From Actinokineospora xionganensis (lineage in GTDB: Bacteria; Actinomycetota; Actinomycetes; Mycobacteriales; Pseudonocardiaceae): 64,000 nucleotides of DNA. Of the stretch, positions 1 through 64,000 are shown one piece after another. Below the pieces are notes generated by a model. It worked only from the letters and a program-made list of their open reading frames with translations, was not told the origin of the DNA and searched no databases. The stretch is taken from NCBI RefSeq assembly GCF_014323725.1, contig NZ_JABVED010000018.1:1-64000 (forward strand), in the 5' to 3' direction. Positions within the stretch are counted from its first letter, which is position 1. Each line of letters opens with the position of its first letter. Both the position numbers and the translations under genes were made by a program.

Positions 1-109
1 GCCGCGTCCCCAACCTCACGGGTCAGTACACCTAGACGTTGTATCCGGCCTGGACGTCGACGGCGATGTCCGGGTTCATGGACAACAGGTCGCCGGGTGC
101 GCGACGAAG

Positions 110-280
110 GTGAGCGTCGTGGTGGCCGCCGCCTGCGCGGCCGTCCTCGCTGCCGGAACTGTCAGCATGCCGATGGTCGACAGCGCGGCGGCCGCCAATC
201 CGAGATGGGTACGGGAAATTCGCGATTTCACCCTCGCCATCGAACCAGTCGGGCCGGGTCCGGCGGGGGCGTTCGGATAA
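110..280 (+). CDS. Possible small secreted peptide (56 aa)
   Basis: A GTG-started frame gives a hydrophobic, alanine- and valine-rich first 20 residues, then an Ala-rich stretch (DSAAAANP) that resembles a signal peptidase site, followed by about 25 residues ending in TAA. Third-position GC is high in the first half and lower in the second. The upstream sequence has only a weak purine run (GACGAAG) directly before GTG. I do not recognise a family. The frame stays open to the left edge of the window, so it might instead be the tail of a longer gene or a chance frame. Confidence 0.22.
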   Translation: MSVVVAAACAAVLAAGTVSMPMVDSAAAANPRWVREIRDFTLAIEPVGPGPAGAFG

Positions 281-308
281 CCGGGTGAAACCCGCTCGCG
301 CCATTGCC

Positions 309-314
309 TAGGCT
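309..314 (+). promoter_or_regulatory. -10 element of hrpA (TAGGCT)
   Basis: TAGGCT lies nine bases before the ATG of hrpA and no Shine-Dalgarno sequence intervenes. This spacing places the transcription start at or next to the start codon, so the mRNA is probably leaderless. No clear -35 hexamer is seen. Confidence 0.45.
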
Positions 315-323
315 TGTGTCTCG

Positions 324-3300
324 ATGACCACCGCCGTTTCTCTCTCCGACCTGCGTGAGCGCCTGCCCGAGCTGATGGTGCGCGACCAGCACCGACTGGG
401 GCGCAGGCTCGACGGGCTCCGCGGCATGCGCGACGAGAAGAAGCGCCAGGCGCTGTTGGCCAAGGTCGGCGCGGAGATCGAGACCGCCGCGCGGCGGGTG
501 GTGGCGCGGCGGGCTTCGGTGCCGAAGCTGAAATATCCCGAGGAACTGCCGATCAGCCGGCGGCGGGCCGACATCCTCGAAGCCATCCGGGACCACCAGG
601 TCGTGATCGTCGCCGGCGAGACCGGGTCCGGCAAGACGACGCAGCTGCCCAAGATCTGCCTCGAGCTAGGCCGCGGTATCACCGGCATGGTCGGTCACAC
701 CCAGCCCCGCAGGCTCGCCGCGCGCACCGTGGCCGAGCGGGTCGCCGAGGAGGTGGGGACGCCGCTGGGGGAGAGCATCGGCTGGAAGGTCCGGTTCACC
801 GACCAGGTCGGCGAGCGCACCCTGGTCAAGGTCATGACCGACGGCATCCTGCTGGCCGAGATCCAGAACGACCGGAACCTCAGCCAGTACGACACCCTGA
901 TCATCGACGAAGCGCACGAGCGCAGCCTCAACATCGACTTCCTGCTGGGCTATCTCTCCCGGCTGCTGCCCAAGCGCCCCGATCTCAAGGTGATCATCAC
1001 CTCGGCGACGATCGACCCGGAGCGGTTCTCCCGGCACTTCGGCGACGCCCCGATCATCGAGGTCTCCGGCCGCACCTTCCCGGTCGAGGTCCGCTACCGC
1101 CCGCTGGTCGACCCCGAGGACCCCGACGCCGACCCGGACCGCGACCAGACCCAGGGCATCCTCGACGCCGTCGACGAGCTGTGCGCGGAGGGCCCGGGCG
1201 ACATCCTGGTGTTCCTCTCCGGCGAGCGGGAGATCCGCGACACCGCCGACGCGCTGGCCGCCAGGAACCTGCGCGACACCGAGATCCTCCCGCTCTACGC
1301 CCGGCTGTCGAGCGCCGAGCAGCACCGGGTGTTCCAGCAGCACTCCAACCGCCGGGTGGTGCTCGCGACCAACGTCGCGGAGACCTCCCTGACCGTGCCG
1401 GGCATCAAGTACGTCGTCGACCCGGGCACCGCCCGCATCTCCCGCTACAGCAACCGGCTCAAGGTGCAGCGGCTGCCGATCGAGCCGGTGTCGCAGGCCT
1501 CGGCGAACCAGCGCAAGGGCCGCTGCGGCCGCACCAGCGACGGCATCTGCGTCCGCCTGTTCAGCGAGGACGACTTTCTCGCCCGCCCGGAGTTCACCGA
1601 TCCGGAGATCCTGCGCACCAACCTGGCCTCGGTCATCCTGCAGATGAGCGCGGCCGACCTTGGCGAGATGGCGGACTTCCCGTTCATCGAGCCGCCGGAC
1701 AAGCGCCACATCGCCGACGGTGTCAACCTGCTGCACGAACTCGGCGCGATCAACCCGACCGAGACCGACACCCGCAAGAAGCTGACCCCGCTGGGCCGCA
1801 AGCTCGCCCAGCTCCCGGTCGATCCGCGGCTGGCCCGCATGGTGATCGAGGCGGACAAGGCGGGCTGTGTCAGCGAGGTCATGGTCATCGCCGCCGCGCT
1901 GTCCATTCAGGACCCGCGCGAGCGTCCACAGGAGAAGCAGCAGGCCGCGCAGCAGATGCATGCCCGTTTCGCCGACCCGGACTCCGACTTCATGACTTAC
2001 CTCGCGCTGTGGGACTACCTGCGCGAGCAGCAGAAGGACATGTCGGGCAACCGGTTCCGCAGGCTGTGCAAGGCGGAGTTCCTGAACTACCTGCGGGTGC
2101 GCGAGTGGCAGGACATCCACAGCCAGCTGCGCCAGGTCGTGCGCCAGCTTGGCATCACGCCGAACGACACCAGGGCCGAGCCGCGCAACGTCCACATGGC
2201 ACTGTTGTCAGGTCTGTTGTCCCACATCGGTTTCCGCGACCCGGCGGCGAAGGACGGCAAGGACTACGTCGGCGCGCGCAACGCCCGCTTCGCGATCTTC
2301 CCCGGTTCGACGCTGGCGAAGAAGCCGCCGCGCTGGGTGATGGCCGCCGAGCTGGTGGAGACCTCCCGGCTGTGGGGCCGTATCGCGGCGCGCATCGAGC
2401 CGGAGTGGGTCGAGCCGATGGCCGAGCACCTCGTGAAGCGCACCTACAGCGAGCCGCACTGGGAAGCCAAGCAGGGCTCGGTCGTGGCGATGGAGAAGGT
2501 CACTCTGTTCGGGCTGCCGATCGTGGTGTCCCGCAAGGTCCAGTACGGCCGGATCGACCCGGAGATGTCGCGGGACCTGTTCATCCGCAACGCCCTGGTC
2601 GAGGGCGACTGGCAGACCCGGCACCACTTCTTCCACGACAACCGCAAGCTGCTCGCCGAGGTGGAGGAGCTCGAACACCGGGCCCGCCGCCGCGACATCA
2701 TGGTGGACGAGGAGACGCTGTTCGCCTTCTACGACCAGCGAATCCCCGCCGAGGTCGTCTCCGGACGGCACTTCGACACCTGGTGGAAGAAGACCCGGCA
2801 CGAGCAGCCGGACCTGCTGAACTACTCGAAGTCCATGCTGGTCAACGATTCGGCCAAGGACATCAACGAGCAGGACTTCCCGGACACGCTGCGGCAGCAC
2901 GGCCTCGCGCTCCCACTGACCTACCGCTTCGAGCCGGGCCGCAACGACGACGGTGTCACCGCGAAGGTTCCGATCGCGGTCCTCAACCAGCTCCATGGCG
3001 ACGGCTTCTCCTTGCAGGTCCCGGGTCTGCGCGAGGAGATCGTGACCGCGCTGATCCGGTCGCTGCCCAAGCCGCTGCGCCGCAACTTCGTCCCCGTCCC
3101 GGACTTCGCCAAGGCCGTCGTCGCCCGCCTCGGCGCCGAGGAGGAGTCGCTGCCCGAGGCGGTGGGCCGCGAGCTGCGCAAGCTGACCGGGGTGGTCATT
3201 CCCCGTGACGCCTGGCAGATCGACGCCGTCCCCGCGCACCTGCGGACCACGTTCCAGGTCGTCGACGGCGAGAAGACTCTCGCCACGGGCAAAGACCTCA

Positions 3301-4232
3301 TCGCCTTGAAGGACCAGCTCAAGTCCAAGCTTCGCCAGTCCCTCGCGGCCGCGTCGGTCGACCTGGAGCGGCGCGGGCTGACCGCCTGGACGATCGGCAC
3401 CCTGCCCAAGGTCCAGCGCACCGAGCAGAACGGCCTGGTCGTCACCGCCTACCCGGCGCTGGTCGACGAGGGCGACACCGTCGCGGTGCGGATGCTCGAC
3501 ACCGAGACCGACCAGCGGCACGCGATGTGGCTGGGCACCCGGCGGCTGGTGCTGCTGGGCGTGCCCTCGCCGGTCAAGCAGGTCGTGCGCACCCTGTCCA
3601 ACCAGGCGAAACTCGCCCTGTCGCACAACCCGCACGGCGGCGTCCCTGCCCTGCTCGCCGACTGCGTCGACTGCGCCGCCGACCACCTGATCGCCTCCGG
3701 CGGCGGCCCGGCCTGGGACGTGGCGGGCTTCGAGAAGCTGCGCGAGCACGTCCGCGTCGGCCTGATCGGCGCCACCCTCGACGTGCTCGACGCGGCCCGC
3801 AAGGTCGTCATGGCCTGGACCGACGTGCGGGCCCGGCTGGACCGCACGTCCGGCCCGATCTTCGTCGAGGCCCTGGCCGACATCCGCGAGCAGCTCAACG
3901 GGCTGATCTACCCCGGCTTCATCACCGCCACCGGACTGTCCCGGTTGTCCGATGTGGAGCGCTACCTGCGGGGGATCGAACGCAGGCTGGACAAGCTTCC
4001 CGAGCGCCCGGACCGCGATACCTCCTGGATGCATCAGGTTCAGGACCTCGAAGACGCCTACCACGAGGCGCTCAACCAGCTCCGCCCCGCGGCCCGCGAC
4101 TCCGCTAAGGCGCGCGAGGTGCAGTGGATGATCGAGGAACTGCGGGTCAGCTACTTCGCGCAGATGCTCGGCACCGCGGGCCCCATTTCCGACAAACGCG
4201 TTCTCAAGGCCGTCCAGCAGCTCATCCCATAG
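324..4232 (+). CDS. hrpA: ATP-dependent RNA helicase HrpA
   Basis: This is a DEAH-box RNA helicase of 1302 residues, the usual length for long HrpA proteins. Walker A GETGSGKTT is at about 98-106, the DEAH box at 195-198, SAT at 227-229, and motif VI QRKGRCGR at 396-403. The helicase core is followed by the helicase-associated and OB-fold regions and then the long C-terminal DUF3418 region typical of bacterial HrpA. The family unwinds RNA with NTP hydrolysis and in E. coli acts on mRNA and stalled ribosomes; that role here is inferred from the family. The gene stands alone: the next gene starts 124 bases downstream with its own ribosome-binding site. Confidence 0.97.
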   Translation: MTTAVSLSDLRERLPELMVRDQHRLGRRLDGLRGMRDEKKRQALLAKVGAEIETAARRVVARRASVPKLKYPEELPISRRRADILEAIRDHQVVIVAGETGSGKTTQLPKICLELGRGITGMVGHTQPRRLAARTVAERVAEEVGTPLGESIGWKVRFTDQVGERTLVKVMTDGILLAEIQNDRNLSQYDTLIIDEAHERSLNIDFLLGYLSRLLPKRPDLKVIITSATIDPERFSRHFGDAPIIEVSGRTFPVEVRYRPLVDPEDPDADPDRDQTQGILDAVDELCAEGPGDILVFLSGEREIRDTADALAARNLRDTEILPLYARLSSAEQHRVFQQHSNRRVVLATNVAETSLTVPGIKYVVDPGTARISRYSNRLKVQRLPIEPVSQASANQRKGRCGRTSDGICVRLFSEDDFLARPEFTDPEILRTNLASVILQMSAADLGEMADFPFIEPPDKRHIADGVNLLHELGAINPTETDTRKKLTPLGRKLAQLPVDPRLARMVIEADKAGCVSEVMVIAAALSIQDPRERPQEKQQAAQQMHARFADPDSDFMTYLALWDYLREQQKDMSGNRFRRLCKAEFLNYLRVREWQDIHSQLRQVVRQLGITPNDTRAEPRNVHMALLSGLLSHIGFRDPAAKDGKDYVGARNARFAIFPGSTLAKKPPRWVMAAELVETSRLWGRIAARIEPEWVEPMAEHLVKRTYSEPHWEAKQGSVVAMEKVTLFGLPIVVSRKVQYGRIDPEMSRDLFIRNALVEGDWQTRHHFFHDNRKLLAEVEELEHRARRRDIMVDEETLFAFYDQRIPAEVVSGRHFDTWWKKTRHEQPDLLNYSKSMLVNDSAKDINEQDFPDTLRQHGLALPLTYRFEPGRNDDGVTAKVPIAVLNQLHGDGFSLQVPGLREEIVTALIRSLPKPLRRNFVPVPDFAKAVVARLGAEEESLPEAVGRELRKLTGVVIPRDAWQIDAVPAHLRTTFQVVDGEKTLATGKDLIALKDQLKSKLRQSLAAASVDLERRGLTAWTIGTLPKVQRTEQNGLVVTAYPALVDEGDTVAVRMLDTETDQRHAMWLGTRRLVLLGVPSPVKQVVRTLSNQAKLALSHNPHGGVPALLADCVDCAADHLIASGGGPAWDVAGFEKLREHVRVGLIGATLDVLDAARKVVMAWTDVRARLDRTSGPIFVEALADIREQLNGLIYPGFITATGLSRLSDVERYLRGIERRLDKLPERPDRDTSWMHQVQDLEDAYHEALNQLRPAARDSAKAREVQWMIEELRVSYFAQMLGTAGPISDKRVLKAVQQLIP

Positions 4233-4356
4233 CGGCTGACCGGCCAAAACACACTCCGTCGGCCTCTTGTGCATTCACCACAAGAGGGTGAATCTGAAGA
4301 ACGCGTATCTGGAGCCTTGGTCCGCGCCTCTGCCATGTAGGACGGAGGTGACCGGC

Positions 4357-6429
4357 GTGGCGGGCGAATATGCCGACCTCGAATTCGGCCTGGTGTACGA
4401 CACGGAGCAGGACGCGTTCGACGTGAGCCTGCGGTACACCGGCGTGGACACAGTGGACTGGCCGGAGCACCCGGCCGATCTGCTGCGGATCGACCTGCCC
4501 GGGCTCGCCGACCTGATCGACGACGACGACGCCTACGCCGAGGCGCTGACCCGGATGGTCTTCGGGAACACCGAGATCGCCCGCTTCTACGAGAAGGCGA
4601 TGGCCGCCGCGCACACCGCGGCGGTGCACGTCCGGTTGCACGTGGACGGTCCGTCGAGATTCCACTCGGTCCGGTGGGAGCTGCTGCGGGACCCGATGTC
4701 GAACCACCCGATCGCCACCGACTCGACCGTGCTGTTCTCCCGGTACCTGTCCAGCGCCGACTGGCGCCCGATCCCGGTGCGCAAGGCGAGCGAGCAGGTC
4801 GCGCTCGTCGTGGTGGCCGCGCCGGACGACGTGGGGGAGTACGCCCCGGGCGGGCGCGAACTCGCGCCGGTCGACCTGATCGGCGAACGCGACCGGGCCC
4901 GCGACGCGCTCAAGGGGTACCGCACCGAGGTCATCGGCGGGGGCGGCACCGCGACCCTGGCCGCGATCACCGCCCGCCTGCAGGACCGAGACGACCCGAT
5001 CGACGTGCTCTACCTGGTCGCCCACGGCGCCCTCACCGAGGACGTGCCGCTGCTGTTCCTCGAGGCCGCCGACGGCAGGGCCGACCCGGTCGACGCGCGC
5101 AGGCTCGTCGAGGCGTTCCAGCACCTGGAGACCAAGCCGATGCTGGCGGTCCTCATGTCGTGCCGCTCGGCGGGCGCCGGGACCGCGTCCGACGACGGTG
5201 GCGCCCTCGCGGGGCTCGGGCCACGCCTGGCGGGCGCCGGGATCGCCGCGGTCATCGCGATGCAGGGCGATGTCACCATCACCACCGCGCAGACCTTCGC
5301 GCAGAAGTTCTTCGCCGAGTTCGCCGACGACGGCGTGGTCGACCGGGCCGTCGCCATCGCCCGGGCCGCGGTCCGGGACCGGCCCGACTGGTGGGTGCCG
5401 GTGCTGTTCTCCCGGCTGCGATCCGGGCGCACCTACTACCGCACCGAGGTCGGCGGCGAGACGTGGAGTTCGCTGGCGCTGATGATGCGCACCGGCCGGT
5501 TCACCCCGGTCCTGGGTCCGGGGTTCGCCGACGGCATCGTCGGGTCGCGGGTGGAGATCGCCCGCCGCTGGGCGCGCCGCTGGCAGATGCCGATCGCGCC
5601 GTCCGGGAAGGGCAACTTCGCCCAGGTCGCCCAGTACCTGCGGGTCGGCCGCTCACCCGGCGAGGTCCGCGCCTTCCTCATGGACTACCTGATGAGCGAC
5701 CTGCGCGAGAAGCGCCGCCGGGCGGGCAAGCACGACCTGATCGCCGAGGTCCCGCAGCACCTCCTCGAAGGCAACGACCCCGAGCCGGTGATCCTGGAAC
5801 TCGGCAGGCTGCTGCGCGAGCGCGACCCGGACGAGCCCTACCGGGCGGCCGCGGCGCTGCCCGTGAAGGTCTACGTCACCACCGGGTGGACCGACCTGCT
5901 GCAGCAGGCGCTGCGGGCGAACGAGCAGCCCAAGGACCCGGTCACGCTGTGCTTCCCGTGGAACGACACGGTCGAGCAGGTCGACCCGCACACGCTGGAA
6001 CCGCCGACCGTCGCGAAGCCGTGGGTCTACCACCTGTTCGGCAGGCTCGACAATCCCGACTCCGTCGTGCTGACCGAGGACGACCACTTCGAGTGGCTCA
6101 CCGCGTGGATCGAGCAGCGGCCGTCGATCCCACCCGCGGTGTCGGCGTCGCTGATGAAGAACTCCCTGATGTTCCTGGGATACCGGCTCGACGACTGGGA
6201 CTTCCGGGTGGTGTTCCAGGGGATCAAGAGCTTCGGCGGCAGCTCCCGGCTGCGCGCCAACACCCACGTCGGAGTCCAGGTGCGCCCGGAGAGCCAGACC
6301 ATCGAACCCGAGGCCGCGCAGCGGTACCTGGAGTCGTACTTCGGAGAGGACCGGGTCAGCCTGTTCTGGTCGGCCACCAAGGACTTCCTCCGCGAGCTGC
6401 GCGCCAACGCCGGGGACGGCGGGCCATGA
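4357..6429 (+). CDS. CHAT-SIR2 domain fusion protein
   Basis: About 690 residues from GTG 4357, chosen because GGAGG sits eight bases upstream; the frame opens at 4267 without a good ribosome site. Residues about 150-360 are a CHAT (caspase-like) protease domain with the dyad visible as VAHG (His about 223) and MSCRSAG (Cys about 269). Residues about 375-660 are a SIR2-like Rossmann domain: VLGPGFADG at the nucleotide-binding loop and LDNPDSVVLTEDDHF, a signature of SIR2-type NADase effectors. The usual HG catalytic histidine reads FG (VYHLFGR). The stop overlaps the ATG of the STAND NTPase gene (ATGA), so the two are translationally coupled. CHAT and SIR2 domains recur in bacterial conflict and programmed-death systems; a protease-NADase effector role is my inference. 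Confidence 0.85.
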   Translation: MAGEYADLEFGLVYDTEQDAFDVSLRYTGVDTVDWPEHPADLLRIDLPGLADLIDDDDAYAEALTRMVFGNTEIARFYEKAMAAAHTAAVHVRLHVDGPSRFHSVRWELLRDPMSNHPIATDSTVLFSRYLSSADWRPIPVRKASEQVALVVVAAPDDVGEYAPGGRELAPVDLIGERDRARDALKGYRTEVIGGGGTATLAAITARLQDRDDPIDVLYLVAHGALTEDVPLLFLEAADGRADPVDARRLVEAFQHLETKPMLAVLMSCRSAGAGTASDDGGALAGLGPRLAGAGIAAVIAMQGDVTITTAQTFAQKFFAEFADDGVVDRAVAIARAAVRDRPDWWVPVLFSRLRSGRTYYRTEVGGETWSSLALMMRTGRFTPVLGPGFADGIVGSRVEIARRWARRWQMPIAPSGKGNFAQVAQYLRVGRSPGEVRAFLMDYLMSDLREKRRRAGKHDLIAEVPQHLLEGNDPEPVILELGRLLRERDPDEPYRAAAALPVKVYVTTGWTDLLQQALRANEQPKDPVTLCFPWNDTVEQVDPHTLEPPTVAKPWVYHLFGRLDNPDSVVLTEDDHFEWLTAWIEQRPSIPPAVSASLMKNSLMFLGYRLDDWDFRVVFQGIKSFGGSSRLRANTHVGVQVRPESQTIEPEAAQRYLESYFGEDRVSLFWSATKDFLRELRANAGDGGP

Positions 6430-7862
6430 GCGCCGACACCGCGCCGATCGTGCTGCCCGCCGAGAACCCGTACGTCGGGCCGCGCGCGTTCCGCCGCGAC
6501 GAGCACCTGCCCAACCGTCAGCACGTGGCCCGCGAACTCGCCGACCTGGTCATCGCCGAGCGGATCGTGCTGCTGCACGCGCCGTCCGGCGCGGGCAAGA
6601 CGTCGCTGATCCAGGCCGCCGTCGCGCGGATGCTGCGCTCCGACGGCTTCCTGCCGACCACGCCCGCGCGGGTCGACAAACCGGCTCCCGCGCGCGGCAA
6701 TCGGTATGTGCACAGCATCGGCGTGGACCTGCTCGGCGCGGAGACACCAGGGCTTGACGACCTCACCGTCGGGGAGATCGTCGAGCGCCTGGAGCCGCCG
6801 CTGCTCGAGGGCACCGCCCGCGTGCTGGTGATCGACCAGCTCGAGGAGATCCTCACCCTGGACCCGACCGACCGCGACGCCACGGAGGAGTTCTTCCGCC
6901 AGCTCGGCGCGGCGCTATCGGACGGCACGCTGTTCGCGCTGTTGGCGGTGCGCGAGGACTACATGGGCGGACTGGACCGGTATCTGCGGTTCCTGCCCGG
7001 CAGGCTGCGGGCCCGGTTCCGGCTCGACTTCCTCGACCACGACGAAGCGCTCGCAGCCGTGCGCAGGCCCGCCGCCGAGCAACGGGTGTCCTTTGTGGAT
7101 GGCGCGGCGGAGAAGCTGGTCGACCGGCTCGCCCGGGCCAGGGTCGACCGCCCGGACGGGTCCGACCACTGGCTGCGATCCCCTTATGTGGAGCCGTTTC
7201 AGCTGCAGGTCGTGTGCCGCACGCTGTGGCGGATCACCGCCGCGCAGTGCGAGAACTTCGACGAGATCGGCATGGGTGACGTCGAGCGCGTCGACATCGA
7301 CCGGGCGCTGAGCCGCTACTACGGCAACGCCTTGGCGGAGCTGGAACGCGAACTGGGGGTCGACCAGCGGGCGGTGCGTGAGTGGTTCGAGGACGAGCTG
7401 ATCACCGCCCGCAGGTTCCGGGCGCAGACGACCGACCCGCCGGTGCCGGGTGAGCTCGGGGTGCGGGTACTCGACGCCTTGGAGGACGCGTACCTGATCC
7501 GCGCGGACACCCGTGCGGGCACGACGTGGTACGAACTGGCGCACGACCGGCTGATCACCGCGGTCATCGACGCGAACCAGGCGTGGCGGCACGCCACCCT
7601 CGAGCCCTGGCAGGTGGCGGCTTACGACTGGCACCGCAACCACCGGCAGAGCGCGTTCCTGCTCACCGGCGACGCCCTGAGGCTGGCCCCGCGGCCCGCG
7701 GCGACCGGGTTGGCCGACGTGGAACGTGAGTTCCTGCTCCGCTCGTTCGACGAGGCCGGGCTGGCGAGCGCGCGTGGCGCCACCAGCCGACTCGCGCTGC
7801 TGGCCGCGGCCGAGGCGGTGGTGATCGTGGTGCTCACGGTGCTGCTGGTGGTGCTGACTTGA
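6426..7862 (+). CDS. STAND-type NTPase with C-terminal membrane anchor
   Basis: A 478-residue protein starting at the ATG that overlaps the CHAT-SIR2 stop codon. The N-terminus PYVGPRAFRRDE is characteristic of the nSTAND1 family. Walker A APSGAGKTS is at 52-60 and Walker B VLVIDQLEEIL at about 133-143. A winged-helix-like region with the motif WYELAHDRL follows, and the last 27 residues form a hydrophobic helix predicted to span the membrane. There are no WD40, TPR or other repeats, which STAND proteins usually carry as sensors. STAND NTPases act as ATP-driven switches that oligomerise on ligand binding. Here it probably controls the coupled CHAT-SIR2 protein at the membrane, which is inference from gene order. 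Confidence 0.85.
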   Translation: MSADTAPIVLPAENPYVGPRAFRRDEHLPNRQHVARELADLVIAERIVLLHAPSGAGKTSLIQAAVARMLRSDGFLPTTPARVDKPAPARGNRYVHSIGVDLLGAETPGLDDLTVGEIVERLEPPLLEGTARVLVIDQLEEILTLDPTDRDATEEFFRQLGAALSDGTLFALLAVREDYMGGLDRYLRFLPGRLRARFRLDFLDHDEALAAVRRPAAEQRVSFVDGAAEKLVDRLARARVDRPDGSDHWLRSPYVEPFQLQVVCRTLWRITAAQCENFDEIGMGDVERVDIDRALSRYYGNALAELERELGVDQRAVREWFEDELITARRFRAQTTDPPVPGELGVRVLDALEDAYLIRADTRAGTTWYELAHDRLITAVIDANQAWRHATLEPWQVAAYDWHRNHRQSAFLLTGDALRLAPRPAATGLADVEREFLLRSFDEAGLASARGATSRLALLAAAEAVVIVVLTVLLVVLT

Positions 7863-8196
7863 CACCCTCCCCCCAGCCCGAGCGGGGGATTCCGACAGCG
7901 ACTACCGCAGGAGGGGGAGGTCACGTTGAGGTTCACGGTTCTCGGGCCCACCCGACGGTGGGCCTCCCCGTGCGGTCACAGCATGCGTGGTCCCGCGGCG
8001 CCTGCTGCCGCACGATCGCCGAACCGGAGGCCAACCACGGGCTCGCCCCACGCGCCTCGGTCGACTGCCGAGCCTGCTCGACCAACCTGGGCGCTCCGAC
8101 TGAGTCCGACATGTCAGCGCATATCCCGGCCGTGCCGGCGCACCGGTTCCCAATTCCGCCTCGGCATGAACGCCTGCAAATCGACGGGAGATCCAG
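7863..8196. other. 334-base spacer inside the CHAT/STAND/peptidase block
   Basis: No complete gene is seen. At 7926 a TTG codon preceded by a strong ribosome site (AGGAGGGGGAG) opens a frame whose first eight residues, LRFTVLGP, match the start of SARP/BTAD regulators, but the following sequence in all three frames shows no winged-helix or BTAD similarity. It may be the decayed 5' end of a SARP regulator. Purine-rich and pyrimidine-rich runs flanking 7865-7921 could form an imperfect stem. The peptidase gene has its own GGGAG ribosome site. Confidence 0.4.
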
Positions 8197-9543
8197 ATGA
8201 CCGAGCTGCCGGTCAACGGCGTCGACGCGGACACCGGCGGGTACATGTTCGCGCCGGAGACCGTCGAGGACTTGGCGGCACTCGCCCGCGGCGAGAGCCC
8301 ACCGGAGCGGCACGTCCGCGCGTTGCGCAAGCGCGACCAGGCGCGGGAGCCGACGTTCGGCACCCAGTACGGGTTCGACCCGCAGGACCTGGCGTCGGTC
8401 GGCTGGGCGGTGGTCACCACCCCGGCGAGCCCGGCGCTCGACGCGCTGCGGCCGCTGCTGGACCTGCGCCGCACCCAGGCGGGCGCACTCTACCGGGAGC
8501 TGGTCGTGGAACCAGGGGAGGACGACGCCGCGTTCCTGCGCCGCTACGGCGCCGGTCCCGGTCCCGCCGAGCCCACGAGGGTGCCGTACTACCTGCTCCT
8601 GGCGGGCGACCCGGCGGAGCTGCCGTTCAGCCTGCAGTACCAACTCGACGTGCAGTACGCGGTGGGCAGGCTGCACTTCGACACCCTCGACGACTACGCC
8701 CGCTACGCCGCGGCCGCTGTGGCGGCCGAAGGGGCGGCCCTCGACTCGCCGGGCATCCACCTTTTCGGCGTTCGGAATCCCGACGACCGGGCCACCACGC
8801 TGAGCACGTCGAAGCTGATCGAGCCGCTGCGCGCGGAACTGACCGGGCACGGCGTCACCGTGGGGGTCGACGTCGCGGAGCAGGCCACCAAGGCCCGGCT
8901 GTCGACGCTGCTCGCGGAGCCGCACGCGGCCCGGGTGCTGTTCACCGCCTCGCACGGCATCGGCTCGGCCAAGCCGGAGATGCGTGAGATCCAGGGCGCC
9001 CTGCTCTGTCAGGACTGGCCCGGCCCGATGGCGGCGATACCGTTGACCGCAGACCAGTACTTCGCCGGCGCCGACGTCACCGGGACGCCGACACCGGACG
9101 TCGTGTTCTCCTTCGCCTGCTACGGCGCCGGGACGCCCGGCGCCGCGGACTTCCCCCGCGGGCACGACGCGGGTCAGGCGTTCGTCGCACGGCTGCCGCA
9201 GCGGCTGCTGGCGGCCGGGGTGCTCGGGTTCGTCGGGCACGTGGACCGGGTGTGGAGCTGCTCGTTCCTGTGGAAGGGCGTCGACCCGCAGATCGGCACC
9301 ATGGCCAGCACCCTGCGCGCACTCCTGGCAGGCCGGCGTCTCGGCGCGGCCATGGAATACCTCAACCAGCGCTATGCGGCTATCGCGACCGAACTGGTCA
9401 CCCGTCTCGACGCCCTGCGCAGACTCGGCCGCAAGATCGACGACGAGACCCTGGCCGCGCTCTGGACGGCCAACAACGACGCGCGGAATTACATTGTTCT
9501 CGGAGACCCGGCGGTCCGGCTGGGTGCCGGGAAGGGGCCATGA
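8197..9543 (+). CDS. C25/caspase-like cysteine peptidase
   Basis: A 448-residue cytoplasmic protein, with no signal peptide. The caspase-haemoglobinase fold catalytic pair is visible as TASHGIG (His 253) and SFACYGAGTP (Cys 308), each after a hydrophobic strand. The C-terminal NYIVLGDPAVRL motif is typical of gingipain-type (C25) and related peptidases, in which GDP precedes the last strand. The start ATG has GGGAG upstream at suitable distance. The gene follows the STAND NTPase on the same strand and its stop overlaps the next ATG (ATGA). Substrate is unknown. Its co-occurrence with a second caspase-like protein (CHAT) in the same block suggests a proteolytic cascade, which is inference. Confidence 0.8.
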   Translation: MTELPVNGVDADTGGYMFAPETVEDLAALARGESPPERHVRALRKRDQAREPTFGTQYGFDPQDLASVGWAVVTTPASPALDALRPLLDLRRTQAGALYRELVVEPGEDDAAFLRRYGAGPGPAEPTRVPYYLLLAGDPAELPFSLQYQLDVQYAVGRLHFDTLDDYARYAAAAVAAEGAALDSPGIHLFGVRNPDDRATTLSTSKLIEPLRAELTGHGVTVGVDVAEQATKARLSTLLAEPHAARVLFTASHGIGSAKPEMREIQGALLCQDWPGPMAAIPLTADQYFAGADVTGTPTPDVVFSFACYGAGTPGAADFPRGHDAGQAFVARLPQRLLAAGVLGFVGHVDRVWSCSFLWKGVDPQIGTMASTLRALLAGRRLGAAMEYLNQRYAAIATELVTRLDALRRLGRKIDDETLAALWTANNDARNYIVLGDPAVRLGAGKGP

Positions 9544-10316
9544 TCACCGTCGAAGCGCACGGCGACCTAGCTGTCCTGCGGCTCGACCACGGCAAGGTCA
9601 ACGCACTCGACCTGCAACTGTGCGAGGCCATCAGCCGCACCGTCAGCAGTCTGGTGGCCGACGGCCTGATCATCACCGGCGCGGGCCAGGCCTTCAGCGC
9701 GGGCGTAGACCTGCGCCGCGTCGTGGAGGGCGGCGCGAACTACGTCGCCGATTTCCTGCCCGCACTCAGCAAGGCGTTCTTGGCCATCTTCGACTGCCCC
9801 CGCCCAGTCATCGCCGCCGTCGGCGGGGCAGCGATAGCCGGAGGATGCGTCATCGCCGCCGCAGCCGACTACCGGATCATGTCAGCCGGCCGGATAGGGC
9901 TCACCGAACTGCTGGTCGGCGTCCCGTTCCCGGTGGCGGCACTGGAAATCATCCGCCACGCCGTCGGCCACCACGCCCAACGCCTGATCAACACCGGCGC
10001 GGTGCTCGATGCCCAGACCGCGCTGTCGGTGGGCTTGATCGATGAGGTGGTGAGCCCGGACGACCTCCTCGACCGGGCTCTGACCCGCGCGACGGCCCTG
10101 TCCCGAATTCCGCCCGCCGCTTTCGCCCTGACAAAGCGACAGCTGCATCGTCCCGCCCGAAGCCGAATCGAGGCGGCCAGGGGAGTGGACGACCCGAAGG
10201 TGACGGCATTGTGGCAGTCACCCAAGGCGCTTTCGAATATCGCCGACTATTTGGAGACGCTGCGCCAGTCGCGAGTTCAGCACTCGGGCGGCCGCTGGAT
10301 CCGCCGCGCCGATTGA
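9540..10316 (+). CDS. Enoyl-CoA hydratase/isomerase (crotonase) family protein
   Basis: 258 residues, starting at the ATG that overlaps the peptidase stop. Crotonase landmarks are clear: GAGQAFSAGVDL at 47-58 and AAVGGAAIAGGC at 92-103 (the two oxyanion-hole segments) and ELLVGVPFP at 123-131. Of the two glutamates that perform hydration in classical enoyl-CoA hydratase, the first is Val 104 while the second, Glu 123, is kept. This pattern fits an isomerase or other crotonase chemistry rather than a standard hydratase. Tight coupling to a cysteine peptidase gene is unusual for a fatty-acid enzyme. The true substrate is unknown. Confidence 0.85.
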   Translation: MITVEAHGDLAVLRLDHGKVNALDLQLCEAISRTVSSLVADGLIITGAGQAFSAGVDLRRVVEGGANYVADFLPALSKAFLAIFDCPRPVIAAVGGAAIAGGCVIAAAADYRIMSAGRIGLTELLVGVPFPVAALEIIRHAVGHHAQRLINTGAVLDAQTALSVGLIDEVVSPDDLLDRALTRATALSRIPPAAFALTKRQLHRPARSRIEAARGVDDPKVTALWQSPKALSNIADYLETLRQSRVQHSGGRWIRRAD

Positions 10317-10397
10317 TCTGCCCAACCCACCCCTATCGCAAAAGGGGCGGAACAGGACAGGCACCACAAGATCAAGCCAGCCCGGCAGCCCAAGCCC

Positions 10398-11309
10398 TCA
10401 AACGCGTGACTTCGCCATGTGCAACCGCACAACAGTCCCCACAGCCGTAGACCGGATCCGAACCAGATCACAAAGCTGATTCGCCAGCCACACCCCACGC
10501 CCACCAGGCACCGAAGGCGTCGGCACGATCCGTCCCACCAGCGGGTCCGTGATCTGCCCGCCGTCGCTGACCTCGCACACCACGGCGTCCTGTTCGTCCC
10601 ACACCCGCAGCGTCCCGCGTTCGCCGCCATGGCAGATGCTGTTCGTGACGATCTCGTTCGTCGCCAGCGTCAGGTCCAACGCCCGGGCACGCGGCAGCCC
10701 GAAGCCGCTGGCTCGGATGGTGACCAGATCCCGCAGCTCCGGCAGGTCGTCGAGGTTGAAGTGGGCGACGTCGGAGACCGTCTCGGGGGCGGGGAGTTCG
10801 GCGGCGAACTCGGTGTCGGCGAGTTTCGGGTCGAACCGGTCGCTCTGCCTGCGCAGGGCGCCCTCGACGAGGACCGGGTGGCTGTGTTCGGCGTCGGCCA
10901 GGAACGCCGGGTGGGTGGGGCACAGCAGGCGCAGGTCGGTGTTCTCGAAAGCGATGTTGACCAGTGCCTCGTGCAGCCGGGTCTCCGCGGTCTCCTCTTC
11001 GGTGCGGCCCGGCCAGGTGTGCTCGGTGACCGCCCGCGCGGGCCGGTTGCCCGCCTGGTCGATCAGGGCGCGCAGGGTCGGGATGATGCGGGCCGGGTTG
11101 CGCCCGACCTCGGTCATGTCGAGGAACCGCACGCGGTCGGCGTCGCCGTCGAGGGCGTCTCGCAGGGCTTCGATCGCACCCGGTCGGACCAGCGCGAACA
11201 CCACCTCACCCGCGGCGACCCCGGCGCGCAGGAAGGCGCTGGTGCCTTCGAGGTAGCCGGCCTCATCGCGGTACACGAGTGCCTCGTGTGCGAAACCGGG
11301 TGCGGTCAT
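10398..11309 (-). CDS. MEDS-domain/HATPase anti-sigma regulatory protein (RsbA family)
   Basis: 303 residues from ATG 11309 (MTAPGFAHEALVYRD), the usual start of MEDS proteins; GGAGG lies upstream. Residues 1-160 form a MEDS domain (sensor seen in methanogen and actinobacterial regulators), and 180-300 a GHKL ATPase of the serine-kinase anti-sigma type, with an N box (LATNEIVTNSICHGG) and a glycine-rich G box (GGRGVWLANQLCD). Such proteins bind and phosphorylate anti-anti-sigma factors. No anti-anti-sigma or sigma-B-type gene is adjacent, so the partner must lie elsewhere. The gene converges on the crotonase gene and diverges from the flavodoxin gene. Confidence 0.85.
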   Translation of the reverse strand: MTAPGFAHEALVYRDEAGYLEGTSAFLRAGVAAGEVVFALVRPGAIEALRDALDGDADRVRFLDMTEVGRNPARIIPTLRALIDQAGNRPARAVTEHTWPGRTEEETAETRLHEALVNIAFENTDLRLLCPTHPAFLADAEHSHPVLVEGALRRQSDRFDPKLADTEFAAELPAPETVSDVAHFNLDDLPELRDLVTIRASGFGLPRARALDLTLATNEIVTNSICHGGERGTLRVWDEQDAVVCEVSDGGQITDPLVGRIVPTPSVPGGRGVWLANQLCDLVRIRSTAVGTVVRLHMAKSRV

Positions 11310-11492
11310 TCGGTTGTCACGTCCTCCGGGCCGGTTCATGCGGGGCGTTGTCCTGTCTCCCAGGACGCGACGGGCGCACGCGAGTTGCCCGTCCCGCCAG
11401 GCACTGCGAAAGGGTACTCGCGGGAAGCTCGAGCGGCGAGGCATGGCACCGGCCGCGACACTGAGGCGTCGACGTGAAGGAGAGAGACACCG

Positions 11493-12197
11493 GTGACGGA
11501 CTTCGACGGCCTGCGCGCCCTGTACATCAACTGCACTCTCAAGCGGTCACCCGAGCTGAGCCACACCCAGGGCCTGGTCGACGCCAGCGCCGGGATCATG
11601 TCCACCAACGGGGTGACGGTCGACCAGTTCCGGGCGGTCGACCACGACATCGCCACCGGGGTCTACCCGGACATGACCGAGCACGGCTGGGAGAGCGACG
11701 AGTGGCCCGCGCTCACTGAGCGGGTGATGGCCGCCGACATCCTGGTCATCGCCGGGCCGATCTGGCTCGGTGACAACAGCTCGGTCACCAAACGGGTGAT
11801 CGAGCGCCTCTACGCCCTCTCCGGTGTCCTCAACGACGTGGGCCAGTACGCCTACTACGGGCGGGTCGCAGGCGCTCTGATCACCGGCAACGAGGACGGG
11901 ATCAAGCACTGTTCGCAGAACATCCTCTACAGCCTGCAGCACATCGGCTACGCGATCCCGCCGCAGGCCGACGCGGGCTGGATCGGCGAGGCGGGGCCTG
12001 GACCCTCCTATTTGGACAAGGGGTCGGGTGGCCCGGAGAACGACTTCACCAACCGCAACACCACCTTCATGACGTGGAACCTCATGCACCTGGCCCGGAT
12101 GCTCCGTGACGCGGGTGGCTTCCCCGCGCAGGGCAACCAGCGCACCAAGTGGGACGCGGGCGCCCGCTTCGACTTCCACAACCCGGAGTACCGCTAG
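11493..12197 (+). CDS. Flavodoxin-fold / NADPH-dependent FMN reductase family protein
   Basis: 234 residues from GTG 11493, preceded by a strong AAGGAGAG ribosome site. The order of an N-terminal strand ALYINCTLKRSPE, then VIAGPIWLGDNSSVTKRVIERL (FMN phosphate and isoalloxazine loops) and GALITGNEDG, matches the flavodoxin_2/NADPH-dependent FMN reductase superfamily. Such enzymes carry out two-electron reduction of flavins or quinones in the cytoplasm. The C-terminal 60 residues are longer than in minimal family members. A hairpin at the stop codon suggests it is a single-gene transcript. Confidence 0.85.
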   Translation: MTDFDGLRALYINCTLKRSPELSHTQGLVDASAGIMSTNGVTVDQFRAVDHDIATGVYPDMTEHGWESDEWPALTERVMAADILVIAGPIWLGDNSSVTKRVIERLYALSGVLNDVGQYAYYGRVAGALITGNEDGIKHCSQNILYSLQHIGYAIPPQADAGWIGEAGPGPSYLDKGSGGPENDFTNRNTTFMTWNLMHLARMLRDAGGFPAQGNQRTKWDAGARFDFHNPEYR

Positions 12198-12240
12198 TGG
12201 CTCGTCGAGACCCGGTCAACGTTCCCGGGCGGGCCACTAG
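12194..12240 (+). terminator. Hairpin after flavodoxin-fold gene
   Basis: CTAGTGGC pairs with GCCACTAG across 31 bases that hold a second GC-rich inner stem (CCCGG/CCGGG). The left arm begins within the stop codon. There is no U tract, as is common in actinobacterial terminators. Confidence 0.5.
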
Positions 12241-12272
12241 GACCTAGGTGGTCAGCTCCCGTCCGCCATGAC

Positions 12273-13079
12273 ATGTTTATCTCCATGGTCATCTCACTGG
12301 CGGCGTCGCCCAAGAAGCATCGGGTCAGTCCGGACGACTGGCTGATGCTGCTGCTGGCACTGTTCGCCGTCGGCCTGCTGACCTACCGGACGTTCTGGAA
12401 GCCCGCCCCCGACGTCGCCACCCTGATCACCCGGATCGATTGGGCGCTGTGCGGGGTGTTCGCCGTGGAGTTCGTCTGGCGGTGGCGGTCAGCGGGCTTC
12501 ACCCGGCGTTTCCTGCGGCTGAACTGGTACGACGTGATCGGCATGATCCCGGTCTCGCACCTGGCGTTCCGCGTGTTCCGGTTGCTGCGGGTGTGGCGGA
12601 TCGCGGTGATCCTGACCCGGCTGCACATGCCGGTGGACCGCTCGGTCAGCGAGGAACTGGCCCACCGGGCCATGGGGCGTTTCGGCGGCCTGCTCATCGA
12701 CGTGGTGAAGAAACCGCTCACCGTCGCCGTGCTCGAAGAGGTCGTCTCCGTCCTGCGCACCGGGCACTACGCCCGCAACGTCGCGGGGGCGCTGGAGGAG
12801 AACCGGGTGGAGATCCGGGAGATGGTGCTGGAGAAGCTCAAGCACGACCGGCAGGTCGGCAGGCTGCGGGTGCTGCCGTTCCACGACGAGATCGTCGGCT
12901 CGGTCACCGACGCCACCCTGCGGGTTGTCTTGGAGATGCTCGCCGACCCGCGCACTGACGAGCTGATCTCCGACATGCTGCGCGAGAACATCGAGCAGAT
13001 CCGGCAGGCCGTCCGCGCGGGTGCCCACAAGGACCTGCCCGAGTTCGCCCCCGCGGACGCCCCAAAGCGCGCCTACTGA
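12273..13079 (+). CDS. Voltage-sensor-like (ion transport family) membrane protein
   Basis: 268 residues. Four hydrophobic helices lie in the first 115 residues, and the fourth carries regularly spaced arginines (FRVFRLLRVWRIAVILTRL), the hallmark of an S4 voltage sensor. No pore helix or selectivity filter follows; instead residues 120-268 are a hydrophilic, helical, charged region. The protein therefore resembles a stand-alone voltage-sensor domain rather than a full channel. No ribosome site is obvious at ATG 12273; ATG 12285 is an in-frame alternative. Its 3' end overlaps the convergent I9-like gene by seven bases. Confidence 0.75.
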   Translation: MFISMVISLAASPKKHRVSPDDWLMLLLALFAVGLLTYRTFWKPAPDVATLITRIDWALCGVFAVEFVWRWRSAGFTRRFLRLNWYDVIGMIPVSHLAFRVFRLLRVWRIAVILTRLHMPVDRSVSEELAHRAMGRFGGLLIDVVKKPLTVAVLEEVVSVLRTGHYARNVAGALEENRVEIREMVLEKLKHDRQVGRLRVLPFHDEIVGSVTDATLRVVLEMLADPRTDELISDMLRENIEQIRQAVRAGAHKDLPEFAPADAPKRAY

Positions 13080-13330
13080 AGGTCCTCGTCCGGGTCGGGG
13101 ATCTGGAACGCCGCGATCTGCGCCTCTACGAAGTCGACACCGGGCACGCCCTGCACGGCGTCGAGGGATTCGGGCGGCACCGAGCCGGTGATGGTGCCCA
13201 CCGGCGCGATGACCTCCTCGACTTCCATCCCGGCCTGGCGTAGCTCGGCGACGACCTCGTCGACCCGGGACAGGCCCGCGTCGTCGAGGGTCACCATCAC
13301 CCGCTCGAGCGGTTCATCGATATCGTTCAT
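13073..13330 (-). CDS. Small I9-inhibitor/propeptide-like protein
   Basis: 85 residues, starting at the ATG that overlaps the stop of the upstream subtilase (ATGA). The segment ITGSVPPESLDAVQGVPGVDFVEAQ-like (about 47-71) follows the pattern of inhibitor_I9 propeptides, which end in a hydrophobic strand around PGVxxVE and fold as a small ferredoxin-like domain. I9 domains assist folding of subtilisins and inhibit them. Here the domain is encoded as a separate protein downstream of the protease and could act in trans. The similarity is judged by eye. It is acidic, with no signal peptide, so it would be cytoplasmic like its partner. Confidence 0.7.
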   Translation of the reverse strand: MNDIDEPLERVMVTLDDAGLSRVDEVVAELRQAGMEVEEVIAPVGTITGSVPPESLDAVQGVPGVDFVEAQIAAFQIPDPDEDLQ

Positions 13331-14514
13331 GGCGCCTGCACCAACCCCGATCCCACGTCGGTCGACGGCAATGGCAGCCTACGCGCGATCTGCGAGAGCC
13401 GCGCCCACAGTTCCCACGCCCGCGCCCCGGTCGCCTGCGCGATGAGCGCCGCGATGCCCGCGACGTGCGGGGTGGCCATGCTGGTGCCGCTGATCCTGTT
13501 GTGCCCCAGCGGAGCGGGCCACGACGAGTAGACGTCCACGCCCGGTCCGACGATGTCGACCTGGCCGATCTCGTCGACCGTGCCGCACGAGAACCACGCC
13601 ATCGCCATGTTCACGTCCACCGCGCCGACCGCCATGATCGACGGGCAGTTCGCCGGGTGCCCGACCGGGTTGATCCGGCCGTTCTGCCGCCGCGACTCGT
13701 TGCCCGCGGCCGCGATGATCAGCGTGCCCTGGGCCATCGCGCGGTTGGCGGCGCTCTCGTAGGTGCGGGAGTACGGGTCGCCCGGGCGCGTGGCCGCGCC
13801 CAGCGACATCGACACGATCGGGCAGCCGTTGGTGATCGCCCATGCGATGCCGGCGAGGATGCCGCCGTCGGTGCCGGACCCGCGGTTGCTCAGCACCTTG
13901 CCCGCGAAGATCTCCGACTTGTAGGCCATGCCGTAGCCGGGCTTCTGCGCCGGGTCGCGTGGGCCGCAGGCGGTGCCGATGCAGTGCGTGCCGTGACCGT
14001 GGCCGTCCTGCACGTCCTCGCCCTGGATGAACGAGCTGGTCGTGACCGAGCGCCCGGCGAAGTCGGGATGGTTGACGTCAAAACCGGTGTCCAGCACGGC
14101 CACCCGGATGCCCTCGCCGGTCGCCTGGCTCAGCTGCGCGCGCACCGCCTGCATGCCCCAGGTGAACTGGCTCTCGTCGACAGCGAGTGGCTCGTCGGCG
14201 GGCAGTGCGCTGATCGCGTACACCCGCCGCTCGGGCTCCACCAGCGACAGCGGGCCCGGCTCGTGCACCGCGCGGTCCAGCGCGGCCAGTTGGTCTGGGT
14301 CGGCGTTGACGACGGCGATGCCGAGTTCGCGCAGCACCAGCCCGTCGGTGTCCTGGAAGTCGACTTCCGCGTCCTCGGTGTCGGCGTTGCTGGCGGCGCG
14401 GATTCCCGCCACGTCGCCCATCTGGCGCGTCCCCGCGTCGACCGCGTGGTCCTCCATCAGCACCAGATAGCGCCCGGTCGTCCCGCCATGTTGTGTGTCC
14501 TGCGGCTCCGTCAT
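13327..14514 (-). CDS. Intracellular S8 family serine peptidase (subtilase)
   Basis: 395 residues with the full catalytic set: Asp 142 in AVLDTGFD, His 174 in GHGHGTH, oxyanion Asn 272 in AAAGNES and Ser 345 in SGTSMATPHVAG. There is no signal peptide or lipobox, so it should act in the cytoplasm. The first 115 residues may be a propeptide-like region. It is coupled to the small I9-like gene downstream. It is transcribed divergently from mshC across 151 bases. Substrates are not evident from the sequence. Confidence 0.93.
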   Translation of the reverse strand: MTEPQDTQHGGTTGRYLVLMEDHAVDAGTRQMGDVAGIRAASNADTEDAEVDFQDTDGLVLRELGIAVVNADPDQLAALDRAVHEPGPLSLVEPERRVYAISALPADEPLAVDESQFTWGMQAVRAQLSQATGEGIRVAVLDTGFDVNHPDFAGRSVTTSSFIQGEDVQDGHGHGTHCIGTACGPRDPAQKPGYGMAYKSEIFAGKVLSNRGSGTDGGILAGIAWAITNGCPIVSMSLGAATRPGDPYSRTYESAANRAMAQGTLIIAAAGNESRRQNGRINPVGHPANCPSIMAVGAVDVNMAMAWFSCGTVDEIGQVDIVGPGVDVYSSWPAPLGHNRISGTSMATPHVAGIAALIAQATGARAWELWARLSQIARRLPLPSTDVGSGLVQAP

Positions 14515-14652
14515 GGTTGCGGCCCCTCTCCCAGCGTGCTCCCACCTGCTTATGTGATCGGCCCACTACCAGGATATGTAACGGAGGTCACACAATTGGT
14601 CGCATGGGCCGCCCACACACTGAATTCACCCGGTCGCCGAAGTAGGTGCGAT

Positions 14653-14658
14653 TAATGT
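14653..14658 (+). promoter_or_regulatory. -10 element of mshC (TAATGT)
   Basis: TAATGT ends seven bases before the mshC ATG, again implying a leaderless mRNA. Confidence 0.4.
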
Positions 14659-14665
14659 CGGAGTC

Positions 14666-15904
14666 ATGCAGACCTGGCAATCCCATCCGGTGCCGCGGGT
14701 GCCCGGCACGCCGCGCCCGCTTCGGCTCCATGACACCAGCGCGGGCGAGATCCGCCTGACCACCCCGGGGCCGACCGCGACCATGTACGTCTGCGGGATC
14801 ACCCCGTACGACGCCACGCACCTCGGGCACGCGGCGACCTACCTCGCGTTCGACCTGGTCCACCGCGTGTGGCTGGACAACGGCCACCAGGTGCACTACG
14901 TCCAGAACGTCACCGACATCGACGACCCGCTACTGGAGCGCGCCGAACGTGACCAGGACGACTGGGTCGTGCTGGGGATGCGGGAGACGGCGCTGTTCCG
15001 CGAGGACATGACCGCGCTGCGGGTGCTGCCGCCGCGCGAGTACATCGGGGCCGTCGAGTCCATCCCCGAGGTCGTCGAGGCCGTGGCCAAGCTCCTCGCC
15101 AACGGCGCCGCCTACCACGCCGACGACCCGGAGTATCCGGACATCTACTTCGACCACCAGTCCAGCGGCCAGTTCGGCGCGGAGTCCCGCTACGACGAGG
15201 CCACCATGGCCAAGTACTTCGCCGAACGCGGCGGCGACCCGGACCGCAAGGGCAAGCGCCACCCCCTGGACGCCCTCCTGTGGCGCGTCGCCCGTCCCGG
15301 CGAGCCGAGCTGGGACAGCGAACTGGGCGCAGGCAGGCCCGGCTGGCACATCGAGTGCAGCGCCATCGCCCTCAACCGCCTGGGCATGGGTTTCGACCTG
15401 CAGGGCGGCGGGTCGGACCTGATCTTCCCCCACCACGAGTTCAGCGCGGCCCACGCGGAGGGCCTGACCGGCAGGCATCCCTTCGCCCAGCACTACGCCC
15501 ACGCCGCGATGATCGGCCTGGACGGGGAGAAGATGTCGAAGTCCCGCGGGAACTTGGTGTTCGTCTCCAGACTGCGCGCCGACAACGTCGACATGATGGC
15601 GGTGCGGCTGGGCCTGCTCTCCGGCCACTACCGCGAAGACCGCACCTGGACCCAGAACGTCCTCGACGAGGCCATCGCCCGCATGTCCCGCTGGCGGGAG
15701 GCGGTCAACGCGGCCACGAGCGTCGACGTGGCCCCCCTGATCGCCGAAATCCGCGAACACCTGTCCAACGACCTGGACACCCCCGCCGCGATCGCCGCGA
15801 TCGACGCGTGGGCGGAGCGGACCCGACTGGGCGAGGGTACCGAGGACAACGCCCCCGCCGAGGCGAAGACCGCGATCGACGCCCTACTGGGAATCGCACT
15901 CTGA
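14666..15904 (+). CDS. mshC: Cysteine:GlcN-inositol ligase MshC
   Basis: 412 residues, the standard length. MshC joins cysteine to GlcN-Ins with ATP in mycothiol biosynthesis and derives from cysteinyl-tRNA synthetase. Visible marks are the zinc Cys 43 (YVCGITPYD), the HIGH-like HLGH at 52-55, and KMSKSRGN near residue 290. It lacks the C-terminal tRNA-binding part of CysS. Mycothiol is restricted to actinobacteria, which supports the taxonomic placement. A strong hairpin follows the stop. Confidence 0.96.
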
Positions 15905-15905
15905 C

Positions 15906-15938
15906 CGTGGCGGGCCCACCCCGCGTGGGCCCGCCACG
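15906..15938 (+). terminator. Terminator hairpin after mshC
   Basis: A perfect 13-base-pair GC stem (CGTGGCGGGCCCA and its complement) with a seven-base loop starts two bases after the mshC stop. There is no U tract. Confidence 0.75.
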
Positions 15939-16048
15939 CCTCGCCACCGGCTGCTACGAACGAGCCCCCCGAGCATCTCAAACACCCCCGAATCGAAGGG
16001 GCCGATCCCGAACGGGCACCACCAGCGGAAGCCGGCGCGGACAAGGGC

Positions 16049-16332
16049 CTACGACCAGGTCATATGAAGCGCCCGCTCGAAGTTCACATACCCAGCCCGC
16101 TCAAACGCCCGAGCCATCGGAACATTCCACACATCGGTAGCAGCCCGGGCCCGCGGCACCCCACTCTCCGCGAGTACTCGGTCGCCGCGCAGCGCGACCC
16201 ACATCCACTCGGGCCCGCGCCTGGCCCGCCGCGAGGTCGTCGGCCAGTTCGTGGTCGAACAAGCAAGTAGGCCAGGCCGAGGAAAAGGTCCAGTTCACCG
16301 GCGCCGACGAGCGGCCGGAAAGGCCAGGTCAT
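16049..16332 (-). pseudogene. Decayed GNAT acetyltransferase
   Basis: Reading the reverse strand from ATG 16332 gives MTWPFRPLVGAGELDLF, an acetyltransferase-like start. The frame then shifts: FDHELADDLAAG is found in a second frame, and PEWMWVALRGDRVLAES in a third. That third frame runs on directly into VPRARAATDVWNVPMARAF, ERAGYVNFERAL and HMTWS with a stop at 16049, which looks like a GNAT C-terminus (the D-N-PM-AFERAGY pattern). The middle, including the acetyl-CoA loop, is missing. Two frameshifts plus an internal deletion make this a remnant that cannot give a working enzyme. Confidence 0.75.
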
Positions 16333-16350
16333 GCGGGATCAACAATTCCC

Positions 16351-17487
16351 CTAAAGAGTGTTTCGGTGAGCCTGATGTGGGCGGCGCATCGCGACCGGAA
16401 CCACGAGCACCAGCAGCGCGGCCGGGATGGCGAACCCCGCGACCGGATCGGCCTGGTAGATCGGGGTGAACGCGGGCGGGGCCGCCGCGCCGCCGAAGAA
16501 GCGGAACGCAAGCACCACCGACAGCGCGCCCGCCCGGTTCGGCCCGGGGTCTGACAGGATCAGGGTGTTGAGTCCCACCTGGACGAACTGGGTCGTCATC
16601 CCGGCCAGCGCCCACACGGCCGCCATCATGGGGATCCACGGCACCACCCCGACCAGCACCACCGGCACCGCGCCCGCCGCCGCCCCGAGCGCGATCGCCC
16701 GCCGTGGCCCGAGCCGGTCGATCGACCGCCCCACCGCGTGCGCGCTGAGCAGCCCGAACACCCCGAAACCGGTCAACAGCGCGCCACGCTGCGCGGCGCC
16801 CAGGCCGAACTCGTCCACCGCCCGCAGCGCCACCATGAACGCCATCCCGCCCAGGCACGCCCAGCCCACGAGCGCCACCGCGGCGGGCCGCAGAACGTCC
16901 GCCCGCCACACCGACCGCAGCCGGTGCGACTCACCGGACGGTCCGCGTAGCGACGACGGCAGCCCCACCACCGCCAACACCCCCGCGGTGGCCCCGACCA
17001 CGACGAACGCCCACGCCCAGTCCACTTCGGCCGCCAGCCCGCCGAGCAGCGGCGCGCTTGTCGTCCCTGCCGCCTGCAGCGCGCCGAACAGCCCGAGCGC
17101 CCGCCCGAGCCGCGCGCGGGGCGTGACCTCGCCGATGGCGGCGAGCAGCAGGGGAGTGGTGAACGCGTTGGCCCCGCCCTGGACCGCCCGCGCCACCAGG
17201 AAGAGCTCGAACGACCCGGCGAACACGCAGGCCGCGGAAGCGACCACATAGACCAGGTAGGCGACCCGCACACTGCGGCAGGCGCCCCACCGGGCGCCGA
17301 GCGTCCCGGAGAACAGCATCAGCGCCGCGAACGGGATGAGGTAGGCGGTGAGCGAGAGGGAGGCGGTGTGGTCGGCCACCCCGAACTCGCGCCCCAGCTC
17401 GGGGAACATCGCGGTCGGCACCGCTCCCGCGAACGGACCGAGAAAGCCGCCCGCGTAGAGCGCCGCCGCGCGCACTCGTCCGGTCAC
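16351..17487 (-). CDS. MFS transporter
   Basis: 378 residues with about twelve hydrophobic segments. The loop between helices 2 and 3 reads GTLGARWGACRSVR, the MFS motif A region, and helix 4 contains LVARAVQGGANAF. Members of this group export small molecules or drugs by proton antiport; the substrate is unknown. GTG 17487 is the start. The gene lies just upstream, in its own direction, of the GNAT remnant (18 bases). Confidence 0.88.
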   Translation of the reverse strand: MTGRVRAAALYAGGFLGPFAGAVPTAMFPELGREFGVADHTASLSLTAYLIPFAALMLFSGTLGARWGACRSVRVAYLVYVVASAACVFAGSFELFLVARAVQGGANAFTTPLLLAAIGEVTPRARLGRALGLFGALQAAGTTSAPLLGGLAAEVDWAWAFVVVGATAGVLAVVGLPSSLRGPSGESHRLRSVWRADVLRPAAVALVGWACLGGMAFMVALRAVDEFGLGAAQRGALLTGFGVFGLLSAHAVGRSIDRLGPRRAIALGAAAGAVPVVLVGVVPWIPMMAAVWALAGMTTQFVQVGLNTLILSDPGPNRAGALSVVLAFRFFGGAAAPPAFTPIYQADPVAGFAIPAALLVLVVPVAMRRPHQAHRNTL

Positions 17488-17660
17488 CGTGAGCCGCCGG
17501 CCTTTCCGACGCGAACCCGCACCCCATCGGCGACGCAGCGAGGACGGCCCGTTTTGTCCGATATGGAGCGATGGAGTCGGCCGAGGTCGGCTGCTTTGCG
17601 ACCACTTGGCGTGCCCGGAACGCCTTTGGTGCCCACGGATCCCGCCTGACCGTCCCAGGC

Positions 17661-17686
17661 GCGGCGGACCCCAATCGGTCCGCCGC
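17661..17686 (-). terminator. Terminator after PAC2 gene
   Basis: GCGGCGGACC pairs with GGTCCGCCGC across a six-base loop, 18 bases beyond the stop of the PAC2 gene on the reverse strand. Confidence 0.65.
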
Positions 17687-17704
17687 CACCCGGCCCGCGA
17701 GGGG

Positions 17705-18628
17705 TCACACCCCGGTCGGCCCAGGCCCCGAGCTGCCTCGTCCCGAACCGCCCGGCCTGCGCCTGCGCAGGTAGCGCTCGAACTCCGCGGCGATCGCGTC
17801 GCCGCTGGTCTCGTTCAGGGTGTTCTCGGCGTCGCCGCGTTCCTCCAGCGCCCGGACGTAGTTGCGGACGTCCTCGTCCTCCTCGGCCATCTCGCTGACG
17901 GTCCGCTGCCACTCCTCGGCCTGCTCCGGCAGCGTGCCCAGAGGCACCTCCACGTCGAGGACCTCCTCGACCCGGTGCAGCAGCGCCAGCGTGGCCTTGG
18001 GCGAGGGCGGCTGCGACACGTAGTGCGGAACCGCCGCCCAGATCGAGATCGCGGGCACTCCCACCTGCACACACGCGTCCTGCAACACCCCGACGATGCC
18101 GGTCGGGCCCTCGTAGCGAGACCGTTCGAGGCCGAACTGGGCGGCCGAGTTGGCGTCGTAGGCCGTGCCGGTCACGGGGACCGGCCGGGTGTGCGGTGTG
18201 TCGGCGAGGAGCGCGCCGAGGGTCACCACGGTGCTCACCCCGAGGTCGTCGACGTGCTGCAGCAGCTCGGCGCAGAACTTGCGCCAGCGCATGTTCGGCT
18301 CGATGCCGTGCACGAGCACCACGTCCCGGTTGGACCCCGGCGGACGGCACACGTACAGGCGTGTCGTCGGCCATTCCACCCGACGAGTGACCCCTTCCAC
18401 CATGCGGACTGTGGGTCTCGTCACCTGGAAATCGTAGTAGTCGTCCGGGTCGATCTCGAGCAGCGGCGTCGCGTCCCAAGTGAGCTGCAAATGCTCGATT
18501 GCCGTGCTGGCGGCGTCTCCCGCGTCATTCCAGCCCTCGAACGCCGCCACCATTACGGGGTCGACGAGGTCCTGCGGCTCGACCTTGGGCTCTGCGTCGG
18601 CAGTCATGTGCGGGTCCGGATCTGTCAC
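17705..18628 (-). CDS. PAC2 family protein
   Basis: 307 residues from GTG 18628; an in-frame ATG at 18607 is the alternative. It matches the actinobacterial PAC2 family (ATP-grasp/proteasome-assembly-chaperone-like fold): VMVAAFEGWNDAGDAAS at the N-terminus, VLVHGIEPNMRW, and the region VGVPAISIWAAVPHYV. Homologues sit beside metH in mycobacteria, as here. Archaeal and eukaryotic PAC2 relatives chaperone proteasome assembly, but a proteasome role in actinobacteria has not been shown. The C-terminal 25 residues are Arg/Gly/Pro-rich and disordered. It is divergent from metH across 52 bases. Confidence 0.9.
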   Translation of the reverse strand: MTDPDPHMTADAEPKVEPQDLVDPVMVAAFEGWNDAGDAASTAIEHLQLTWDATPLLEIDPDDYYDFQVTRPTVRMVEGVTRRVEWPTTRLYVCRPPGSNRDVVLVHGIEPNMRWRKFCAELLQHVDDLGVSTVVTLGALLADTPHTRPVPVTGTAYDANSAAQFGLERSRYEGPTGIVGVLQDACVQVGVPAISIWAAVPHYVSQPPSPKATLALLHRVEEVLDVEVPLGTLPEQAEEWQRTVSEMAEEDEDVRNYVRALEERGDAENTLNETSGDAIAAEFERYLRRRRPGGSGRGSSGPGPTGV

Positions 18629-18667
18629 TGCGCAAGACTACGACCCTGTGCGGGTGGACGGAGATCG

Positions 18668-18673
18668 TAGGCT
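18668..18673 (+). promoter_or_regulatory. -10 element of metH (TAGGCT)
   Basis: TAGGCT ends seven bases before ATG 18681. No Shine-Dalgarno is present, so a leaderless transcript is likely. The short intergenic space leaves no room for a cobalamin riboswitch on such a transcript. Confidence 0.45.
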
Positions 18674-18680
18674 GGTCGAC

Positions 18681-21600
18681 ATGCCGGATAGCGTCGTGTC
18701 GCCCTTCATCGCAGCCCTCAACGACCGTGTCCTCGTCGCTGACGGGGCCATGGGCACAATGCTGCAAGGTGTCGACCTCACACTTGATGATTTCGCGGGT
18801 CTCGAGGGCTGCAACGAGATCTTGAACGTGACCCGACCCGACGTGGTGCGCCAGGTGCACCGCGAGTACTTCGAGGCGGGGTCCGACGCCGTCGAGACCA
18901 ACACGTTCGGGGCGAATCTCGCGAACCTCGCCGAGTACGACATCCCAGAGAGGATCTTCGAGCTCTCCGAGTCGGGCGCGCGCCTGGCCCGTGAGGTCGC
19001 GGACGAGTTCAGCACCCCCGAGCTCCCCCGGTTCGTCCTGGGTTCGGTCGGCCCCGGCACCAAGCTCCCCACGCTCGGCCACGCTCCCTATGCGACCCTG
19101 CGCGACGCGTACCAGGAGCAGGTGCGGGGCATGCTGGTCGGCGGGATCGACGCCGTCATCGTGGAGACCTCGCAGGACCTGCTGCAGACCAAGGCGTCGA
19201 TCATCGGCGCCAAGCGCGCCATGGCCGCTGAGGGCCGGATCGTCCCGATCATCACCCAGGTCACCGTCGAGACCACCGGCACCATGCTGCTCGGCACGGA
19301 GATCGGCGCGGCGCTCACCGCGCTGGAGCCCCTGGGCATCGACCTGATCGGCCTGAACTGCGCCACCGGGCCCGCGGAGATGAGCGAGCACCTGCGGACG
19401 CTGTCCAAGCACGCCCGCATCCCGCTGTCGGTGATGCCCAACGCCGGCCTGCCCGAGCTGGGCCCGAACGGCGCGGTGTACCCGCTCAACCCCGACGAAC
19501 TCGCGGTGGCGCTGAGCGCGTTCGTCACCGACTTCGGCACCCGGCTCGTGGGCGGCTGTTGCGGCACGACCGGTGAGCACATCCGCCAGGTCGTCGCCGC
19601 CGTGCGCGACCTGACCCCCGCCGCGCGCAAGCCCCGCCCCGAGCCGGGCGTGTCCTCGCTCTACCAGGCCGTGCCGTTCCAACAGGACGCGTCGGTCCTG
19701 GTCATCGGCGAGCGAACCAACGCCAACGGGTCGAAGGCGTTCCGCGAGGCCATGCTCAACGGCAAGTTCGACGACTGCATCGAGATCGCCCGCGCCCAGA
19801 CCCGCGACGGCGCGCACATGCTCGACCTGTGCGTCGACTACGTCGGCCGCGACGGCGCCGTCGACATGGCCGAGCTGGCCGGCAGGCTGGCCACCGCGTC
19901 GACGCTGCCGATCATGCTCGACTCCACCGAGCCCGAGGTCGTCCGCGCGGGCCTGGAGCGCCTGGGCGGCCGCTGTGCGGTCAACTCGGTCAACTTCGAG
20001 GACGGCGACGGCCCCACGTCGCGCTACTACCGGATGATGGAGCTGGTGCGCGAGCACGGCGCCGCCGTCGTCGTCATGTGCATCGACGAGGAGGGCCAGG
20101 CCCGCACCGCCACGGACAAGGTCCGCATCGCCGCGCGCACGATCGACGCCCTGGTCGACGACTGGGGCATGCGGGTCGGCGACATCATCGTGGACTGCCT
20201 GACCTTCCCGATCACCACAGGGCAGGAGGAGGTCCGCAAGGACGCGATCGAGACGATCGAGGCCATCCGCCAGCTCAAGCAGCGCTACCCAGAGGTCAAG
20301 ACCACTCTCGGCGTGTCCAATGTGTCCTTCGGGCTCAACGCGGCCGCCCGGCAGGTCCTCAACAGCGTGTTCCTGCACGAGTGCGTGCAGGCGGGCCTCG
20401 ACACCGCGATCGTGCACGCGTCGAAGATCGTCCCGATGGCCCGCATCCCCGACGAGCGTCGGGCCGTGGCGCTGGACCTGGTCTATGACCGCCGCCGCGA
20501 GGGCTACGACCCGCTGCAGAAGCTGATGGAGCTCTTCGAGGGCGCCACCGTGGCCTCCTCGAAGGCCACCCGCGCCCAGGAACTCGCGGCGCTGCCGCTG
20601 TTCGAGCGGCTGGAGCGGCGCATCGTCGACGGCGAGCGCAAGGGCCTCGGCGCCGACCTGGACGAGGCCCTCAAGGAGCGGCCCGCCCTGCAGATCATCA
20701 ACGACACCCTGCTGGCCGGGATGAAGACCGTCGGCGAGCTGTTCGGGTCCGGGCAGATGCAGCTGCCGTTCGTGCTGCAGTCCGCGGAGGTGATGAAGGC
20801 CGCCGTGGCGCACCTCGAGCCGCACATGGAGAAGTCCGACGACGACGGCAAGGGCCGGATCGTGCTCGCCACGGTCAAGGGCGACGTGCACGACATCGGC
20901 AAGAACCTCGTCGACATCATCTTGTCCAACAACGGCTACGACGTGGTGAACCTGGGTATCAAGCAGCCCATCACCACCATCCTCGACGCCGCCGAGGAAC
21001 ACCGCGCCGATGTCATCGGCATGTCCGGGCTGCTCGTCAAATCCACGGTGATCATGAAGGAGAACCTGGAGGAGATGAACTCCCGCAACGTCGCCGCCAA
21101 GTGGCCGGTGATGCTCGGCGGGGCGGCGCTGACCCGCGCCTACGTGGAGAACGACCTCACCGACATGTACCTCGGCGACGTCCGCTACGCCCGCGACGCG
21201 TTCGAGGGCCTGCGGCTGATGGACGCGATCATGGCCGCGAAGCGGGGCGAGTCGCCGCTGGTCGACGAGGACATGAAGGCCAAGGCCGCCGAGCGGCGGG
21301 CCCGCCGCGAGCGGTCCCTGCGCATCGCGGAAGCCCGCAAGGCGCGCGAAGATGCTGCGGCCGAGTCCGAGGTTCTTCCCGCGCGGTCCGATGTGTCCAC
21401 TGACGTTCCTGTTCCCGCGCCGCCGTTCTGGGGCAACCGGATCATCAAGGGCGTCCCGGTGGCGGACTACTCCGCGATGCTCGACGAGCGCGCGACCTTC
21501 ATGGGCCAGTGGGGCCTCAAGGGTGTGCGCGGCGGCGCGGGGCCGTCCTATGAGGAACTGGTGGAGACCGAGGGTCGTCCGCGGCTGCGCTACTGGCTCG

Positions 21601-22232
21601 ACCGTCTCGCCACCGAGGGCGTGCTGGCGCACGCGGCCGTGGTCTACGGCTACTTCCCGTGCGTGTCCGAGGGCGACGACCTGGTGATCCTCGCCGAGCC
21701 GAGCGTCGACGCGCCGGAGCGCACCCGGTTCACCTTCCCGCGCCAGCGCAAGGAGCGCAGGCTCTGCCTGGCCGACTTCTTCCGCCCGCGCGAGTCCGGT
21801 GTGGTCGACGTCGTCGGGTTCAGCCTGGTGACGATGGGCCAGCCCATCGCGGACTTCGCCAACGAGCTGTTCACCGCGAACGCCTACCGTGACTACCTGG
21901 AAGTCCACGGCCTGGGTGTGCAGCTCGCGGAGGCTCTCGCCGAGTACTGGCACCGCCGCATCCGCGAGGAGCTGACCTTCGCGGGCGGCAAGGCCGTCGC
22001 CGACGAGGACCCGGCCGACATCATCGACTACTTCTCCCTGGGCTACCGCGGCGCTCGGTTCTCGCTGGGCTACGGCGCCTGCCCGAACCTGGAGGACCGC
22101 GCGAAGATCGTCGACCTGCTCGACCCGGAGCGGATCGGCGTGAAGCTGTCGGAGGAGTTCCAACTCCACCCGGAGCAGTCGACCGACGCCATCGTGCTGC
22201 ACCACCCGGAAGCCAAGTACTTCAACACCTGA
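18681..22232 (+). CDS. metH: Cobalamin-dependent methionine synthase MetH
   Basis: 1183 residues from ATG 18681 (MPDSVVSPFIAALNDRVLVADG), which fits the family start; upstream in-frame codons run into the PAC2 promoter. Domains in order: homocysteine-binding barrel with zinc cysteines in IGLNCATGP and GGCCGTTGEH; pterin-binding barrel (VIGERTNANGSKAFREAML); cobalamin cap and binding domain with DVHDIGKNL (20883-20909), whose His ligates cobalt; and the C-terminal SAM-activation domain. The enzyme transfers a methyl group from methyltetrahydrofolate to homocysteine. The HAD phosphatase gene follows after 11 bases and is probably co-transcribed. Confidence 0.98.
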   Translation: MPDSVVSPFIAALNDRVLVADGAMGTMLQGVDLTLDDFAGLEGCNEILNVTRPDVVRQVHREYFEAGSDAVETNTFGANLANLAEYDIPERIFELSESGARLAREVADEFSTPELPRFVLGSVGPGTKLPTLGHAPYATLRDAYQEQVRGMLVGGIDAVIVETSQDLLQTKASIIGAKRAMAAEGRIVPIITQVTVETTGTMLLGTEIGAALTALEPLGIDLIGLNCATGPAEMSEHLRTLSKHARIPLSVMPNAGLPELGPNGAVYPLNPDELAVALSAFVTDFGTRLVGGCCGTTGEHIRQVVAAVRDLTPAARKPRPEPGVSSLYQAVPFQQDASVLVIGERTNANGSKAFREAMLNGKFDDCIEIARAQTRDGAHMLDLCVDYVGRDGAVDMAELAGRLATASTLPIMLDSTEPEVVRAGLERLGGRCAVNSVNFEDGDGPTSRYYRMMELVREHGAAVVVMCIDEEGQARTATDKVRIAARTIDALVDDWGMRVGDIIVDCLTFPITTGQEEVRKDAIETIEAIRQLKQRYPEVKTTLGVSNVSFGLNAAARQVLNSVFLHECVQAGLDTAIVHASKIVPMARIPDERRAVALDLVYDRRREGYDPLQKLMELFEGATVASSKATRAQELAALPLFERLERRIVDGERKGLGADLDEALKERPALQIINDTLLAGMKTVGELFGSGQMQLPFVLQSAEVMKAAVAHLEPHMEKSDDDGKGRIVLATVKGDVHDIGKNLVDIILSNNGYDVVNLGIKQPITTILDAAEEHRADVIGMSGLLVKSTVIMKENLEEMNSRNVAAKWPVMLGGAALTRAYVENDLTDMYLGDVRYARDAFEGLRLMDAIMAAKRGESPLVDEDMKAKAAERRARRERSLRIAEARKAREDAAAESEVLPARSDVSTDVPVPAPPFWGNRIIKGVPVADYSAMLDERATFMGQWGLKGVRGGAGPSYEELVETEGRPRLRYWLDRLATEGVLAHAAVVYGYFPCVSEGDDLVILAEPSVDAPERTRFTFPRQRKERRLCLADFFRPRESGVVDVVGFSLVTMGQPIADFANELFTANAYRDYLEVHGLGVQLAEALAEYWHRRIREELTFAGGKAVADEDPADIIDYFSLGYRGARFSLGYGACPNLEDRAKIVDLLDPERIGVKLSEEFQLHPEQSTDAIVLHHPEAKYFNT

Positions 22233-22243
22233 TAGGGGAGCTG

Positions 22244-22957
22244 GTGATCAGCCCGTCCGGTTGTGAAATGGACTCAGTGGAATCGGACGGCCTGCCCGCC
22301 GCCGTGCTCTGGGACCTCGACGGCACCTTGCTCGACTCCGAGAAGCTGTGGGACATCCCGCTCTACGAACTCGGCGAACGGCTCGGCGCGCCTCTGTCCG
22401 TCGAGACCCGGCGCGCGATGGTCGGCACGAACATCCCGACGACGATGGGCCTGCTCTTCGGCTCGGCGGGGATCTCGCCGAGCCCGGAGCAGGTTCTCGA
22501 CGCTGTGGCCTATGTGGACTCACGGATGGCGGAGTTGTTCGCCACCAAGGCCACTTTCCGTCCGGGGGCGATGGAAGCGCTGCGGGCCGTGCGTGAGACC
22601 GGGCTGCCGACGGCGCTGGTCACCTCGACCGAGCGCGCGTTGGCCGAGGTCGCCCTCGACACCGTCGGCCGCGACTTCTTCGACGTGACGGTGTGCGGCG
22701 ACGAGGTGGGCGGGCTCAACAAGCCGCTGCCGGACCCGTATCTGAAGGCCGCCAGGCTGCTCGGGGTGGACGCGGCGGACTGTGTGGCGATCGAGGACTC
22801 GCCCACCGGGACGGCGTCGGCGGTCGCGGCGGGCTGTCTCGTTCTCGTGGTTCCCTGTGACGTGCCGGTGGCGGCGGGGGAGCGGCGGGTCCTGCGGGAC
22901 TCGCTGGTCGGGCTCGGCCCCGAGGTGCTGCGCGCCTTGGTCTCCGGGTCAGGCTGA
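22244..22957 (+). CDS. HAD family phosphatase
   Basis: 237 residues from GTG 22244; ATG 22268 is a possible alternative, since the GGGGAG run is only three bases from the GTG. HAD motifs are complete: I VLWDLDGTLLDSE, II VTSTERALAE, III with the Lys in GLNKPLPDPY, and IV VAIEDSPTGTASA. It has a type I (helical) cap, as in beta-phosphoglucomutase-like phosphatases. The substrate is not predictable. It follows metH closely and overlaps the convergent TetR gene by nine bases at the 3' end. Confidence 0.9.
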   Translation: MISPSGCEMDSVESDGLPAAVLWDLDGTLLDSEKLWDIPLYELGERLGAPLSVETRRAMVGTNIPTTMGLLFGSAGISPSPEQVLDAVAYVDSRMAELFATKATFRPGAMEALRAVRETGLPTALVTSTERALAEVALDTVGRDFFDVTVCGDEVGGLNKPLPDPYLKAARLLGVDAADCVAIEDSPTGTASAVAAGCLVLVVPCDVPVAAGERRVLRDSLVGLGPEVLRALVSGSG

Positions 22958-23521
22958 TCGGCCCGCTTCCACCAGGGTCTCGATCAGGTAGGTCAGCGCC
23001 GCGGGGTCGTCGACCGTTTCGTGGGCGACCTCCGGCGTCGCGTGGCGCAACTCCGTCCAGCCGACGTAGGCCGAGTAGGTGACCAGGGCCTGCATTCGCG
23101 CCCGCTGCCGCGGCAGGCCCGCTTCGGTGTACGCCTCGGTGAGGAAATCGATCCGGCGGGCGGTCACGCGGTTCAGGATCGGGGCCACGATCGGATCGTT
23201 CGCGTGGGCCACCAGTGCGGGTTCGAGTCCCTCGGTCGGGTCTTCGGTCAGGGCGATGCGGAACAGCGACCGCAGCCGCTCGTAGGGGTCGGCGATGTGG
23301 CGCACCTGGTCGATGACCGTCTGGGTGCCCTCCTGCTCCCACCATTCCAGCGCCGCCCTCAGCAGGTCGGCGCGGTTCTCGAAATGCCAGTAGAAGCTGC
23401 CCCGGGTCACGCCGAGCGCCGTGGCGATGGGGTCGACGGCCACCGCCGCCACGCCGCCGTTGGCCAGGGCGGCGAGGGCCGCTGTGATCCAGTCCGCACG
23501 GCCGAGTCTGGGCTTCGTCAC
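22949..23521 (-). CDS. TetR family regulator
   Basis: 190 residues from GTG 23521 ([19 protein letters not shown]), which lies beside a pair of palindromes; the longer frame to 23641 would run through the operator and the next promoter. The helix-turn-helix ([34 protein letters not shown]) is canonical TetR. The C-terminal domain is a ligand pocket of unknown specificity. It most likely represses itself and the divergent DUF3995 gene through the two operators between them. Confidence 0.92.
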
Positions 23522-23523
23522 CC

Positions 23524-23541
23524 CCGTACAGTACTGTACGG
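23524..23541. promoter_or_regulatory. TetR operator 1 (perfect 18-bp palindrome)
   Basis: CCGTACAGTACTGTACGG equals its own reverse complement and begins three bases before the TetR start codon, as expected for an autoregulatory operator. Confidence 0.75.
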
Positions 23542-23546
23542 AACGT

Positions 23547-23564
23547 CCATACAGTGCTGTACGG
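23547..23564. promoter_or_regulatory. TetR operator 2 (imperfect palindrome)
   Basis: CCATACAGTGCTGTACGG is a near copy of operator 1, with its centre 23 bases away, about two helical turns. It lies just upstream of the ribosome site of the DUF3995 gene. Confidence 0.7.
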
Positions 23565-23584
23565 ACGACGGAGGGGAGTGGCTC

Positions 23585-24007
23585 ATGATGGTGCTCGGAG
23601 GTCTCGCGGCGACGATGTTGGTGCTGGTGGGGGCCTTGCACGTGGTGTGGATGTTCAGCCCGTGGCCGGTGCGGACCCGCGAGGAATTCGCCAGCAAGGT
23701 GGTGGGTGTGGAGGCCGACGACCTGCCGAACCGATTCCTGACGGCGCTGGTGGCGATCGCGCTGTTCGCGGCGGCCTACCTGGTCGCCGCCCGTGCCGGA
23801 CTTGTCGCAGTGGTGGGGCCGGAGTGGGGGGTGCCGGTGGGCGTCGCGATCGTCGCCGGCGTGCTCTTGCTGCGTGGGGTGGCCGGTTTCGTCACTTCCG
23901 CGCGCAAGAACACGGAGTTCGCCTACTGGGATCTGCGGGTGTACGCACCGCTCTGCGTGGTGCTCGGCGGGGCCTGTCTGGCCGTCGCGGTGGGCGCTAC
24001 CGGGTGA
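23585..24007 (+). CDS. DUF3995 membrane protein
   Basis: 140 residues with four hydrophobic helices and the motif [13 protein letters not shown] near the N-terminus, which fits DUF3995. A GGAGGGG ribosome site precedes ATG 23585. Its promoter region carries the two TetR operators, so it is probably the TetR-regulated target gene. The function of the family is unknown; the arrangement suggests a response to a membrane-active or hydrophobic ligand, which is inference. Confidence 0.85.
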
Positions 24008-24060
24008 CCTCGGTCCCCTTGTTGCATGCGTCCGGCGTCGGGATGGAAGGATCGTCGCTC

Positions 24061-24324
24061 GTGAAGACGTTCGACGAACTGTTCGCCGAACTCAGCGAAC
24101 GGGCGAAGACCCGGCCTGAGGGCTCGGGAACGGTCGCGGCGCTGGACGCCGGTGTGCACGCGCAAGGCAAGAAGGTTCTCGAAGAGGCGGGCGAGGTGTG
24201 GATCGCCGCCGAACACGAGACCGACGACGAGCTGGCGGAGGAAGTGTCGCAACTCCTCTACCGGGTGCAGGTCCTGATGATCGGCCGGGGCCTGACGCTG
24301 GAAGACGTCTACCGACATCTGTGA
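24061..24324 (+). CDS. hisE: Phosphoribosyl-ATP pyrophosphatase HisE
   Basis: 87 residues from GTG 24061, with GGAAGGA upstream. The MazG-like metal site is visible as [16 protein letters not shown] and [18 protein letters not shown]. HisE converts phosphoribosyl-ATP to phosphoribosyl-AMP, the second step of histidine biosynthesis. It is a stand-alone HisE, not fused to HisI, and sits 42 bases before hisG, as in mycobacteria, so the first two pathway enzymes are co-expressed. Confidence 0.96.
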
Positions 24325-24366
24325 CCGGTAGGCCGTCACCGCACCCTCGATCCCAGGAGTTCCCCC

Positions 24367-25212
24367 ATGCTGCGCGTCGCAGTACCGAACAAAGGGGCGC
24401 TGGCTGTCGCCGCGTCCGAGATGCTCACCGAAGCGGGCTACCGGCAGCGCCACGAGTCCCGTGACCTGACCGTCATCGACCCGGCCAACGAGGTGGAGTT
24501 CTTCTTCCTCCGCCCGAAGGACATCGCGATCTACGTCGGGTCCGGCGAGCTCGACCTCGGCATCACCGGCCGCGACCTGTCGCTCGACTCGCGCGCGCCG
24601 GTGGTGGAGAAGCTCGCCCTCGGCTTCGGCGGCTCCACCTTCCGCTACGCCGCGCCCGCGGGCCGCGACTGGAAGGTCGGCGACCTCGACGGCAAGCGGC
24701 TGGCCACGTCGTACCCGAACCTGGTCGTCGACGACCTCGCCCGGCACGGCGTGACCGCCGACGTCATCCGCCTCGACGGGGCGGTCGAGATCTCCATCCA
24801 GCTCGGCCTGGCCGACGCGGTCGCCGACGTCGTCGGCTCAGGCCGCACGCTGCGCCAGCACAACCTGGTGGCCTTCGGCGACGCCATCTGCGTCTCCGAG
24901 GCCATCCTCGTGCAGCGGGCCACCGCGGAGCCCTCACCGGCCCGCGACCAGCTCGCGGCGCGGCTGCAGGGTGTCGTCTTCGCCCAGCAGTACATGATGC
25001 TCGACTACGACTGCCACCGGTCGCTGCTCGAAGCGGCCATCGAGATCACCCCCGGCCTGGAGTCGCCCACCGTGGCGCCGCTGGCCAGCGCGGACTGGGT
25101 CGCCGTGCGCGCGATGGTCCCGCGCAAGGAAGTCAACGCGATCATGGACCGGCTCGCGGCGCTGGGCGCCAAGGCGGTCCTCGCGTCCGACATCCGGGCC
25201 TGCAGGCTTTAA
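24367..25212 (+). CDS. hisG: ATP phosphoribosyltransferase HisG (long form)
   Basis: 281 residues, the long form with a C-terminal ACT-like regulatory domain (about 205-281) that binds histidine for feedback inhibition. The start [13 protein letters not shown] and the PRPP loop [16 protein letters not shown] are typical. AGGAG precedes the ATG. It catalyses the first committed step of histidine synthesis. Its stop codon overlaps the end of the convergent thioesterase gene by four bases. Confidence 0.97.
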
Positions 25213-25979
25213 CGGGGTTTGATCAGCAGCGCCTGAGCACCACGGGCGAGGGGGCCGCGGCGGTCGTGCATGACGGTGAAAGCCGTCCCGACGCCGTGGT
25301 CCCCGACCTCGGTGTGCGCGTCCATCCCGATCCACTCGCCCTCGGGCTGCCTGCGCAAGTGGACGGTCAGCTCGGTGTTGATGAAGTACCACCGGCGTGG
25401 GTCGAGCAGGCTTGAGACACCGTTCCCGGAGTCGGCGAGCACCAGCAGCCGCTGCAGCCCGGTGGGCTCCTCACCCTTGACCAACGCCACCCGCTGCCGC
25501 GCCCACACCGTCGCGGGCCCGGGCTCGGCCAGCGACCCACTTAGCGCCCGCATCTGCATGGCGTCGAGGTAGCCGCCTCCCCACCCCTCGGGCCTGCTCA
25601 GAGGAATGCCTTCCTCCGGTGCTTTCAGCGGTTCCCCGTCCTCGGTCCGCACCGACCCCGAGTCCGATGTGGCCATTCGCCATGCCCGCGCCCGTGCCAC
25701 CACGCGACCCTCGGCGCTCAACTCGGCCGCCAGGAGTTCAACGGACTTTCCTGGCCGCTCCACGTCCGCGTGAACGTGGACAGTCGCGAGTGGAAGGGGG
25801 CCGAGGATTTCCACGGTGATCCGGGCGATCATCGACGGCTGCGCTGCGGGAAGGGCTTCCAATGCGCGCCCGAGCAGGGCGGTCGGGGGACCGAAGTGTT
25901 GGCTGTCGGGGGACCATGGGCCCGCGGTGTGCTCTGTGGACTCGAAGCTGTTGTCTGTCAGCGGTATGTAGAACGCCAT
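25209..25979 (-). CDS. Thioesterase family protein (double hotdog)
   Basis: 256 residues, with two hotdog-like halves: the first ends with [10 protein letters not shown], the second holds [58 protein letters not shown] in separate strands. This is the pattern of TesB-like acyl-CoA thioesterases common in actinobacteria, where the strand entering the last helix reads D-RGP-ARG-Q. The likely role is hydrolysis of acyl-CoA in the cytoplasm; the chain specificity is unknown. Confidence 0.85.
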
Positions 25980-26224
25980 CTGATCCCCCTCGGTCGTGTT
26001 CGGTTTTACCAGCCCGCTTCGCGCCTGGTTCCCCGGACTTGGGGGTGCACCGTCGGGTGGTTGGGCTTGATTCGGGGACCCGTGAGATGGCCCTGTCGGT
26101 CGAGAAGGTGGGGAAAGGGAACCCCCGACCCCCGCGAGGGTAGGGCCAACTCCGCCCCGAATAAAGCCCGACCACCCGAAGCTGCAGGGGGTGTTTGCCT
26201 CGCCTCAGGCAATGGGGCAGGTCT

Positions 26225-26872
26225 TCACAGCCTCTGGGCCGTCCGTTGGCCGAAGAGATATGCCTGTGGAGTCGTCTCCTTGCCCGCGGCCTCTCGAATC
26301 ATCCGAGCCCGCAGCTCGAACCCAGCCTCCACCAGCAACTCCTCGACAAGATCCACAGGCAGCCGATAGGCCTCACACGTCACCGCGTGGCCGTACGCCG
26401 AGGTGATCGTCTTGCGCTCGTCTCCGACCTGGAACGCGAGCAACACCTGTCCGCCAGGGGCAAGCACCCGGTGGAACGCCGCGAACACCACCGGCAACAG
26501 CGGGCGAGGGGTGTGGATGATCGAGTACCAGGCCACCACCCCGCGGAGTCCGCCGGACGGCAGATCCAACGCGGTGATCGTCCCCTCGTCGAACCGGATG
26601 TCCGGGTAGGACGCACGGGCTACCGAGATCATCCCAGGCGACAGGTCGACTCCGAAGGCGTCCACGCCAAGGGACCGCAGATGCGCGGTGATCCGACCAG
26701 GTCCGCAGCCGAGATCCGCCACCGGCCCTGTCCCCACCTGTTCGGCGAACGCGGAGAGCATCGCGCGGTCGAAAGGGCTGGCCGCGAGCGAATCGCGCAG
26801 TTGGATGGCGTAGTCGGCGGCGACGGTGTCGTAGGCCGCGCGGGTCACTGTCAGGTGCGCGGGCTCGGTCAA
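26225..26872 (-). CDS. Class I SAM-dependent methyltransferase
   Basis: 215 residues from TTG 26872, chosen because it overlaps the stop of the RecB-like gene (TTGA) and because the family begins close to the TRAAYDTVAADYA motif. SAM motif I is VADLGCGPGRITAHL, and VDLSPGMISVA follows. The substrate is unknown. A second gene of the same type at 59932 shares the N-terminal motif and the GVDAFG-DLSPGMI-VA segment, so the two are paralogues. The coupling to a nuclease gene is not explained by any known pathway. Confidence 0.88.
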   Translation of the reverse strand: MTEPAHLTVTRAAYDTVAADYAIQLRDSLAASPFDRAMLSAFAEQVGTGPVADLGCGPGRITAHLRSLGVDAFGVDLSPGMISVARASYPDIRFDEGTITALDLPSGGLRGVVAWYSIIHTPRPLLPVVFAAFHRVLAPGGQVLLAFQVGDERKTITSAYGHAVTCEAYRLPVDLVEELLVEAGFELRARMIREAAGKETTPQAYLFGQRTAQRL

Positions 26873-27765
26873 TCGGCTCGCTCCAGGATTGTCTCGTCGC
26901 CCGAGTCCGGCTCCGGCCAGCCCGGGTACGGCGGTGGCGTGCCCCCGAACGCCGGGCAGATCGCCTGGTGCGAACACCAGTCGCAGAGTTTCGTCTTGTT
27001 CGGGCGGAAATCACCTGTCGGTGCCGCACGCAGAATCGCCGTCCAGATGGCGTCGAGGGTGCGTTCGAAGCGGGACAGCTCGGCTTCGTCCGGGGTGTAG
27101 GCCAGGGACTGGCGGTCGGCCAGGTACATCAGCCGCAGCTGGCGGGGGACCACGCCACGCAACCGCCACAGGGCCAAGGCGTAGAACTTCATCTGGAACA
27201 AGGCCTTCGCCTCGCCGATCTCGCGCGGGGCGACGCCCGTCTTGTAGTCGACCACCCGGATCTCGCCGGTCGGAGCGACGTCGAGGCGGTCGATGTAGCC
27301 GCGCAGCAGGACACCCGAGTCGAGTTCGGTCTCGACCAGCAACTCGCACGCCTCGGGCTGCAGCCTGCGCGGGTCCTCCAGCTCGAAGTACCCATCGACC
27401 AGACCGCCCGCGGACTCCAGCCAGGCCGTCAGCTGCTCCTCGACGCACTCACCGTCGAAGATCGCGGTCAGTCCGGGCTCCTCCGTCGAGAGCCGCTCCC
27501 AGGTCGGCGCGATCATCGCGTGGGCCCGGTCGGGCTGCCGCTCGTCGGCGGGCAGGGCATAGAGCTGCTCCAGAACCGCGTGCACGACCGTGCCGCGGAC
27601 CTGTGCCTTCGTCGGGGTCTCCGGCAGCCGGTCCACCGCGCGGAACCGGTAGAGCAGCGGGCATTGCTTGAAGTCGCCCGCGCGTGACGGTGACAGCGCC
27701 GGTCGCCGCGGCGCCGCCGCCGCGTCGGGCGTCAAGCCGGGTTCCGTTCCTGGTCCGGAGAACAT
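26869..27765 (-). CDS. RecB-like PD-(D/E)XK exonuclease with four-cysteine cluster
   Basis: 298 residues from ATG 27765. The nuclease core shows GYIDRLDV (Asp 159) and VVDYKTG (Asp 173, Lys 175), the Cas4/AddB/RecB type PD-(D/E)XK fold. One cysteine near the N-terminus (FKQCP, Cys 35) and three near the C-terminus (LCDWCSHQAICPAF) would hold an iron-sulfur cluster as in AddB and Cas4. It has no helicase domain. The mycobacterial homologue is encoded at the same place beside trmI and hisG. No CRISPR array or cas genes are in the window. Confidence 0.9.
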   Translation of the reverse strand: MFSGPGTEPGLTPDAAAAPRRPALSPSRAGDFKQCPLLYRFRAVDRLPETPTKAQVRGTVVHAVLEQLYALPADERQPDRAHAMIAPTWERLSTEEPGLTAIFDGECVEEQLTAWLESAGGLVDGYFELEDPRRLQPEACELLVETELDSGVLLRGYIDRLDVAPTGEIRVVDYKTGVAPREIGEAKALFQMKFYALALWRLRGVVPRQLRLMYLADRQSLAYTPDEAELSRFERTLDAIWTAILRAAPTGDFRPNKTKLCDWCSHQAICPAFGGTPPPYPGWPEPDSGDETILERAD

Positions 27766-27878
27766 GCCCAGACCATAGTGTCGGGCACCGACAGTTCCGG
27801 TGAGGACGCCGAGCGTGTTCTGTGGCGCGTCACGAAGGCGATCACAGTGGCGATCAACGAGGTCACACCCGCCGGGCC

Positions 27879-27884
27879 TAAGGT
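27879..27884 (+). promoter_or_regulatory. -10 element of M50 protease gene (TAAGGT)
   Basis: TAAGGT ends six bases before ATG 27891. The spacing matches the leaderless arrangement seen at other genes here. Confidence 0.4.
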
Positions 27885-27890
27885 GTCCCA

Positions 27891-30076
<2,186 letters not shown>

Positions 30077-30083
30077 AACGGAG

Positions 30084-30124
30084 AAACCGGGTGGTCAGGG
30101 CCTGTCGCCCCGGCCACCCGGTTT
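30084..30124 (+). terminator. Bidirectional terminator between trmI and the convergent membrane-protein gene
   Basis: AAACCGGGTGG pairs with CCACCCGGTTT across 19 bases. The A-rich left end and T-rich right end would act as terminator tails in both directions. Confidence 0.7.
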
Positions 30125-30134
30125 CGTCGGAACG

Positions 30135-30902
30135 TCAGATCGAGACGCACCAGCCCTTGGGCCGCTTCTCCAACACGATCGGGAACTTGAGCGGCGAGCT
30201 GCCCCCGATCACGACATCAATGTCGACCTTGGCGTTCTCCGCGCCGATGAGCGAGGGCTCGCCCGCCACCGTCGCCTTGACCTCGACGTCCTCGGCGCCC
30301 GCGTCGGCCACCGACGTGTAGAGGATGCCGGGGTCGGTCCCGGAGCAGGTCAGCGCCGTGGCCGCGGCCTCATCCTTGGCGTTGACGGCGTCGGCGTACT
30401 TCTCGGCCAAGGCCGCGATGTCCGCCGTGCCTGCCCCGCCACCGCCGCCTGCCTTCTTCGTGGTGGTGGTCGTCGTCGTTTCCTCGGTGGTCTCGGTGGG
30501 CTCGTCCTCGGTCGTCGTGGGCCTCGGCTTCGCCGAAGTGGACTGGTCCGTCCCGGCCGTGGTGCTGGGCTTGTCGGAACTCTTGTTCAGGAAATACACG
30601 CCGGTGCCCGCGCCGCCGAGCACCAGCAGCGCGATCGCGACGATCGCCACGATCTTGCCCGTGTTGCTCTTGGGCGGCTCACCGCCGGGCCCGTAGCCGC
30701 CATACTGCTGTTGCTGCTGCTGGGAGTACGGATCCGGGGCGTTGTACGGGTCCGGCGGGACCTGGCCGTACTGCTGGGTCTGGTCGTAGCCCTGCGGCTG
30801 CCCCCACGTAGGCGGCTGGCCATAGGGCTGCTGGCCGTAGGGGTCGGGCTGACCGTGCGGGTCTTGGCCGTACGGGCCGGGCTGCTGCGGTGGGTAGGTC
30901 AT
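30135..30902 (-). CDS. Gln/Pro-rich single-pass membrane protein A
   Basis: 255 residues. Residues 1-75 are a low-complexity cytoplasmic tail rich in Pro, Gln, Tyr and Gly (PYGQ repeats and a run of six Gln). A transmembrane helix (KIVAIVAIALLVLGGAGTGVYFL) is at about 82-105, followed by a Thr/Glu-rich linker with a seven-Thr run and an outside domain of about 90 residues with two cysteines (TCSGTD and WCVSI) that could form a disulfide. The outer domain is of the small alpha-beta type common in actinobacterial envelope proteins. Its function is unknown. It is a tandem paralogue of the gene at 30987-31646. Confidence 0.8.
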   Translation of the reverse strand: MTYPPQQPGPYGQDPHGQPDPYGQQPYGQPPTWGQPQGYDQTQQYGQVPPDPYNAPDPYSQQQQQQYGGYGPGGEPPKSNTGKIVAIVAIALLVLGGAGTGVYFLNKSSDKPSTTAGTDQSTSAKPRPTTTEDEPTETTEETTTTTTTKKAGGGGGAGTADIAALAEKYADAVNAKDEAAATALTCSGTDPGILYTSVADAGAEDVEVKATVAGEPSLIGAENAKVDIDVVIGGSSPLKFPIVLEKRPKGWCVSI

Positions 30903-30986
30903 CTCCGGACCCGACTCCTCGGTTCATGTGGGAACGCTCGTTGATCAATCGCCGCCCGAAGGGCGGTGCCGCGGGGTCGATCGTGA

Positions 30987-31646
30987 TCAGGCGGGTTCTT
31001 CTCCGCAGAACCGCCAGACGCCGTCTTCCTTGACGATCTTGATGCGGATGTGGGCGTCCTTGGCCTCGCCGGTCTCCGGGGTCAGCGTGAGGTCGATCTC
31101 CGCGGTGGCGACGGAGCCCTTGACCTCGGGCTCGCCCTTCGCCGTGCCCTTGACCTCGTACTTGCTCAGCTTCTCTTCGAGCGTGCTCGTGTCGGTCCCG
31201 TACTTGTTCTTGTAGGGCGCGCACGCCTGGGCGGTGACCGCCGCGAAGTCCTTCTCCTCGTACGCGGTGACGTAGGCGTCGACGATGTCGCCGGGCGAGC
31301 TCGCGGGACCATCGGCGGGCTTGGTCGACTTCGTCCCCGAGGGCTTGTCGGTCTCCGACGGGTCGGGATTCGCCTCCGAGGTCGCCGGAGCGGCCGCCGG
31401 GGGCTTGTCGCCGCCCTTGGTCAGGAAGAAGACGCCCACGCCCGCCCCGCCGAGCACCAGCACGGCGATGGCGACGATCGCGACGATCTTGCCGGTGTTC
31501 TTGGGCGCCGGTGGTTCGCCGCCGCCGGGGTATCCACCGAGGCCCTGGTACGGGGGTTGCGCCGCGAAGGGGTCAGGCTGCTGCCCATATGGCCCCTGAG
31601 GCCCCTGCGGGCCGAACGGGCCGGGCTGCTGCGGTGGGTAGGTCAT
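30987..31646 (-). CDS. Gln/Pro-rich single-pass membrane protein B
   Basis: 219 residues, upstream of its paralogue in the same direction with an 84-base gap. Both begin MTYPPQQPGP and share an almost identical helix (NTGKIVAIVAIA-LVLGGAG), indicating recent duplication, whereas the outer domains (CAPYKNKYG to WRFCGEEPA here) have diverged. The Pro/Gly/Gln tail is shorter. The two cysteines in the outer domain are retained. Unknown function; location beside the proteasome ATPase is shared by both. Confidence 0.8.
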   Translation of the reverse strand: MTYPPQQPGPFGPQGPQGPYGQQPDPFAAQPPYQGLGGYPGGGEPPAPKNTGKIVAIVAIAVLVLGGAGVGVFFLTKGGDKPPAAAPATSEANPDPSETDKPSGTKSTKPADGPASSPGDIVDAYVTAYEEKDFAAVTAQACAPYKNKYGTDTSTLEEKLSKYEVKGTAKGEPEVKGSVATAEIDLTLTPETGEAKDAHIRIKIVKEDGVWRFCGEEPA

Positions 31647-32099
31647 GCTCGCCCCTGACTCCTCGTGGCTGCTTTCGACAACGTTTCATAGGACGGCTCG
31701 GGAGCCGTCTCGTTCCCTTCGGAAGGTATCCCGTGAGGGTGACCTTCGTGGTATGGCCACCCTATTGGCCCCGCGGGTGGTATACGGCCCCGGGGAACCC
31801 AGGACGGGCCGACGGGTTCCGAGTCCCACCCGGCCCGTCCGGAGTGGACCCGGGCGCGTGGCGACAGGAGAGTGTCCACATCGTGGCCAAATGGGGTTGC
31901 CAACGTGGCGCGCGGTTGGCGTAATACACCGACGCAACGTAGCGCCGTGGCAGGCCTCCGGATGCCCGGCTTGGTGGATCAAGTGCCGCCGAGTGGGTAT
32001 TGCTGAGGTATGACACGCGGGTTCCGACAGCTGGATGCTCTGTTGTTGTCGGTGATCGCCGGTACCGTAGAAGGTACGAGTTCGGGAGGAGGTGCCGAC
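31647..32099. other. 453-base intergenic region before the proteasome ATPase
   Basis: No gene is seen. It holds a tight palindrome at 31693-31710 (GACGGCTC then GAGCCGTC) in the leader of the membrane-protein B gene, and a 10-bp stem at 31802-31811/31831-31840 (GGACGGGCCG). Near the ATPase gene, GTACC and GGTAC flank six bases (32062-32077), a possible operator, and a strong GGGAGGAGG ribosome site follows. Divergent promoters for both flanking genes must lie here; no convincing -35/-10 pair was found. Confidence 0.5.
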
Positions 32100-33938
32100 A
32101 TGCAGCACGATCGTCCCGGCAGTCGGCCAGAAGAAGCCGACGATGAGCACGGTGACACGCCCGGCCAGCCAGAGGAGCGCGAGTCGCGCTCGGAGGCCGC
32201 GCAGATCCGATTCCTTGAAGAGGAAGTCTCCCTGCTGCGCCGGAAACTGACGGAATCGCCGCGGCATTCGCGGCTGCTCGAGCAACGGTTGGCCGAGGCG
32301 TCGGAGCGCGTGAGTCAGCTCACTGAGCGCAACGCCAAATTGGTCGACACGCTGCGTGAGGCGCGCAGCCAGTTGCTCGCGTTGCGTGAGGAGGTCGATC
32401 GACTAGCCCAGCCACCCAGTGGTTACGGCGTGTTCCTGACCGTGCACGACGACGGCACCGTCGACGTGTTCACGGCGGGTCGGCGGATGCGGGTCTCGGT
32501 CTCGCCCGCGGTCGAGGCGGACACACTGCGCCGCGGTCAGTCAGTGCGGCTCAACGAGGCGCTGACCGTGGTCGAGGGCGGTGGATACGAACGCATCGGC
32601 GAGGTCTCGACGCTGCGTGAGCTGCTCACCGGCCTCGAGGAGGAGAAGCCGAGCCGCGCGCTCGTCGTCGGGCACGCCGACGAGGAGCGAGTGGTCTGGC
32701 TCGCCGATCCGCTGATGGACTCCCCGCTCAAACCCGGCGACTCACTGTTGGTCGACACCAAATCCGGCTACGCGTACGAACGGGTCCCCAAGGCCGAGGT
32801 CGAGGACCTCGTGCTCGAGGAGGTCCCGGACGTCGACTACTCCGACATCGGTGGCCTGTTCCGGCAGATCGAGCAGATCCGCGACGCCGTGGAGCTGCCC
32901 TTCCTGCACAAGGACCTGTTCGCCGAGTACGAGCTGCGCCCACCCAAGGGCGTGCTGCTCTACGGCCCGCCCGGCTGCGGGAAGACGCTCATCGCGAAAG
33001 CGGTGGCGAACTCCCTGGCCAAGCAGGTCGCGGCGGCCCGGGCCAGCAAGGACCCGTCGGGTGCGCCGCAGCCGTCGGAAGCCAAGTCCTACTTCCTGAA
33101 CATCAAGGGTCCGGAGCTGCTCAACAAGTTCGTCGGCGAGACCGAGCGGCACATCCGGATGATCTTCCAGCGGGCGCGTGAGAAGGCGTCCGAAGGCACC
33201 CCGGTGATCGTGTTCTTCGATGAGATGGACTCGATCTTCCGAACCCGAGGCAGTGGTGTGTCCTCCGACGTGGAGACCACGATCGTGCCTCAGTTGCTCA
33301 GTGAGATCGACGGTGTGGAGGGCCTGGAGAACGTCATCGTCATCGGCGCGTCCAACCGCGAGGACATGATCGACCCGGCGATCCTGCGACCCGGCAGGCT
33401 CGACGTGAAGATCAAGATCGAGCGGCCGGACGCGGAGGCGGCGAAGGACATCTTCTCCAAGTACCTCACCACCAGCCTCCCGATCCACGAAGAGGATCTG
33501 GCGGAGTTCGCGGGCGACAAGCGCGCCTGCCTCGACGCCATGATCCAGCACACCGTCGAGCGCATGTACGAGGAGACCGAGGAGAACCGCTTCCTCGAGG
33601 TCACCTACGCCAACGGAGACAAGGAAGTGCTCTACTTCCGCGACTTCAACTCCGGCGCGATGATCCAGAACATCGTCGACCGGTCCAAGAAGGCGGCGAT
33701 CAAGTCGGTGCTGGAGACCCAGCAGCGCGGCTTGCGCGTGCAGCACCTGCTCGACGCGATCGTCGACGAGTTCGCCGAGAACGAGGACCTGCCCAACACG
33801 ACCAACCCGGACGACTGGGCACGGATCTCGGGCAAGAAGGGCGAGCGCATCGTCTACATCCGCACCCTGGTGACCGGCAAGAACCAGGATTCGGGTCGGG
33901 CGATCGACACGGCCACGAACACCGGCCAGTACCTCTAG
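32100..33938 (+). CDS. arc: Proteasome-associated AAA ATPase ARC/Mpa
   Basis: 612 residues from ATG 32100, which has an excellent GGAGGAGG site; the frame opens further upstream without one. Order: N-terminal coiled coil (about 35-105) that captures Pup, two OB folds (about 105-240), and an AAA domain with Walker A GPPGCGKT at 289-296 and DEMD at 374-377. It ends in GQYL, the penultimate-Tyr motif that docks the hexamer onto the 20S core. It unfolds pupylated proteins for PrcA/PrcB. A strong terminator follows, so it is not co-transcribed with dop and pup. Confidence 0.97.
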
Positions 33939-33950
33939 TCGAGTTCGGTG

Positions 33951-33978
33951 TGGGGCCCCGCGCGCACGCGGGGCCCCA
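33951..33978 (+). terminator. Terminator after arc
   Basis: A perfect 12-bp stem (TGGGGCCCCGCG and complement) with a four-base loop, starting 12 bases after the arc stop. Confidence 0.8.
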
Positions 33979-33992
33979 TCCATACTCGGGGG

Positions 33993-34877
33993 GTGCGATT
34001 CACTCTCGGCCTTGCCGCGCTGGGCAGGCCCGCCTACCTCAACCTCGGCCGCGACCTCCCCGAAGACCGCGGCGTCGAGACCCTTCGATCGACCACTTGG
34101 GCCATCCTCGACGCCGCCTACGCGGCGGGCGTGCGGCGGGTGGACACCGCGCGGTCCTATGGCCGGGCCGAGGAGTTCCTTGCAGGCTGGCTGGACGCCC
34201 GCGGTCACGACGACGTCACCGTGTCCTCCAAGTGGGGCTACACCTACGTCGGCGACTGGCGCGTGGACGCCACGGTGCACGAGGTCAAGGAACACACGCT
34301 GCCCCGCTTCCGGGCCCAGTGGGCCGAATCCCGCGCCCTGCTCGGCTCGCGGATCGCGCTCTACCAAGTGCACTCGCTGACCGTGGACAGTCCATTGTTC
34401 GCCGACGAGCCGCTCCTCGACGCTCTCGCCGAACTGGCGGATTCGGGTCAGCGCCTGGGCTTCTCCACCTCGGGTCCCGCCCAGGCCGACGCCGTCCGCC
34501 GGGGCCTGGCCCTGCGGCGCGGGGGAGTGACGATCTTCACCGCCGTCCAGTCCACGTGGAACCTCCTGGAACCCTCGGCGGCCCCAGCCCTGGCTGAAGC
34601 CCACGCGGCGGGCGCCCACGTCGCGATCAAGGAAGCCCTGGCCAACGGCAGACTCGCCGTCGAACCGCCGCCCACGCTGCCCGAACCCGCCGACGCGGTC
34701 GCCTTGGCTGCCGCCCTGGCCCAGCCGTGGGCCGACACGGTCCTGATCGGCCCGGTCACCCGCGCCCAACTCGCCTCGAACCTGCGCGCCGCCTCGCTGG
34801 ACCCGGTGGACCCGCCCGACCTCGCCGAACCCGCCGCCGAGTACTGGGCGACCCGGTCGCGGCTGCCGTGGACCTGA
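33993..34877 (+). CDS. Aldo/keto reductase family protein
   Basis: 294 residues from GTG 33993, chosen because VRFTLGLAALGRPAYLNLG is a natural first strand and the upstream codons lie in the terminator. The catalytic Asp and Tyr are in VDTARSYGRAEEFL, and the Lys in VSSKWGY; the usual catalytic His position reads YQVHSL. The order of strands is a TIM barrel. It probably reduces a carbonyl with NADPH, but the substrate is unknown. CATACT at 33981-33986 could be a -10 for a leaderless transcript. Confidence 0.88.
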   Translation: MRFTLGLAALGRPAYLNLGRDLPEDRGVETLRSTTWAILDAAYAAGVRRVDTARSYGRAEEFLAGWLDARGHDDVTVSSKWGYTYVGDWRVDATVHEVKEHTLPRFRAQWAESRALLGSRIALYQVHSLTVDSPLFADEPLLDALAELADSGQRLGFSTSGPAQADAVRRGLALRRGGVTIFTAVQSTWNLLEPSAAPALAEAHAAGAHVAIKEALANGRLAVEPPPTLPEPADAVALAAALAQPWADTVLIGPVTRAQLASNLRAASLDPVDPPDLAEPAAEYWATRSRLPWT

Positions 34878-34970
34878 GCGGGCCGCGCGCGGCACCGAAC
34901 CCCTTGACGGGACCGCCCGCCATGGGCCGGTAGGTTTTGATCGACAGGTCCCTTTCCCGAAAGGACGCTC

Positions 34971-35651
34971 GTGCGTCGTGTGCAGGCGCTGGCAGGCGCC
35001 GCCGTGCTCCCCGTTCTCCTGGCCACGGCTTGCTCTGACCGCCCGAACGACCTCTACACGTACTACGACGACCCTTCGCCGGAGGTGACCACGCAGGTCG
35101 CCCCGAGCCCCACGGCGGCCACCACCGCGCGGGTCACGACCACTACCGCCAAGCGCGTGTCCGACCCGGCAGCGGCCGCGCTGAGCGCCGTCGACCTCGC
35201 GGCCGAAGAGGTCCAGCCCGATGGCACCCCGACGACCGCTGTCCTCGCGGCCCTGCCCGACTGCGCCGCCCCGCTGCCGTCCGCGACGGATGCCGTGGCG
35301 TCGACCTGGCGGTACGCGAGCGGATCCGTCCTGCGCCAGTACGTGGCCGTCCACGGCGCCGCCGCGGCCGTCGACACCATCAAGGGGGCCCTCACCTGCG
35401 GCGCCTTCACCGTCGACGGCCTGCGCTACGAGATCGACAGCGCGGCCAAGGCAGCGGTCCCTCCCGGCGTCGACGCCGGGCACAGTTGGTGTGCCACCAA
35501 CCCCCGCCGCTCGACCTGCACCCTGGCGCTGGCGAGCGCGGACGTGCTGAGCGTCGTCAGCGTGGAGGCCTCGACCCTGGCCCGCGCCCAGGCCGCGATC
35601 GCACGGCTGGCCCCGGTCGCCGCGGGCAAGCTGACCAGCCTGAACGACTAG
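34971..35651 (+). CDS. Putative secreted lipoprotein (DUF-type, LppK-like position)
   Basis: 226 residues from GTG 34971, with GAAAGGA upstream. The signal peptide VRRVQALAGAAVLPVLLATAC ends in a lipobox-like ATAC (Cys 21), which would be lipidated. A Thr/Pro/Ala-rich linker follows (about 35-65), then a domain of about 150 residues with four cysteines (DCAAPL, TCGAF, WCATN and TCTLAL) that may form disulfides. M. tuberculosis carries the lipoprotein gene lppK at the same place beside mpa, so it may be the counterpart. Function is unknown. Confidence 0.75.
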   Translation: MRRVQALAGAAVLPVLLATACSDRPNDLYTYYDDPSPEVTTQVAPSPTAATTARVTTTTAKRVSDPAAAALSAVDLAAEEVQPDGTPTTAVLAALPDCAAPLPSATDAVASTWRYASGSVLRQYVAVHGAAAAVDTIKGALTCGAFTVDGLRYEIDSAAKAAVPPGVDAGHSWCATNPRRSTCTLALASADVLSVVSVEASTLARAQAAIARLAPVAAGKLTSLND

Positions 35652-35793
35652 CGGTCACCGGCCGCGAAGCACCGACGGGACCGGCACGTCCGGGCCGGCC
35701 GAGGCCGCTGACCCCGGGCTCTGAGCACCAGGTACATCAGTTCCTCGGTCAGCTGCCGTGCGCTACCACCGGCGGCGCGCACGTGTGCCGATC

Positions 35794-36303
35794 TCAACGG
35801 TCGAGTTCGCGGCGGAAGAACTCCTCGATGGCGATCCGGCCGTCGGGGACGAACGGCCACGCCGGGTCCGCCAGCCGCACGCGCAGTTCGTCGAGGTCCA
35901 TCCAGCCGCCCGAGGCGATCTCCGACTCCTGGATGACGACCTCGCCGTCCCACCACGCCTCGTAGGCGTAGAGGTGGATCCGGGTGCCGTCGACGTCGGC
36001 GCTCGTGGTGAACAAAGGCACCAAGGGCACTCCCGTGATGCCGAGTTCCTCCGCCAGTTCCCGCTCCGCGCAGTCCCACGGCGTCTCGCCCGCCCCGACC
36101 ACACCGCCCGCCCAGCAGTCGTGCACGCCCGGGAAGACGTCCTTGTCGTCCGTGCGGCGGTGGACGAACACCCGGTTGCCGGAGCGGACCAGGATCGCGC
36201 TCGCGGCGTGCCACAGGCCCTCCGCGCGCATCCTGCGGCGGGTCGCCGAGCCCACCACCTCGCCGTCCGCCGAGTACACCGCCACCAGTTCGTCGCCGCC
36301 CAT
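35794..36303 (-). CDS. Nudix hydrolase
   Basis: 169 residues with a complete Nudix box: [24 protein letters not shown], matching G-x5-E-x7-REUxEExGU. The N-terminus ([31 protein letters not shown], in pieces) is like the IDI/MutT-type Nudix proteins that follow a DEVD-like start. It hydrolyses a nucleoside diphosphate linked to another moiety; the substrate is not predictable. It is divergent from dop across 83 bases. Confidence 0.9.
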
Positions 36304-36373
36304 GGTGTGATCGTCCCATCAGATCCCCCCACTGCCCGGCGCGGCTCACGTCCGTGTCGTCGGTGCGGACCCG

Positions 36374-36379
36374 TAGGGT
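36374..36379 (+). promoter_or_regulatory. -10 element of dop (TAGGGT)
   Basis: TAGGGT ends seven bases before ATG 36387. A GGTGGA run overlaps it and could serve as a weak ribosome site, so either a leaderless or an internal-start reading is possible. Confidence 0.4.
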
Positions 36380-36386
36380 GGAAGAC

Positions 36387-37892
36387 ATGCGGCGGATCAT
36401 GGGAACCGAGGTCGAGTACGGCATCTCCGTGCCGGGCGACCCCACGGCCAACCCGGTGTTGACATCGACTCAGGTCGTCCTGGCGTACGCGGCCGCGGCC
36501 GACATCCCGCGGGCCCGCCGGGCGCGGTGGGACTACGAGGTGGAATCGCCGCTGCGCGACGCGCGCGGGTTCGACCTGGGGGCGCCCGGCATGGCCCCGT
36601 CGGACCCCGACGTGGAGGACCTGGGCGCGGCCAACGTCATCCTCACCAACGGCGCGCGCCTCTACGTCGACCACGCCCACCCCGAGTACTCCGCGCCTGA
36701 GGTCACCAACGCGCGCGACGCCGTCATCTGGGACAAGGCGGGCGAGCGGGTGATGGAGGAGGCCGCGATGCGCGCGGCCACCGTCCCCGGACAGCCGCGG
36801 CTTCAGCTCTACAAGAACAACGTCGACGGCAAGGGCGCCAGCTACGGCACCCACGAGAACTACCTGATGGCCCGCAACACCCCGTTCACGTCGATCATCG
36901 CGGGCCTCACCCCGTTCTTCGCCTCGCGCCAGGTCGTCTGCGGCTCCGGCCGCGTCGGCCTCGGCGTCGCGGGGGAGGAGGCGGGCTTCCAGCTCTCCCA
37001 GCGCTCGGACTACATCGAGGTCGAGGTCGGCCTGGAGACCACGCTCAAGCGCGGCATCATCAACACCCGCGACGAGCCGCACGCCGACGCCGACAAGTAC
37101 CGCCGCCTGCACGTGATCATCGGCGACGCGAACCTGGCCGAGACCTCGACGTACCTCAAGGTCGGCACCACCGCCCTGGTCCTCGACATGATCGAGTCCG
37201 GTATCCGGTTCGACCACCTCAAGCTCGCCGACCCGGTCCGCGCGGTGCACGTGCTCAGCCACGACCCGACACTCAAGGCGACGGTCGAGCTGACCAACGG
37301 CCGCAAGTTCACCGGTTTGGACCTGCAGAACGCCTACCACGAGATGATCGCCGCGCACGTCGACCGGATCGAGGCCGACGCCGTCGGCCGCGACGTCCTG
37401 CGCACCTGGGGCGAGATCCTCGACGCCCTCGCGCGCGACCCGATGGAGTGCGCCGACCGGCTCGACTGGCCCGCGAAGCTGCGGCTGCTGGAGGGCTTCC
37501 GGGCCCGCGACGGCCTCAACTGGAACTCCCCTCGGCTGCACCTGGTCGACCTGCAGTACTCCGACGTGCGCCTCGACAAGGGCCTCTACAACCGCCTTGT
37601 CGCCCGCGGCTCGATGAAGCGCCTGGTGACCGAGGACGAGGTCCGCACGGCCGTCTACACCCCGCCGTCGGACACCCGCGCCTACTTCCGCGGCCGCTGC
37701 CTGGAGCGCTACCCGAACTCCATCGCGGCCGCATCGTGGGATTCGGTCATCTTCGACCTCGGCCGGGAGTCGCTGGTGCGCATCCCGACCCTGGAGCCGC
37801 TGCGCGGCACCAAAGCCCACGTCGGGGACCTGCTCGACGCCGCCGACACCGCCGAACAGCTCGTGGACAAGCTCACCGGCACGAAACGCTGA
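36387..37892 (+). CDS. dop: Pup deamidase/depupylase Dop
   Basis: 501 residues from ATG 36387 ([14 protein letters not shown]), the standard start; it belongs to the carboxylate-amine ligase (glutamine synthetase-like) fold shared with PafA. The insert [24 protein letters not shown] is the Dop-loop that separates Dop from PafA. Metal/ATP-binding carboxylates lie in GTEVEYG, YKNNVDG and [20 protein letters not shown]. Dop converts PupQ to PupE and removes Pup from substrates. Since Pup here already ends in Glu, the depupylase activity should be the relevant one. The pup gene follows after 150 bases. Confidence 0.97.
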
Positions 37893-37894
37893 GC

Positions 37895-37900
37895 TAGAAT
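37895..37900 (+). promoter_or_regulatory. Possible -10 element upstream of pup (TAGAAT)
   Basis: TAGAAT is a good -10 match just after the dop stop codon and would give a leader of about 135 bases before pup. No clear -35 is visible, so this is tentative. Confidence 0.35.
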
Positions 37901-38042
37901 GATCACAAGTAGTGTGAAGACGACAACCAACCGTGACCCAAGGGGACCGTGACGGCAGTCTCCACGGTGACCGCATTTTCGGAAGTTACCTACGGACCGC
38001 CACAACTGGGTAAATTCCGGGGAGGCGGAACAGGAGGTCTCA

Positions 38043-38237
38043 ATGTCCCAGGAGCAGACACAGCGGCAGGGTGGCGGTGACGGCGACGACGGCGCCGAGG
38101 ACACCACCGCGGCGGGTCAGGAACGACGCGAGAAGCTCGGCGACGACACCGACGCGATCCTCGACGAGATCGACGACGTGCTCGAGGAGAACGCCGAGGA
38201 CTTCGTCCGCGCGTACGTGCAAAAGGGCGGCGAGTAA
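38043..38237 (+). CDS. pup: Prokaryotic ubiquitin-like protein Pup
   Basis: 64 residues, the normal size. It is acidic, Gly/Gln-rich at the N-terminus and has the conserved C-terminal half ([28 protein letters not shown] read in segments) that forms a helix on the ATPase coiled coil. It ends in GGE rather than GGQ, so PafA can attach it to lysines directly without deamidation. GGAGG precedes the ATG. Pup, prcB and prcA are spaced 67 and 33 bases apart and form one transcript. Confidence 0.97.
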
Positions 38238-38304
38238 GCCCCCCGCCCGCGCGGTCACCAGCCCAACCCCCCGGCGACGCCGAAAACAGGAATTGAAAGA
38301 AGGC

Positions 38305-39162
38305 ATGGAACACACCTCGTCCCGAGGGCCGCGAGGAGCCTCGCTCTCGCCTGCCCACCTGTCAGCCGGTTCGTCGTCGTTCACCGACTTCCTGCGCTCC
38401 CAGGCGCCCGAACTCCTTCCTGGGCGCCGCGTCGCCGACGCGCCCGCCGTGAGCCGCGCGGACATCCCGCACGGCACGACCATCGTGGCGGTCACCTTCG
38501 CCGGCGGTGTGCTCATCGCGGGCGACCGCCGGGCCACCGCGGGCAACCTGATCGCCCAGCGCGACATCGAGAAGGTCTACGTCACCGACGAGTACTCGTC
38601 GGTGGGCATCGCGGGCACCGCGGGCCTCGCGGTGGAGCTGGTCCGGCTCTACACGGTCGAACTGCGCCACTACGAGAAGATCGAGGGCGTCGGCCTCTCG
38701 CTCGACGGCAAGACCAACAAGCTGGCCAGCATGGTCCGCGGCAACCTCGACGTGGCCATGGCGGGCCTCGCGGTGCTGCCGCTGTTCGTCGGCTACGACA
38801 TCGACGCCGACGACCCGGCCACCGCGGGCCGGATCGTGTCCTTCGACGTCACCGGCGGCCGCTACGAGGAGCGCGCGGGCTTCCACGCCATCGGCTCCGG
38901 CTCGATGTTCGCCAAGTCCGCACTCAAGAAGCTCTACGACCCCGAGGGCGACAAGGCGACCGCCGTCCGCGCGGCCGTCGAGGCCCTATTCGACGCCGCC
39001 GACGACGACTCCGCCACCGGCGGACCGGACTTGGCCCGCCGGATCTACCCCAGCATCGTCACCATCACCGCCGACGACGGCGCCCAGCGCCTGTCGGAGG
39101 CGGACACGGCCTCCGTGGCCGAAGCCGTGGTGAACGACCGGTCCGAACGCCCCCGCGGCTGA
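38305..39162 (+). CDS. prcB: Proteasome beta subunit PrcB
   Basis: 285 residues from ATG 38305, with a GAAAGAAGG ribosome site. A propeptide of 57 residues is followed by [14 protein letters not shown], where Thr 58 becomes the N-terminal nucleophile after autocleavage. The conserved [11 protein letters not shown] and later Asp/Ser residues of the Ntn-hydrolase site are present. PrcB forms the inner rings of the 20S core and does the proteolysis. It lies between pup and prcA in the usual order. Confidence 0.97.
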
Positions 39163-39195
39163 CCGACATCCCCGCCGAGTTAAGGAGCCTGCCCC

Positions 39196-39981
39196 GTGAC
39201 GATGCCGTTGTACGCCTCGCCCGAGCAGCTGATGCGCGACCGCTCGGAGTACGCCCGCAAGGGTATCGCCCGGGGCCGCAGCGTCGTCGCGCTGAAGTAC
39301 GCCGACGGCGTGCTGTTCGTCGCCGAGAACCCGTCGGCGACCCTGCACAAGGTCTCGGAGATCTACGACCGCATCGGCTTCGCCGCCGCGGGCCGCTACA
39401 GCGAATATGAGAGCCTGCGCCGCGGCGGCATCCGCCACGTCGACCTGTGGGGCTACTCCTACGACCGACGCGACGTCTCGGCCCGGCAACTGGCGAACGT
39501 CTACGCCCAGACCCTCGGCACGATCTTCACCGAGCAGGTCAAGCCGATGGAGGTCGAGATCTGCGTCGCCGAGGTGGGTGCCACGGCAAGGCAGGACCAG
39601 CTTTACCGCCTGACGTACGACGGCTCCATCGTCGACGAACCGCAGTTCCTGGTGATGGGCGGCCAAACCGACCCGATCGCCGCCCTCCTCAAGGAAACCT
39701 TCGAGGACGGCATCCCCCTGAGCGACGCGGTCCGACTGGCCCTCAAGGCCCTGGCGGCAGGCGCGGCGAACAGCGCGGCGAAGACCGCGGGGGAGACCAC
39801 GCTGGACAAGCTCGAGGTGGCGGTCCTCGACCGCGGCAGGCCCACCCGCGCCTTCCGCCGCATCACCGGAGCGGCCCTCACAGCGCTGCTCCCGGCCGAC
39901 GAACGCCCTGCGGAGTCCACCCCGGAATCCCCCGCGAAGCCGATCGAGGACGTCGAACTACCGCCCACTGAGGGCGAATAA
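39196..39981 (+). CDS. prcA: Proteasome alpha subunit PrcA
   Basis: 261 residues from GTG 39196, with AAGGAG upstream. The alpha-type N-terminus ([27 protein letters not shown] in part) forms the gate and there is no processed threonine. The body is an Ntn-hydrolase fold ([14 protein letters not shown]), and the C-terminal 35 residues are Pro/Glu-rich. The alpha rings cap the 20S core and bind the GQYL tail of ARC. The prc unit ends at a strong hairpin. Confidence 0.97.
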
Positions 39982-39997
39982 CTCCAGGCGAATGGGA

Positions 39998-40036
39998 GCA
40001 GCCCGGTGGAGGCCTGAGAGGCCGCCACCGGGCTGC
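39998..40036 (+). terminator. Terminator of the pup-prcB-prcA operon
   Basis: GCAGCCCGGTGG pairs with CCACCGGGCTGC; an inner GGCCT/AGGCC stem closes the loop, and CTCTTT follows. It starts 17 bases after the prcA stop. Confidence 0.85.
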
Positions 40037-40542
40037 ACTCTTTGGTGAGGCCGAATGCCCTGCCGCTGAAGCCCGCTCATCACCCGGCGTCCCTAACGCA
40101 GGCGGGCCGGACCGATCGGCCTGCTCGGATGATCCGTCCACCACCCATACAGGCACCCCCGCATGCAGCCGCAGACACCCCCGGCATCAAGCCGCGAACA
40201 CCGAGCACCCAAGCCGCGAGCACCTGAGCATCGAGTCGCAGCCAGTGAGCGAGTTGGACCAATGCCGCACCAGCGTGGGCCGTCCGCCCGTGAACACTGA
40301 TCCATCAGGACGCCACCACCCCGTTGCCCCCGGTTGCAACTACGTCAACCCAACGCGATAACCCCTGTTCACGCGCATGTTATGGGCTTCCGGGATAGGC
40401 CGAACCGGTATTTGGCGAGTCATAGTCCCTCAACGACCAATTTCCGGCCGGCGATCGTGAGGATCGTGGATGCCAAGTGAGGGCTAGGCGTCCGCAGGCC
40501 GGAAGGGTCGTGTCCCAACCCCTGCATTCGTGAGGACAACCC
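40037..40542. other. 506-base intergenic region upstream of the secreted subtilase
   Basis: No gene is seen. GC content is lower than in the flanks. Two imperfect copies of a 22-base unit beginning CAAGCCGCGA(A/G)CACC lie at 40188 and 40210. The right part should hold the subtilase promoter and a leader; TGAGGAC before the ATG is the likely ribosome site. I could not assign a riboswitch. Confidence 0.4.
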
Positions 40543-43500
40543 ATGTTCGGTGCCACACGGAGACGACGGGCCGTCACGCTCGCTGTCTCGACAGTGCTGG
40601 TCGGTGCCGCTATCGCAGTCCCCGGACTCGCCAACGCCGCATCCCCCGCAGAAGCTCCCATCCGTCTGGTGACAGGTGAGTTCTTGACCAGCTCACTGGC
40701 CGCCGTCCCGCATGGACTTGAGGCCCGGACGCTCGGTACGAGCGAGCGCGGCAGCTACCTCGTCCAGTTCCAGGGCCCGGTCCGCGAGGACTGGAAGGCA
40801 GGCCTGACCGCCCTGGGCGCGACGATCGTCGAGTACATCCCCGACAACGCGTTCAAGGTCCGGATGAACCCGGGCCAGGCGCAGCGCGCGAGCAAGCTGG
40901 CAGGCGTGCACTACGTGGGTCGCTTCCAGTCGGCGTGGAAGGTCACGCAGGAAGCCAAGGCGAAGATCGACGAGGGCAAGGCAGGCATCTACAAGGTGCG
41001 CGCCGAGAACGGTGTCGACCTGACCGCGGTCCGCCGCGCCGCCGAGGGCACCGGCGCCGTCGTCACCAAGCAGTCCGACGGCACGCTGCTCGTCGCGGCC
41101 GAGCCCGGTCAGGCCAGCCAGATCGCGGGCATCGAGGACGTGTCGTTCATCGACAAGTTCCGCGTCCACGAGAAGCACAACGAGCACGCCGCGGGCACCA
41201 TCATGCGGGGCGCGCAGGCCAACGCCCGCGGTTACGACGGTTCCTCGCAGACCGTCGCGGTCGCCGACACCGGCCTTGGTGGCGGCACCGCCGCCACCGC
41301 CCACCCGGACATCCCGGCGACCCGCATCCAGGCCGTGCGCGCCTGGGCGGGCGCCGACGCGATCGGGTGCTATGACGTCCAGCCCGACGGCGCCGTCGAC
41401 GTCGACAGCGGCCACGGCACGCACGTCGCGGTCTCCGTCGTCGGCGACGGCATGGCCGACGGCACCGGCAAGGCCGCCGCCTACGGCGCCCGGCTGGTCT
41501 TCCAGGCCGTCGAGGACTACGTCGACATGACGGGCAACTGCGCCGCGCAGTACGCGGACGGGTACTACCTGCTGGGTCTGCCCGACGACCTCACCACGCT
41601 GTTCCAGCAGGCCTACGACGACGGCGCCCGGATCCACGCCAACTCGTGGGGCTCGGACGCGAACGGCAGCTACACCGACACCTCGCAGGGTGCGGACAAG
41701 TTCATCAACACCCACCGCGACATGCTGATCACCTTCAGTGCGGGCAACTCGGGCACCGACGCCAACAGCGACGGTGTCATCGACAACGACTCCATCGGCG
41801 CCCCGGCCACGGCCAAGAACGTCCTGACGGTCGGCGCCTCGGAGAACGGCAAGGCCCAGTCGCCCTGCGACTCGACCCTGACCTACCAGGCGCAGACCGC
41901 CAAGGAGCAGGCGACCTTCAACAACCGCACCTGCAAGGACGTCAACGGCGTCAACGTCATTCCCAGCTGGGGTGACTGGTGGCCCAACGACTACCCGGCC
42001 GAGCCGATCAAGTCCGACTCGCAGACCGGTAACCCGCAGCAGGTGACCGCCTTCTCCAGCCGCGGCCCGACCGACGACGGCCGGATCAAGCCCGACATCG
42101 TGGCACCCGGCTCCTGGATCCTGTCCGGTTACTCGGACAAGCACCAGCAGCAGTACGACGGCGCCGCCGCGAACAACCCGAAGAACGGCAAGCCGCAGAA
42201 CGACGGCTACGGGTTCCCGCTGAACGACGACTACAAGTACTTCAGCGGCACGTCGATGTCGAACCCGCTGGCCGCCGGTGGCGCCACCGTGGTCCGCGAC
42301 TTCTACAGCAAGAAGCACTCGGTCAACGCCACCGCGGCGCTGGTCAAGGGCACCCTGATCAACTCCGCGACCGACCTCCTCGACGAGAACGAGGACGGCG
42401 TCAACGACAACGACCTGCCCGTGCCGAACATGCACGAGGGCTGGGGCATGGTGAACCTGGACAAGGCCACCGCGGGTACCGCGAAGTTCGTCGACGAGGC
42501 CACCACGGGCCTGGCCACCGGCGGGGTCTCCGAGACCAAGTACACCGTCCAGGCGGGTCAGCCGCTGAAGGTCACGATGGCGTACTCCGACAAGGAAGCG
42601 GCCGTCAACGCGGCGGTCACCCTGGTCAACGACCTCGACCTCGAGGTCGTCTCGCCGACCGGCACCGTCCACCGGGGCAACGTCTTCGCGGGTGGCTGGT
42701 CGAACACCGGCGGCACCGCGGACCGTCGCAACAACCTGGAGAACGTCTTCATCCAGAACGCCGCCGCGGGTGAGTGGACCGTTCGGGTCCGCGGCCACAA
42801 CGTCCCGTCCGGGCCGCAGAAGTTCGCCCTGGTCGTCGACGGCACCTTCGGCACCGGCGGCGACACCAACGCCAACCCGGTCGTGACCAACCCCGGCAAC
42901 AAGACCACGCAGATCAACACCGCGGTGAACCTGCAGATCCAGGCCACCGACGCGAACAACGACCCGCTGACCTACGCGGCGTCGGGTCTGCCGACCGGTC
43001 TGAGCATCGGCGCGAGCAACGGCCTCATCGCCGGAACGCCGACCGTGGCGGGCACGTCCAACGTGACCGTCACCGTCACCGACGGCAAGGGTGGCAGCGG
43101 CAACACCGCCTTCACCTGGACCGTCACCGCCACGACGCAGCCCAACCAGCTGCTGGCCAACCCCGGCTTCGAGTCCGGCACCACCGGCTGGAGCGGAACC
43201 ACGGGCGTGATCACGTCTTCCACCGCGCGTCCGACGCACGGCGGTTCCTGGTGGGCGTATTTCGGCGGCAACGGCCGGACCACCACGGAGAACCTGTACC
43301 AGCAGGTGAGCATCCCGGCCTCCGCCACGAGCGCGAGCGTCTCCTACTGGGTCCGGATCGACACCGCGGAGACGACCGCCTACACGGCGTACGACAAGTT
43401 GCAGCTGCAGGTCCTCAACAGCTCCGGCAGCGTGCTGAGCACCCTCGGCACCGTGTCCAACCTGAACAAGAGCACGTCCTACGTCCAGAAGACGTACGAC

Positions 43501-43608
43501 CTGTCGGCCTACAAGGGGCAGACGATCCGGCTCAGGTGGCTGATGAACGAGGACGTCACGCTGCAGACGACGTTCGCGGTGGATGACACGGCAGTGACCG
43601 TGTCGTAG
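40543..43608 (+). CDS. Secreted S8 serine peptidase with Ig-like and carbohydrate-binding-like C-terminus
   Basis: 1021 residues. An Arg-rich Sec-type signal peptide ends near ANAAS (about 33). After an N-terminal prodomain (40-220) comes the subtilisin catalytic domain: Asp 242 in VAVADTGLGG, His 291 in SGHGTHVA, Asn 402 in SAGNSGTD, and Ser 571 in FSGTSMSNP. A proprotein-convertase-like beta domain follows (about 660-775), then a putative Ig/cadherin-like domain (LTYAASGLPTGLSI, about 780-860), and a terminal jelly-roll module of about 150 residues (LLANPGFESGTTGWS). It is probably an extracellular protease acting on proteins held at polysaccharide or cell surfaces. It is inserted between prcA and pafA. 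Confidence 0.93.
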   Translation: MFGATRRRRAVTLAVSTVLVGAAIAVPGLANAASPAEAPIRLVTGEFLTSSLAAVPHGLEARTLGTSERGSYLVQFQGPVREDWKAGLTALGATIVEYIPDNAFKVRMNPGQAQRASKLAGVHYVGRFQSAWKVTQEAKAKIDEGKAGIYKVRAENGVDLTAVRRAAEGTGAVVTKQSDGTLLVAAEPGQASQIAGIEDVSFIDKFRVHEKHNEHAAGTIMRGAQANARGYDGSSQTVAVADTGLGGGTAATAHPDIPATRIQAVRAWAGADAIGCYDVQPDGAVDVDSGHGTHVAVSVVGDGMADGTGKAAAYGARLVFQAVEDYVDMTGNCAAQYADGYYLLGLPDDLTTLFQQAYDDGARIHANSWGSDANGSYTDTSQGADKFINTHRDMLITFSAGNSGTDANSDGVIDNDSIGAPATAKNVLTVGASENGKAQSPCDSTLTYQAQTAKEQATFNNRTCKDVNGVNVIPSWGDWWPNDYPAEPIKSDSQTGNPQQVTAFSSRGPTDDGRIKPDIVAPGSWILSGYSDKHQQQYDGAAANNPKNGKPQNDGYGFPLNDDYKYFSGTSMSNPLAAGGATVVRDFYSKKHSVNATAALVKGTLINSATDLLDENEDGVNDNDLPVPNMHEGWGMVNLDKATAGTAKFVDEATTGLATGGVSETKYTVQAGQPLKVTMAYSDKEAAVNAAVTLVNDLDLEVVSPTGTVHRGNVFAGGWSNTGGTADRRNNLENVFIQNAAAGEWTVRVRGHNVPSGPQKFALVVDGTFGTGGDTNANPVVTNPGNKTTQINTAVNLQIQATDANNDPLTYAASGLPTGLSIGASNGLIAGTPTVAGTSNVTVTVTDGKGGSGNTAFTWTVTATTQPNQLLANPGFESGTTGWSGTTGVITSSTARPTHGGSWWAYFGGNGRTTTENLYQQVSIPASATSASVSYWVRIDTAETTAYTAYDKLQLQVLNSSGSVLSTLGTVSNLNKSTSYVQKTYDLSAYKGQTIRLRWLMNEDVTLQTTFAVDDTAVTVS

Positions 43609-43619
43609 CGAGAAAAGCG

Positions 43620-43657
43620 ACCGTGGCGCGGTCAGCACTACCTGGCCGTGCCACGGT
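43620..43657 (+). terminator. First terminator hairpin after secreted subtilase
   Basis: ACCGTGGCGCGGTCAG pairs with CTGGCCGTGCCACGGT with two mismatches across a six-base loop. Confidence 0.7.
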
Positions 43658-43678
43658 GACCAATAGTTGAGTGATAAA

Positions 43679-43716
43679 CAGGTCTGGCGACGTCTGGGTA
43701 GACGTCGCCAGACCTG
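43679..43716 (+). terminator. Second terminator hairpin with T tail
   Basis: A perfect 17-bp stem (CAGGTCTGGCGACGTCT and complement) with the loop GGGT and the tail TTTCT, the most classical intrinsic terminator in the window. Confidence 0.88.
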
Positions 43717-43807
43717 TTTCTACACGCCGCTCCCAAGAATTGTGGGGTCCCTCCCACCAGGCGGTCTGGGATTTGCATAACGCCGCGCCAGAGGGCATAA
43801 CTTTGGT

Positions 43808-44794
43808 GTGCACGAGCTGGAACTTCGCCATCTTCGAGTCATCATCGCTGTCGCGGACGCGGGCAGCCTGTCCAAGGCCGCCGTTCAACTCGGGGTTTCG
43901 CAACCCGCGCTGACCGCCCAGCTGCAACGCCTCGAGCGCCGGGTGGGCGGCCTGCTGTTCGCCCGCTCGGGCACCGGCGTCGTGCCGACCGACCTGGGCA
44001 GCTACGTCCTGTCCGCGGCCCGGCTCGTCCTCACCGACGTCGACGAGCTCATGGCCGGGATCAAGCAGCGCACCCAGGCGGTGACGGTCGCGGGGATGAT
44101 CCGCGTCGGCGGCCCGCCCGGCCTCATCGTCCCGCTGTTCGCCACCGCCATCGCCGAGCGCCTCGGCAACGCCGAGACGTCCATCGACATCGATTCCAAC
44201 CCGGTGGAGCTGGCCCGCAAGGTCCTCGACGGCAAGCTCGACTTCGCCGTGCTGGAGGAGAACCCCGGTTTCCGCACACCGCTGCCCGCGCAGCTGCACA
44301 GCCGGGTGATGCTCAGCGCGCCCATGTTCGTGGCCCTGTCCGAGACCCACCGCCTGGCAGGTGTCGGCGACATCGACCTGCGCGAGCTCGCCGACGAGAA
44401 CTGGGTCCTGCCCCCGGTCGGCGAGGTCCCCGAGCAGCTCGCGCTGCTTCGCGCGTGCGCGGGAAGCGGGTTCACCCCGAAGATCAAGCACCAGGTCTCC
44501 GACTCGACCACCACCCGCGCCCTGGTCCAGGCAGGCGCGGTGACCCTCGCCAAGCCGGTCGCGCGCGAGGGCAACGGGCTGGTGATCCGCAACATCGCGG
44601 GCACCCCGCTCCGCCATGAGATCGTCCTGATCTGGCATGAGGAGAGCACCCTGGCGGGCGCGGCCGAGCAGGCGCCGACGTCGCTGCTGGAGGCCTACTC
44701 CAAGCTGGTCGACACCAACCCGCTGTTCGCGGCCTGGTGGGCCGAGCACAAGGACTCTCCGGCCGACGGAGCCACCAGGGCTGTCCGCCACTGA
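43808..44794 (+). CDS. LysR family transcriptional regulator
   Basis: 328 residues from GTG 43808. The N-terminal winged helix (LRHLRVIIAVADAGSLSKAAVQLGVSQPALTAQLQRLE in segments) is canonical. The C-terminal effector domain begins near IRVGGPPGLIVPLFA. Two GCATAAC copies at 43775 and 43795 and a T-rich region upstream may be its binding sites. There is no divergent gene, which is unusual for a LysR; the regulated target could be elsewhere. Confidence 0.9.
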   Translation: MHELELRHLRVIIAVADAGSLSKAAVQLGVSQPALTAQLQRLERRVGGLLFARSGTGVVPTDLGSYVLSAARLVLTDVDELMAGIKQRTQAVTVAGMIRVGGPPGLIVPLFATAIAERLGNAETSIDIDSNPVELARKVLDGKLDFAVLEENPGFRTPLPAQLHSRVMLSAPMFVALSETHRLAGVGDIDLRELADENWVLPPVGEVPEQLALLRACAGSGFTPKIKHQVSDSTTTRALVQAGAVTLAKPVAREGNGLVIRNIAGTPLRHEIVLIWHEESTLAGAAEQAPTSLLEAYSKLVDTNPLFAAWWAEHKDSPADGATRAVRH

Positions 44795-44798
44795 CCCT

Positions 44799-45626
44799 TC
44801 AGAACTCCGACTCGCCCCACGTGTCGACGGTCAGCGCGTCGCCGACGGAGAGTTTGCCGGTGCGCAGGACGGAGAACTTCGCGCCGAAGGAGACCCCGCC
44901 GGCGGCGGCCCGGCGGTAGGCGGCCAGGGTCCGCAGGGGTTCCGGCCCGGCCTTGGTCCCCGCCTCCTGGTCCACGGTGGTGACCACGCAGCGGATCGCG
45001 AGCTTGGTGTACCCGAGATCGCAGTCGCCGATCCGCACCCGCCGCACCCGGTCCTCGGTGGACGGCTCCGCCCAGCCGTCGATGACGAGGTTGGCCCGGA
45101 AGCGGTCGAGCGGCATCGGGTCGGCGCCCGCGGCCACCAGTCGCGTGTTCAGCTCGGCCAGCGTCGAGCGGCTCAGCAGGTGCACGGCGGAGCTGTCCGC
45201 GTAGCCCGAGGTGCCGGGGACCTGGCCGTCGGTCACCCGGTCGTGCTCCGGCGGCACCCGCACCAGGCGCACCCGCTCGCCCAGGACCTCGCTGAGCCAC
45301 GCCGCCGCCTCACCGCCGAGGTCGATGCCCCGGTACGGGTCGCCGAACATGGTGAGGTCCCGCCGCGGTCGGGTCAGGTCGACCTCGACGTCGACCGGCG
45401 TGAAGCCCGGGGCCCGCAGGGTGATCCGGTCGCCCGCCGCGCTCACCGACGGCTCGATGACGGCCAGCCTGGGGGAGCGGCGCTGGCTGCGGAACACCCC
45501 GTCCTCGCCGATGACCATGAACGTCCGGTCATGCGCCAGGCCGGCGGACGTCATCAGCGCGTCCGCCAGGGGGACGCCCGCGCATCCCTTGATGGGGAAG
45601 CACTTCAGGTCGGTCACGATCGCCAC
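44799..45626 (-). CDS. MOSC domain protein (mARC-like)
   Basis: 275 residues from GTG 45626. The N-terminal MOSC_N beta barrel (residues 1-110, IVTDLKCFPIKGCAGVPL) precedes a MOSC domain with the conserved FRANLVIDGWA-ED and the cysteine that would ligate molybdenum (Cys 213 in IRCVVTTVDQ). It belongs to the YcbX/mARC group, which reduces N-hydroxylated compounds using molybdenum cofactor. No ferredoxin domain is fused, so an external electron donor is needed. Confidence 0.9.
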   Translation of the reverse strand: MAIVTDLKCFPIKGCAGVPLADALMTSAGLAHDRTFMVIGEDGVFRSQRRSPRLAVIEPSVSAAGDRITLRAPGFTPVDVEVDLTRPRRDLTMFGDPYRGIDLGGEAAAWLSEVLGERVRLVRVPPEHDRVTDGQVPGTSGYADSSAVHLLSRSTLAELNTRLVAAGADPMPLDRFRANLVIDGWAEPSTEDRVRRVRIGDCDLGYTKLAIRCVVTTVDQEAGTKAGPEPLRTLAAYRRAAAGGVSFGAKFSVLRTGKLSVGDALTVDTWGESEF

Positions 45627-45636
45627 GGGGGCGACG

Positions 45637-47124
45637 TTACCTGTAGACGCACAGCGCCCGGGGTCGTGATTCGAACTCGAACCGGTTCGCCAGCGGGCCG
45701 ACCTCGCCGTCGGTGGCGACCCGGCGGTGGCCGTCGAGCAGGTCGACCCGCAGCCGCGGCACGTCGAGTTCGCGGTAGACGTGGCTGGCGTGCAGGGTCC
45801 GGGTCACCGTCGCGAGGACGAACCGCGCGCGGGAGAACGGCACGTCGGCCCGCAGGTATCGGACATCGAGCAGGCCGGTGTCCAACGCGGGCCGACGGGT
45901 CGGCGCGAAGCCCTTCGGGTCGTACGTCCCGTTGCCCACGAACAGCCACCACACCAGGTGCGGCCGCCCGTCGAGCGCCATCCGGATGGGCTGCGCGCGG
46001 CGCAGCGTGCGGGCCATCGCCACCGCGCCCGCGGGCCACTTCGGCCAGCCCTTGCTTTCGAGCTTCTCCCGGATCCGCACCATCTCCGGGTAGCCGCCGA
46101 CACTCGCGGTGTTGACAAACCACCGGTGTCGCTCGCCGCCACCGCGCTCGATGATCTTGACCCCGGCGAGGTCGATCTCCACACCTCGACCCTCGCGGAC
46201 GGCGTCCCCTGCGTCGTCCGCGGTCTCCACGCCGATGTCACGGGCGAAGTGGTTGAGCGTGCCCGAGGGGATCAGCACCAGCGGCAGACCGAACTCCGCG
46301 GCGACCGCGGCGACAGCGGCGACGGTCCCGTCACCACCGGCGACGCCGAGCGCGCGAACTTCCTCGGTCGACTTCTTGACCTGGTCGGAGAGGTCCTCGA
46401 TGAGATCGGCGCCCGCGACCGGGTTGACCACCGTGGCCTTCGGCCAGCGCAGGCGCAGTTCGTCGGTCGGGTCCTCACCGAGCCCCGAATGCGGGTTGAC
46501 CAGAACCAACAGCCCCTCGCCGTCCCCGAGCGGCTCCACCTTGGCCTCGTGGGCGGTGTGCGCGGGCCCCTGCTCCGCCACCGGCCACCAGTGCCGCACC
46601 GCGTACGCCGCGCCGACCCCGATCGCCGCGCCCGCGACGATGTCGCTGGGCCAGTGCACCCCGGTGTGCACCCGCGAGTACGCCACCGCGCCCGCCAGCG
46701 GCGCCAACGCCACGGCCGTGCGCGGGCTCTCCATCGCGACGGCCGTGGTGAACGCGACCGCCGACGCGGCGTGCCCGGACGGGAAGGACGAGCTGGTCGG
46801 GCGCTTGACCAGGCGGCGGTAGGTCGGGAGCAACTCGGCGGCGGGCCGCCTGCGGGGGAAGACGTTCTTGGCGACCAGGTTCGCCGAGACGCTGGCGAAC
46901 GCGATCGAGCCGACGCCGCGCACCGCGGCCCGCCGCGTGGGGCCCTTCGCGACCGCCAGGACCGCGGCGACCGCGAACCACAGCTTCCCGTGGTTCGCCG
47001 AGGTCGACAGTCGCTTGAGGCCTACATCGGTGCGGGTGTGCGGCAGCCCCGCGACTTGCCTGACCAGCGCCTGGTCGACCTGGTTGACCCCGCGGACGGA
47101 GTGGTGGCGGATTCGTCCCAACAT
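45637..47124 (-). CDS. PAP2 phosphatase-diacylglycerol kinase fusion
   Basis: 495 residues. Residues 30-185 form a PAP2 membrane phosphatase with KNVFPRRRP, SSSFPSGHAAS and SRVHTGVHWPSD, the three phosphatase motifs. Residues 205-495 form a lipid kinase with VNPHSG, GVAGGDGTVAAVA and IPSGTLNHFARDIG. The fusion could remove a phosphate from a lipid and phosphorylate another in the same cycle; the family in actinobacteria is linked to phosphatidic acid or undecaprenyl metabolism. It is divergent from pafA. Confidence 0.9.
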   Translation of the reverse strand: MLGRIRHHSVRGVNQVDQALVRQVAGLPHTRTDVGLKRLSTSANHGKLWFAVAAVLAVAKGPTRRAAVRGVGSIAFASVSANLVAKNVFPRRRPAAELLPTYRRLVKRPTSSSFPSGHAASAVAFTTAVAMESPRTAVALAPLAGAVAYSRVHTGVHWPSDIVAGAAIGVGAAYAVRHWWPVAEQGPAHTAHEAKVEPLGDGEGLLVLVNPHSGLGEDPTDELRLRWPKATVVNPVAGADLIEDLSDQVKKSTEEVRALGVAGGDGTVAAVAAVAAEFGLPLVLIPSGTLNHFARDIGVETADDAGDAVREGRGVEIDLAGVKIIERGGGERHRWFVNTASVGGYPEMVRIREKLESKGWPKWPAGAVAMARTLRRAQPIRMALDGRPHLVWWLFVGNGTYDPKGFAPTRRPALDTGLLDVRYLRADVPFSRARFVLATVTRTLHASHVYRELDVPRLRVDLLDGHRRVATDGEVGPLANRFEFESRPRALCVYR

Positions 47125-47259
47125 GATCCTTGATTCAACAGGACGGCGCAGTGCTCCGCTTGACGGTCCGTCTCAGATGAACACTGGGTTACCGAAGGTC
47201 GACGACACAATTTGTGGACCTTCCCCGAACGGCGCTCGGTCCTTGTCGGTCTTTGCGCC

Positions 47260-47265
47260 TAGGCT
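47260..47265 (+). promoter_or_regulatory. -10 element of pafA (TAGGCT)
   Basis: TAGGCT ends six bases before ATG 47272, implying a leaderless transcript. No Shine-Dalgarno fits. Confidence 0.5.
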
Positions 47266-47271
47266 TAGGGA

Positions 47272-48630
47272 ATGCAGCGGCGGATCTTCGGAATCGAGAC
47301 CGAATTCGGCGTGACCTGTACGTTCCACGGGCAGCGCAGGCTGTCCCCGGACGAGGTCGCGCGGTACTTGTTTCGGCGCGTGGTGTCGTGGGGCCGTTCC
47401 TCGAACGTCTTCCTGCGCAATGGGTCACGCCTCTACCTGGATGTCGGTTCGCACCCCGAGTACGCCACGGCGGAGTGCGACGACCTGGTCCAACTGGTCA
47501 CCCACGACAAGGCCGGAGAGCGGATCCTCGAGGACCTGCTCGTCGACGCCGAACGCCGCCTCGCCGATGAGGGCATCGGCGGCGACATCTTCCTGTTCAA
47601 GAACAACACCGACTCCGCGGGCAACTCCTACGGTTGCCACGAGAACTTCCTGGTCACCCGGGCAGGCGAGTTCTCCCGGATCGCCGACGTGCTCCTGCCG
47701 TTCCTCGTCACCCGCCAGCTGATCTGCGGCGCGGGCAAGGTCCTGCAGACCCCTCGCGGCGCCGTGTACTGCCTCTCGCAGCGCGCGGAGCACATCTGGG
47801 AGGGCGTCTCCAGCGCCACCACCAGGTCCCGCCCGATCATCAACACCCGCGACGAGCCGCACGCCGACGCCGAGCGCTACCGGCGCCTGCACGTCATCGT
47901 CGGCGACTCCAACATGTCCGAGTCGACCACGCTGCTCAAGGTCGGCACCGCCAACCTGGTGCTGGAGATGATCGAGGACGGCGTCCAGTTCCGGGACTTC
48001 AGCCTCGACAACCCGATCCGCGCCATCCGCGAGATCAGCCACGACCTCACCGGCCGCAGGCTGGTCCGACTCGCGGGTGGCCGCGAGGCCTCGGCGCTCG
48101 ACATCCAGCGCGAGTACTACTCCAAGGCGGTCGAGCACGTCGCCCGCCGCTCGCCGGACCCGCTGGCGCAGCGCGTGGTCGACATGTGGGGCAAGGTGCT
48201 CGACGCGGTCGAGGCCCAGGACCTCACCCGGATCGACCGCGAGATCGACTGGGCGATCAAGCACCGGCTGCTCGAGCGCTACCAGGCCAAGCACAACCTC
48301 GACCTGTCCAGCGCCCGCATCGCCCAACTCGACCTGGCCTACCACGACATTCGTCGCGGCCGGGGCATCTTCGACCTGCTGCAGCGCAAGGACCTGGTGG
48401 CCAGGGTGACCGACGACGGCGAGATCGAGGCCGCCAAGGACACCCCGCCGCAGACCACGCGGGCCAAGCTGCGCGGCGACTTCATCGCCGCCGCCCAGCA
48501 GGCGGGCCGCGACTTCACCGTCGACTGGGTCCACCTCAAGCTCAACGACCAGGCGCAGCGCACCGTGCTGTGCAAGGACCCGTTCCGCGCGGTCGACGAA
48601 CGTGTGGAACGCCTGATCGCCTCGCTGTAA
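47272..48630 (+). CDS. pafA: Pup-protein ligase PafA
   Basis: 452 residues, the standard length. It starts [15 protein letters not shown], with the catalytic metal carboxylates in GIETEFG and the [12 protein letters not shown] segment containing the general base Asp. [17 protein letters not shown] and [20 protein letters not shown] are conserved with Dop, which is its paralogue. PafA activates the C-terminal Glu of Pup with ATP and links it to substrate lysines. Here pafA is 9 kb from pup, separated by an insertion; a hairpin after the stop probably ends its transcript. Confidence 0.97.
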
Positions 48631-48641
48631 ATGGTTTGGCC

Positions 48642-48685
48642 GAGGGGCGGATCGTGCCGGACGATTTCGGCATGATCCGCCCCTC
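48642..48685 (+). terminator. Strong hairpin after pafA, overlapping the next start codon
   Basis: GAGGGGCGGATCGTGCCG pairs with CGGCATGATCCGCCCCTC (18 pairs including one G-T) across eight bases, starting 12 bases after the pafA stop. The right arm contains ATG 48672, the first candidate start of the acetyltransferase. It can act as a pafA terminator or block translation of the next gene. Confidence 0.7.
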
Positions 48686-49235
48686 GCCCATGCTCACCGG
48701 CGACGTCGTAGTCCTGCGCCGCCTGCGACCGGACGAGGTCGAGGCCCTCGTGCGCGTGGTGGAGGAGGCAGTACCCCACCTGCGGCCTTGGATGGCTTGG
48801 GCGGCGGGTGAGTTCGACCCCGACTCCGTGCGCGAGCACGTCGCCGAGACCGAGGCGAAGTGGGAGGCGGGCACCGAGTTCACCTACGCGATCACCGTCG
48901 GCGGCAAGATCGCCGGTCGGATCGGCCTGATGTCGCGCGTCGGCGAGGGCGGCCTGGAGATCGGCTACTGGCTGCACCCGGCCCACGTCGGCATCGGCGC
49001 CGCGACCGAGTCGACGTCCCTGCTGGTCAAGGCGGCGTTCGAGCTTCCGGGAATCGAGTTCGTCGACATCGTCCACGACACGGCCAACGTCCGTAGCGAG
49101 GCCATCCCGCGCAAGCTGGGGTTCACGGAGATCTCCCGCACGTCGCCGCCCCAGGAGCCGATCACGTCGGGCGAGGACGGGGTGGACGTCCGGTGGCGGC
49201 TCACCCGGGACGAATTTCACCAAAACGCGCCATGA
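48672..49235 (+). CDS. GNAT family N-acetyltransferase
   Basis: 187 residues from ATG 48672, or 181 from ATG 48690 (MLTGDVVVLRRL), which lies outside the hairpin and looks like a common RimJ-type start; neither has a ribosome site. The protein shows the RimJ/RimL layout: RLRPDEVEALVRVVEEA, EIGYWLHPAHVGIGAATEST (acetyl-CoA pyrophosphate loop) and VDIVHDTANVRSEAIPRKLGF (the N-x-x-S motif). It likely acetylates a protein N-terminus or a small amine. It is a downstream neighbour of pafA, but the hairpin argues against simple co-transcription. Confidence 0.85.
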   Translation: MIRPSPMLTGDVVVLRRLRPDEVEALVRVVEEAVPHLRPWMAWAAGEFDPDSVREHVAETEAKWEAGTEFTYAITVGGKIAGRIGLMSRVGEGGLEIGYWLHPAHVGIGAATESTSLLVKAAFELPGIEFVDIVHDTANVRSEAIPRKLGFTEISRTSPPQEPITSGEDGVDVRWRLTRDEFHQNAP

Positions 49236-49287
49236 CCAGCCGCTGAATCCGTAGCGTTGATCGTATGGGGATAGGCGGTGAGCCCAG

Positions 49288-49977
49288 ATGACGTTCTGGC
49301 GACCACGCAAACCCGCCCTGCCGCCCGGGCCCGTGGTGGCGGACCTGGCCGCGCAGCGGGACCAGGCGCGGCTGGTCTTCATGCAGCACGAATACAACTC
49401 GATCCGCTCCGAGCTGGTCGCCGCCGTGACGACCCAGCAGGCGGTGATGAACTACGGGCTGGCCGCGATCGCGGTGATCTACACCGGGCTGCTGACGAGT
49501 TGGTCGAACATCGCGCTGCGCACCGGGATCCTGGGTCTCGCGCCGCTGGTCCTGGTCTTCATCTGGTTCGTCTGGTGGGGCGAGGTGCAGCGCCTCGGCC
49601 GCGCCAGATGGTTCCTCTGGGACCTGGAGAAGAAGATCAACGCGCAGCTGGGTACACCCGACGCCGTGGCGGGTGAGTCGGACCTGCCTGCGGCGGACGT
49701 GCTGCACTGGGAGAGCTGGGTGCGCGGCCGCAACCGCTGGAAGCGGAACCTGCATTCCCGACCCGCCTACCACCTGGCCACCGGACTGTTGTGTGGCACG
49801 GGTCTGGGGACCACGGTGCTGTCGGTCGTCCTGGCCGCGACGGCGTCACCGATGTCCGCTGGTCTGCGCCTGCTCGCGTTCGGCGGCACGGCGGGGTTCG
49901 TCCTGCTGTGCGGCTACGCGCTGTTCTCGTTCCGACGTAACCCGCTGTTCCGCGACAACGGTGGGGCCATCACCTGA
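49288..49977 (+). CDS. Four-helix membrane protein of unknown function
   Basis: 229 residues. After a soluble N-terminal helix (PVVADLAAQRDQARLVFMQHEYNSIRSELV in part), hydrophobic helices lie at about 55-72, 78-97, 157-180 and 187-207, with a soluble loop between the second and third. The sequence family is not recognised. Its 3' end overlaps the convergent ECF sigma gene by eight bases. Confidence 0.7.
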   Translation: MTFWRPRKPALPPGPVVADLAAQRDQARLVFMQHEYNSIRSELVAAVTTQQAVMNYGLAAIAVIYTGLLTSWSNIALRTGILGLAPLVLVFIWFVWWGEVQRLGRARWFLWDLEKKINAQLGTPDAVAGESDLPAADVLHWESWVRGRNRWKRNLHSRPAYHLATGLLCGTGLGTTVLSVVLAATASPMSAGLRLLAFGGTAGFVLLCGYALFSFRRNPLFRDNGGAIT

Positions 49978-50836
49978 GAGCTCGGCGGATCTTGTCCGGG
50001 TTGCTCACCATCTGCACCCCGGTGACCAGGCCGTCGGCGGTCTCCAGGGAGATCACCTGGCGGTACTCGCCGAGGATCAGCACCATCGCCGCCAGCCCGT
50101 TGACCTCGATGACCGTCAGGTCGATCTCGTCGTACTTGGCCAGCACTCCCGTGAGGAAACGTGCGACCCGGTCGGCGTCGCGCACCGGGCGCAGCGCGGC
50201 GCGGGACCTGCCGCCGCCGTCGGTCCACAGCGTCACGTCCTGGGCGAAGAGCTCCTGCAGCGCGTCCCGGTCGCCGGTGCGGGCGGCCTCGACGAACCGG
50301 TCGACCAACTCGCGGTGGCTGCCCGGGTCGGCGGCGAACCGCTCGCGGTCGGCGGTGAGCCGCGCGCCCGCGCGCCGGTGCAGTTGCCGCGCGTTCGCGG
50401 CGGTGAGGTGCAGGACCTCGCCGATCTCCTCGTAGGGCAGCTCGAAGGCCTCCCGCAGCACGAACACGGCGCGTTCCGGCGCCGAGAGGCGCTCCATCAG
50501 CCGCAGCGTCGCCAGCGACAGCGTGTCGCGCTGCTGGGCGGTGTCCGCCGGACCAAGTTCCTCGCGGTCGGTGCGGACCGGCTCGGGCAGCCAGGGGCCG
50601 ACGTAGGTCTCGCGCTTGCGGTGCGCCAGCCGCATCCGGTCGATCGCGAGCCGGGACACGATGGTCACCAGGAGTCGCCGGGGGTTCTCGACCGTCTCGT
50701 GATCGACTCCCGCCCACCGGATCCACGCGTCCTGGACGACGTCCTCGGCGTCGGCGAACGAGCCGAGCATGCGGTAGCCGATGCCGAGCAGCACCGGCCG
50801 ATGCTGCTCGAATCCTGTGTCGAGCGAAGTGGTCAC
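49970..50836 (-). CDS. sigJ: ECF41-type sigma factor (SigJ-like)
   Basis: 288 residues from GTG 50836, which overlaps the stop of the upstream carboxymuconolactone decarboxylase gene (GTGA). Region 2 (about 10-75, FADAEDVVQDAWIRW) and region 4 (about 110-160, LPYEEIGEVLHLTAANARQLHRRA in part) are clear. A SnoaL-like C-terminal domain follows with the ECF41 signatures DGGGR (206-210) and NPDK (279-282), which regulate sigma activity without an anti-sigma factor. ECF41 sigmas are typically encoded with oxidoreductase or AhpD-like genes, as here. Confidence 0.9.
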   Translation of the reverse strand: MTTSLDTGFEQHRPVLLGIGYRMLGSFADAEDVVQDAWIRWAGVDHETVENPRRLLVTIVSRLAIDRMRLAHRKRETYVGPWLPEPVRTDREELGPADTAQQRDTLSLATLRLMERLSAPERAVFVLREAFELPYEEIGEVLHLTAANARQLHRRAGARLTADRERFAADPGSHRELVDRFVEAARTGDRDALQELFAQDVTLWTDGGGRSRAALRPVRDADRVARFLTGVLAKYDEIDLTVIEVNGLAAMVLILGEYRQVISLETADGLVTGVQMVSNPDKIRRALR

Positions 50837-51288
50837 ACGTGTCCCGTCAGTCGGGCTGGAACCGGCGTCTTGCGGGTGCTCGCCGCGATCCGGTTGAAGG
50901 CGTTGATCATGACGATGGCCATCACGAGATCCGCCACCCCCTTCTCCGACCAGATCGCCCGCGCGTCGTCCCACACCTCGTCGGAGACGCCATCCTGGCC
51001 GATGAGCGTCACGGCGTCGGTCAACGCCAGCGCGGCCCGCTCCACTTCGCTGAAGAACGGCGACTCCTTCCACACCGACACCGCGAACAACCGCTGCACC
51101 GACTCGCCCGCCTTGAGGGCGTCCCGGGTGTGCATGTCGACGCAGTAGGCGCAGCCGTTGACCACCGAGGCCCGCAGCATGATCAGGTTGAGCAGTGGGG
51201 TCTCGATGTTCGCCTGGCTGTAGAGGAACAGGTCGACCACCTTGCGGTGAGCCTCGGGCGCGACCTTCTCCAACTGGATGCGCTGCAT
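50833..51288 (-). CDS. Carboxymuconolactone decarboxylase/AhpD-like protein
   Basis: 151 residues. The AhpD-like active site is GCAYCVDMH (CxxC-x3-H) in the middle of an all-helical protein. It is translationally coupled to the ECF41 sigma gene. This gene pair is the standard ECF41 arrangement, in which the sigma factor drives this operon. The family reduces peroxides or acts as a lactone decarboxylase; the substrate is unknown. Confidence 0.9.
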   Translation of the reverse strand: MQRIQLEKVAPEAHRKVVDLFLYSQANIETPLLNLIMLRASVVNGCAYCVDMHTRDALKAGESVQRLFAVSVWKESPFFSEVERAALALTDAVTLIGQDGVSDEVWDDARAIWSEKGVADLVMAIVMINAFNRIAASTRKTPVPARLTGHV

Positions 51289-51320
51289 GGGCAGTCCTTT
51301 CTCGGTGTTCTCGCCGCGAA

Positions 51321-51348
51321 GACGGCACAGCCCTCCTGCGGTGTGACC
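51321..51348 (-). promoter_or_regulatory. ECF41-type promoter (GGTCACA-N17-CGTC)
   Basis: On the reverse strand GGTCACA is followed after 17 bases by CGTC, close to the ECF41 consensus (TGTCACA and CGTC). It lies 33 bases before the AhpD-like start, so the sigma factor probably controls its own operon. Confidence 0.65.
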
Positions 51349-51483
51349 GTCCGAGCCCGCTTGTGATCCAGTTCACTGGGGCTGCTGAGGGAGCAGAGGA
51401 CCCTGGGCGTTCGGGGGAGTGGTAGCAGAGCCGATCGCACGGGTGTTCGGTGTGTTGGGTGAACCCGCTGGCCGTGGGCGCGT

Positions 51484-51489
51484 TATGGT
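51484..51489 (+). promoter_or_regulatory. -10 element of pafB (TATGGT)
   Basis: TATGGT ends six bases before GTG 51496, the leaderless arrangement. Confidence 0.45.
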
Positions 51490-51495
51490 GCGCGG

Positions 51496-52473
51496 GTGTC
51501 TGTTGCACGCGCCGAACGACTGGTCAACCTGGTGCTGTGCCTGCTCTCGACCCGCCAGTACCTCAGCGCCGAGCGGATCCGGGGGATCGTCCCCGGCTAC
51601 GCCGACGCGCCTTCCGACGACGCGTTCTTCCGCACTTTCGAGCGGGACAAGACGGAGTTGCGAGACCTGGGGATCCCGCTGGAGGTGGGCCGGAACTCGG
51701 TGTTCGACACTGTGGACGGCTACCGGATCGCGCGGCGGGACTACGAGCTGGGCGAGATCGACCTGGAGCCCGACGAGGCCGCCGCCGTGGCGCTCGCCGT
51801 GCGGCTCTGGGACTCCCCCGAGCTGACGGGGGCGGCCCACGGCGCCCTGCTCAAGCTGCGCGCCGCCGGGGTCGACGTCGACCAGGCCGCGCCCGCGATC
51901 GTCGAGTCGAAGGTGCGCACCTCCGAGCCCGCGTTCACCCCGCTGCTGGCGGCGGTGCGGGCCGGGCAGGTCGTGTCCTTCGACTACCGCAGGCCCTCGC
52001 CAGCCGAGTTGCGCGAGCGGACGCTCGAACCCTGGGGCGTCGTCTCGTGGCGGGGCCGCTGGTACGTCGTCGGCCATGACCGCGACCGCGACGCGCCCCG
52101 CTGCTTCCGCCTCTCCCGGATCGTCGGCGAGGTGCGCAAGATCGGTAAGGCCGGGCAGGTCCGCAGGCCCGAGAACGTCGATCTCATGCAGTTCGTCGCC
52201 ACCACCGGCGGCGAGGTCTCCTCGGTGTCGACCGTGCGGGTCTGGGCGGCCTCCGGTCGCGCCGCCGGTGTGCGCCGACGGGCGAAGGTCGTGGGGGAGC
52301 GGGACATCCGCGGGACAGCCGGGGACATCCTCGAACTCGAGCTGCGCTGGCCGGACACGGCCGCCGGGTGGCTCGCCGGGTACGGCGCCGACGTCCTCGT
52401 GCTCGAACCCGAAGTGCTGGCCAAGTCGGTGCGGGAGCGCTTGGTCGCTGTCGCCGAGGGGGACGTGCTGTGA
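51496..52473 (+). CDS. pafB: WYL regulator PafB
   Basis: 325 residues from GTG 51496. An N-terminal winged helix-turn-helix (ARAERLVNLVLCLLSTRQYLSAERIRG) is followed by a WYL domain (about 135-215, with WGVVSWRGRWYVVGHDRDR) and a WCX extension. PafB with PafC forms the heterodimeric activator of the RecA-independent DNA-damage response in mycobacteria and does not itself pupylate. Its stop overlaps the GTG of pafC, so the two are made in equal amounts. Confidence 0.95.
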   Translation: MSVARAERLVNLVLCLLSTRQYLSAERIRGIVPGYADAPSDDAFFRTFERDKTELRDLGIPLEVGRNSVFDTVDGYRIARRDYELGEIDLEPDEAAAVALAVRLWDSPELTGAAHGALLKLRAAGVDVDQAAPAIVESKVRTSEPAFTPLLAAVRAGQVVSFDYRRPSPAELRERTLEPWGVVSWRGRWYVVGHDRDRDAPRCFRLSRIVGEVRKIGKAGQVRRPENVDLMQFVATTGGEVSSVSTVRVWAASGRAAGVRRRAKVVGERDIRGTAGDILELELRWPDTAAGWLAGYGADVLVLEPEVLAKSVRERLVAVAEGDVL

Positions 52474-53444
52474 CGGCTTCGCAAGACCGGCTGCCGCGGC
52501 TGCTGGCGCTGGTGCCGTATCTGATCGCGCGCCCGGGCATCCCGATCGACGAGGCCGCCGCCGACTTCGACGTGACGCCTAAGCAGCTGCGCAAAGACCT
52601 CGAACTCCTCTGGATGTGCGGGCTGCCCGGCTACGGGCCCGGCGACCTGATCGACATCTCGTTCGACGAGGACACGGTCACCGTCACCTTCGACGCGGGC
52701 ATGAGCAGGCCGCTGCGCCTCACCGGCGCCGAGGCGACGGCGCTGCTCGTGGCCCTGCGCGCGCTCGCCGACACCCCGGGCGTGGCCGACGCGGACGCGA
52801 TCCGGCGGACCGTCGCGAAGATCGAGATGGCCGCAGGCCAGGCGCAGCCCGCAGGGGTCGCGGTCGGCCTCGGCGTGCGGGAAGCCGCGGAGACGGTCAA
52901 GGTCCGCGAGACCGTCCAGTCCGCTCTCAAGGCGGGCCACGCGCTGCGCATGACGTACTACACGGCCTCCAAGGACGAGATCTCCGAGCGCACCGTCGAC
53001 CCGATGCGGGTGCTGATCGTCGAGGGTCGCGGCTACCTGGAGGCCTGGTGCAGGCGGGCCGAGGCGGTTCGGCTGTTCCGGCTCGACCGCATCGACGAGG
53101 TCGAGGTCCTCGACGAGCCCGCCGCCCCGCCGCCCTACGCGCGGCCGACGGACGTCTCGACCGGTCTGTTCCGCCCGGCCCCCGACCAGTCGGTCGCGCG
53201 CCTGGTGCTGGAACCGGACGCGCGCTGGGTGTCTGAGTACTACCCGGTGGAGGACATCGAGGAACTCGACGGCGGCAGGCTGCGGGTCACGATGCGCTAC
53301 GCCGACACGTCGTGGATGGTGCGGCTGCTCCTCGGACTGGGTGGCGAGGTCAAGGTCGAGCGCCCGGCGGAACTGGCCCAGGAACTGCGCGCGCGGGCCG
53401 TGGCGGCCCTGCGGCTGATGGATCATCACCTGGCGGACACCTGA
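52470..53444 (+). CDS. pafC: WYL regulator PafC
   Basis: 324 residues from GTG 52470 (GTGA overlap with pafB). Same layout as PafB: winged helix at 1-60 (DFDVTPKQLRKDLELLWMCG), WYL at about 145-215 (EGRGYLEAWCRRAEAVRLFRLDRI), WCX at the end. The WYL pocket is thought to bind single-stranded DNA, which turns the pair on. pafBC lies 2.9 kb after pafA here, separated by a small accessory group, whereas the three are adjacent in mycobacteria. Confidence 0.95.
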   Translation: MTASQDRLPRLLALVPYLIARPGIPIDEAAADFDVTPKQLRKDLELLWMCGLPGYGPGDLIDISFDEDTVTVTFDAGMSRPLRLTGAEATALLVALRALADTPGVADADAIRRTVAKIEMAAGQAQPAGVAVGLGVREAAETVKVRETVQSALKAGHALRMTYYTASKDEISERTVDPMRVLIVEGRGYLEAWCRRAEAVRLFRLDRIDEVEVLDEPAAPPPYARPTDVSTGLFRPAPDQSVARLVLEPDARWVSEYYPVEDIEELDGGRLRVTMRYADTSWMVRLLLGLGGEVKVERPAELAQELRARAVAALRLMDHHLADT

Positions 53445-53483
53445 TGGCCGGCTGTTGTGCGCCGTCGCCGATTCGCCACCCGG

Positions 53484-53489
53484 TAGGGT
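53484..53489 (+). promoter_or_regulatory. -10 element before the small membrane protein gene (TAGGGT)
   Basis: TAGGGT ends six bases before GTG 53496, suggesting that the small gene, tatA and tatC can be transcribed from here as well as from pafB. Confidence 0.4.
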
Positions 53490-53495
53490 TGGCCC

Positions 53496-53750
53496 GTGCC
53501 GTACTTGCCTAGTGCGGCGCTGGCTCTGCTGGGGCTGGCGCTGTTGGGGTTCTTTCTGGTCCGCGTTGTCCGTGGGCTGGGTCGGGTGCGGACCGTTATC
53601 GGAACCGCCAAGTCGACGTTCGACGACGGGTCGGGCCTGCTGAGGGCCCGTTCGGCTGCCTTGCGCGTCGCTTTGGCCGATCGGAAGCGGTCCGCCGGGC
53701 GCGTAGCATCTACAGGGCGAAGTGAGACAGGAGGACGGCCGTGCCGCTAG
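53496..53750 (+). CDS. Small membrane protein upstream of tatA
   Basis: 84 residues with one N-terminal hydrophobic helix (LALLGLALLGFFLVRVV) and a basic, Arg/Ser-rich C-terminal tail. Its last ten bases overlap the start of tatA in another frame, which suggests translational coupling. I do not recognise the family. A role in the Tat system is suggested only by its position. Confidence 0.65.
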   Translation: MPYLPSAALALLGLALLGFFLVRVVRGLGRVRTVIGTAKSTFDDGSGLLRARSAALRVALADRKRSAGRVASTGRSETGGRPCR

Positions 53751-54046
53751 GACCGTGGGAAATCCTCATCATCGCTGTGGTGATCATTCTGCTGTTCGGT
53801 GCGAAGAAGATGCCAGCGATGGCACGCTCGCTCGGACAGTCGATGCGCATCATCAAGGCGGAGACCAAGGGCATGCGCGCTGACGAGAAGGAAGCCGAGT
53901 CGACGGCTGCCGCAGACGTGAAGCCGGAGCCGCAGCAGCAGCTGCCCGCCGCCACGCCTCAGCAGACTCCCGAGCAGCTCCAGAAGCAGATCGATGAACT
54001 GCAGAGCAAGCTCGACAAGAGCCAGCCGCACAAGAACGCGAGCTGA
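53741..54046 (+). CDS. tatA: Twin-arginine translocase subunit TatA
   Basis: 101 residues from GTG 53741, with CAGGAGG upstream. One short membrane helix (PWEILIIAVVIILLFGAKKMP) and an amphipathic helix with the FGAKKMP hinge are typical of TatA. A Gln/Pro-rich acidic tail follows. TatA oligomers form the export path for folded proteins. It is followed by tatC after 17 bases. Confidence 0.96.
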   Translation: MPLGPWEILIIAVVIILLFGAKKMPAMARSLGQSMRIIKAETKGMRADEKEAESTAAADVKPEPQQQLPAATPQQTPEQLQKQIDELQSKLDKSQPHKNAS

Positions 54047-54063
54047 GAGGATCGGTTCGCACG

Positions 54064-55026
54064 GTGGTGCGTGATACGCCCCGCCGGGAGGGAAGCCGTC
54101 GCGAGAAGCGGAAGATCCGCAACCGTCGGCACAACCCCGACGGCACCATGTCCCTGAAGGACCACCTCTACGACCTGCGCAACCGGCTCGGTCTCGGCCT
54201 GTTGTTCATCGTGGTCGGCGGCATCTTCGGCTTCATCTGGTGGGATGTCCACCTCGGTCCCATCCCGTCGCTGAGCAAAATCCTGCTCCAGCCGTACTGC
54301 GCGCTGCCCGCGGACGCCCGGTTCTCGCCCAACGGACAGTGCCAGCTGTTCCAGCGCCAGCCCTTCGAGGGCTTCATGGTGCGGTTCAAGGTCGGCATCG
54401 CGGCGGGCATGGTCGTCTCGGCGCCGCTGTGGCTCTACCAGCTGTGGGCGTTCATCACCCCGGGCCTCTACGCGAAGGAACGCCGGTTCGCGTTCACCTT
54501 CGTGATCTTCGCGTCGATCCTGTTCGCCGCGGGCGCGGTGCTCGCCTTCGTCGTCATCCCGCAGGGCTTGGACGTGCTCGTCGGGTTCGGCGGAACCGCG
54601 TTCATCACCGCGTTGGACGCCGGGTCGTACATCTCGTTCGTCCTGGTGATGCTGCTGATCTTCGGCGTGAGCTTCGAGCTGCCGCTGCTGATCGTCATGC
54701 TCAACCAGGTCGGGATGCTGCCGTACGCGAACCTGAGGCGCTGGCGGCGGGGCATCGTGTTCGGGCTGTTCGTCTTCGCGGCGTTCGCGACGCCGGGCAC
54801 CGACCCGATCTCGATGGTGGTGCTGGCCGCGGCGATGTGGCTGCTGTTCGAACTCGCCGTGCAGATCACCCGGATCCACGACAGGCGCGCGGCGAAGCGC
54901 GAAGCCGCCGACCTGACGGCGAACCTGAGCGACGACGAGGCAACGCCGATGAACTACGCTCCCGAGCCGGTCGAGCCGAGCGCGCCGGTGGCGAAGCTGG
55001 GCAAGGACTTCGACGACGTGACCTGA
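54064..55026 (+). CDS. tatC: Twin-arginine translocase subunit TatC
   Basis: 320 residues from GTG 54064; ATG 54148 (MSLKDHLYDLRNRL) is a possible internal start that lies at the usual TatC N-terminus, so the first 28 basic residues are an extension. Six membrane helices are visible, and the signal-peptide-binding region SLKDHLYDLRNRL is conserved. TatC binds twin-arginine signal peptides and recruits TatA. The acidic C-terminal tail resembles that of other actinobacteria. No tatB is present; single TatA/TatC systems with TatB elsewhere are common in this phylum. Confidence 0.96.
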   Translation: MVRDTPRREGSRREKRKIRNRRHNPDGTMSLKDHLYDLRNRLGLGLLFIVVGGIFGFIWWDVHLGPIPSLSKILLQPYCALPADARFSPNGQCQLFQRQPFEGFMVRFKVGIAAGMVVSAPLWLYQLWAFITPGLYAKERRFAFTFVIFASILFAAGAVLAFVVIPQGLDVLVGFGGTAFITALDAGSYISFVLVMLLIFGVSFELPLLIVMLNQVGMLPYANLRRWRRGIVFGLFVFAAFATPGTDPISMVVLAAAMWLLFELAVQITRIHDRRAAKREAADLTANLSDDEATPMNYAPEPVEPSAPVAKLGKDFDDVT

Positions 55027-55060
55027 CCACCCGGGCCAGGTTTTGGGCGCGGGAGAACAC

Positions 55061-55945
55061 GTGGGCATTCGGGCGGCGCTGGCGGTTCATCCTGCTTCCG
55101 GACATGGTGCGGCGGGCCGGGCTTGCAGCGCGGTCGCGGAGAAGCTCCGCTCGGTGGTCGACCACCTGACGATGGTCGAGGCGAACTCGGTGGCGGAGTC
55201 CCGCGCGCTGATGGTCCGGGCCCGTGACGCCGGTCTGGACCTGCTCGTCGTCCTGGGCGGCGACGGGTCCGCGCACCAGGGTGTCCAGTTCTGCGCCGAG
55301 CACGACGTGCCGCTGGCGGTGGTGCCCGCGGGAACCGGCAACGACCTCGTGCGCGCCCTCGGATTCCCGATGGAGTCCCTTTCCGCGGCCGACGCGCTGG
55401 TCGAGGCGATCGGCGCGGGCAGGCGCAGGCGGATCGACCTCGGGCGGGTCGGCGACGAGTGGTTCGCCAGCGTCCTGTGCGCCGGGTTCGACTCGGCGGT
55501 CAACGAGCGGGTCAACCGGATGCGGTGGCCGCACGGGCCGCGCCGCTACGACTTGGCGATCCTGGCCGAACTGGCGGCGCTGCGGCCCAAGCCGCTGGTG
55601 CTCGACACCGAGGATGGCCGCGTCGAGCTGGAAGCGACGCTGGTGGCGGTGGGCAACACGGCGTACTACGGCGGCGGGATCCCGGTGTGCCCCGACGCCG
55701 ACCCGGCGGACGGGCTGCTGGACGTGACCATCGTGGGGAAGGCCTCGCGCCTCGACCTCATCCGGATCCTGCCTAGCCTGCGCACCGGCAAGCACGTGGC
55801 GCACCCGGCGGTGCGCATCCTGCGCGCGCGCCGCGTTTCCGTCGGCGGAGACAACGGCTGGGTCGCGTATGCCGACGGTGAGCGCATTGGTCCGCTGCCG
55901 CGGGCCGTCGAGTGCGTGCCCGGCGCCCTGGAGATCGTCGGCTGA
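55061..55945 (+). CDS. Diacylglycerol/lipid kinase family protein
   Basis: 294 residues from GTG 55061 (VGIRAALAVHPASG), with GGGAG six bases upstream. Kinase motifs are VVLGGDGSAHQGV (GGDGS at 66-70) and VPAGTGNDLVRALGFP. It phosphorylates a lipid such as diacylglycerol or sphingosine-like molecule with ATP. It follows tatC by 34 bases and precedes helY, as in mycobacteria, where the same order is found. Confidence 0.93.
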   Translation: MGIRAALAVHPASGHGAAGRACSAVAEKLRSVVDHLTMVEANSVAESRALMVRARDAGLDLLVVLGGDGSAHQGVQFCAEHDVPLAVVPAGTGNDLVRALGFPMESLSAADALVEAIGAGRRRRIDLGRVGDEWFASVLCAGFDSAVNERVNRMRWPHGPRRYDLAILAELAALRPKPLVLDTEDGRVELEATLVAVGNTAYYGGGIPVCPDADPADGLLDVTIVGKASRLDLIRILPSLRTGKHVAHPAVRILRARRVSVGGDNGWVAYADGERIGPLPRAVECVPGALEIVG

Positions 55946-56010
55946 GTGCCCGCGGCGTGCCCTGTGGATAACGGGCGACGCCTGTCGGTGGGATGTGAAA
56001 GCCTTGCGTT

Positions 56011-58788
56011 GTGTCCGCAAGCTCATCCCGCACCCCAGCCGAGGCGTTCGCCGCCTCCCGGCGTCGCGCGCGCAGCCCGAAACTGGCTGAGTTCGCCGCC
56101 GAGCTGTCCTTCGAACTCGACCCGTTCCAGACCGACGCGTGTGCCGCGTTGGAGGAGGGCCACGGTGTCCTGCTGTGCGCCCCCACGGGCGCGGGCAAGA
56201 CGGTGGTCGGCGAGTTCGCGGTCCATCTGGCCCTGTCCGAGGGCCGCAAATGCTTCTACACCACGCCGATCAAGGCGCTGTCGAACCAGAAGTTCGCCGA
56301 CCTGACCGCCCGCTACGGGCCGAAGTCGGTCGGTCTGCTGACCGGCGACACGTCGGTGAACGGCAACGCGCCGGTGGTCGTGATGACCACCGAGGTGCTG
56401 CGCAACATGCTCTATGCGCGGTCCGGGGCGTTGGAGGGGCTCGGCTATGTGGTGATGGACGAGGTCCACTACCTGGCCGACAGGTTCCGCGGGGCGGTGT
56501 GGGAGGAAGTGATCCTGCACCTGCCCGAATGGGTGAACTTGGTGTCGCTGTCGGCCACGGTGTCCAACGCCGAGGAGTTCGGCGAGTGGCTCGTGGCGGT
56601 GCGCGGCGACACAGCCGTCGTCGTCGACGAGCACCGCCCGGTGCCGCTGTGGCAGCACATGCTGGTCGGCAACCGGATGCTCGACCTGTTCGCGGGCACC
56701 GAGCCCAGCGGCGTCGAACTGCGGATCAACCCCGAACTGGTGCGCCGAGCCGATGAGATCGGCCGCTTCCACACGCCATGGCGCGGGCCGCGCGCGCGTG
56801 GCGGTCGCGGTTCGGGCGGCAACGGGGGGCCAAGGTTCAAGCCGCCGTCCAGGGTCGAGGTCGTCGAGCGGCTGGACTCGCAAGGTCTGCTGCCCGCGAT
56901 CGTGTTCGTGTTCAGCCGCGCGGGCTGCGAGGCGGCCGTGTCGCAGTGCGTGCGGTCGGGGCTGCGGCTCAACTCCGAGGACGAGATCGCCGAGGTGCGG
57001 CGGATCGTCGACTCGAAGACCCGTGACCTGCCCGACGCCGACCTGACGGTGCTCGGGTTCTGGGAGTGGAAAGAGGCGTTGGAGCGCGGTTTCGCCGGGC
57101 ACCACGCGGGCATGCTGCCCGCGTTCAAGGAGACCGTGGAGGAACTGTTCCTGCGCGGCCTGGTCAAGGCGGTCTTCGCGACCGAGACGCTGGCGCTGGG
57201 CATCAACATGCCCGCCCGCACGGTGGTGCTGGAGAAGCTGGTCAAGTACAACGGCGAGGCGCATGTCGAGCTGACCCCGGGCGAGTACACGCAGCTCACC
57301 GGCCGCGCGGGCCGCCGCGGGATCGACATCGAGGGCCACGCGGTCGTCGTGTGGCAGCCGGGTCTCGACCCGAAGCAGGTGGCAGGCCTCGCCTCCACCC
57401 GGACGTACCCACTGAAGTCGTCGTTCCGCCCGGGCTACAACATGGCGGTCAACCTGGTCGACCGGATGGGCGCGGTGCAGGCCCGCGAGATCCTCGAGCA
57501 GTCGTTCGCCCAGTTCCAGGCCGACCGGTCGGTGGTGGGCCTGTCGCGGCGAGTCGAGCGCAACCGCGATGCCCTGGCCGGGTATGCCGCGTCGATGACG
57601 TGCCACCTGGGCGATTTCACCCAGTACGCGGCGCTGCGCAAGCAGATCTCCGACCGGGAGAAGGCCCTGTCGCGGCAGAACAGCGCGGCCCGCCGGAACG
57701 AGGCGGCGCACTCGCTGGAGCAGCTGCGCAAGGGCGATGTGATCGCGGTGCCCGCGGGTCGCCGGTCGGGGCTGGCGATCGTGATCGATCCAGGTCTCGA
57801 CTCGATGGGTGAGCCCCGGCCGCTGGTCGTGACCGAGGACAGGTGGGCGGGCAGGCTGTCGGTGTCGGACTTCCCGAACCCCGTGACGGTGCTCGGCCGG
57901 GTCCGGCTGCCCAAGCAGGTCGATGTGCGCTCCCCGCGATCGCGCCGCGACCTGGCCTCGACCCTGCGCGCCGCCGGGATCGAGTTGCCCCCGAGGGCCC
58001 GACGTCGCACCGGAGTCGACGACGACGCCGACCTGGCGGCGGCACGCCGCGCGCTGCGCGCCCACCCCTGCCACGGCTGCGACGACCGGGAGAACCACGC
58101 CCGCTGGGCCGAGCGGTACCAGAGGTTGCTTTCCGAGACCGAGCAGGTGGAACGCAAGGTCGCGGCGACCACCCACTCCCTGGCCCGGGCCTTCGACCGG
58201 ATCCGCGGCCTCCTGGTGGACCGCGGCTACCTGGCGCCTGGAACCGGTGAGAAGCAGGGCGAACAGGTGGTGACCGAACACGGCAAGCGCCTGGCCCGCC
58301 TCTACAGCGAGTCGGACCTGCTGGCCGCGGAATGCCTGCGCCACGGCGTGTGGGACAGGCTGAACCCGGCCGAACTGGCGGCCGTGGTGTCGTCGCTGGT
58401 CTTCGAGGCCCGCCGCGACGGCCCGATCGAGGCCCGAGTGCCCGGCGGCGCCGTCGAGGACGCTTTGAAGGCGACGGCCCAACTGTGGGCGGAGCTGGAG
58501 GGCGACGAACGCCACCACCGGCTGGAGAAGACCCGCCAACCCGACCCGGGCTTCGCCTGGACGGTGTATCGCTGGGTCCGGGGCGAATCGCTGGAGAAGG
58601 TCATCACGGCCGCGGACTCGGCGGGCCAGGAACTCTCCGCGGGCGACTTCGTCCGCTGGTGCCGCCAGGTGATCGACCTACTGGACCAAGTCCGCGACGT
58701 GATGGGCGAAGGCGACCCGGTGGGCGCGACGGCCCGCGAAGCAGTGAAGGCAATCCGCCGAGGCGTCGTGGCTCTGGCGACTGTTTGA
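56011..58788 (+). CDS. helY: Ski2-like helicase HelY
   Basis: 925 residues from GTG 56011. Superfamily 2 motifs: Walker A APTGAGKT at 57-64, DEVH at 150-153, SLSATVSN, and QLTGRAGRRGID in the second RecA domain; the C-terminal half has the winged helix and helical (DSHCT) region of the Ski2/Mtr4 group. A basic low-complexity insert (ARGGRGSGGNGGP) lies between the two domains. RNA or DNA helicase activity is expected; the mycobacterial counterpart is helY at the same position. No ribosome site is visible at the GTG. Confidence 0.93.
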   Translation: MSASSSRTPAEAFAASRRRARSPKLAEFAAELSFELDPFQTDACAALEEGHGVLLCAPTGAGKTVVGEFAVHLALSEGRKCFYTTPIKALSNQKFADLTARYGPKSVGLLTGDTSVNGNAPVVVMTTEVLRNMLYARSGALEGLGYVVMDEVHYLADRFRGAVWEEVILHLPEWVNLVSLSATVSNAEEFGEWLVAVRGDTAVVVDEHRPVPLWQHMLVGNRMLDLFAGTEPSGVELRINPELVRRADEIGRFHTPWRGPRARGGRGSGGNGGPRFKPPSRVEVVERLDSQGLLPAIVFVFSRAGCEAAVSQCVRSGLRLNSEDEIAEVRRIVDSKTRDLPDADLTVLGFWEWKEALERGFAGHHAGMLPAFKETVEELFLRGLVKAVFATETLALGINMPARTVVLEKLVKYNGEAHVELTPGEYTQLTGRAGRRGIDIEGHAVVVWQPGLDPKQVAGLASTRTYPLKSSFRPGYNMAVNLVDRMGAVQAREILEQSFAQFQADRSVVGLSRRVERNRDALAGYAASMTCHLGDFTQYAALRKQISDREKALSRQNSAARRNEAAHSLEQLRKGDVIAVPAGRRSGLAIVIDPGLDSMGEPRPLVVTEDRWAGRLSVSDFPNPVTVLGRVRLPKQVDVRSPRSRRDLASTLRAAGIELPPRARRRTGVDDDADLAAARRALRAHPCHGCDDRENHARWAERYQRLLSETEQVERKVAATTHSLARAFDRIRGLLVDRGYLAPGTGEKQGEQVVTEHGKRLARLYSESDLLAAECLRHGVWDRLNPAELAAVVSSLVFEARRDGPIEARVPGGAVEDALKATAQLWAELEGDERHHRLEKTRQPDPGFAWTVYRWVRGESLEKVITAADSAGQELSAGDFVRWCRQVIDLLDQVRDVMGEGDPVGATAREAVKAIRRGVVALATV

Positions 58789-59098
58789 CGCGAGTGGCCG
58801 TGTTGGGCGAGGTGACAGGGGCGCCGACGTGCTCGAAGGTGGCCGGAGCTTCTGACGCAGGGGCCGGGCCTCGAACGTGAGAGGGCCGACAGAGCCACCC
58901 TCTTCGGCACCCGGCAACGAGAACCCGTCCACCATCCGTCGGTCAGGTCATGGTGTGATCATGGCTTCGGTGATTGCGGTGTGGTGAACACGCCGTCGGC
59001 CAGGCTGGGGTTGACTGGCGGGCTGTGGTTGGATCGCGCCAGAGGTGTTCGATGTTCGGGCATTGGGCGCGTGACCTCGATTCAGGCGGAGGCGAGAC
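58789..59098. other. 310-base intergenic region after helY
   Basis: No gene is seen. AGAGGG (58880-58885) and CCCTCT (58898-58903) form a weak stem that may end helY transcription. GCGGAGGCGAG just before the next ATG is its ribosome site. The promoter of the membrane protein gene was not identified. Confidence 0.4.
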
Positions 59099-59782
59099 AT
59101 GAGCAGCCCTTACGGGCCGTCCGGTGGGAATGATCCGCAGCAGTGGGGGCAGCCGCAGCAGCCCTACAGTGGTGGTCCGACACCACCCGGGACTCCCTCT
59201 GGCGGGTTCCCCGCACAGGGCGGTGGGTACCCGCAGCAGCAGCCTTACGGGCAGCAGCCATACGGCCAGCCCGGCGGTGAACAGCAGCCGTACGGCGCGC
59301 CAGGTGGCGAGCAGCAGCAGGCCTATGGCCAGCAGCCGCAGCCGACGCAGCAGTACCCGATGGGTGGGTATCCCCAGCAACAGCAGCAGCAGCCCTACGG
59401 GCAGCAGCAGCCGGGTGGTTACCCGCCGCCCGGTGGCTACCCCGGTGCGCCTAAGAAGAAGAGCAGCACGGGGCTGTGGATCGTCGTGGTCCTTGTCGTG
59501 CTCGCGGCGGGCGCGTTCGCGGTGACGGGCTTCTTCAAGCCCGGCTTCCTCGTCACCAAGGTCTTCGACCAGGCCGCCATGCAGGAGGGCGTGAAGTCGA
59601 TCCTGACCGACAAGTACAACATCGACAAGGTCGAGTCGGTGAGCTGCCCGGAGGGCAAGGCGGTCAAGAAGGACAGCCAGTTCACCTGTGAGGCCACCAT
59701 CGCCGGTGAGAAGCGCACGGTGAACATCACCGTCCGCAACGAGAACGGCGAGTACGAGGTCGCTCCACCGAGCGACAAGTAG
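59099..59782 (+). CDS. DUF4333 membrane protein with Gln-rich tail
   Basis: 227 residues. Residues 1-118 are a low-complexity cytoplasmic tail (PQQ, PYGQQ, GGEQQ repeats). One membrane helix (GLWIVVVLVVLAAGAFAVTGF) is at about 123-144, and the outer 80-residue domain (MQEGVKSILTDKYNIDKVESVSCPEGKAV in part, with two cysteines) matches DUF4333. The mycobacterial locus has a membrane protein in the same place. It shares the tail plus helix design with the gene pair at 30135-31646, but its outer domain is different. A terminator follows. Confidence 0.85.
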   Translation: MSSPYGPSGGNDPQQWGQPQQPYSGGPTPPGTPSGGFPAQGGGYPQQQPYGQQPYGQPGGEQQPYGAPGGEQQQAYGQQPQPTQQYPMGGYPQQQQQQPYGQQQPGGYPPPGGYPGAPKKKSSTGLWIVVVLVVLAAGAFAVTGFFKPGFLVTKVFDQAAMQEGVKSILTDKYNIDKVESVSCPEGKAVKKDSQFTCEATIAGEKRTVNITVRNENGEYEVAPPSDK

Positions 59783-59798
59783 TCCCCGGATTTTCGCT

Positions 59799-59835
59799 CT
59801 CGGGCGCGTGACCGCAAGCCGGTCACGCGCCCGAG
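59799..59835 (+). terminator. Terminator after DUF4333 gene
   Basis: A perfect 16-bp stem (CTCGGGCGCGTGACCG and complement) with a five-base loop, followed by CTGTTT. Confidence 0.85.
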
Positions 59836-59918
59836 CTGTTTCCGGGTTGCCTGGCGGGCGTCACTGATCTCTGCTCCGGTCGCGCGGCGGCGGCGGCCCA
59901 CGAGATCACGATCATGAA

Positions 59919-59924
59919 TATCGT
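59919..59924 (+). promoter_or_regulatory. -10 element of methyltransferase gene (TATCGT)
   Basis: TATCGT ends seven bases before GTG 59932 and fits the leaderless pattern better than the upstream ATG 59914, which would place the -10 within the gene. Confidence 0.35.
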
Positions 59925-59931
59925 GTCGATC

Positions 59932-60576
59932 GTGACCACGGACGACTGGTTGGCCGACACCCGAACCTCTTACGACACGGTCGCGGTCAGCTATACCGAC
60001 CAAATGCGCGACGCCATCGCCGGTGACCTATACCTGCGCGCCGCTCTGGCGTTGTTCGCCGATCGGGTGCGGGCCGCAGGCGACGGGCCGGTGGCGGACG
60101 TCGGCTGCGGCCCCGGACACGTCACCGCCCACCTGCGCGGACTTGGTGTCGACGCCTTCGGCATCGATCTCTCCCCAGGGATGATCGACGTGGCCCGACG
60201 CGAGTACCCCGGCTTGCGGTTCGAGGTGGGCTCGATGACGGACCTGCACCTCGGTGACGCCTCGGTGGCAGGCGTGCTCGCCTGGTGGTCGTTGATCCAC
60301 CTCCCCGACGACGAGGTGCCGACAGTCTTCGCGCACTTCCACCGAGTGTTGCGTCCAGGCGGACCGCTGCAGCTCGGGTTTCACGTCGGGGACGTGTCGC
60401 GGTTGAAGACCGAGGGTTATGGTGGCCACCCGATGAAGGTCCATGTCCACCGCCGTCAACCGGACAAGGTGGCATCCTGGCTGCGCGACGCCGGGTTTGA
60501 GGTCGAGGCCCACTGGCTGCTCGACCCGGATGAGCGAGTTCGGCAAGCGATCCTTTTCGCCCGCCGCCATCCTTGA
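59932..60576 (+). CDS. Class I SAM-dependent methyltransferase
   Basis: 214 residues from GTG 59932 (VTTDDWLADTRTSYDTVAVSY); a start at ATG 59914 would add six residues. SAM motif I is VADVGCGPGHVTAHL, followed by GVDAFGIDLSPGMIDVARREYP. It is a paralogue of the gene at 26225-26872, with which it shares the Tyr-Asp-Thr-Val N-terminus and the GVDAFG motif. The substrate is unknown. It is a single gene between the DUF4333 terminator and the convergent exonuclease gene. Confidence 0.88.
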   Translation: MTTDDWLADTRTSYDTVAVSYTDQMRDAIAGDLYLRAALALFADRVRAAGDGPVADVGCGPGHVTAHLRGLGVDAFGIDLSPGMIDVARREYPGLRFEVGSMTDLHLGDASVAGVLAWWSLIHLPDDEVPTVFAHFHRVLRPGGPLQLGFHVGDVSRLKTEGYGGHPMKVHVHRRQPDKVASWLRDAGFEVEAHWLLDPDERVRQAILFARRHP

Positions 60577-60661
60577 CGCCACGCCTGACCAGTCGGCCAG
60601 GCACTGGGAGAGCGGGTCCGCACGCTCGACCGGCTGCCGTCGTGGTCGCCGGTCGTCGCGG

Positions 60662-61594
60662 TCAGCGGGATCCGGTGATCGCGGCGATCAGTCGGTCGAC
60701 GGGGGCGCCGAGATCCCAGCGCTCCTGTAGTTCCCGAACTCGTTCCAGATCGGCGATTTCCGTCGGCATCTTCTGTTCGCCGCGGATGTCGAGTGGGGCG
60801 TCGGTGGCGACGGCGACGACCTTTGGGGCGGCGGCGAGATACTTGGCGTCGGCGACGAAGGCCGTTCGCACCCGCGGGGGGACGTCGCTGGAGGGGTCGG
60901 CGGCCGCGGCCACCAGGGCGGCGAGCGAGCCGAACTTGGTGATCAGCTTCGCCGCCGTCTTCTCGCCGATACCCGCGATGCCGGGCAGGCCGTCGGACGG
61001 GTCGCCGCGCAGGACGGCCATGTCGGCGTAGGCGTCGCCGCGTGGGGGCAGGCCGTAGCGCTGGGCGAGTTCGAGCGGACCGAGGACCTCGGCCTTCGAC
61101 CAGCCGCGGCCCACGTAGATCACCCGGGTGGGAGTGGGCTCGTCGCGGACGCACTGGAACAGGTCGCGGTCGCCCGTGATGATCTCCACCGGTGCGTCGG
61201 TCTCGCGGTCGGCGAGGGTGCCGATGACGTCGTCGGCCTCATAGCCGATCGCCTGGGCCATGCACAGGCCCATCGCGTCGAGCAGCTCGATGATGATCGG
61301 AACCTGCGGGGTGAGGGTGTCCGGGACCTCCTCGATGTTGTTGACCGGGTCGGCCACCCGCTGCGCCTTGTAGCTGGGGATGGCCGCGACCCGGAAGGCC
61401 GGACGCCAATCTGCGTCGAGACACGCCACCAGCCGCGCCGGGCGGCGTTCGGTGATGATCTGGGCGACCATCCCGGCGAAGCCGCGCACCGCGTTGACGG
61501 GAACGCCGTCGGGGGAGGTCATCGACTCGGGGAGGGCGTAGAAGGACCGGAAGTACAGCCCTGCCGAGTCCAACAGCACGAGGGGTCCGCTCAC
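60662..61594 (-). CDS. 5'-3' exonuclease (PolA N-domain/FEN type)
   Basis: 310 residues from GTG 61594. The metal-binding acidic residues are visible in VLLDSAGLYFRSFYALP, CLDADWRPAFR, GYEADDVIGTLA and ITGDRDLFQCV, and the helix-3-turn-helix is GDPSDGLPGIAGIGEKTAAKLI. It resembles the 5' nuclease domain of DNA polymerase I, here as a separate protein. The same gene is next to helY in mycobacteria. A role in flap removal during DNA repair is expected. It is divergent from the ArsR-MFS pair. Confidence 0.93.
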   Translation of the reverse strand: MSGPLVLLDSAGLYFRSFYALPESMTSPDGVPVNAVRGFAGMVAQIITERRPARLVACLDADWRPAFRVAAIPSYKAQRVADPVNNIEEVPDTLTPQVPIIIELLDAMGLCMAQAIGYEADDVIGTLADRETDAPVEIITGDRDLFQCVRDEPTPTRVIYVGRGWSKAEVLGPLELAQRYGLPPRGDAYADMAVLRGDPSDGLPGIAGIGEKTAAKLITKFGSLAALVAAAADPSSDVPPRVRTAFVADAKYLAAAPKVVAVATDAPLDIRGEQKMPTEIADLERVRELQERWDLGAPVDRLIAAITGSR

Positions 61595-61629
61595 GAGGGC
61601 CAAGCCTGCCACAAAACGATCGCAGAGAC

Positions 61630-61643
61630 TTCTTTGCAAAGAA
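61630..61643. promoter_or_regulatory. Operator palindrome for the ArsR-type gene
   Basis: TTCTTTGCAAAGAA is a perfect 14-base palindrome located just upstream of the -10 TATGAT of the next gene, the place where an autoregulator would block RNA polymerase. Confidence 0.6.
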
Positions 61644-61655
61644 TCCTCTGCAATC

Positions 61656-61661
61656 TATGAT
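61656..61661 (+). promoter_or_regulatory. -10 element of the ArsR-type gene (TATGAT)
   Basis: TATGAT ends seven bases before ATG 61669 and contains the earlier ATG 61657, so ATG 61669 is the better start. Confidence 0.5.
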
Positions 61662-61668
61662 CGGGGAC

Positions 61669-62235
61669 ATGGGGCAGCCGACTTATCACCACATGAACGT
61701 CGAGGGCCTGAAGGTCCTCGCCCACCCGATGCGCGTCCGCCTCCTGGGGCTGCTGCGCACCCACGGCCCGGCGACGGCCTCCGGACTGGCGCAGCGGCTG
61801 GGGGAGAGCTCCGGGACGACCAGCTGGCACCTGCGGCAACTCGCCGACGCCGGGTTCATCGAGGAGGACACCGAGCGCGGAAACCGCCGCGAACGCTGGT
61901 GGCGGGCCGCGCAGGACCACACCGAGTTGCGGGAGCGTTCCCTGCCCGAGGACGACCCGGAGGTGCGGGACGCCCTCGTGGCGTACATGAGCAACATCCT
62001 GGACGGGTACCGCGACCGCGCCGTCGGGTTCGTCCGGTCCCGGCACACCTGGGACGAGCCGTGGCGGCACACCTCGTCGATGTCGGACTGGCTGCTGCCG
62101 ATGGGCGCCGAGGAGGCACAGCGGTTCTTGGCCGAGATCGAGACGGTGGTGGAGCGCTACCGCCGTCCGGCGGCCGAGGGCGACCAGGCGTTCGCCGTGC
62201 AGTTCCAGGCCTTCCCGATCGAGGCCGAGCAGTGA
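61669..62235 (+). CDS. ArsR-type winged-helix regulator
   Basis: 188 residues from ATG 61669. The N-terminal winged helix reads LKVLAHPMRVRLLGLLRTHGPATASGLAQRLGESSGTTSWHLRQLADAGFIEE in segments. There are no ArsR metal-binding cysteines. The C-terminal 100 residues are an alpha-helical extension. Its stop overlaps the start of the MFS gene (GTGA), so it is likely the local repressor of that exporter. The palindrome at 61630 would be its site. Confidence 0.9.
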   Translation: MGQPTYHHMNVEGLKVLAHPMRVRLLGLLRTHGPATASGLAQRLGESSGTTSWHLRQLADAGFIEEDTERGNRRERWWRAAQDHTELRERSLPEDDPEVRDALVAYMSNILDGYRDRAVGFVRSRHTWDEPWRHTSSMSDWLLPMGAEEAQRFLAEIETVVERYRRPAAEGDQAFAVQFQAFPIEAEQ

Positions 62236-63476
62236 GCCGGTCCCCGGTCGTCGCGCTGCTCGCGGCCAACGCGCTGTCGGTGTGCGGCACGACGATGACG
62301 TTCCTGGCCGTGCCGTGGTTCGTCCTGCAGACCACCGGCAGCCCGGCCCGCACCGGCCTGGTCGTCGGCGTCGAGGTGGCGGGCGCGGTCGTCGCCGCGC
62401 TGGCGGGCGGGCCGGTGATCGACCGGCTCGGCAGGCGGCGCAGCAGCGTCGTCTCCGACCTGGCGGCGGCGGTCGTCGTGGCCCTGATCCCGCTGCTGTT
62501 CGCCACCGCGGGACTGCCATTCGCGCTCCTGCTGGCCTTGGCGGGCCTGCTCGGTCTCACCAGGACGCCGGGGGAGACAGCCCGCTGGTCGATGATGGCG
62601 TCGTTGATCACGCTGTCGGGCGCGGGCGCCACCCGCGTGCTGAGCGCCTACGACGGGGTCAGCCGGGGCGCGAAGATGGTCGGCGCGCCGCTGGCGGGCG
62701 TGCTGATCGCCGTCCTCGGACCGCAGCGGGTGCTCTACGTCGACGCGGTCACGTTCCTCGTCTCCGCGGTGCTGATCCGGCTCGCCGTGCCCGACGTGGG
62801 CGCCGGCGAGGCGGTTGAGGGCAGCTACTTCGGGCGGCTGCGGCGTGGGTTCGCATACCTGCGCGGAGACCGGCTGATGGTGGCGATCCTGCTGATGGTC
62901 ATGGTGACGAACATGTTGGACATGGCCGCGTCGGCGGTGCTGATTCCCGTCTACGCCAACGATGTCCTGCACAGCAGTGTCGCTTTGGGACTGATCTCCG
63001 GGGTGTTCGGCGGCGCGGCGATGGTGGGGACCGCGCTGTACGCGTGGGTCGGGGCGCGGCTGCCGCGGCGGATCACCTACACCGTGGCGTTCCTCGTCGT
63101 GGGCGGCCCGCGGTTCCTGGTGATGGCGGCCGACCCCGGCCTGACGGTGATCCTGCTGGTGATGGGTGCCGCCGGCGTGCTGTGCGGCGCGATCAACCCG
63201 ATCCTCGGCGTGGTCCAGTTCGCGCGCGTCCCCGACGACGTGCGCCCGATGGTCACCGGCGTGACCACGGCCGCCGTGTTGTTCGGCGGCCCCGTGGGCG
63301 CGGTCGTCGCGGGGGTGGCGGTCGAGGCGGCCGGGCTGGGGCCGACCCTGGTCGCGGTGGGTGTGGCCTACCTGGCGGTGACGGTGTGCCCGGCGGTGTT
63401 CCCGGTGTGGCGGGAAATGGACGCGCGGCCGGTACCCGCGCCCGGCCCGGTGCCGGTCTCCGCGGCGACCCCGTAG
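62232..63476 (+). CDS. MFS transporter
   Basis: 414 residues from GTG 62232 (GTGA overlap with the ArsR-type gene). Twelve helices are visible, with motif A GGPVIDRLGRRRSS between helices 2 and 3. It belongs to the enterobactin-exporter/DHA3 group of efflux MFS proteins. Substrate unknown. Regulation by the coupled ArsR-type protein is inferred from gene order. Confidence 0.9.
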   Translation: MSRSPVVALLAANALSVCGTTMTFLAVPWFVLQTTGSPARTGLVVGVEVAGAVVAALAGGPVIDRLGRRRSSVVSDLAAAVVVALIPLLFATAGLPFALLLALAGLLGLTRTPGETARWSMMASLITLSGAGATRVLSAYDGVSRGAKMVGAPLAGVLIAVLGPQRVLYVDAVTFLVSAVLIRLAVPDVGAGEAVEGSYFGRLRRGFAYLRGDRLMVAILLMVMVTNMLDMAASAVLIPVYANDVLHSSVALGLISGVFGGAAMVGTALYAWVGARLPRRITYTVAFLVVGGPRFLVMAADPGLTVILLVMGAAGVLCGAINPILGVVQFARVPDDVRPMVTGVTTAAVLFGGPVGAVVAGVAVEAAGLGPTLVAVGVAYLAVTVCPAVFPVWREMDARPVPAPGPVPVSAATP

Positions 63477-63488
63477 GCCACACAGGAC

Positions 63489-63494
63489 TAGGCT
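63489..63494 (+). promoter_or_regulatory. -10 element of the Xaa-Pro peptidase gene (TAGGCT)
   Basis: TAGGCT ends seven bases before ATG 63502, identical in sequence and spacing to that of metH. Confidence 0.45.
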
Positions 63495-63501
63495 GCAGAT
63501 C

Positions 63502-64000
63502 ATGTCGACCACCGCCCTCTCCCTTGACCCCGCGCTCTTGCGGGCCCGTCTCGACAAGGCCCGCGCGGCCGCGGCCGCAGTCGGCGTCGACGCCTTGGTG
63601 ATCGCGCCGGGCACGGACCTGGCCTACCTGCTCGGCGCCACCGGGTCGTCGTTCGAGCGGCTGAGCTGCCTTGTCGTGACCCCGGGCGAGGCCGTGCTGG
63701 TGGTGCCGAAACTGGAGGCCCCCGGCTACGCCGACGCGCCTGCCGACGCCCTCGGCGTGCGGGTCGCGACCTGGGTCGACGGGGAAGACCCGTACGCGCT
63801 GGTCGCCGGGCTCCTCGGCGACGCCGGGCAGGTCGCCGTCGGTGACGTGCTGCCCGCGCTGCACGTGCTGGCGCTGCGCGACGCCCTCCCGGGCGCGCGG
63901 CAGGTGCTGGCCGGGCCGGTCGTCGGCGAGTTGCGGATGCGCAAGGACGCCGCAGAGGTCGACGCGCTGCGCAAAGCGGGCGCGGCGATCGACCGGGTGC
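63502..64000 (+). CDS. Xaa-Pro peptidase, 5' part (PepE-like)
   Basis: The first 166 codons of a gene that runs off the window. The visible part is the creatinase/prolidase N-terminal domain: RARLDKARAAAAAVGVDALVI, GTDLAYLLGATGSSFERLSCLVV and ELRMRKDAAEVDALRKAGAA, the last of which is the linker to the M24 metallopeptidase domain. The metal-binding domain is outside the window. M. tuberculosis has pepE at this place. Confidence 0.88.
   Translation, partial: MSTTALSLDPALLRARLDKARAAAAAVGVDALVIAPGTDLAYLLGATGSSFERLSCLVVTPGEAVLVVPKLEAPGYADAPADALGVRVATWVDGEDPYALVAGLLGDAGQVAVGDVLPALHVLALRDALPGARQVLAGPVVGELRMRKDAAEVDALRKAGAAIDRV

Follow-up and report, generated by a model that had tools for sequence, protein, structure and literature searches.

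Four adjacent genes of Actinokineospora xionganensis encode a CHAT protease joined to a SIR2 domain, a STAND NTPase, a second cysteine peptidase and a crotonase-fold protein, and they raise the question of whether such a block acts by destroying NAD or by cutting proteins. The original prediction was that a membrane-sensing STAND sets free two effectors, the CHAT protease and a SIR2 NADase, and that the second protease carries the cascade further. We found that relatives of the three core genes occur together in distant bacteria, and sequence comparison points to protease-based control or defence, not to an NAD-destroying system.

The gene block and its chromosomal site

The window, which is the whole stretch of 64,000 nucleotides that was analysed, carried the following features at this locus (positions counted from its first letter).

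324 to 4232, plus strand: 5' flank, DEAH/HrpA-type helicase (Pfam helicase domains and DUF3418), a conserved anchor of the site
4357 (GTG) to 6429, plus strand: G1, CHAT protease with putative pseudo-SIR2 part, 690 aa (Pfam CHAT and SIR2_2)
6426 to 7862, plus strand: G2, nSTAND1 NTPase, 478 aa (Pfam nSTAND1), with Walker A Lys58 and a C-terminal membrane helix at about 459-477
7863 to 8196, no strand assigned: internally deleted remnant of a tnpB (OrfB_IS605) element at the G2/G3 junction, with matches in its own genome and absent from the congeners G014 and G007
8197 to 9543, plus strand: G3, C25-like (clan CD) cysteine peptidase, 448 aa, with His253/Cys308
9540 to 10316, plus strand: G4, crotonase-fold protein, 258 aa (Pfam ECH_1), in ATGA overlap with G3
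10398 to 11444, minus strand: 3' flank, MEDS and HATPase_c_2 protein, a conserved anchor of the site

The outline predicted for the block was borne out, in that four same-strand genes with domain matches formed one directional unit, ATGA overlaps joined G1 to G2 and G3 to G4, and the catalytic pairs His223/Cys269 (CHAT) and His253/Cys308 (C25-type) were located as claimed. A longer TTG frame of G1 was possible from 4267, but the GTG start at 4357 is likelier because relatives begin at that position. Elsewhere in the window, Pfam identified HisG, TatC, a proteasome subunit and two Pup-ligase-family genes, which indicated an actinobacterial chromosome. Rfam gave no match in the window at the gathering threshold, and no tRNAs were found there. 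PADLOC returned weak matches only, the best being ThsA-type (1.7e-8) on the SIR2 part. The site of the block lies among chromosomal genes, which we counted as no direct sign of defence.

G1, G2 and G3 were found in 3/16 genomes of the genus (the window genome, G014 and G007), at one site, and G4 was found above E 1e-40 in the same three. The 3' end of the helicase was present in 16/16. We fetched 13 loci downstream of hrpA in the block-free genomes, and 12 of them had the 3' flanking gene at the site (inverted in G011) with no match to G1-G4. At these block-free sites the spacing was smallest in G013 (53 bp) and largest in G006 (about 3.1 kb), and some of the sites had other genes. The locus from G005 ended after 856 bases, leaving its site unreadable, and no block match was detected elsewhere in that genome. 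The block was thus present or absent as a unit between congeners, with the operon conserved in three of 16 genomes and 12 empty sites. Amino acid identity over the four genes was 94-97% to G014 and 75-85% to G007; dN/dS of the four genes was 0.045-0.134 against G014 and 0.162-0.255 against G007. All four genes are under purifying selection.

The window differed from both congeners at the junction of G2 and G3, where it carried an extra 334 bp (7863-8196). The corresponding junction was empty in G014 and G007 (loci L013 and L014), in which an ATGA joins G2 to G3 as well, so that all three junctions there are ATGA overlaps. With 40 of 89 candidates scored, the extra segment had 36 matches in the genome of the window, counting itself, and these fell into two parts. 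The two parts lay about 0.9 kb apart in longer copies, and the frame in one longer copy (L016) was TnpB by Pfam (OrfB_IS605, 2.7e-16), which identified the segment as an internally deleted tnpB element. Ahead of the G3 start stands a purine-rich GGGAGA, by which G3 may still be translated despite the insertion.

The SIR2 domain of G1 and its STAND partner

The CHAT domain of G1 spanned residues 60-346 and scored far above the Pfam cut-off (3.8e-23, 82.8 bits versus 24). In the alignment of ten proteins of the CHAT-SIR2 kind, the CHAT His was kept in 10/10 and the Cys in 9/10; the exception was one G1 of a tandem pair in an uncultured proteobacterium (the second copy, L076b), which had Pro in place of the Cys and stood beside an intact copy. 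Together with the His253/Cys308 pair of G3, which was conserved in 20/20 aligned members of its family, this agreed with the expectation that both proteases keep their catalytic residues in homologues.

The SIR2_2 domain of G1 (residues 505-661) was equally clear as a match (1.9e-21, 77.1 bits versus 24.5), and in a profile search the SIR2 part matched ThsA chains. The catalytic positions told a different story from the predicted NADase effector. G1 of the window had Gly510 at the SIR2 Asn position, Thr512 at the Asp position and Phe561 at the His position. Counted from alignments, the ten CHAT-SIR2 proteins had G, S, D or Q at the Asn position, T, S or W at the Asp position two residues later, and F at the position of the HG histidine in all ten, so that each catalytic residue was kept in 0/10. 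Stand-alone SIR2 proteins encoded beside nSTAND1 served as controls (n=23, consisting of 22 loci from a class-wide profile search, with nSTAND1 adjacent in 22/22, plus G048). They kept Asn in 21/23, Asp in 22/23, His in 19/23 and both Asn and His in 18/23. In five other SIR2_2 domains the three residues were each present in 5/5. A His two residues before the HG position was kept in 9/10 CHAT-SIR2 proteins; it is no replacement for the HG histidine, because most stand-alone proteins have both. The GxG-type loop near residue 387 of G1 was largely kept. Within the stretch that aligned, the PDB chains 9v0g and 9v12 differed by exchanges of Asn and of His for Ala at the catalytic Asn and HG histidine positions.

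According to the available text on Avs5, Asn-to-Ala and Asp-to-Ala substitutions abolish immunity, and an Avs5 with NG in place of HG is functional (PMC12931631). Since the NG-type protein works, a lost His alone is no proof of inactivity. Taken over all three positions, however, the residue pattern suggests that the SIR2 domain of G1 is probably not a NADase; with Asn, Asp and His lost together, NAD hydrolysis by G1 appears unlikely, if not impossible. Nucleotide binding by the putative pseudo-SIR2 domain may persist. If this is right, a family name alone is no safe ground for calling a SIR2 domain a NADase.

The nSTAND1 domain of G2 was identified at 1.8e-23 (84.3 bits versus a cut-off of 27.1), and its Walker A Lys, whose conservation had been expected, was kept in 9/9 STANDs of the CHAT-SIR2 kind. 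The C-terminus of G2 was a hydrophobic helix, with a mean hydropathy of 2.94 from residue 459 on, and the STANDs of G052, Kitasatospora (L072) and Nocardioides (L075) ended likewise. In the Terrabacter STAND the helix, at 474, was followed by WD40 repeats. No helix was detected in the partial frame of G667 or in two STANDs of the stand-alone type, and no superstructure repeat family (WD40, TPR or similar) matched G2 at E<=1 in Pfam.

We built trees of the SIR2 domains (38 rows) and of the STANDs (32 rows), and the CHAT-SIR2 kind formed one clade with 100/100 support in both. The trees shared the branch orders (L077,G667) and (L075,(G052,(L072,(genus)))), with one exception, L076, whose placement had support of 90/80 and 86/69. 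Long branches of the five outgroup SIR2 rows leave the root of the SIR2 tree unsure. From these trees, pairs of SIR2 and nSTAND1 genes may be ancestral to the CHAT-SIR2 kind.

Relatives of the block in distant bacteria

G1 was rare when used as bait. A search of 61 relatives gave four full-length proteins, and 396 genomes of the phylum gave its own protein and two CHAT-only matches, nothing else. A profile of the G1 type recovered one further CHAT-SIR2 locus (G667) among 394 genomes of the class. At the loci found with G1 (the window, G014, G007, G052 and G667), G2 was adjacent in 5/5 and G3 in 4/5, G052 having G1 and G2 without G3. A search of genome contigs with G1 alone gave 49 pattern stretches and no relative, and a plasmid search with G1 gave 44 records, none of which covered 80% of the query.

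G3 as bait recovered 12 loci, with G1 and G2 adjoining G3 in 4/12; these triads, in Kitasatospora (L072), Nocardioides soli (L075), an uncultured proteobacterium (L076) and Terrabacter tumescens (L077), were recovered through G3 and give no estimate of how often G1 carries G3. Genes at distant loci were accepted only with tblastn or Pfam support. G1, G2 and G3 thus stood together in Kitasatospora, Nocardioides, Terrabacter, the uncultured proteobacterium and G667, which is of the same class. Gene order was G1-G2-G3 in the genus and Kitasatospora and G3-G1-G2 in Nocardioides, Terrabacter and G667; L076 had two tandem copies of G1. One of the G3 loci (L073) had a different CHAT gene beside its C25 gene, and the remaining ones were without G1 and G2; in L074, L078 and L080-L083 the contig ended within 10 kb to one side or both.

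A check put forward with the original prediction was whether all four genes co-occur in related genomes. G1-G3 did so and were not found only separately; G4 was not found with them in the distant taxa. No match to G4 was detected at E 1e-3 in the 12 G3-bait loci or in L015, or at 1e-5 in L127, whose contig ends just after G2, and the crotonase as a general part of the system was not upheld. As far as seen, G4 is linked to the block in this genus only. The protein itself was a clear ECH_1 match (7.8e-38), its closest relative outside the genus (55% identity, in G034) lay in an unrelated setting, and its best PDB matches were isomerases. Of the two glutamates of hydratases, its motif GGCVIAA lacked the first and GLTELLVG retained the second, a pattern as in isomerases.

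Other genes occupied the fourth position elsewhere. In Kitasatospora a 449-aa protein followed G3, and its relatives (41-52% identity) stood beside C25 genes in Nostoc, Sinorhizobium and L081. The name alpha/beta-hydrolase for this family is tentative, because the Abhydrolase_8 match was below the cut-off or absent. Other alpha/beta-hydrolases adjoined the G1 of G052 and the G3 relatives L079 and L026.

The assignment of G3 to C25 was supported by its family. G3 itself scored 15.0 bits, below the Pfam cut-off of 23, whereas relatives exceeded it (L072 25.0, L079 24.7, L095 25.4 and Nostoc 38.9 bits), and 13/13 scanned members matched C25 at E<=0.1, the best at 2.7e-9. No PDB sequence matched a G3-type profile at E<=10, and a PDB search with another alignment (A1) gave one chance-like match. 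The G3 tree (16 rows) had the same order as the SIR2 and STAND trees where resolved; its eight triad members did not group together, and 8% of bootstraps joined them in a single clade. On a plasmid of Nostoc sp. MS1, the C25 gene scoring 38.9 bits overlapped by ATGA the gene of a 1586-aa protein directly downstream, which was annotated with CHAT, nSTAND1 (456-822) and WD40 and whose first part matched the L073 CHAT protein (1e-11). The fusion of CHAT and nSTAND1 in one chain supports a direct link between G1 and G2. In Planktothrix, a C25 gene lay within 6 kb of a CHAT protein.

Likely mode of action and known systems

Our preferred reading, to which we give a probability of about 55%, is that the block is a STAND-switched proteolytic system with a pseudo-SIR2 adaptor, a C25-like second protease and an exchangeable fourth gene. 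The pseudo-SIR2 part of G1 would serve the STAND as a module for docking or regulation, and would descend from an ancestor akin to the two-gene pairs of SIR2 and nSTAND1. On a trigger, the membrane-anchored STAND would assemble and bring CHAT domains together, and the CHAT protease, activated by proximity, would cut its target, possibly the C25-like G3 itself, which would then act as a second protease. The fourth gene would be an exchangeable enzyme, a crotonase here and alpha/beta-hydrolase-like in Kitasatospora. Proteolysis, not loss of NAD, would be the output and would bring about growth arrest, death or a regulated response. A more specific version is possible if doubtful: an apoptosome-like cascade of two clan CD proteases, in which CHAT was joined to the SIR2 of a NADase-STAND pair, the SIR2 site decayed to an adaptor, and CHAT as initiator activates a C25-like executioner. 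If true, a suicide NADase module was rebuilt into a protease module with its STAND partner kept, giving a compact bacterial parallel to the initiator-executioner cascade.

The release of an active SIR2 NADase beside the CHAT protease by a membrane-sensing STAND, with the second protease extending the cascade, is very improbable. The strong SIR2_2 score, the kept loop, the working NG-type Avs5 and the five of 23 stand-alone relatives that also depart from Asn plus His are what it can draw on, but neither the replacement of all three residues in all ten CHAT-SIR2 proteins nor the loss of immunity in the Avs5 Asn and Asp mutants agrees with it (PMC12931631). It is also unlikely, to a lesser degree, that G1-G2 and G3-G4 (C25 plus a variable enzyme) are two independent modules that stand side by side and assort separately. 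Such independence would fit the variable gene order, the G3 genes without G1 and G2 in 8/12 G3-bait loci (some of them near contig ends), the lone G1 and G2 of G052 and the scattered triad members in the G3 tree; it is opposed by the adjacency of G3 at 4/5 loci found with G1, by the ATGA overlap of G2 and G3 in G014 and G007, and by C25 genes near CHAT in Nostoc, Planktothrix and L073 as well.

It is quite unlikely, too, that the block is no conflict system and that mycelial actinobacteria use it for proteolysis in development or in the response to stress. The housekeeping chromosomal setting would suit this reading, as would the lack of relatives among phages and viral contigs, where G1 had no match in 50,697 phage records and the IMG/VR viral-contig candidates held no relative of G1 or G3. 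Presence and absence between congeners and patchy occurrence across phyla, however, accord better with accessory conflict genes. A link to the contractile-injection genes that lie next to the copy in G052 was weighed and set aside, as nothing similar was noted among the genes of the other triad loci, which were scanned in part.

The STAND-switched proteolytic system that we favour resembles several described ones. The STAND or NTP-dependent conflict systems of multicellular bacteria likewise combine an NTPase switch with caspase-superfamily peptidase partners (PMC7159879; PMC8195603), and nSTAND1 was named in Kaur et al. 2021 (PMC8195603). In VMAP systems, an alpha/beta-hydrolase is reported as the constant neighbour of the caspase-superfamily domain (Kaur et al. 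2020, PMC7159879), a trait shared by some of the C25 loci here; no MoxR, vWA or VMAP was among the matches listed for the block. The available passages of these two papers (PMC7159879, PMC8195603) describe no CHAT joined to SIR2 with a separate nSTAND1 and a C25-like peptidase. No published account of CHAT-SIR2, nSTAND1 and C25 was found in the open-licence PMC literature, and to that extent the arrangement is undescribed, as the original prediction had it.

In Avs5, too, a STAND NTPase controls a SIR2_2 domain, but as described Avs5 is one protein with nSTAND3, an active NADase and sensor repeats (PMC12931631), whereas in the block the STAND is a separate protein of the nSTAND1 type, the SIR2 lacks the catalytic residues and proteases are added. 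The stand-alone SIR2 and nSTAND1 pairs (G048 and L096-L117) consist of sister SIR2 and STAND families in adjacent genes; they differ in having no CHAT, mostly intact SIR2 residues and, in the two examples scanned, a STAND with TPR and without the membrane helix. The Nostoc cluster likewise unites CHAT, nSTAND1 and C25, but with CHAT and STAND in one chain, a WD40 superstructure, no SIR2 match among the rows listed, and an alpha/beta-hydrolase-like gene where the window has the crotonase. In Craspase, the CHAT protease TPR-CHAT is controlled by a partner complex, which is an RNA-guided CRISPR effector without a STAND (PMC9729208). A variant SIR2-like domain also stands next to a STAND-like NTPase in animal SAMD9 and its actinomycete relatives, a parallel by which an adaptor role of such domains may have wider interest (PMC5445408).

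Chromosomal setting and a tnpB remnant

Two features of the chromosomal setting were located in the window:
13327-14514, minus strand: gene for a subtilase (Peptidase_S8), close to the block
36354-48630: a proteasome subunit, along with two genes of the Pup-ligase family

By tblastn, 13 of the genus's 15 other genomes carry a relative of the subtilase at this site, so the gene belongs to the core setting. The second region is the core actinobacterial Pup-proteasome region.

A third feature was found at the junction of the nSTAND1 and C25-like peptidase genes:
7863-8196: internally deleted remnant of a tnpB element

Its insertion point was exactly an ATGA gene junction, and parts of it had 36 matches in the own genome (40 of 89 candidates scored).

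Variant arrangements in other loci

The locus of an uncultured proteobacterium (L076) carried a duplication:
L076 602-5307: CHAT-SIR2 copies in tandem

The CHAT Cys was replaced by Pro in the second copy, which, judged from this substitution, is possibly an inactive regulatory partner.

Among the loci found with the C25-like peptidase as bait, L082 encoded a C25-like and a papain-type (Peptidase_C1) domain in a single frame (5257-8148), and in L074 a pair of C25-like genes lay end to end in convergent orientation (9932-12741). In G052, the CHAT-SIR2/nSTAND1 pair was adjoined by phage-sheath and gp19 tail-tube genes of contractile-injection type (L015 14953-17049).

Stand-alone SIR2 proteins

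nSTAND1 adjoining stand-alone SIR2 constituted a widespread two-gene family in two actinobacterial families (L096-L117). When G048 was included, the SIR2 sites were partly degenerate in 5 of the 23 stand-alone proteins.
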